The notes under the pieces were generated by a model. That model searched no databases. It saw nothing but the letters and a program-made list of their open reading frames with translations, and was not told where the DNA came from. Below, one piece after another: positions 1-20,677 of a DNA stretch of 20,677 nt; position 1 is the stretch's first letter, and each line of letters begins with the position of its first letter. Source of the stretch: a virus; the IMG/VR virus record IMGVR_UViG_3300035670_001447, positions 1-20,677 of that record. One strand, written 5' to 3'. Both the position numbers and the translations under genes were made by a program.

Positions 1-2
1 AC

Positions 3-908
3 GAAAACACAGAATCATCTCGTGGTCTTGTGTGGTTGAGTGTAAAAGTTCGAGAAGATAAATTCGACTTTGAGAAATGGCTCAAGAAAGTTGCCAAGAT
101 GTCAATCAAAGAGCGCAAAGAAGAAGCGCGTGGTGTTGAGGAAACTTATATTTCAGATACAACCTATGCCAATGTGGTGTTGTCTGGCATTGCTGGTTGG
201 TTTGATCGTTATCCTCGCATTCCGTATGGTCGCGCGACAGCGTATACGCAAAACTCATATGACAAATTCAAATTGTCATTCCCCTTTCTACAAACACTTG
301 ATCGTGGTTTTGCTGAACTGCTTCCACAACGTCATGCCGCTCAACGTGAGGCTGCAGATAAGATTGATCCAGCATTCTTGGTTCCACAAACTGTATTCAC
401 CACCATTACAGTGAACAAGACATTCCGCACAGCAGCACATCGTGATGCTGGTGACTTTACGAATGGGTTGAGTAATCTTCTTGTTCTATCAAACAATGGT
501 AATTATACAGGTGGGTATCTCATTCTTCCAGAAGTTCGTATTGCTGTGAATGTGCGACCAGGTGACCTGCTGCTCGTAAATAATCATGAGTACATTCACG
601 GCAATACACCTATTGAACTGCAAGATGAAACAGCAGAGCGTGTAAGTCTTGTTTGTTATTTGCGCGAGAAGATGCTCGAACTCGGGAGCAAAGAATATGA
701 AGATCATCGATATAATTATGTTGAGCAGCGTAGAAAAAACAAAGAACATCCACTACAACGAAAACTTTGGAATGGCATCTCAGAAGGAATGTGGGAAGAA
801 CAAGAGTGGTATGACTATCTGGAGAGAGTTGGTGGAAGGGAAATGGTTGAGAAGTATCACCCAGAAGCATACAAAAAAGAATCAACTCTAGAAGATATGT
901 TCGGCTAA
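3..908 (+). CDS. TET/JBP-family 2OG-Fe(II) dioxygenase (5' partial)
   Basis: The reading frame is open to the left edge (codons run from base 3), so the N-terminus is missing; the GTG at 30 is probably internal. Numbering from that GTG, the double-stranded beta-helix signature is clear: TVFTTITVNK (121-130), the metal-binding HRD at 137-139, NYTGGYLILPEVR leading to VRPGDLLL, EYIHGNTP with the distal His190, and ERVSLVCY with Arg204, which should bind 2-oxoglutarate. This order and spacing match the TET/JBP group, which oxidises the 5-methyl of thymine or 5-methylcytosine in DNA, rather than prolyl hydroxylases or AlkB. The upstream GIAGWFDRYPRIPYGR segment also fits phage members. It is followed three bases later by the amidotransferase gene, then by base-modification genes, which supports phage DNA hydroxylation as its job. 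Whether the substrate is T or 5mC is not decided by the sequence. Confidence 0.88.
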   Translation, partial: ENTESSRGLVWLSVKVREDKFDFEKWLKKVAKMSIKERKEEARGVEETYISDTTYANVVLSGIAGWFDRYPRIPYGRATAYTQNSYDKFKLSFPFLQTLDRGFAELLPQRHAAQREAADKIDPAFLVPQTVFTTITVNKTFRTAAHRDAGDFTNGLSNLLVLSNNGNYTGGYLILPEVRIAVNVRPGDLLLVNNHEYIHGNTPIELQDETAERVSLVCYLREKMLELGSKEYEDHRYNYVEQRRKNKEHPLQRKLWNGISEGMWEEQEWYDYLERVGGREMVEKYHPEAYKKESTLEDMFG

Positions 909-911
909 TAT

Positions 912-1601
912 ATGTGCGCAATCATTGGTGCTTATATTGAAAAACCAAGTTCTCGTGACTTGATTATGCTTGCTGACGTTTTCCGCGAGTCTAGTATTCG
1001 CGGATTACATGCAACTGGAGTTTCTTGGGTTCGTGGCGGTGAAATCAAAACTATCATTGAGCCAAAACCAGCCACGCAGTTTTTAGAATCACTCGACCTA
1101 AACAATTGTGTCAACGAAGATGGCAATCTATATCTGATTGGTCATTGTCGATATTCTACTTCTGATCTTGAATTCAATCAACCATTATGGAATGAAAATA
1201 TTTCCATTGTACATAATGGAGTTGTGAGCCAAGAGATGCCAGAGAACTGGGAACGTCTCTATGGCTACAAGTGCAAAACTCGAAATGATAGTGAGTTGAT
1301 TCTTCATACTCTTGAAGCAAAGAAGTCGCCACTTGTAGAATTTTCCAATGCTTCAATGGCTGTAGTTGAGTTGTACAAAGAAAAGCAATTACGTTTCTAT
1401 CGTAACGGTAAACGTCCAATTTACTTTACTTCTTTGACCAATGGTGGTATAATTACTTCTACGAAAGATATTGCTCTTCGTTCTGATCTCAAAGATCCTA
1501 TTGAGATTGATATGAATTGTTATGTTACTATAGCAAAAAATGTCTTTCGAAAGAACTATGTTATGATTGATGATGCAAAGGATTTACAGCATGTACGATA
1601 A
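912..1601 (+). CDS. Class II glutamine amidotransferase (Ntn-type, stand-alone)
   Basis: 229 aa. The ORF opens with Met-Cys, so cleavage of Met would expose the catalytic Cys2 of N-terminal-nucleophile (PurF-type) glutaminases. Other family motifs appear in order: RGLHATG (30-36), GHCRYST (77-83), IVHNG (99-103) and the NDSE (125-128) that corresponds to the T/sDSE motif binding glutamine. There is no synthase, phosphosugar-isomerase or PRPP domain, so this is only the ammonia-releasing half and needs a partner. The obvious partner is the amidoligase that starts inside its last codons (1591). Coupled GAT-II/amidoligase pairs are known from peptide- and metabolite-modifying operons, including phage ones. 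Supplying nitrogen for a DNA-base side chain is an inference from the neighbours; modification of a protein or cell-wall peptide is an alternative. The start is fixed by the required Cys2; no strong Shine-Dalgarno is visible. Confidence 0.87.
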   Translation: MCAIIGAYIEKPSSRDLIMLADVFRESSIRGLHATGVSWVRGGEIKTIIEPKPATQFLESLDLNNCVNEDGNLYLIGHCRYSTSDLEFNQPLWNENISIVHNGVVSQEMPENWERLYGYKCKTRNDSELILHTLEAKKSPLVEFSNASMAVVELYKEKQLRFYRNGKRPIYFTSLTNGGIITSTKDIALRSDLKDPIEIDMNCYVTIAKNVFRKNYVMIDDAKDLQHVR

Positions 1602-2463
1602 GTCAACGTTTACATATGGTGCTGAGATTGAGTGGGGTGATATTGATCGTCGTATGGAAATCCCCCCAACTCTTGGTAAATGGGAATATGCTGAAACAGA
1701 TATTGTAAACATTCATCCACCTTTTCAATATCGTGCATGCGATCCGCTTGGCAAAGAACCATGGATGGGTGGTGAAGTCAATATGATGCCGACAAAGACT
1801 TGGCAGGAACAAGTTGATCGCATCATGCGTTTGAAAGAAATGTTTCTAGAATATGGAAACATACCAACTGCTTCCTGCGTCAATCATGGACATATTCATG
1901 TCTTTGTTCCAGGATTGAAGAATGATATTGCTGGATTGAAGCGATTGATTGGATACATCCAAGACAATCAAGAAGATACCATTGAAGCCTGTTATCAGTT
2001 TCATGAAACATCTGAGATGAAACAATGCGAAGGCGCAAAGATGTATCTGAAGTTTGATGGTGGTCGCCCAATGCCTGAGTATATGTGCGACAATATTATT
2101 GAACTTGCTACTGACTTCAATCACTTTATCAAATTACATGCTGCTGGAAAAGATGGCGTATCAATGGGTCGTCCATTCAGATTTGCCATCAATACTTACT
2201 GCATGAAGCATACTGGTACGATCGAGTTCCGCTGCTTCCGTTCTACAACCAAACGCGAGGAGATGGAATCTCAGTTTCGATTCGTGGAAATGTTCATGGA
2301 TGCTGCGCTGAATGGGGGTCCCTCAGTTCGTGAGATTCTCGCTAATAATACATTCAAGTTTCCTCCATTTGTATGGAATCTGGATGAGTATCATGGATGG
2401 CAGCAAACCAAGTATCCAAAAGAGCGCGGAGAAAAGAAACGCGAGTTCCATGACGCTGCGTGA
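1591..2463 (+). CDS. Amidoligase (Amidoligase_2, glutamine-synthetase-like fold)
   Basis: 290 aa. ATG 1591 is preceded by AAGGAT at a good distance; ATGs further up (1570, 1573) lack this. The N-terminal YGAEIEW (9-15) is the metal-binding strand of the COOH-NH2 ligase family, followed by GGEVNMMP (Glu62), the NHGHIHV motif (98-104) and TIEFRCFRST (210-219), the conserved TIEFR-type strand. Together these identify an Amidoligase_2 protein, which is predicted to form an amide bond between a carboxylate and an amine using ATP in a glutamine-synthetase-like active site. It overlaps the glutamine amidotransferase upstream and the GNAT gene downstream, so the three are probably co-translated. The most likely role is amidating a carboxylated side chain or precursor of a modified base; other carboxylates cannot be excluded. 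Confidence 0.82.
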   Translation: MYDKSTFTYGAEIEWGDIDRRMEIPPTLGKWEYAETDIVNIHPPFQYRACDPLGKEPWMGGEVNMMPTKTWQEQVDRIMRLKEMFLEYGNIPTASCVNHGHIHVFVPGLKNDIAGLKRLIGYIQDNQEDTIEACYQFHETSEMKQCEGAKMYLKFDGGRPMPEYMCDNIIELATDFNHFIKLHAAGKDGVSMGRPFRFAINTYCMKHTGTIEFRCFRSTTKREEMESQFRFVEMFMDAALNGGPSVREILANNTFKFPPFVWNLDEYHGWQQTKYPKERGEKKREFHDAA

Positions 2464-2965
2464 AACAAGTCGCGATGAGTTTGTCGCGCATATAACTGAA
2501 AACAAAGCAGACTCTTTCGCCAAGACTTTTGTGGCGAAAGCAGATATGCAAGAACAATGGCAGTATTGTGTCGGATACTGGGAAGGCGGAGAGTTGGCTG
2601 GCGCGATTATTACAACACGCTCTAAGAAAACTCCATATGTTTTCAATCTACAATTGCTTCATACGTTTGCTAAACATAGACGTAAAGGTGTTGCTAGATT
2701 ACTCACACAAGACTCTCTTGATCGCGCACAAGGTCTTGGCACCAGTTACTATCGTGTTTCAGCAGAACCTGATGCAGTCGTGTTCTATGAATCTATGGGA
2801 TTCAAATTCTTGGGAAAACAGAAAAGCGGATGTTCGCTGAGTATGTTCAAAATCAATGGTAAAAATTTCGCTGATGGAATCTATGATCTTTCTGATCCTG
2901 TGATACACGCAGCAGTATACAAAAAAGGTAAAGGTGGTTGTGTCGAAGTCTTTGCAGCGTCGTGA
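2450..2965 (+). CDS. GNAT-family N-acyltransferase
   Basis: 171 aa, one GNAT domain. The acyl-CoA binding loop is HRRKGVARLL (76-85, R-x-x-G-x-A type), preceded by the beta-4 strand LQLLHTFA, and the C-terminal motif VVFYESMGFKFLG (111-123) carries the tyrosine that often acts as general acid. The open frame reaches back to 2312 but that part is a shadow of the amidoligase gene; ATG 2450 gives a family-sized protein and a 14-base overlap. A 9-bp perfect hairpin lies in codons 22-30. Position between the amidoligase and the kinase pair suggests acylation of a modified base or of its precursor (inference). A host-directed acetyltransferase is the main alternative. Confidence 0.83.
   Translation: MTLRETSRDEFVAHITENKADSFAKTFVAKADMQEQWQYCVGYWEGGELAGAIITTRSKKTPYVFNLQLLHTFAKHRRKGVARLLTQDSLDRAQGLGTSYYRVSAEPDAVVFYESMGFKFLGKQKSGCSLSMFKINGKNFADGIYDLSDPVIHAAVYKKGKGGCVEVFAAS
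2514..2540 (+). repeat. 9-bp inverted repeat within the GNAT gene
   Basis: CTTTCGCCA (2514-2522) and TGGCGAAAG (2532-2540) are perfect reverse complements around a 9-base loop. No U-tract follows, so it is not a terminator. It lies about 65 bases inside the coding region and could slow translation or protect mRNA, or be chance. Confidence 0.6.
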
Positions 2966-3953
2966 ACAATTCATCCGTTGGTATGCGTGGTCGATGCAAT
3001 TTGGCGACTGCGATCCAGCGGTATGGATGACCAATTATCTTCATAAACGATACGAACACAATGACGAGGAAAGGCTCTGGCTTGCATGGCTTTATGGTAA
3101 CACCTACCAATTGCCAACTGCATGGGTTCTAAAAAATGAATTCCCAGATTATGAGTTGGCTACAGTTGATCGCATTGAATGGTGGAATAGCCAGAACTAC
3201 AAAAGACTTAGATACCAAGTTGATACAAAGTGGAACAAAGGTCACTTGCCTGCCATGTTCGCTTCTTACCAAAAATTTATTGGCAAGAAAACACAACGTG
3301 AGGTTCTAGAGAAATATTATGGAGACAACGAACAGCAGACTTTCAACAACCTTTGGAATAATCTTAAAACTTCTCTTCACAAATTTGGTCGCTATTCCAC
3401 TTGGTTTTATCTTCAGCATCTTAGTCACACTGCTGGCATTGAGTGTATACCTACTAGCCTCATGTTGGACGATTATTCAGGCTCTCGTTCTCATCGTAAT
3501 GGTTTGCATCTCGCCATCGGGCAAGATGACAAGTATGATACAAAACTCACTGCTGCAGAATGCACAGACCTTGAAAGCCAAGCCAAAGAAATTCTTGAGG
3601 AAACCAGATCTCGATTCCCTCAACTGAGCAGCCAAATAGATTTCTTCACGATGGAAACTTGTTTGTGTTCATTCAAGAAAATCTTTCGTGAACATCATGG
3701 GCGTTATCTTGGTTACTATCTCGATCGTCAATCTGAAGAAATATCTCAAGCAGAAGGCGATGGTTGGACTGGCATTGAATGGAATGTTTTGTGGCAAGCG
3801 CGCAATGAAACGCTAGACCCAAGACTTGCTCCAAGAAATAAAATCAACAAGGAAAAGTTTACTTATTTCCTGAGAACAGGTAAACTAGAAAGAATGACTT
3901 GGATGTTCCAAGACGAAGAAGAAGTGAAAGAAGGTTTGGAGGCATTATGGTAA
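2940..3953 (+). CDS. Helical-domain protein of 5-hmdU DNA kinase / aGPT-Pplase clade 2 type
   Basis: About 337 aa, mostly alpha-helical and rich in Trp and Tyr. It begins with REQFIRWYAWSMQFGDCDPA, contains FGRYSTWFYLQHLSHTAGI near residue 150 and ends in a charged RTGKLERMTWMFQDEEE segment. Overall it resembles the helical domain of the alpha-glutamyl/putrescinyl-thymine pyrophosphorylase clade 2 family, found in phage thymidine-hypermodification enzymes, where it is usually fused to a P-loop kinase. Here the P-loop part is encoded by the next gene, which starts 7 bases before this stop. The predicted role is in phosphorylation of 5-hydroxymethyluracil in DNA or displacement of that phosphate by a nucleophile. 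The start is uncertain: GTG 2940 (AAAGG five bases upstream) is preferred over GTG 2934. Recognition is from overall pattern and context, so moderate. Confidence 0.68.
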   Translation: MSKSLQRREQFIRWYAWSMQFGDCDPAVWMTNYLHKRYEHNDEERLWLAWLYGNTYQLPTAWVLKNEFPDYELATVDRIEWWNSQNYKRLRYQVDTKWNKGHLPAMFASYQKFIGKKTQREVLEKYYGDNEQQTFNNLWNNLKTSLHKFGRYSTWFYLQHLSHTAGIECIPTSLMLDDYSGSRSHRNGLHLAIGQDDKYDTKLTAAECTDLESQAKEILEETRSRFPQLSSQIDFFTMETCLCSFKKIFREHHGRYLGYYLDRQSEEISQAEGDGWTGIEWNVLWQARNETLDPRLAPRNKINKEKFTYFLRTGKLERMTWMFQDEEEVKEGLEALW

Positions 3954-4504
3954 AAGTGATTGCGATGGGTGGCGAGCCAGCAACTGGCAAGACCACTCTA
4001 ATGTTCAAGTTGATTTCGATGGCTGATGACTGGGAAGTTATCAAGCCGCAGAAGTTGCTTGATGCGATGTATTCCAAGAAACTAAATCTTTATATTCTTG
4101 GCAAATATGCAAACGATGGTAATGTGTTTCAGGGTACTGATCGTTTATCAATGGCGGTGCAGCCAGACGCTGTTGCTTTCTTCGAGTCACTTGAAACTGG
4201 CAACGTGATCTTCGAAGGTGATCGTTTATTCAATGGTAAGATGCTTGATCGTCTTTCTGAACTATTCCCAAATGATTTCAAGATTCTTATCCTCACAGTG
4301 AAGGATAGCACTCTTGATCAGCGTCATATTGATCGCAAAGATGATCAAGATGACAAATTCAAAAATTCTCGTAAGACTAAAATCTCGAACATCATGGGGT
4401 CGCTGACGCTCATGGACTATATAGAGACAATGGTCAACGAAAATCTCGATGATCAGTCTAAGATTATTGATCATATTAGAAAATTTTACAACTGGAGTGA
4501 ATAA
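3947..4504 (+). CDS. P-loop kinase, 5-hmdU DNA kinase-like
   Basis: 185 aa, with a strong GGAGG five bases before ATG 3947. The Walker A loop is GEPATGKT (9-16). The region NLYILGKYANDGNVFQGTDR, then LSMAVQPDA, and the strand NVIFEGDRLFNG form a pattern I associate with the P-loop domain of phage 5-hydroxymethyl-deoxyuridine DNA kinases; the FEGDR aspartate would be the catalytic or metal-binding acid. The predicted reaction is ATP-dependent phosphorylation of the 5-hydroxymethyl group in DNA, making it a leaving group. It directly follows the helical protein, consistent with a two-chain version of an enzyme that is often one chain. A generic nucleoside/nucleotide kinase is the fallback call. 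Confidence 0.75.
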   Translation: MVKVIAMGGEPATGKTTLMFKLISMADDWEVIKPQKLLDAMYSKKLNLYILGKYANDGNVFQGTDRLSMAVQPDAVAFFESLETGNVIFEGDRLFNGKMLDRLSELFPNDFKILILTVKDSTLDQRHIDRKDDQDDKFKNSRKTKISNIMGSLTLMDYIETMVNENLDDQSKIIDHIRKFYNWSE

Positions 4505-4506
4505 TT

Positions 4507-5322
4507 ATGCAGTTAGAAGTATCTGTTGAACAGTTGCGCAAAAATAAACTATTTGTTGCAACACCCATGTATGGCGGTAACGCTCATGGAATGTATGTGA
4601 AGTCTTGTCTTGATTTGCAGTCTGTCTGCACTCAATATGGCATTGAAGTTCGTTTCTCGTTTATCTTCAATGAATCCCTCATTACTCGCGCTCGCAACTA
4701 TCTCGTTGATGAGTTCCTTCGCGCAGAAGGTTTTACTCATCTACTCTTTATTGACGCTGATATTCATTTCGATCCACGCGATGTGATTGCATTACTTGCT
4801 CTGGATAAAGAAGTCATTGGTGGACCATATCCGAAGAAGTCAATCAAGTGGGGTGCTGTGAAGGAAGGTGTGAAGCGCCATCCTGAAATTACTCCTGGCG
4901 ATATGGAAAAGTTGGCTGGCGATTTCGTCTTCAATCCAGTTCCTGGCACTGAGAAGTTCTCTGTTGCTGAGCCAGTTGAAGTTCTTGAGATTGGTACGGG
5001 TTACATGATGGTCAAGCGTGAAGTATTCGGTAAATTCGCTGAAGCATATCCGCAATTGAAATATCGTCCAGATCATGTTGGTCAAGCAAACTTCGACGGC
5101 TCACGTTATATCCATGCTTACTTCGATACTGTTATCGATAGCAAGGCAAATGGTGGGCGTGGATCAGATCGTTACTTGTCTGAAGACTATATGTTCTGTC
5201 AGTGGTGGAGAAACATCGGTGGACAAATTTGGTTGTGCCCATGGATGAAGACGCACCACGTTGGTACATATGCATTCACTGGTGATATGCCAGCCGTTGC
5301 AAACTTTGTTGGCTCTCTCTAA
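4507..5322 (+). CDS. GT-A glycosyltransferase
   Basis: 271 aa, starting two bases after the kinase stop. The N-terminal strand KLFVATPMYGG is followed by ESLITRARNYLVDEFL and then HLLFIDADIHFDP, whose Asp-Ala-Asp at 83-85 is the metal/nucleotide-sugar binding DxD motif of GT-A enzymes. GGPYPKK and, toward the C-terminus, RYLSEDYMFCQWWRNIGG followed by HHVGTYAF complete a GT2-like layout that is common in tailed phages. It is about the usual length for this phage family. Being directly behind the base-modification genes it could glycosylate hydroxymethylated bases; a role in capsid or host-surface glycosylation is equally compatible with the sequence. Confidence 0.8.
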   Translation: MQLEVSVEQLRKNKLFVATPMYGGNAHGMYVKSCLDLQSVCTQYGIEVRFSFIFNESLITRARNYLVDEFLRAEGFTHLLFIDADIHFDPRDVIALLALDKEVIGGPYPKKSIKWGAVKEGVKRHPEITPGDMEKLAGDFVFNPVPGTEKFSVAEPVEVLEIGTGYMMVKREVFGKFAEAYPQLKYRPDHVGQANFDGSRYIHAYFDTVIDSKANGGRGSDRYLSEDYMFCQWWRNIGGQIWLCPWMKTHHVGTYAFTGDMPAVANFVGSL

Positions 5323-5339
5323 TATAAAGAGACTTTGTT

Positions 5340-6008
5340 ATGATCGTAGGTTTGATTGGCTTTATTGGAGCAGGTAAAGGCACAGTCGCAGATCTCTTGG
5401 TTGATCGCCATGATTTTGTCAAAGAGAGTTATGCGAATAGCGTCAAAGACGCCTGTGCCACTATCTTCGGTTGGAATCGTTCCATGCTTGAAGGTGACAC
5501 TCCAGGATCTAGAGCATGGCGCGAGCAGCCAGATGCTTGGTGGTCAGAAAAATTCGGTCGCGAATTCTCACCAAGATTGGCTCTCCAACTAATGGGCACA
5601 GAGGCAGGTCGTGATGTATTTCACCCTGACCTCTGGGTTCATACTGTGATGCGTCGCTGCGAACAAGCACCATGGAATAACTATGTGATTGCTGATGTTC
5701 GTTTCCCAAATGAAATTGATGCAATTGTAAAGTCTGGTGGCAAGGTCATTCGTGTTCGTCGCGGTGAAGATCCAGAATGGTATGCACTCGCTCGTGAGTG
5801 CAATACCTATAACAAACAAGAAATAATGCGCAATGCTTATCCAGAAGTGCACTTTAGTGAGTGGGCTTGGATTGGATCGCATTATGATATTGTGATGGAT
5901 AATAATTGTTCTCTTGATGAGTTGACCGTAAGGGTTGACAAGTTGGTTGATTCGTTATATAATAATCATGTTGAAGCAAATGAGGTTCTAAATTATGAAA
6001 CTTTCTGA
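5340..6008 (+). CDS. 1: Deoxynucleoside monophosphate kinase (T4 gp1-like)
   Basis: 222 aa. The P-loop GFIGAGKGT (7-15) heads the chain, followed by a lid-containing middle with GDTPGSRAWREQPDAWW, LALQLMGTEAGRDVF and the strand NYVIADVRFPNEIDAI, all typical of the T4 gp1 family. The enzyme phosphorylates dNMPs to dNDPs for phage DNA synthesis; T4 gp1 also accepts the modified 5-hydroxymethyl-dCMP, so broad base tolerance is possible here. It overlaps the sliding-clamp gene by 14 bases. The start at 5340 follows an AAGAGA-like weak ribosome site. The combination with gp45/gp44/gp62 downstream makes the assignment firm. Confidence 0.88.
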   Translation: MIVGLIGFIGAGKGTVADLLVDRHDFVKESYANSVKDACATIFGWNRSMLEGDTPGSRAWREQPDAWWSEKFGREFSPRLALQLMGTEAGRDVFHPDLWVHTVMRRCEQAPWNNYVIADVRFPNEIDAIVKSGGKVIRVRRGEDPEWYALARECNTYNKQEIMRNAYPEVHFSEWAWIGSHYDIVMDNNCSLDELTVRVDKLVDSLYNNHVEANEVLNYETF

Positions 6009-6669
6009 TGATACTGTGCAAGTCCTGAAAAACTTTTCGGGCATCAATCAAAGTTTGCAGTTCAAGTCTGGCAATACTTTGAAGACTATTTCTCCACTCA
6101 AGACTATTTTTGTTGAAGCAACTGTTGGTGAGAGTTTTCCGAAAGAGTTCGCTCTTTATGATTTGAATAAACTCTTGGCAAAGGTTTCTTTGTACAAGGA
6201 TGCTGAGTTGTCGTTTGATGATGACAAACTCAACATCAGCGCAAACAAAAAGTCTGATTATATCAAGTATTGTTCGCCGAAAGTTATTGTGACTCCTCCT
6301 GAGAAAGCAATCACATTTGGTGAGCCTGATTGTTCATTCAGCCTTTCACAAGAAGATCTTGATTGGATGCGCAAGAGTGCTGGCATCTCTGGTTCACCAA
6401 ACTTCGTCTTTGAAAGCGATGGTTCCACGATTCAATTCATTGCCACTGATGTCAAAGACGACTCTGCTGATCAATCCAAGATTGAGATTGGTACAGTTGA
6501 AGACGGTAAAGAGTTCAAGGTTGTCATGAAGGTCGAAAACTTCAAGTTACTTGAAGGTTCTTATGATGTTGCGATTGCCAAGAAAGGTCTTGCTCGATTC
6601 AAGCACAAGACTGTCGATATCACTTACTACATTGCAATCGAAGCCGCAAGTTCGACATTCGGAGAATAA
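5995..6669 (+). CDS. 45: DNA polymerase sliding clamp (gp45)
   Basis: 224 aa, against 228 in T4. The start MKLSDDTVQVLKNFSGIN closely matches the T4 clamp N-terminus (MKLSKDTTALLKNFATIN), and the chain ends with the matching ALEA-type strand (YYIAIEAAS). It forms the trimeric ring that tethers gp43 and, in T4, also activates late transcription through gp55/gp33. ATG 5995 has GAGG upstream and overlaps gp1. The next gene begins two bases after its stop. In T4, the cluster order is 45-44-62-regA-43, which is preserved here with insertions. Confidence 0.95.
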   Translation: MKLSDDTVQVLKNFSGINQSLQFKSGNTLKTISPLKTIFVEATVGESFPKEFALYDLNKLLAKVSLYKDAELSFDDDKLNISANKKSDYIKYCSPKVIVTPPEKAITFGEPDCSFSLSQEDLDWMRKSAGISGSPNFVFESDGSTIQFIATDVKDDSADQSKIEIGTVEDGKEFKVVMKVENFKLLEGSYDVAIAKKGLARFKHKTVDITYYIAIEAASSTFGE

Positions 6670-6671
6670 TC

Positions 6672-6908
6672 ATGGCACTTGATAAAGCAAAGGTATTGGG
6701 ATGCCTTCAAGAAATCTCAAACTCACTTACTCGCATTGAAGCAGAACGGGATCTGATCAAAGAGATTCTTCAGAAGATGCAAGATGAATGTGAGATTCCG
6801 AAGAAGTTGTCTCGTAAACTCGCAAAGGTTTATCACAAACGTAATTATGAAGAAGAAGTTGCAGAACAGAGCGACTTCCAGACTATTTACGAAAACGTGG
6901 CTAAATAA
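6672..6908 (+). CDS. dsbA: DsbA-like double-stranded DNA-binding protein
   Basis: 78 aa, mostly helical. The segment PKKLSRKLAKVYHKRNYEEEVAEQ followed by IYENV at the C-terminus parallels T4 DsbA, which has LYHKQ followed by acidic residues and a LYDTV end. T4 DsbA is a small protein that binds dsDNA near late promoters and modestly stimulates late transcription. The N-terminal half (about residues 5-40) has heptad-like spacing and could be a coiled coil. It starts two bases after gp45. The gene is followed by the tRNA-like structure at 6914-6984 and a late promoter at 6999. Assignment rests on a short motif, so it is not certain. Confidence 0.66.
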   Translation: MALDKAKVLGCLQEISNSLTRIEAERDLIKEILQKMQDECEIPKKLSRKLAKVYHKRNYEEEVAEQSDFQTIYENVAK

Positions 6909-6912
6909 ATCT

Positions 6913-6985
6913 AAGAGGTGTAGCGTTCTGCTAATGGTACAATCCGCCAGACTGCCACCATGGGAGTTCACCTTCCCCACCTCTT
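6913..6985 (+). other. 71-nt tRNA-like or branched terminator-like structure
   Basis: AGAGGTG (6914-6920) pairs perfectly with CACCTCT (6978-6984), extendable by one more A-T pair, enclosing a tRNA-sized span of 71 nt. Inside, in tRNA order, are TAG after the 5' arm, AATGGTA as in a D-loop, CCAGACTGCCA resembling a Gly(GCC) anticodon stem-loop, and GGGAGTTC resembling a T-arm. However the D-stem and the 3' half of the anticodon stem do not pair, so no canonical cloverleaf forms. TGGT/ACCA (6935-6938/6957-6960) is an alternative inner helix. The run TTTCTTTTC after the closing stem would suit a terminator. It may be a decayed tRNA, a terminator, or both. Confidence 0.4.
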
Positions 6986-6998
6986 TCTTTTCATTTTG

Positions 6999-7006
6999 TA
7001 TAAATA
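6999..7006 (+). promoter_or_regulatory. T4-type late promoter (TATAAATA)
   Basis: An exact TATAAATA, the T4-family late -10 box read by RNA polymerase with gp55/gp33/gp45, lies in intergenic DNA 60 bases before the homing-endonuclease-like gene. I found no second exact copy in the window. Transcription would start near 7012, at the foot of the hairpin 7012-7041. Confidence 0.65.
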
Positions 7007-7011
7007 GAGAT

Positions 7012-7041
7012 GTCCCTCGCGGAACGGCAATTCCCAGGGAC
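7012..7041 (+). promoter_or_regulatory. 5'-leader hairpin of the NUMOD3 gene
   Basis: GTCCCT (7012-7017) pairs with AGGGAC (7036-7041), and GGAA (7021-7024) with TTCC (7031-7034), giving a bulged stem with a CGGCAA loop. It would form at the very 5' end of the late transcript and just upstream of AAAGGAG (7053-7059). T4 homing-endonuclease genes often carry a late promoter plus a leader hairpin that limits early translation; here the hairpin does not itself cover the ribosome site, so its role is unclear. Confidence 0.5.
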
Positions 7042-7066
7042 CCTAATACTGCAAAGGAGTATCAGC

Positions 7067-7447
7067 ATGTCTATTTATACCTATAAAACCCATAAGGCTC
7101 TGTGCGAACTATTCAATACAGAGTATTATGAAAATCCATGCCTCAGCGACCAACAATTAGATTTTATCCCAGAAAATTCTACAGTTGCCGAACCATGGAA
7201 TAAAGGAAATGATATGTTCATGGGTAAAAACAATCCCATGGCAGAAAGAACTGGTGAAAAACATTTCTTTTGGGGTAAGACTCATACAGATTATGCGAGA
7301 AAAAGAATTAGTCTTGCTTTAGTTGAACGTATGAAGGATTATGAATACCGAACAGTTGAATGCCCTCATTGTCATAAAGTTGGTGGCGTAAACAATATGA
7401 ATCGGTATCATTTTGATAAATGTAAATCTTTGCAATGGAGTAATTGA
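7067..7447 (+). CDS. NUMOD3/zinc-finger protein, homing-endonuclease-like (no nuclease domain seen)
   Basis: 126 aa. ATG 7067 has AAAGGAG seven bases upstream; the longer open frame from 7010 would cross the late promoter leader and is rejected. Residues about 43-85 (PWNKGNDMFMGKNNPMAERTGEKH then FFWGKTHTDYARKRIS) contain NUMOD3-type repeats, the DNA-minor-groove binding modules of GIY-YIG and HNH homing endonucleases. The C-terminus VECPHCHKVGG..NMNRYHFDKCK is a CCHC zinc finger also typical of phage homing enzymes. No GIY-YIG or HNH catalytic motif is present, and the N-terminal 40 residues are unfamiliar. It sits between gp45 and gp44 genes, a classical homing-endonuclease insertion zone, with its own late promoter. 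It may be a decayed endonuclease or a DNA-binding regulator. Confidence 0.7.
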   Translation: MSIYTYKTHKALCELFNTEYYENPCLSDQQLDFIPENSTVAEPWNKGNDMFMGKNNPMAERTGEKHFFWGKTHTDYARKRISLALVERMKDYEYRTVECPHCHKVGGVNNMNRYHFDKCKSLQWSN

Positions 7448-7449
7448 TC

Positions 7450-7770
7450 ATGGCAACAAGGCGTAATTTTTTCAAGTATCTTGGTCTTGCTGGTGGTGTT
7501 GCTGGCGGTGGTATTGTAGCCGCAGCCGCTGTTCTTCCTGATGCTGATAAATGCGAAGCAATAGAAAAAATCAAAGCCTCTGGTTACAATGGCAAGATGA
7601 CTATTGGCACTGAGTATGGTGAACTCGTACCACCAAATGGTACAGTTAGTTTCGGTCCACGTTTTGTTCCAGGAACACAAAAGCATGTAACCGCAAGTAT
7701 GACCGTCGGTCCTGATGGCGAGATGTACTTGATGACAAACGGAAAATGGCGTAGAATAGTAACTGAATAA
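7450..7770 (+). CDS. Small protein with twin-arginine (Tat) signal
   Basis: 106 aa, ATG 7450 with GGAG nine bases upstream. The N-terminus ATRRNFFKYLGLAGG matches the Tat consensus (S/T-R-R-x-F-F/L-K), followed by a Gly/Ala-rich hydrophobic stretch (about 12-28) ending in VAAAAVLP, a plausible signal peptidase site. The mature part (about 78 aa) has no family I recognise; it looks beta-rich, with GYNGKMTIGTEYGELVPP and a final DGEMYLMTNGKWRRIV that resembles virion or tail-associated repeat segments. Export of a folded protein through the host Tat system is unusual for a phage product. A structural protein that merely has an N-terminal hydrophobic anchor is the alternative. Confidence 0.7.
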   Translation: MATRRNFFKYLGLAGGVAGGGIVAAAAVLPDADKCEAIEKIKASGYNGKMTIGTEYGELVPPNGTVSFGPRFVPGTQKHVTASMTVGPDGEMYLMTNGKWRRIVTE

Positions 7771-7788
7771 GCAATCAGGAGTTATATT

Positions 7789-8727
7789 ATGAATGAAGCG
7801 TTGTGGGTTGAAAAATACCGTCCGCACACTATTGCCGATTGTATTCTTCCTGATGAATACAAGGCAACTTTCCAATCTTATGTTGATCGCAAAGAGATTC
7901 CCCATCTCTTACTTTGTGGCACTCCAGGAACAGGTAAGACTACCGTTGCTCGTGCATTGTGTGACGAGATCGGTTGTGATTATCTGATGATCAATGGCTC
8001 GGATGAGTCGGGAATCGACACTTTCCGCGTCAAGATCAAGAATTATGCAAGTGCGATGTCTCTTGGTGGTGGTAAGAAAGTTATCATCATCGATGAGGCA
8101 GATTATCTAAATCCAAACTCAACTCAGCCAGCCATGCGTGCAGCAATGGAAGAGTTTGCGCATAACTGCACGTTCATTATGACTTGCAATTTCAAGAATC
8201 GTATCATTGAACCGTTGCATAGTCGTTGTGCTGTGATTGAATTCAAACTGCGCAAAGAAGAAAAGCCAAAGATGGCAATGGCTTTCATGAAGCGTGCATC
8301 AGAGATTCTAACTGGTGAAAAGATTCCATTTGATAAGGCAGTACTGGCTGAAGTTGTCAAGAAGCATTTCCCAGATTATCGTCGTGTTCTAAATGAACTC
8401 CAGCGTTACAGTGTGAGCGGTAAGATTGATTCAGGTATTCTCACCAGCATTGCTGATGTTTCGATCAATGAATTGGTGACATCACTCAAAGATCAAAACT
8501 TCAGTGCAATGCGCAAGTGGGTTGCTGACTTTGGTGGTGATGATCCTGCAAAGATCTATCGTAAAATCTACGACAGTCTGTATGATATCATGGATAAGTC
8601 CACGATTCCGAATGCTGTATTGATTCTCGCCAAGTATCAATACCAAGCAGCGTTTGTCGCAGATCAAGAACTGAACCTCACCGCATGTCTGACCGAGATG
8701 ATGGTGGAGTGTAAGTTCAATGGCTAG
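7789..8727 (+). CDS. 44: Clamp loader large subunit (gp44), AAA+ ATPase
   Basis: 312 aa (T4: 319). Begins with the RFC-type LWVEKYRPHTIADCILP. Walker A is GTPGTGKT (44-51), Walker B is VIIIDEAD (98-105), and the SRC arginine-finger motif is at 145-147. As in T4 it should form a tetramer with one gp62, loading the gp45 ring onto primer-template junctions using ATP. AGGAG lies about eight bases before ATG 7789. Its last codons overlap the DUF3820 gene. All key ATPase residues are intact. Confidence 0.95.
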   Translation: MNEALWVEKYRPHTIADCILPDEYKATFQSYVDRKEIPHLLLCGTPGTGKTTVARALCDEIGCDYLMINGSDESGIDTFRVKIKNYASAMSLGGGKKVIIIDEADYLNPNSTQPAMRAAMEEFAHNCTFIMTCNFKNRIIEPLHSRCAVIEFKLRKEEKPKMAMAFMKRASEILTGEKIPFDKAVLAEVVKKHFPDYRRVLNELQRYSVSGKIDSGILTSIADVSINELVTSLKDQNFSAMRKWVADFGGDDPAKIYRKIYDSLYDIMDKSTIPNAVLILAKYQYQAAFVADQELNLTACLTEMMVECKFNG

Positions 8728-8929
8728 AAAAGATGATTTGATCGGTGAGATTCGAAAAGAATCTCAATACACTAAAATACCATTTGGCAAGTACAAAGGA
8801 TATTACATCAAAGATGTACCAATTGGTTACTTAGATTGGGCATCTGATAATTTATCAGACGAAGGTTTGCGTTGGATGTGTAAAATTGAACGCGAACGAA
8901 GAACTAAAAAGAGAAAAAATCGTGGCTGA
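8720..8929 (+). CDS. DUF3820 small protein
   Basis: 69 aa. The segment KIPFGKYKGYYIKDVPIGYL then DWASDN is the core of the DUF3820 family, small proteins found in phages and proteobacteria whose function is not established. In some larger phage proteins the same module is near exonuclease or nuclease domains. The C-terminus RERRTKKRKNR is strongly basic, suggesting nucleic-acid contact. It overlaps gp44 by eight bases and gp62 by eight, so its translation is coupled to both clamp-loader subunits. Confidence 0.75.
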   Translation: MARKDDLIGEIRKESQYTKIPFGKYKGYYIKDVPIGYLDWASDNLSDEGLRWMCKIERERRTKKRKNRG

Positions 8930-9302
8930 TCTATTCAAGGAAATCATTCCGTCTATTCTACAGACGAAGGAATATGCTCTCCTGACAGAACAGGATGAAA
9001 AGTCATATTCATCGTTTATGGTAAACCGAGCACTCTCGTTTCATCGCGATACCGTTCTTTTCGCGAATGAGATGAATCGATTCTCGACTCTCGACAATAA
9101 ACTCAAATACGACTTTCTCCTAAATATTGTAAGAGCCCAAAAGCGCCAATATTCAAAATGGCATAAAAAGGCTCAAAGTAGTGATTTGAGTGTTGTCAAG
9201 GAATACTATGGTTACTCCGATGCGAAAGCAGAGGAAGCATTAAAGATTCTATCCGACGACCAAATCACCGCAATGAAAAAACAATTATATAAGGGTGATT
9301 GA
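8922..9302 (+). CDS. 62: Clamp loader small subunit (gp62)
   Basis: 126 aa from GTG 8922 (protein begins ADLFKEIIPSILQ, which resembles the SLFKDD start of T4 gp62). The conserved middle SYSSFMVNRALSFHRD and then RQYSKWHKK match the T4 SKFMVENALSQ and RYGKWAK segments. T4 gp62 is 187 aa, so this one lacks about 60 C-terminal residues, as in several non-enterobacterial T4-like phages. It should be the single clasp subunit of the gp44/62 loader. The upstream TTG 8886 is less likely. It is followed two bases later by regA, as in T4. Confidence 0.82.
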   Translation: MADLFKEIIPSILQTKEYALLTEQDEKSYSSFMVNRALSFHRDTVLFANEMNRFSTLDNKLKYDFLLNIVRAQKRQYSKWHKKAQSSDLSVVKEYYGYSDAKAEEALKILSDDQITAMKKQLYKGD

Positions 9303-9304
9303 CC

Positions 9305-9703
9305 ATGGTCGAAAAATTAGTAGAAGTCACACTAGAAAAGCAAGACGACTTCCTCAAAGTCCGCGAAACTCTAACGCGCATCGGTGTCGCTGCAAAGAAC
9401 GACAACATTCTTTATCAGTCTTGCCATATCCTCCATAAACAAGGAAAGTATTACATTGTTCATTTCAAAGAACTCTTTGAATTAGACGGTAAGCCATCGA
9501 ACATGTCTGATAATGACATTCAGCGTCGTAACACGATTGCGAACCTAATGGCTGAGTGGGGTTTGGTAAAACTCGTCGATGAAAACAAGACAAAGGATAA
9601 CGTCGCACCATTGAGCCAGATCAAGATTCTTCCATTCAAGGAGAAGAATGAGTGGCAATTGGTTTCCAAGTATACAATCGGGAAGAAAAAGAAGGAAGGA
9701 TAA
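9305..9703 (+). CDS. regA: RegA translational repressor
   Basis: 132 aa (T4: 122). The N-terminus LVEVTLEKQDDFLKVRETLTR then ILYQSCHILHKQGKYYIVHFKE is nearly T4 RegA (EITLKKPEDFLKVKETLTR, VLYQSCHILQKKGLYYIVHFKE), and the end EWQLVSKYTIGKKKK matches as well. RegA binds ribosome-binding regions of many early phage mRNAs, including clamp, clamp loader and its own, and shuts down their translation. ATG 9305 is chosen over TTG 9299. The C-terminus has an extra lysine-rich tail. It lies in the T4 position after gp62; gp43, next in T4, is displaced here by about 9 kb. Confidence 0.95.
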   Translation: MVEKLVEVTLEKQDDFLKVRETLTRIGVAAKNDNILYQSCHILHKQGKYYIVHFKELFELDGKPSNMSDNDIQRRNTIANLMAEWGLVKLVDENKTKDNVAPLSQIKILPFKEKNEWQLVSKYTIGKKKKEG

Positions 9704-9706
9704 ATT

Positions 9707-10324
9707 ATGCTCTCAGTGAATGTGTATAAACTTCGTGATGATATTGAACTTCCAACATACGGTACGAAATTCGCAAATTGTTTTGATCTATCGTTTCAGC
9801 CAACAAGTAATGTTGTGCATGGATACGACGAATTCAATTCTCCAATAGAACGCGAAGTGAACTCTTTTGGTGAAATTTCAATTTTTCACGGAGATCGTTT
9901 ATTGATTCCAACTGGACTGATCTTCAAGATCGAACAGTTGATTACGATTGAAACTTATTCTGATATTTCTCGGAAAGAACTGCCACTTCAGAATTACAGC
10001 ATTCGCCTTCATCCTCGCTCTGGACTTTCGCTCAAGAAAGGGTTGATCCTCGCAAATAGCGAAGGCGTCGTTGATGTTGATTATCAAGAAGAAGTGTTTG
10101 TTCTACTTACCAACATCTCAAAGATGCATCAAACGATTCGTCGTGGAGATCGTATTGCTCAGGCTGAAGTCGTTGCCAACGAACCATTTGGATTCACTGT
10201 TCTATCAAAGAGACCAGAAAAACATTCTGAAAGATCTGGTGGATTTGGATCAACTGGTGTTGCAAAAGAAACCGCACCTATGGAAGAATGGCAGGTCGAC
10301 GGACCAACAGAATTTCCTAAATAG
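9707..10324 (+). CDS. dut: dUTP diphosphatase (dUTPase)
   Basis: 205 aa, longer than the usual 140-170. The trimeric dUTPase motifs are in order: motif I as FANCFDLSF (22-30), a variant of A-G-x-D-L; II PRSGLSLKKGL (103-113); III EGVVDVDYQ (119-127) with the catalytic Asp and substrate Tyr; IV RGDRIAQ (146-152); V SERSGGFGSTG (174-184). The extra length lies between motifs I and II (about 35-95) and in the tail after motif V. It hydrolyses dUTP to dUMP and PPi, keeping uracil out of DNA and supplying dUMP. A strong AAGGAAGGA precedes ATG 9707. With the nearby dCMP deaminase it controls the dUMP/dTTP pool. Confidence 0.9.
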   Translation: MLSVNVYKLRDDIELPTYGTKFANCFDLSFQPTSNVVHGYDEFNSPIEREVNSFGEISIFHGDRLLIPTGLIFKIEQLITIETYSDISRKELPLQNYSIRLHPRSGLSLKKGLILANSEGVVDVDYQEEVFVLLTNISKMHQTIRRGDRIAQAEVVANEPFGFTVLSKRPEKHSERSGGFGSTGVAKETAPMEEWQVDGPTEFPK

Positions 10325-10328
10325 AATT

Positions 10329-10349
10329 GGAATGCCCATTTGGGGTTCC
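10329..10349 (+). other. Imperfect hairpin in the Hsp20 leader
   Basis: GGAATGCCC (10329-10337) can pair with GGGGTTCC (10342-10349) with one mismatch and a G-U pair around a short loop. It lies just after the dUTPase stop and has no U-tract, so it is not a convincing terminator. Confidence 0.3.
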
Positions 10350-10363
10350 ATAACTATACTTGC

Positions 10364-10378
10364 TTACTAAAGGAGTAA
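10364..10378 (+). promoter_or_regulatory. Ribosome-site hairpin before Hsp20
   Basis: TTACT (10364-10368) pairs with AGTAA (10374-10378) around AAAGG, so the Shine-Dalgarno AAAGGAG (10369-10375) is partly enclosed in a weak 5-bp stem. Such a weak stem could open with heat, as in RNA thermometers of small heat-shock genes, but the pairing is short and could be chance. Confidence 0.3.
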
Positions 10379-10382
10379 CAAA

Positions 10383-10820
10383 ATGACTAATATCACAACA
10401 CTCACATCCGCATCACTCGATCGCCTTCTTCCAACTGCTCTTGGGTTTGAAAATGCGTTCGCTGCTCTCGATAATGCGGCTCATCTACTAACAGCAACAT
10501 CCAATGCCTTTCCTCCAGTGAATGTCGTCAAGAAAGACGAATACAACTTTGTCGTGGAACTAGCAGTTGCTGGATATAAGATTGATGAGATTGAAATCAC
10601 TGCTGAGAAAAACTCTCTCAAAGTTACAGGCAAAAAGGTAGAGGAAGACACTCGCGAATATCTTGTAAAAGGTATTGCTGGTCGTAAATTCGCTCGCCAA
10701 TTTGTTTTGTCTGATACAGTAGTGGTTCGTGATGCTGCACTTGCTGATGGCATTCTTTCTATTCAATTAGAAAATGTCATTCCTGAAGAACAGAAACCTC
10801 GTAAGATTGAAATCAAATAA
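10383..10820 (+). CDS. Small heat-shock protein (Hsp20/alpha-crystallin, IbpA-like)
   Basis: 145 aa. An N-terminal Phe/Leu-containing arm (DRLLPTALGFENAFAAL) is followed by the alpha-crystallin domain (about 45-135) with FPPVNVVKKDEYNFVVELAV, the I-x-I-type turn GYKIDEIEI, LKVTGKK and the conserved DGILSIQLENVIPEEQKPRKIEIK; the last residues give the I-E-I oligomerisation tail. Length and layout match IbpA-type chaperones that hold unfolded proteins for refolding. T4-like phages of alpha- and cyanobacteria sometimes carry such genes. It is preceded by a good AAAGGAG site and followed by dCMP deaminase 16 bases later. Confidence 0.92.
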   Translation: MTNITTLTSASLDRLLPTALGFENAFAALDNAAHLLTATSNAFPPVNVVKKDEYNFVVELAVAGYKIDEIEITAEKNSLKVTGKKVEEDTREYLVKGIAGRKFARQFVLSDTVVVRDAALADGILSIQLENVIPEEQKPRKIEIK

Positions 10821-10836
10821 CCATTGAGATTATATT

Positions 10837-11328
10837 ATGATTCGTGATGAACTATCGTGGGATGAATTGTTTATCTTGCAGGCTACTCTGATCGCTCAGA
10901 AAAGCAAAGACCCGTCGACAAAAGTGGGGTGTATTATTGTAAATGATGATAATGTTATTTTGTCGACGGGTTTCAATGGCTTTCCAAGAGGCATTGAAGA
11001 AGATTGGAAAGATCGTTGGAAGAGTCCAGAAAAGTACCATTGGGTTGAGCATGCTGAACGCAATGCAATCTTCAACGCAGCACGTGTTGGTGTTTCACTC
11101 AACAATTCTCGTGCATATCTAAACTGGGAACCAAAGCCATGCGCTGATTGTACACGCGCATTGATTCAAGCAGGGATCAAGGAAGTCATCGGACCAAACC
11201 GACCATTCTCTGGTAAGGGTGCGGGAAAGCATTACTCGATCGAGCATGCGGAAGTCATGCTGCGCGAGGCAGGAGTCCGAATACGCTATTTCGACCTTCC
11301 CCCAGAACTCGGGGAACCCCCATTCTAG
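10837..11328 (+). CDS. cd: dCMP deaminase
   Basis: 163 aa. Zinc ligands and catalytic Glu are present as HAERNAI (72-78; His72, Glu74) and PCADCTRALIQAG (101-113; Cys102, Cys105). DPSTKVGCIIV (25-35) and ILSTGFNGFPRG (41-52) form the nucleotide-binding part. The enzyme deaminates dCMP to dUMP, the precursor of dTMP, so it raises the thymine supply in a phage that probably modifies thymine. It lacks the long insert with extra zinc site seen in T4 Cd. Two segments that encode DPSTK and LSTG are exact inverted complements of each other (see the inverted repeat). A GC-rich hairpin lies near its 3' end. Confidence 0.92.
   Translation: MIRDELSWDELFILQATLIAQKSKDPSTKVGCIIVNDDNVILSTGFNGFPRGIEEDWKDRWKSPEKYHWVEHAERNAIFNAARVGVSLNNSRAYLNWEPKPCADCTRALIQAGIKEVIGPNRPFSGKGAGKHYSIEHAEVMLREAGVRIRYFDLPPELGEPPF
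10910..10971 (+). repeat. Perfect 14-bp inverted repeat inside dCMP deaminase gene
   Basis: ACCCGTCGACAAAA (10910-10923) and TTTTGTCGACGGGT (10958-10971) are perfect reverse complements separated by 34 bases; a G-U and an A-T pair extend the outer end. The arms encode parts of the DPSTK and ILSTG motifs, so both are under protein constraint. Each arm holds a GTCGAC palindrome. No U-tract follows. Function unknown. Confidence 0.85.
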
Positions 11329-11370
11329 GACCGCTCTCTCGGCTTCTCCTTCGGTTTTACGGGACTGACA

Positions 11371-11430
11371 TAAGTTATTGATTTTACAGAAAAAAATACT
11401 GTTGTTTTCCCCTGTGTTTTATACGACAAT
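11371..11430 (+). promoter_or_regulatory. Sigma70-like promoter P1 with upstream box
   Basis: -35 TTGTTT (11402-11407), 17-bp spacer, -10 GACAAT (11425-11430), preceded by the box TAAGTTATTGATTTT (11371-11385). The -10 ends six bases before ATG 11437, so the start of transcription should fall on or next to the ATG. The same arrangement recurs at 11606-11665. It lies in the gap 11329-11436 after dCMP deaminase. Confidence 0.65.
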
Positions 11431-11436
11431 TGTTGT

Positions 11437-11616
11437 ATGAGATATCATTATATCGAGTCGAAAAACGACAAATTCGGTGCTCGCCATACACTCTGGCATG
11501 TGGGAAATTATCATTATCAGATAGAATGCCGCTCTACTGGCAACAAAATCGACCTTCCTGACACCACTTTCGAACAGGCAAAACGTGTGTTCGAGAGCGT
11601 GCTTGTAAGTTATTGA
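11437..11616 (+). CDS. Small protein of unknown function (59 aa)
   Basis: 59 aa, starting MRYHYIESKNDKFGARHTLW and ending FEQAKRVFESVLVSY; I do not recognise a family. It reads as a short beta-hairpin part (HVGNYHYQIECRS) followed by a helix. No Shine-Dalgarno precedes ATG 11437; instead a promoter -10 box ends six bases upstream, implying a leaderless mRNA. Its last 11 bases are the start of the upstream box of promoter P2, so the gene end and the next promoter overlap. Codon use is like the neighbours. Real-gene status rests on the dedicated promoter and intact frame. Confidence 0.6.
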   Translation: MRYHYIESKNDKFGARHTLWHVGNYHYQIECRSTGNKIDLPDTTFEQAKRVFESVLVSY

Positions 11617-11665
11617 TTTTGCAAGAGTTTCACCTGTTGTCTTTTTTAGGGTAAAATGCGATAAT
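11606..11665 (+). promoter_or_regulatory. Sigma70-like promoter P2 with upstream box
   Basis: -35 TTGTCT (11637-11642), 17-bp spacer, -10 GATAAT (11660-11665), preceded by TAAGTTATTGATTTT (11606-11620), identical to the box of P1. The distance from box to ATG is 66 bases in both. The -10 ends six bases before ATG 11672, again predicting a leaderless transcript, probably driving the small-gene operon. Confidence 0.7.
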
Positions 11666-11671
11666 ATATCT

Positions 11672-11944
11672 ATGAAAAGCGAAAACACTATTGTAAAAAT
11701 CGGTGACGTGGTCAAGAGTCTTGACTTCGTCGGTATCAATAACTGTTATTATGTCGGTCTCGTGGTCGGCATCAGCAAGATGGACGGCACTTTCCGCGCC
11801 AAGACCATCAAGCGTGTGTGGCAGGGTCAGTTGGACAAGAAATTTCCGTCTGACTTCTTCACTGCTCCGCTTCCTGGCAATCATTTCTTTGACGACATGG
11901 CTGAAGAAAAGGGTGTCGATTCTCGCGTGCAGGTGGTTGCCTAA
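11672..11944 (+). CDS. Hypothetical protein, first gene of small-gene operon
   Basis: 90 aa of unknown family. The first half (VKIGDVVKSLDFVGINNCYY then VGLVVGISKMDGTFRAKTIK) looks like a small beta-barrel, with a conserved-looking DFFTAPLPGNHFFDD segment behind it. There is no Shine-Dalgarno before ATG 11672, which follows promoter P2 directly. Its stop TAA shares an A with the next ATG (TAATG), and the following genes through about 14027 are chained the same way, so this is probably the promoter-proximal gene of an early operon. Proteins of this kind recur in T4-like phages, but I cannot name a function. Confidence 0.75.
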   Translation: MKSENTIVKIGDVVKSLDFVGINNCYYVGLVVGISKMDGTFRAKTIKRVWQGQLDKKFPSDFFTAPLPGNHFFDDMAEEKGVDSRVQVVA

Positions 11945-12168
11945 TGAACATCGATGACCGACATGGTAGTCCGTATGATCGTGGTCGCGCTGACAGTTAT
12001 TATCGTCGCGCTCGAAGTCCACACTATATGAAAAGTGACATCAATGGTTATGTGACTTTCAATAGTGCTCGCGTGCTCGAGAAAGACATGACTGCGCAAC
12101 AAATTGTCGAGTACAATCTTGGCTTCGACGTGAACGAAGCAGAACAAAATTTCAAGGAGTGGGAATAA
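11944..12168 (+). CDS. Conserved small phage protein (YDRGRADSYY family)
   Basis: 74 aa. The start DRHGSPYDRGRADSYYRRARSPHY, followed by an EYNLGFDVNEAEQNFKEW end, fits a widespread family of small phage and plasmid proteins with the pattern G-x-x-YDRG-x-ADSYY-x-R-x-x-x-PH and a C-terminal A-Y-x-x-G-x-x-x-x-E motif. No biochemical role is established. It is basic at the N-terminus and acidic at the C-terminus. Translation is coupled to the preceding gene by TAATG. Confident as a gene, unknown in function. Confidence 0.78.
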   Translation: MNIDDRHGSPYDRGRADSYYRRARSPHYMKSDINGYVTFNSARVLEKDMTAQQIVEYNLGFDVNEAEQNFKEWE

Positions 12169-12169
12169 T

Positions 12170-12394
12170 ATGAGAAAGCAAACTGAAACTTTGCTGAATG
12201 AGGCGATCGATCTGGTGAATGGTGTTGATCATGTTCTGGCGAACACCATGACTCAGTACGATCTGAGTGCCAAGAACTGTTATGATCTTGCGGAGAAACT
12301 TGAGCGTGCATGTCATGCACTGCTTGTTGTTGGTGATCGCAAGACGCAACAAGACTTGAACAAGATTCCGATGGGTGAAGGAGTGCCGTTCTAA
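12170..12394 (+). CDS. Hypothetical helical protein (74 aa)
   Basis: 74 aa, nearly all alpha-helical by composition: TETLLNEAIDLVNGVDHVLA and then SAKNCYDLAEKLERACHALL look like two amphipathic helices, ending with a loop IPMGEGVPF. I do not recognise the family. GGAGTGGG precedes ATG 12170 and its stop TAA overlaps the next ATG (TAATG). It belongs to the chain of small early genes. Confidence 0.7.
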   Translation: MRKQTETLLNEAIDLVNGVDHVLANTMTQYDLSAKNCYDLAEKLERACHALLVVGDRKTQQDLNKIPMGEGVPF

Positions 12395-12627
12395 TGGGAT
12401 ACTTCAAAAATTTAGAAATTGATGTGATTGAGATGCATCGTGTTGATGGTCTCAAGGAAGCAGAGATTGCTCGCATCACTGGCTTGTCGCTGACTGAAGT
12501 CAACGAGATTCTCGCAGCGTATGAGAATCGTGATGATGATTACAATGAATACGATACTGACATGGTCAGTTACGATGATCTTGCGTTTGATCCAGGTGAT
12601 GTTGATTACAATGCGGAGCATTACTAA
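12394..12627 (+). CDS. Small HTH protein with acidic tail
   Basis: 77 aa. Residues about 10-43 (DVIEMHRVDGLKEAEIARIT then GLSLTEVNEILAAYE) form a helix-turn-helix of the sigma70 region 4/recombinase type (K-x-x-E-I-A-x-x-x-G-L-S-x-x-x-V). The tail from 46 on is a run of Asp, Glu, Tyr and Asn, possibly a DNA mimic or an interaction surface. A role as DNA-binding regulator is inferred from the HTH. Overlaps the next gene by one base (TAATG). Confidence 0.72.
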   Translation: MGYFKNLEIDVIEMHRVDGLKEAEIARITGLSLTEVNEILAAYENRDDDYNEYDTDMVSYDDLAFDPGDVDYNAEHY

Positions 12628-12821
12628 TGAGCGATGTGATGACAGAAAGCAAGGTCTTTGAACTTTGCGTCAAAATGCAACGTCTTGGGTATGCAGTTGT
12701 CTGCTTCACTCCAGAAGAGTTGCGTGGTGCTAATCCTGATCATGTTCAAGACCGTTTGGTTGAATTGGGTTGGGATGTGATTGATACTCTTGCAACTAAA
12801 CCACGTGAGGGCGAAGACTGA
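12627..12821 (+). CDS. Conserved hypothetical phage protein (64 aa)
   Basis: 64 aa. The middle VVCFTPEELRGANPDHVQDRL, then VELGWDVID, is a pattern met in many small proteins of T4-like phages (F-T-P-E-E-L-x-G-x-x-x-x-x-x-E-D-x-x-x-x-x-G-W-x-x-I), with no known function. Start ATG 12627 overlaps the previous stop, and its own stop overlaps the 38-aa membrane peptide. Confidence 0.75.
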   Translation: MSDVMTESKVFELCVKMQRLGYAVVCFTPEELRGANPDHVQDRLVELGWDVIDTLATKPREGED

Positions 12822-12937
12822 TGGAAGACAATGCACTGATGTTTGGTGCTTTGATGTTTCTTTGCGGTCTGGTTTCAGGTATACTAATCTGTATCCCAGC
12901 CAAACGAAAAGACAGGTATTTTTACGATGACAAATGA
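12821..12937 (+). CDS. 38-aa single-pass membrane peptide
   Basis: 38 aa: a short acidic start (MEDN), one hydrophobic helix from about residue 5 to 26 (ALMFGALMFLCGLVSGILIC), then a basic tail AKRKDRYFYDDK, which predicts an N-out, C-in membrane peptide. The start overlaps the preceding stop (TGATG) and the end overlaps the next gene by 11 bases, which fits the operon pattern. No family recognised; small phage membrane peptides can affect lysis, superinfection or host membrane enzymes. Confidence 0.6.
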   Translation: MEDNALMFGALMFLCGLVSGILICIPAKRKDRYFYDDK

Positions 12938-13148
12938 ATATCGTCGCTCTGTTCTTGCTCCCAAAGAGCGAGTACAATTTGATCCTCGCAATCGCAAGCA
13001 TATGCTTGATTTTGCTAAATTTGTCAAGTATAATAGTTGGACGAATGGTTGCTCTTATTTCTTGGAAGATCCCTACACTGATATTCCTTCGATGATTCGA
13101 GCAAAAATTGCTGATTACACTTTATCTAAACTGGTGGAAAAAGTATGA
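12927..13148 (+). CDS. Conserved hypothetical phage protein (73 aa)
   Basis: 73 aa. RRSVLAPKERVQFDPRNRKH followed by FAKFVKYNSWTNGCSYFLEDPYTDIPSMI is a pattern seen repeatedly in T4-like phages of proteobacteria and cyanobacteria; function unknown. The motif F-V-x-x-x-x-W-x-x-x-C-x-F is well formed, and a helix closes the chain. Overlaps the membrane peptide upstream and the next gene (ATGA) downstream. Confidence 0.75.
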   Translation: MTNEYRRSVLAPKERVQFDPRNRKHMLDFAKFVKYNSWTNGCSYFLEDPYTDIPSMIRAKIADYTLSKLVEKV

Positions 13149-13333
13149 GCGAAGGTGACTTTGAAGTATTGAATCGTGGTACGATTGAAGAGTTGCAGAC
13201 TCTTCGAAAGTTTGCTCGTGAAGTTATCGCTATGAGCAAAATTCATGACATGCCTTTGCCGCATGAATTGCGAACAAAGATTGGTCTTTTGGAAATCTTC
13301 TATGCTCTTCATATTGAGAAGTATCCTGTATGA
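13145..13333 (+). CDS. Hypothetical protein (62 aa)
   Basis: 62 aa, helical, with IEELQTLRKFAREVIAMSKI and LRTKIGLLEIFYALHIEKY helices. No family recognised. Coupled by ATGA overlap to the gene before and by TGATG to the gene after. Confidence 0.65.
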   Translation: MSEGDFEVLNRGTIEELQTLRKFAREVIAMSKIHDMPLPHELRTKIGLLEIFYALHIEKYPV

Positions 13334-13650
13334 TGATCTATTGCGCTGCGCGTTTCAAACCAAAGAAGAAGCGTAAGCCGAAGGGTGTAGTTGCAAAGAA
13401 GTATAATAAAAGCGCGAAAATTCTCGGAGTAGATAAAATTCCGCGCCTTGAATATGGTTCACGAGTTGGGGCTGATGCTGCTCGCAGTGTTCAGTCGCTC
13501 AACTCTGATAAGATCTTTACAGAAAAAAGAGAGAGCCTGATGTATACAGGTTCTTTGGTGAAAGGTATTGCTACGATGCACAAGTCTAACGCAGTGCCTG
13601 TAATCGACGAAGAACAGATGAAAGATATCTCGAGGATGCGTCGCGGATGA
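13330..13650 (+). CDS. Basic hypothetical protein (106 aa)
   Basis: 106 aa, strongly basic N-terminus (FKPKKKRKPKGVVAKKYNKS), then a middle RLEYGSRVGADAARSVQSLN and an end TMHKSNAVPVIDEEQMKDIS. The Lys-rich start suggests nucleic-acid or ribosome contact. ATG 13330 and 13333 are both possible. The pattern K-x-x-x-x-x-x-V-L-G-V-x-K-I-P-R-x-x-x-x is common in phage small proteins, function unknown. Confidence 0.68.
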   Translation: MMIYCAARFKPKKKRKPKGVVAKKYNKSAKILGVDKIPRLEYGSRVGADAARSVQSLNSDKIFTEKRESLMYTGSLVKGIATMHKSNAVPVIDEEQMKDISRMRRG

Positions 13651-13814
13651 TCGGACGTATTCTCTGTTTCTTTGGTCTGCATAAATGGGAAGGATTGTGG
13701 CGACCCAGTCGTTGCAGTTACTATCCCTTTGACATCCTTGTAAACAAAACTTGCAAACGATGCGGGAAAGTGGTTGTCCCGAAACAGCCACATCATTCAT
13801 CAGATGAGGATTGA
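13647..13814 (+). CDS. 55-aa zinc-ribbon-like protein (DUF1660-like)
   Basis: 55 aa. IGRILCFFGLHKW and NKTCKRCGKVVV give the CxxxGxHxW...CxxCGK layout of small phage zinc ribbons such as DUF1660; Cys7, His12, Cys36 and Cys39 are likely ligands. Start ATG 13647 overlaps the previous stop (ATGA). The C-terminus is His/Ser/acidic. Function of the family unknown. It is short but the cysteine pattern and overlap support it. Confidence 0.65.
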   Translation: MIGRILCFFGLHKWEGLWRPSRCSYYPFDILVNKTCKRCGKVVVPKQPHHSSDED

Positions 13815-13817
13815 TTT

Positions 13818-14027
13818 ATGGGTATTCGTTCAAAGGCTATGATTGAAACTGGAAAATTTCTTGCTTACTTCAGCATAATTTTTTGCGGCTGTTATGTTCT
13901 TCTTGACCAACTTGGTCCGAAGTTTGGGATGATCGTTATTGCTTTGGCTTTGATTGGTAGTCTTGCTTGGTCTGTATATGACTATTATGTCAACAAGTTT
14001 ACTCTTGAAGACAAGTGGAAACTCTGA
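13818..14027 (+). CDS. Two-pass membrane protein (69 aa)
   Basis: 69 aa with two hydrophobic helices, about 13-30 (FLAYFSIIFCGCYVLLDQL) and 36-55 (GMIVIALALIGSLAWSVYDY), joined by a short loop. Both ends are hydrophilic. No family is recognised. The ATG starts three bases after the preceding stop; the end overlaps the DUF1289 gene by 13 bases. Confidence 0.65.
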   Translation: MGIRSKAMIETGKFLAYFSIIFCGCYVLLDQLGPKFGMIVIALALIGSLAWSVYDYYVNKFTLEDKWKL

Positions 14028-14194
14028 TCAGCCCTTGTAAAGGAATCTGTACGCTAGACACCCAACGTGAGTTTTGCGTTGGGTGTTTTCGCACAACTGC
14101 AGAGATAACTGACTGGTACAAGTTGCCTTTGCAGGAGAAAGAGCGTATAATAAAAGAATGCAAACAACGTGAGATTCTATACAATCTCGTATAG
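14015..14194 (+). CDS. DUF1289 protein (59 aa, GTG start)
   Basis: 59 aa. ISPCKGICTLD, EFCVGCFRTTAEITDWYKLP and a closing REILYNL are a full match to the DUF1289 pattern: S-P-C-x-G-I-C-x-L-D, C-x-G-C-x-R-T-x-x-E-I-x-x-W. The four cysteines suggest a metal or Fe-S site. A stop at 14006 leaves only GTG 14015 (or CTG 14024) as start, with GAAG upstream. DUF1289 proteins are small cellular proteins mainly of proteobacteria, so this is probably a host-acquired gene and a host hint. A 10-bp hairpin and a promoter for the next gene lie inside it. Confidence 0.78.
   Translation: METLISPCKGICTLDTQREFCVGCFRTTAEITDWYKLPLQEKERIIKECKQREILYNLV
14052..14080 (+). repeat. 10-bp perfect hairpin within DUF1289 gene
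   Basis: ACACCCAACG and CGTTGGGTGT pair perfectly around a 9-base loop, followed by only TTTC. It is terminator-shaped but coding: it spans codons of DTQREFCVGCF. It could attenuate read-through from the upstream small-gene operon into the promoter-driven gene after it. Confidence 0.6.
14123..14151 (+). promoter_or_regulatory. Sigma70-like promoter P3
   Basis: TTGCCT (14123-14128), 17-bp spacer, TATAAT (14146-14151): a perfect -10 and a good -35 at ideal spacing. It lies inside the DUF1289 coding region and would start RNA near 14158, giving a leader of about 75 nt for the gene at 14233. Confidence 0.65.
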
Positions 14195-14232
14195 ATAGAG
14201 ATGTACACTAATTTTTTATACAGGTGATAATT

Positions 14233-14658
14233 ATGTCTAAAATTACTTTTCAGTTTGAGGGTAAAATCGAGAACGGTTCTTTTTATGACAAGAACTCTTC
14301 CAAGAAAGTTACTATGGAACTTGATGACGATAACCTAACTCTACATGAGTTGCTCTCAGAGTTTAGAAGTTTCTTGAGTTCAGTTGGTTACCATTTCGAA
14401 GCAGATGAATATCTGGATGTCACAAATGATAAACAATCTTTCACAGACGATCTTTGGAATGCCAAAGGCAATAACGAAGATTATGTTCCATTTACTGTAG
14501 AAGAAAGTAAAACTCAAAAGTACGATTTCAGCATTGAAGAAACCAATGCGGAAGTTGCCCGTTTGCGTGAGTCGACTCCTGGTTTGAGTGAAGAGGCTTA
14601 TGAACTCGCAGCATGGAATAATTTGGTTACTCGCCGCGAGCGCGAGGCTTCTATTTGA
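14233..14658 (+). CDS. Hypothetical protein (141 aa)
   Basis: 141 aa, acidic, no family recognised. The N-terminal part (SKITFQFEGKIENGSFYDKN) is beta-rich, then LTLHELLSEFRSFLSSVGYHF is helical, and a C-terminal helix ends LAAWNNLVTRREREASI. ATG 14233 has AGGTG eight bases upstream and follows promoter P3, so it starts a new transcription unit. Upstream 14195-14232 is an AT-rich leader without another gene. The central part is reminiscent of small phage proteins near recombination genes, but I cannot assign it. Confidence 0.7.
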   Translation: MSKITFQFEGKIENGSFYDKNSSKKVTMELDDDNLTLHELLSEFRSFLSSVGYHFEADEYLDVTNDKQSFTDDLWNAKGNNEDYVPFTVEESKTQKYDFSIEETNAEVARLRESTPGLSEEAYELAAWNNLVTRREREASI

Positions 14659-14670
14659 ATGAGGTGATTT

Positions 14671-14760
14671 ATGCCTGCTAAAGTTGGTTTGAAAGGTCAT
14701 GGTAAAGGTCGTTGTAAATTGGGCTCTAAAAAAAGAGCAGCAAGGCGCAATAAAAAATAA
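14671..14760 (+). CDS. 29-aa highly basic peptide
   Basis: 29 aa: a start PAKVGLKGHGKGRCKLGSKK and an end of RAARRNKK. 14 of 29 residues are Lys, Arg or His, and there are no acidic residues. GAGGTG is spaced well before ATG 14671, and the peptide fills the gap between two genes. Likely binds nucleic acid or the ribosome (inference). It is short, so chance cannot be fully excluded, but the ribosome site and the composition support it. Confidence 0.55.
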   Translation: MPAKVGLKGHGKGRCKLGSKKRAARRNKK

Positions 14761-14763
14761 TGT

Positions 14764-15255
14764 ATGAAGATCTCGATCGGTAGATATCCAAAGAAAGACG
14801 GCAAGCAAAAGAAGTCAATTCGTATTGATCCATGGGACACATGGAGCATGGATCATACTCTTGCCGACATCATTCTTCCAATGCTTCGGCAATTGCGCAA
14901 GACGCAACATGGTGCACCGTGCACTGATGATGAAGATGTTCCTGAGCATCTTCGTTCAACCAATGCCAAACCCAAGAAAAATGAATGGGACGTGGACGAG
15001 TTTCACTTCAAGCGTTGGGACTGGATCATGAAAGAAATGATCTGGACTTTCGGCGAGCATTCTAAAGATCGCGAGCCAAACTTCTGGATCAAGAAACCCA
15101 AACATAAGTGGGTGGATGTGGAAGGTCAAGACTGGAAAGAAATGATCACCACTGACAAAGGCATCTACGACGAAGCCAAAGCCAAAGCATACTGGGAGCG
15201 AAAGAGGAATGGCTTTCGTTTGTTTGGAAAATATTATCAAAATTTATGGGATTGA
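14764..15255 (+). CDS. Conserved hypothetical phage protein (163 aa)
   Basis: 163 aa. IRIDPWDTWSMDHTLADIIL then PMLRQLRKTQHGAP, together with FHFKRWDWIMKEMIWTFGE, form a pattern that recurs widely in T4-like phages under the name conserved hypothetical protein; function unknown. It is rich in Trp and charged residues. The C-terminus (ERKRNGFRLFGKYYQNLW) is basic. Start ATG 14764 is close after the basic peptide. It precedes the methyltransferase/glycosyltransferase cassette but is not obviously part of it. Confidence 0.75.
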   Translation: MKISIGRYPKKDGKQKKSIRIDPWDTWSMDHTLADIILPMLRQLRKTQHGAPCTDDEDVPEHLRSTNAKPKKNEWDVDEFHFKRWDWIMKEMIWTFGEHSKDREPNFWIKKPKHKWVDVEGQDWKEMITTDKGIYDEAKAKAYWERKRNGFRLFGKYYQNLWD

Positions 15256-15257
15256 AC

Positions 15258-16043
15258 ATGATACCACCAGTAAAAATACATGAAACTCGTCAGGGCATCA
15301 GATATGCTCTATTTACTCAACCAGAAATCATCTCTGATGAGATTCGAAAGAATAACTATTGGAATGTCTACAATTTAGAAATTGCTGACATTATTCTGAG
15401 TGAGAGAGATCGATGTAGAGTTGTCGATATTGGTTCTGGTATGGGTGCATTTACCATACCATTGGCTGTAAAGTATCTCAAGAAACATATCTTTGATTCT
15501 TTTGAACCAGTTCCAGCACTCAACGCTCAATTGAACGCTAATACTCTATTGAATCAACTCAATAATGTTCGGTGTCATAGAATTGGTGTTTGGGATAAAA
15601 ACGAGATCATTGATAGTTTTATCTTTGACTTATCCTCTATGAACCATGGTTCGTTTGCGTTGTCTCGCGATAACTATGTGAATCGCAGTCTGCCAATCCC
15701 AAATGAGACTGATGTGTTTGAACTGAGAACTTTAGATGATTATCGATTTGCTCAAGTTGGGCTCATCAAGATTACAGTCTCAGGTAGTGAACTTGAAGTT
15801 GTCAGAGGCATTGAGAAAACTGTTGAAATGAATGAACTGCCGCCGCTGATGATTGAGTCTTGGAATGTTGAGTGGAACAAAGAACGTCAGGTTGAACTTC
15901 GTGAGTTGCTAAAGAAATACGGATACAAACAAGTGATTTCACGCAGAGATTTTATTTTCGCGTTCAACAACGAAGATCTCTGTAAGAAAGTCGAGGCTCG
16001 ACTCAACGAGCAGCGTCCAGGAACATTGGTAGTATTCAAGTGA
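15258..16043 (+). CDS. FkbM-type SAM-dependent methyltransferase
   Basis: About 261 aa. Motif I is VVDIGSGMGAFTIPLA, followed by FDSFEPVPALNAQLNAN as the acidic loop, and the C-terminal half contains LIKITVSGSELEVVRGIEKT and PLMIESWNVEW, as in FkbM family O-methyltransferases, which typically methylate sugar or polyketide hydroxyls. ATG 15258 (GGGA upstream) and ATG 15246 are both possible. The stop overlaps the GT2 gene by four bases (GTGA), so the two should act together. Sugar O-methylation of a glycan is the likely job. Confidence 0.78.
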   Translation: MIPPVKIHETRQGIRYALFTQPEIISDEIRKNNYWNVYNLEIADIILSERDRCRVVDIGSGMGAFTIPLAVKYLKKHIFDSFEPVPALNAQLNANTLLNQLNNVRCHRIGVWDKNEIIDSFIFDLSSMNHGSFALSRDNYVNRSLPIPNETDVFELRTLDDYRFAQVGLIKITVSGSELEVVRGIEKTVEMNELPPLMIESWNVEWNKERQVELRELLKKYGYKQVISRRDFIFAFNNEDLCKKVEARLNEQRPGTLVVFK

Positions 16044-16792
16044 GAGTTACAGTCATTACACCCACAACGGGTAATCCATTCCTTGGTGAATGTATCGAAT
16101 CAGTTCGTGCGCAAACATATAAAAACGTTGAACACATTGTAGTTGTTGACGGAAAAGAACGTTGGCAAAAAGCAGACGAAATTTTATTGGCTGCTGAATT
16201 TCCAAATGGATCGAATGAACATGTGTGCGTATTACCCTACCCCACAGGCACTAATCGTTACAACGGTCATCGCGTGTACGGTGCTGCTACTTATTTCGCA
16301 GATGGCGACTATCATCTCTGGCTAGATGATGATAATCTTCTTGAACCTGATCATATTGAAAAATTGGTCAAACTTGTTCAAGAAAAAAATCTAGATTGGG
16401 CATACTCTTTCCGCAAGATCATCGACAAAGACAATAACGTTCTTTGTCTCGATGACTGCGAGTCACTGGGTATGTGGGCGAGCATTCTGCATCCACAAGA
16501 TTTCTTCGTTGATGTCAATTGCTATTTCGTCAAGAAAGAAGTTGCTGTGCAGATTACTCCAGTTTGGTATCGTAAATTCCGTGAACCTGGTCAGATGGAA
16601 ATCGATCGAGCAATTGCTGCTGTATTGATGCATCCAAATAACAAACTAAAGTTTGACTGCACTAGGGATTATACGGTAAGATATCGTGTAGGCAATACTG
16701 GTCTGTCAGTGCAAGCAGAGTTCTTCTTGAAAGGGAACGAAGCAATGCTGCAGCGTCATAACGGCAAACTTCCTTGGAAGAATAATGGCTAA
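16040..16792 (+). CDS. Glycosyltransferase family 2
   Basis: 250 aa, GTG start overlapping the previous stop. The N-terminal Rossmann strand RVTVITPTTGNPFLGECIES, then YKNVEHIVVVDG, and the YHLWLDDDNLLEPDHIEKL segment with the DDD metal motif are classical GT2. The C-terminal part carries the acceptor site region. There is no membrane helix, so it should be a soluble sugar transferase. It sits between two methyltransferases, which suggests assembly of a methylated glycan on DNA, virion protein or host surface. Confidence 0.85.
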   Translation: MRVTVITPTTGNPFLGECIESVRAQTYKNVEHIVVVDGKERWQKADEILLAAEFPNGSNEHVCVLPYPTGTNRYNGHRVYGAATYFADGDYHLWLDDDNLLEPDHIEKLVKLVQEKNLDWAYSFRKIIDKDNNVLCLDDCESLGMWASILHPQDFFVDVNCYFVKKEVAVQITPVWYRKFREPGQMEIDRAIAAVLMHPNNKLKFDCTRDYTVRYRVGNTGLSVQAEFFLKGNEAMLQRHNGKLPWKNNG

Positions 16793-17447
16793 AAACATCA
16801 GCAAACTCATTCATGGAAATATAAATCCATATGAAAACTTGCCTTCTGTCAGAGAGGATCAACAGGGTTGGGCGAGTACAGGCAAATCATTTGAAGAAAT
16901 TTTCGAAAAGATAAAACCAAAAACTGTGATTGAGGTTGGTACTTGGAAAGGTTCCTCTGCCATCAACATGGCAAAGTTGGCAGCAAAGAACGGAATTCCT
17001 GCTGATGAATTTGAACTTGTTTGTATTGATACTTTTTTGGGTTCAGTTGAACACCACACTAAGATGAATACATTCAATGTTCCAGATCTAACAGATAATG
17101 ATGGTTCTAGCCATAAGATAAATGGTCGACCCAAGATCTATGAAACGTTTCTATCAAACGTTGTTCGAAATAATCTGACTGATGTAATCACACCGTTCCC
17201 TATTGACTCTATGAATGGTGGATTGTGTTTGACTCACTGGAAGATACAAGCAGACTTGATCTATATCGACGCTGCTCATGATTTTGAGTCAGTGAGATTA
17301 GACTTTATGATCTATAATCCCATTCTAAGAAATGGTGGCTACATTCTTATTGATGACTGGCATCATGCTCCAATCAAAGAAGCAGCAAAAGATGTTTTTG
17401 GTGATAAAGTTTTTGATTTCCATGGCAAGGGTGCATGGATAAAATAA
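16785..17447 (+). CDS. SAM-dependent methyltransferase (Methyltransf_24-like)
   Basis: 220 aa. Motif I is TVIEVGTWKGSSAINMA, then FELVCIDTFLGSVEHH, LIYIDAAHDFESVRLDF and GGYILIDDWHH, the layout of the Methyltransf_24 / cephalosporin-hydroxylase-like family found in sugar and LPS gene clusters. The aspartates in IDAAH and IDDWHH are potential metal ligands. It overlaps the GT2 gene by eight bases. Function as a sugar hydroxyl methyltransferase is inferred from the cluster. Confidence 0.76.
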   Translation: MAKNISKLIHGNINPYENLPSVREDQQGWASTGKSFEEIFEKIKPKTVIEVGTWKGSSAINMAKLAAKNGIPADEFELVCIDTFLGSVEHHTKMNTFNVPDLTDNDGSSHKINGRPKIYETFLSNVVRNNLTDVITPFPIDSMNGGLCLTHWKIQADLIYIDAAHDFESVRLDFMIYNPILRNGGYILIDDWHHAPIKEAAKDVFGDKVFDFHGKGAWIK

Positions 17448-17460
17448 GTTGGAGAATGAA

Positions 17461-18141
17461 ATGAATAATCCTTGTATTGCGTCGATCTTTATGAAGAATA
17501 TCGACCAAAACCTAGTGGCTCTACAAAAGAAAGTGGTTGAGAAATATAACAAGTCTAATATCCCCCACTATCATATCTACACTGAAGCACCTCCAGGATA
17601 TACGATGGATCGACTTGTCGATATGTTAGAGCAGCGAAATCATAACGCTATCATGTTTCTAGATATTGATTGCTTGCCATTGAATGATTCGGCGTTGGAC
17701 TATTTCTTCGAACAAGCATATGCAGGTAAGATTATTGGCGACGCTCAACGCAGTAATCATATTCAAAATGGTCAGCATGTATTTGCTGCGCCACACAATG
17801 TAACGTTTACAGTTGATCTCTATCGTAAACTTGGCAATCCATCTTTTATGCCGAACTATCGCGGTGATGTGGCAGAAGAGTTGACTTTCAAAGCGAGAGA
17901 GAGTAATATTCCTATTGAGATCGTAATGCCGTTACGATATGACGCACCACCTATCCGTATGGATTGGGAACCGAAAGATGCGCCACCGTATTGGGATCTT
18001 GCTGATGGTATGCCGAAGTATGGTATCGGCACAACGTTTGGTACAGAAGGAAATGAAATGTTCTGGCATATGTACCAAAGTTTTCATCCAGGACAAAACG
18101 AACGTTTTACAAGAAAATGTGAGGAACTTCTAAATGGCTAA
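17461..18141 (+). CDS. GT-A-like putative glycosyltransferase
   Basis: 226 aa from ATG 17461, preceded by GGAG; a TTG at 17449 is rejected. VDMLEQRNHNAIMFLDIDCLPL carries a DID motif after a hydrophobic strand, as in DxD glycosyltransferases, and GKIIGDAQRSNHIQNGQHVF resembles a nucleotide-sugar loop. The chain is otherwise unfamiliar. It overlaps the next gene by eight bases and closes the methyltransferase/glycosyltransferase cassette. I call it tentatively; a hypothetical phage protein is possible. Confidence 0.62.
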   Translation: MNNPCIASIFMKNIDQNLVALQKKVVEKYNKSNIPHYHIYTEAPPGYTMDRLVDMLEQRNHNAIMFLDIDCLPLNDSALDYFFEQAYAGKIIGDAQRSNHIQNGQHVFAAPHNVTFTVDLYRKLGNPSFMPNYRGDVAEELTFKARESNIPIEIVMPLRYDAPPIRMDWEPKDAPPYWDLADGMPKYGIGTTFGTEGNEMFWHMYQSFHPGQNERFTRKCEELLNG

Positions 18142-18340
18142 TCGTAGTGACTTTTTCAATGCTAAACTTCCACGCAGTTTGAAGCGTATGCTTACTATGG
18201 GTCAAGTTTATAACTGGACTGGTGATGCTCACGCTCGCGGTGAACTTCGAAGATCAATGATCGCTGCTCACGCTAATCATGTTGGATTCAAGATGAAGCG
18301 ACACAATACCGAAAATCGTGACGCTGGTGATAGTGAATAA
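18134..18340 (+). CDS. Basic conserved small phage protein (68 aa)
   Basis: 68 aa with a pattern seen in many T4-like phages: N-terminal NRSDFFNAKLPRSLKRML, a conserved GDAHARGELRRSMIAAHANH and a charged tail. It is highly basic, suggesting RNA or DNA binding; no function is known. Overlaps the previous gene (8 bases) and shares one base with the next start (TAATG). Confidence 0.7.
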   Translation: MANRSDFFNAKLPRSLKRMLTMGQVYNWTGDAHARGELRRSMIAAHANHVGFKMKRHNTENRDAGDSE

Positions 18341-18594
18341 TGAACTCGCTATCTGAACTTAGAGATCTTCTTGTTAGCAAAGACATTGAAATCAAAGAGT
18401 TCAATGGCTGGCTGTTGAAGGTTGGTAAAGATACTTGGGTTATGGATCGTGGCGCATTTTATAAAAACGGAATGCCTCAAAATATGAAACAAAAAGATTT
18501 ATTTGACAATTACAAAAGGAAGGTACAGAATGTCGAACATCAAAGCACTGAAACTCGTAAGTGGCGAGGAATTAGTAGTCGAAATTATCAATGA
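18340..18594 (+). CDS. Hypothetical protein (84 aa)
   Basis: 84 aa. LSELRDLLVSKDIEIKEFNG then WLLKVGKDTWVMDRGAFYKNG looks like a helix plus a small beta-sheet. No family recognised. Its last 65 bases are shared with the Sm-like gene in another frame, so the C-terminal tail is constrained by that overlap; a slightly shorter real end is not excluded. Confidence 0.58.
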   Translation: MNSLSELRDLLVSKDIEIKEFNGWLLKVGKDTWVMDRGAFYKNGMPQNMKQKDLFDNYKRKVQNVEHQSTETRKWRGISSRNYQ

Positions 18595-18826
18595 AGAAGG
18601 TGATCTAATCACATTCAAGAATCCTGTTGCTTGCGTTATGCAGCGCCGTCAAGATGGTCCTGCTCTTGGTTTCATGCCATGGATGCAAGCCGCTGATGGT
18701 CCGTTTACAATGCATATTGACAAACTTGTCACTACTGCTGATGTTGCGGATGAAGTGAAAAACGGGTATAATCAAATCTTCGGTGCAGGAATCATGGTTC
18801 CTCCCAAGGAATTGATTGTGGGGTGA
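18530..18826 (+). CDS. Sm-like (LSm-fold) protein
   Basis: 98 aa from ATG 18530, preceded by AAAGGAAGG. The strand pattern ALKLVSGEELVVEIINEEGD, LITFKNPVACVMQ, FMPWMQAADGPFTMHIDKLV is that of a short Sm-like beta-barrel; related proteins in T4-like cyanophages sit next to gp43. Sm-like rings bind RNA and could take part in mRNA or sRNA handling; this is inferred. It ends one base before the gp43 ATG. The reading frame extends upstream to 18503 but that part belongs to the previous gene. Confidence 0.68.
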   Translation: MSNIKALKLVSGEELVVEIINEEGDLITFKNPVACVMQRRQDGPALGFMPWMQAADGPFTMHIDKLVTTADVADEVKNGYNQIFGAGIMVPPKELIVG

Positions 18827-18827
18827 T

Positions 18828-20677
18828 ATGTCCGATTTTTATACCAATGTCAGCGTCTCTGGTCGATATATTCTTCTGAGAGGTGTTGAGAATGATAGAA
18901 GGGTCAGACGGAAGGTTGAATTCCGTCCGACCTTTTTTCTTTCCAGCCAAGAGAAAACTGAATACAGAACTCTTGCTGGTGACTATGTAAAACCAATCCA
19001 GCCTGGAACTATCCCAGAATGTCGTGAATTTTTAGAGAGGTACGAGAGTGTCGACAATTTTCCTATTTTTGGGAATAATCGCTATGAGTATGCTTATATT
19101 GCTGATGAGTATCCTGATGATATTCTTTGGGATGTCAGTAAAATACTTATTGCCTATCTTGATATCGAAGTTGGATCCGAAAATGGATTTCCTGAACCAA
19201 GAGATGCAAACGAAGCAATCACCGCAATCTCTATCAAGGTCAAAGGTAATTATTTTGTGTTTGGTTGTGGCGATTATGTCAAGCATCGTGACGACGTGCA
19301 CTATGCAAAGTGCCGAGATGAGTCAGATCTCATACGAAGATTCCTCGACCTATGGTCACGATGGCACCCAGATGTAGTCACTGGATGGAACGTCGAGCAA
19401 TTCGATATTCCCTATCTTGCAAATCGCATCACCAAGATTCTTGGTGAGGATGAAGCCAAGAAACTCTCACCGTGGAATCGTATCAGTAAACGTGAAACGA
19501 CGATGATGAATCGTCCTGTTCAATTCTATGATCTTTCTGGTATTGCGATTCTAGATTACATTCAACTCTATCGCAAGTTCACTTATTCACAGCAAGAGTC
19601 TTATCGTCTTGATAACATTGCTCACGTTGAGTTGGGTGAGAAGAAATTAGATTATTCTGAGTTCGAAACTCTCCATCAACTCTACAAACACGACTATCAA
19701 AAGTTCATTGAGTATAACATCAAGGACGTTGAACTTGTCGAGAAACTCGAAGATAAGATGAAGTTGATTGAGTTGGCTTTGACTCTTGCGTATGATAACA
19801 AAGTCAACTATGATGATGTATTCACGCAAGTACGCATGTGGGATGCTATTGTGTACAACTATCTTCTGCGTAAAAAGATTGTCATCCCGCAGATGTCACG
19901 CAGTACAAAGAGTTCGCAGTACGAAGGTGCATATGTAAAAGATCCCATTTGTGGTATGCATGAATGGGTTGCCTCATTTGATTTGAACAGTCTGTATCCG
20001 CACTTGATCATGCAGTATAATATTTCGATGGAAACACTTGTTGAGCCAGCGAAGTATAATGATAACATGCGTGGCTTTATCAGCAACTGTAATATCAACG
20101 TTGATAATCTACTCAATCAAGAAGTTGATACAAGCATTCTAAAAGATCTTGGCGTTACGGTAACGCCGAATGGTCAGTTGTTCCGCATTCAAGAGCAAGG
20201 TGTGCTGCCTGAGATTATGGATAGCATGTACAAAGATCGTACACGCTATAAGAAGTTGGCACTTGAAGCCAAGAAGAAAATCGAAACTGTTCTTGAAGAT
20301 AAGAATCAGGTTCATTATCTTGAGAAGCAAGTTGCTCGATATAACAATCTTCAGTTGGCAAAGAAGGTTACTCTAAACTCCGCTTACGGTGCACTGGGTA
20401 ATCAATACTTCCGCTTCTTTGATATTCGTATCGCCGAAGGCATTACAACAGCAGGTCAGTTGTCTATTCGTTGGATTGAAAAGAAAATCAACGAGTATAT
20501 GAACAAACTGCTCAAGACCGAAGGTGAAGATTATGTCATTGCTTCGGATACTGACTCAATCTATTTGAACATGGGTCCGCTGATCAAGAAACTTTATCCT
20601 GATACTTCTGACACCAAGAAAGTCATCAAGTTCATGAACAAAGTTTGCGACGATAAGATTCAGCCGTTCATTGATGC
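18828..20677 (+). CDS. 43: Family B DNA polymerase (gp43), 3' partial
   Basis: The frame is open to the right edge: at least 616 aa. The 3'-5' exonuclease site begins with LDIEVGSE (Asp112, Glu114, the same numbers as in T4 gp43), followed by NVEQFDIPYL and YNIKDVEL. Polymerase motif A is SFDLNSLYPHLI (Asp385), motif B is KKVTLNSAYGALGN and motif C is SDTDSIY (Asp574, Asp576). About 280 residues of thumb and the clamp-binding tail lie outside. It replicates the phage genome with gp45 and gp44/62. Its early codons contain a strong terminator hairpin (18902-18938), and motif spacing is shorter than in T4 before motif A. ATG 18828 follows the Sm-like stop by one base. Confidence 0.96.
   Translation, partial: MSDFYTNVSVSGRYILLRGVENDRRVRRKVEFRPTFFLSSQEKTEYRTLAGDYVKPIQPGTIPECREFLERYESVDNFPIFGNNRYEYAYIADEYPDDILWDVSKILIAYLDIEVGSENGFPEPRDANEAITAISIKVKGNYFVFGCGDYVKHRDDVHYAKCRDESDLIRRFLDLWSRWHPDVVTGWNVEQFDIPYLANRITKILGEDEAKKLSPWNRISKRETTMMNRPVQFYDLSGIAILDYIQLYRKFTYSQQESYRLDNIAHVELGEKKLDYSEFETLHQLYKHDYQKFIEYNIKDVELVEKLEDKMKLIELALTLAYDNKVNYDDVFTQVRMWDAIVYNYLLRKKIVIPQMSRSTKSSQYEGAYVKDPICGMHEWVASFDLNSLYPHLIMQYNISMETLVEPAKYNDNMRGFISNCNINVDNLLNQEVDTSILKDLGVTVTPNGQLFRIQEQGVLPEIMDSMYKDRTRYKKLALEAKKKIETVLEDKNQVHYLEKQVARYNNLQLAKKVTLNSAYGALGNQYFRFFDIRIAEGITTAGQLSIRWIEKKINEYMNKLLKTEGEDYVIASDTDSIYLNMGPLIKKLYPDTSDTKKVIKFMNKVCDDKIQPFID
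18902..18938 (+). terminator. Intrinsic-terminator-like hairpin inside gp43 coding region
   Basis: GGTCAGACGGAA (18902-18913) pairs with TTCCGTCCGACC (18921-18932), 12 positions with one A-C mismatch, around a 7-base loop (GGTTGAA), and is followed at once by TTTTTT (18933-18938) and CTTT. It begins about 75 bases after ATG 18828, within codons for VRRKVEFRPTFF, a conserved part of gp43. Confidence 0.72.
20149..20169 (+). repeat. 17-bp palindrome inside gp43
   Basis: GGCGTTAC (20151-20158), a central G, GTAACGCC (20160-20167): a perfect 8-bp hyphenated palindrome that extends by a T-G and a T-A pair. It lies in codons of DLGVTVTPNG. It resembles a protein-binding palindrome or small hairpin; no U-tract. 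Confidence 0.6.

Follow-up and report, generated by a model that had tools for sequence, protein, structure and literature searches.

The thymidine hypermodification that has been worked out in phages starts from a hydroxymethylated nucleotide, and therefore the nucleotide pool must be replaced. In Salmonella phage ViI, Pseudomonas phage M6 and Delftia phage phiW-14, 5hmdU enters the DNA from that pool, a 5hmdU DNA kinase phosphorylates it there and further modification follows (PMC6449724); the products are 5-NeOmdU, 5-NedU and putrescinylthymine. The ViI-type genomes tested contain a ThyA-type gene and no TET; in ViI-type phages the kinase is HMUD2, and a gene for ADDT (amino acid:DNA transferase, also named aGPT-Pplase2) lies near it. 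In base J synthesis, a JBP hydroxylase oxidizes a pyrimidine in DNA, and the hydroxymethyl group so formed is decorated by a glucosyltransferase. Pathways beginning with hydroxymethyl pyrimidines made by TET/JBP enzymes are said to have been proposed already by Iyer and co-workers in 2013. Phage amide ligases, some of them with a glutaminase domain, also act on DNA bases (PMC12783734). The CmoX-CmoY carboxymethylcytosine-glycine amide system of Synechococcus phage S-B43 belongs here, and one CmoY subgroup has a glutaminase domain (PMC12783734). In Rhodococcus phage Tonitrus, a ParB-TET-aGPT-Pplase2-kinase operon is annotated as a putative thymidine hypermodification system (PMC11955845), and the same genes are found in Mycobacterium phages VioletZ and Heath.

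The locus described here shares features with all of these systems. Like the Tonitrus-type operon, which also contains a ParB-domain protein, it has TET/JBP, ADDT and a Ploopntkinase3-like kinase in one operon, and its two relatives with the longest contigs resemble VioletZ and Heath in being without a hydroxymethylase gene. Unlike it, the Tonitrus type has no recognised glutaminase, amidoligase or GNAT, its TET is only about 20% identical, and its phages are unrelated to the one studied here; that system is likewise a prediction. With ViI, M6 and phiW-14 it would share hydroxymethyluracil in DNA, a 5-hmdU DNA kinase and further tailoring of the side chain, whereas the tailoring enzymes differ; we know of no amidoligase in those three systems. 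ATP-dependent amide formation on a base, with a glutaminase, recalls CmoX-CmoY, which however acts on cytosine through Cx-SAM chemistry and an asparagine-synthetase-type ligase, in contrast to a ligase of glutamine synthetase (GS) fold next to TET, kinase and ADDT, with no C5-methyltransferase. Since the Tonitrus core is already annotated, we think that the operon is a variant of known armour and not a new kind. The novelty that an earlier note on this DNA had seen in the pathway is thus lost for the core and kept for the glutaminase-amidoligase-GNAT addition, which is unreported as far as we found.

Organization of the operon

The window, that is, the whole stretch of 20,677 bases that was analysed, makes up the entire IMG/VR record and is a fragment of a phage. 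Six genes lie on its plus strand at positions 3-4504, with neighbours overlapping or separated by a few bases. All of them are under purifying selection (dN/dS 0.03-0.26) and the same set is seen again in dozens of distinct viral contigs, so the operon is not a product of chance. The earlier note had read it as a base-hypermodification run with overlapping ends, and the families, folds and catalytic residues, together with selection and co-inheritance, directly support this description. The carrier is a common and widespread lineage of T4-like phages; a megablast search for near-identical phage records of the window returned none, and no cultured phage was found that has all six genes. A published survey of jumbo phages reports no TET/JBP in them, and amidoligase occurs there only within a reference title.

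Directly after the sixth gene, at 4507-5322 on the plus strand, there is a GT-A-like glycosyltransferase (phrog_1574, 2.4e-60; the Anp1 match, 1.9e-3, is below the cut-off). In the closest relatives it likewise follows the cassette directly, behind several cassette types, and it is not required by the pathway proposed below.

Origin of the hydroxymethyl group

The first gene (3-908, plus strand) encodes a Tet_JBP-type 2-oxoglutarate/Fe(II) dioxygenase whose 5' end is cut off by the start of the contig; the full orthologue has 430 amino acids (L012, 9602-10894). It matches Tet_JBP (PF12851) at 1.2e-24 and 86.8 bits, well above the cut-off of 34.9 and as had been expected for this gene, and phrog_24024 at 3.6e-122 over positions 136-429 of 433. 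Its profile matches TET2 and Naegleria Tet among PDB entries. The HxD...H iron site and the 2-oxoglutarate-binding arginine of TET/JBP enzymes are present, H146, D148, H199 and R213 being invariant across 12 phage TETs with identity down to about 20%. From these sequence features the enzyme is proposed as a putative thymine C5-methyl hydroxylase working on DNA.

Comparison of phages that carry ADDT directly supports that TET stands in for the usual nucleotide-level hydroxymethylase, because the ThyA family is mostly missing with TET and a divergent ThyA is found without it. A ThyA-family gene is absent in 4 of 5 phages with TET and ADDT, namely the mycobacteriophages VioletZ and Heath and the two longest operon contigs, G001 (173 kb) and G008 (168 kb), which are linear and of unproven completeness; the fifth, Cr30, has TET plus a ThyA of canonical look (3.9e-113). 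Where TET is lacking, a divergent ThyA-family gene is present in every ADDT phage sampled, seven in all (Cygsa01, Menlow, K493, PP35, Montesquieu, Hercules and phiMAM1), the 12 phages of this comparison being phylogenetically not independent. ThyX was found in none of G001-G004, Cr30 and VioletZ. The nucleotide-level source of 5-hmdU known from ViI and M6 is therefore missing from the relatives G001 and G008, which agrees with the proposal in the earlier note that a JBP-type oxygenase makes the hydroxymethyl group on DNA itself.

Transferase and kinase

The helical protein encoded at about 2934-3953 (plus strand) is an ADDT, with a match to PF18724 at 3.7e-19 and 69.8 bits (cut-off 26.2) over 220 residues. 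It is 26-31% identical to homologues of Ackermannviridae, Vibrio phages and mycobacteriophages, and its alignment with the ViI-type ADDT has 15 invariant columns. Of the two families considered for it, the aGPT-Pplase2 type is thus borne out. HMUDK_hel (PF18723) is rejected for this protein, as it gave no match at E<=1 with a profile that does recover its own member in phage Montesquieu. The start of this gene, like those of the amidoligase and GNAT genes (about 1570 and 2450), is approximate and was judged from reading frames. By analogy, ADDT is proposed to act on activated 5-hydroxymethyluracil in DNA, to which it would attach an amino acid (or ammonia).

The last gene of the operon (3947-4504, plus strand) encodes a P-loop kinase, Ploopntkinase3-like, with a conserved P-loop GGEPATGKT. 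Its own score against Ploopntkinase3 (PF18751; 8e-4, 19.4 bits) is below the cut-off of 27, and so is that of the amidoligase against its family; structures and relatives support both weak calls. The orthologue of L078, 40% identical, reaches 6e-13 and 49.3 bits against PF18751, homologues from a Mycobacterium and a Microbacterium phage reach 4e-72 and 2e-20, and the predicted structure (pLDDT 92) has the nucleotide-kinase (NMP-kinase) fold. The gene adjoins ADDT in nearly all loci, just as the 5-hmdU DNA kinase HMUD2 (PF18747, 1e-75 to 1e-168) adjoins or is near ADDT in ViI-type and Vibrio phages. The protein would thus be, by analogy, a putative 5-hydroxymethyluracil DNA kinase, and the expected pairing of a kinase with a pyrophosphorylase-type step finds its counterpart in an NMP-kinase-fold protein beside ADDT.

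Glutaminase, amidoligase and acyltransferase

The second gene (912-1601, plus strand) encodes a stand-alone glutaminase domain of the class-II glutamine amidotransferases (GAT-II). The class had been named beforehand and is confirmed by GATase_6 (PF13522; 2e-10, 41.1 bits, cut-off 27); the top NCBIfam match is asparagine synthase (4e-10), on its glutaminase part. The N-terminal nucleophile Cys2 and the glutamine-binding Arg80, Asn102-Gly103 and Asp126 are present and kept in at least 97% of 126 copies; the enzyme is intact and may supply ammonia.

The amidoligase (about 1570-2463, plus strand) scores 0.052 and 13.9 bits against Amidoligase_2 (PF12224), under the cut-off of 22, and its sequence had no match in the PDB. 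Structure comparison gave the fold instead: the AlphaFold model (pLDDT 80.6) has GS, glutamate-cysteine ligase (GCS), YbdK, PafA and Dop as top structural matches, the two best, with VIA Z of 11.0 and 10.3, being YbdK-type glutamate-cysteine ligases. The assignment to the amidoligases, which did not pass the profile search, is thus upheld by a predicted GS/GCS fold. The acidic metal-site strand of this fold is conserved, since the GxExE strand, HxH and EFR motifs (E20, E22, H109, H111, E220, R222) are invariant in 25 copies with identity down to 32%. The modelled protein is a putative ATP-dependent amide former of the GS/GCS-like carboxylate-amine ligase type. The GNAT acyltransferase (about 2450-2965, plus strand) matches Acetyltransf_10 (PF13673) at 2.8e-15, with dN/dS of about 0.04-0.12, and is proposed to N-acylate the attached amine.

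Proposed pathway and alternatives

We think, with a probability of about 0.7, that the operon serves to hypermodify thymine in the DNA of the phage itself once replication has taken place. The Tet_JBP enzyme would hydroxylate thymine in DNA at its methyl group to 5-hydroxymethyluracil, the hydroxymethyl group would be phosphorylated by the P-loop kinase, and an amino acid would displace the phosphate via ADDT; these three steps are carried over by analogy from characterised relatives. The amidoligase would then turn the free carboxylate into an amide, using ammonia that the glutaminase sets free from glutamine, and the free amine would be acylated by GNAT. The resulting side chain would be bulky and for the most part without charge, and would block host nucleases. 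The choice of thymine over cytosine, the nature of the attached amino acid and the whole of the last stage are what we infer only. An amide-bearing product is plausible because a GS-fold amidoligase occurs together with an intact glutaminase.

The distribution of the genes in IMG/VR bears on how the nitrogen genes belong to the pathway. GCS-like amidoligases also serve peptide and cell-wall chemistry, and GAT-II, amidoligase and GNAT show no testable DNA-binding signature, so they might be an unrelated metabolic or cell-surface module placed by chance among DNA-modification genes. We consider this very improbable, since each of the 18 distinct amidoligase loci whose flanks are long enough also has TET, GAT, GNAT, ADDT and kinase, and the set holds together both in block exchanges of the cassette and in L153, where TET is relocated between ADDT and kinase. 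Moreover, the amidoligase family was found only once in 84,980 bacterial and archaeal genomes, on a 3.6-kb contig with the same operon. TET and kinase accompany ADDT in 46 of 46 loci. The same constancy leaves hardly any credibility to a route in which TET, capable of stepwise oxidation, takes thymine to 5-carboxyuracil and the amidoligase amidates the base carboxylate directly: phage ligases do amidate the carboxylate of 5-carboxymethylcytosine (PMC12783734), but kinase and ADDT, present in every flanked amidoligase locus, would be left without a role. Among 33 distinct loci there are 20 of the window type (GAT-amidoligase-GNAT-ADDT-kinase, type a) and five in which a different GNAT is in place and amidoligase is absent while GAT, ADDT and kinase are kept (type b). 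This weakens the pairing of glutaminase with amidoligase, and the ammonia may feed ADDT. The glutaminase would then be the partner of ADDT, 5-aminomethyluracil would be formed in DNA, the amidoligase would join its amine to a carboxylic acid and GNAT would acylate the amine. Window-type ADDT indeed comes with GAT in types a, b and e, and the distant ADDTs of L078 and Cr30 (27-29% identical) are without it. On the other hand, characterised ADDT enzymes reportedly use amino acids (Lee and colleagues, 2022), ammonia or amines are common substrates of GS-like amidoligases, which makes the GAT-amidoligase pair a natural one, and in type b GAT could serve some other partner; we hold this variant to be unlikely, yet worth keeping in mind.

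The preference for thymine over cytosine comes solely from the absence of C5-methylase and hydroxymethylase genes. No C5-cytosine methylase was found in G001-G004, G008-G012, Cr30, VioletZ, DLP6, C48C1 and Margaery, and the established ADDT/5-hmdU kinase pathway is a thymidine pathway. Characterised phage TETs are, however, said to act on 5mC (Burke and colleagues, 2021), host-methylated cytosine is a possible TET substrate, and in Methylophilales phage Melnitz a C5-cytosine methylase directly precedes TET and kinase. That TET oxidizes host- or phage-made 5-methylcytosine, with kinase and ADDT acting on 5-hydroxymethylcytosine, is in our opinion distinctly improbable. Melnitz also encodes a 427-aa protein between these two genes, TET and kinase; the idea that it is a remote ADDT or amidoligase found no support. 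In DLP6, TET is present and ADDT was not found nearby.

Cassette exchange and perspectives

The remaining eight of the 33 loci contain exactly TET and a GT-B glycosyltransferase, which recalls the logic of base J; unlike it, the window type has kinase, ADDT and nitrogen genes in place of the glycosyltransferase. Related phages thus exchange their decorating genes as a block behind the same TET. The TET tree implies five cassette changes and is taken as support only, because its branches are long and it has no bootstrap. With thymine modification as the preferred reading, we put forward, at somewhat less than even odds, a fixed platform of in-DNA thymine hydroxylation with swapped cassettes that add either a sugar or a variously tailored amino acid, the product in the window being an undescribed carboxamide-bearing, N-acylated amino-acyl thymine. 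The final base, which would most likely carry an amino acid, an amide and probably an acyl group, is undescribed in the literature as far as we found.

A route that begins with TET would act on ordinary thymine once the DNA is replicated and could be site-selective, and the gene set would make it possible to place an amide-type side chain on DNA. The amidoligase family, essentially phage-only, would thereby gain a function. Close relatives exchange base-decoration chemistry in a modular way, probably under pressure from host restriction.

Gene content and family assignment

The six genes of the cassette (3-4504) lie on one strand, overlapping or separated by tiny gaps; the start codons of the amidoligase (~1570), GNAT (~2450) and ADDT (~2934) were picked by eye, and the TET gene is truncated by the contig edge, its full-length orthologue in viral locus L012 having 430 aa. 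In a Pfam search of the window proteins, Tet_JBP, GATase_6, Acetyltransf_10 and ADDT were all far above the cut-offs, whereas the amidoligase (E 0.052) and the kinase (E 8e-4) fell below theirs. A structure model of the amidoligase built from 25 viral homologues (pLDDT 80.6) has YbdK-type glutamate-cysteine ligases as top solved-structure matches (VIA Z 11.0 and 10.3), along with glutamine synthetases, gamma-glutamylcysteine synthetases, PafA and Dop; its GxExE strand, HxH pair and EFR motif are invariant, even in copies only 32% identical. The kinase model (pLDDT 92) shows a nucleotide-kinase fold, and orthologues match Ploopntkinase3 in viral locus L078 (6e-13), Microbacterium phage Margaery (2e-20) and Mycobacterium phage VioletZ (4e-72). 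Names found in public records (among loci L101, L203, L097 and L098), which are terminase small subunit or adenylate kinase for the kinase (in phrog_800 too) and queuine tRNA-ribosyltransferase or SNF2 DNA repair protein for TET, are misleading. In the glutaminase (GAT), the nucleophile Cys2 and the residues that bind glutamine are conserved in at least 97% of 126 copies; in TET, those for iron and 2-oxoglutarate are kept across 12 distant phages. Every cassette gene is under purifying selection (dN/dS 0.03-0.26).

The six-gene set is a unit. About 170 viral loci were gathered by three IMG/VR scans; for counts of distinct loci, identical sequences were removed but close relatives kept. Among distinct loci with enough flank, all 18 amidoligase loci also carry TET, GAT, GNAT, ADDT and kinase, and all 46 ADDT loci carry TET and kinase; in L153, TET is displaced to between ADDT and kinase with the gene set still complete. 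A search of 84,980 bacterial and archaeal genomes found a single amidoligase, and the 3.6-kb contig that carries it bears the same phage operon.

Proposed pathway

We think that the most likely route runs from TET through kinase and ADDT to the glutaminase/amidoligase pair and GNAT. Taking characterised relatives as the basis, TET would hydroxylate thymine in DNA, the kinase would phosphorylate the hydroxymethyl group and ADDT would put an amino acid in place of the phosphate. The carboxylate might then be converted into an amide by glutaminase and amidoligase, and the amine acylated by GNAT. In ViI-type and Vibrio phages, ADDT lies near a 5-hmdU DNA kinase that belongs to a different family, HMUD2. 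In the main rival model, ammonia from the glutaminase goes to ADDT, because relatives with GAT and ADDT behind TET exist that have no amidoligase at all. For the amidation by glutaminase and amidoligase there is a precedent, as DNA bases are targets of phage amide ligases, some with a glutaminase domain (PMC12783734).

Source of the hydroxymethyl group

The thymidine hypermodification phages described synthesise 5-hmdU as a nucleotide and incorporate it; a 5-hmdU DNA kinase then phosphorylates it, and decoration follows (PMC6449724). Whether TET takes the place of the nucleotide-level step was tested in 12 ADDT phages, which are phylogenetically non-independent. A divergent ThyA-family gene is present in all seven that lack TET (Cygsa01, Menlow, K493, PP35, Montesquieu, Hercules and phiMAM1), and none was found in four that have it, VioletZ, Heath and the 173-kb and 168-kb contigs G001 and G008 (long, possibly incomplete); Cr30, also with TET, has a canonical-looking ThyA. 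Searches for a C5-cytosine methylase gave nothing in G001, G008 and the further contigs with the operon that were tested, nor in Cr30 or VioletZ. Together, these patterns suggest that thymine is the likely TET substrate in phages of the window type. Methylophilales phage Melnitz is the sole tested TET phage with a C5-methylase, which adjoins its TET. In Methylophilales phage Melnitz-2 (L102 4010-8090), a C5-cytosine methylase, TET, a 427-aa protein of no recognised family and a same-family kinase are consecutive, which may be the kinase route adapted to cytosine, with a candidate transferase. In G001 (locus L088), opposite-strand frames at about 5500-9900 are unlike the rest of the phage, and the contig may be chimeric there.

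The proposal in the earlier note that a JBP-type oxygenase could make the hydroxymethyl group directly on DNA is sound, though not new. In Rhodococcus phage Tonitrus, genes for ParB, a TET-like protein, aGPT-Pplase2 and a 5-hmU kinase are listed as possibly forming a system for thymidine hypermodification (PMC11955845), and mycobacteriophages also have these genes, so the core set is already known as a prediction. A literature search, with key older papers beyond its reach, found no paper connecting amidoligase, TET and ADDT.

Genomic neighbourhood

The window is a virus record of 20,677 bases and is T4-like. In profile searches, a T4-type dNMP kinase, a DsbA homologue and a clamp-loader small subunit adjoin the cassette, and a frame starting at ~18.8 kb is, in our reading, a family B DNA polymerase. 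Directly ahead of the polymerase gene, sugar-transferase-like and methyltransferase-like frames stand in series (15246-18141), possibly another decoration cluster. A small protein at 7444-7770, kept in L012, has a twin-arginine-like, signal-peptide-like N-terminus (TRRNFFKYLGLAGG), unusual for T4-like replication genes.

Varied cassettes behind TET

Relatives carry other cassettes behind the same TET: GAT with a different GNAT and no amidoligase; a GT-B glycosyltransferase only, without kinase or ADDT; or a methyltransferase-like protein alongside a kinase and an ADDT that are divergent. In a further variant (L162 2857-5400 and L175 7525-10029), which also has the kinase, the interval from GAT to ADDT is filled by a GT-B glycosyltransferase, a divergent amidoligase and a low-molecular-weight phosphatase-like protein. 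In Phage C48C1 (L100 11536-14977), TET is followed by a 348-aa protein of no recognised family that looks glycosyltransferase-like, together with a UDP-galactopyranose mutase (GLF 5.7e-52), and a galactofuranosyl base is possible. The slot between GNAT and ADDT holds several dissimilar proteins, ParB-like or HNH/GIY-YIG-like in look (L012 13030-14361, L050 5166-6545, L117 2849-4315, L135 9478-11079), which would be insertions of the homing type or else a specificity factor that has been recruited; ParB is the opening gene of the actinobacteriophage operon.

ADDT and kinase form a coupled pair, which alternates with the stand-alone glycosyltransferase. Closely related TETs can bear unlike cassettes: L050, L055 and L078 cluster in the TET tree with starred support, and their cassettes are of amidoligase, glycosyltransferase and methyltransferase type, respectively. 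The simplest reading is that TET supplies the hydroxymethyl group and interchangeable enzymes decorate it.
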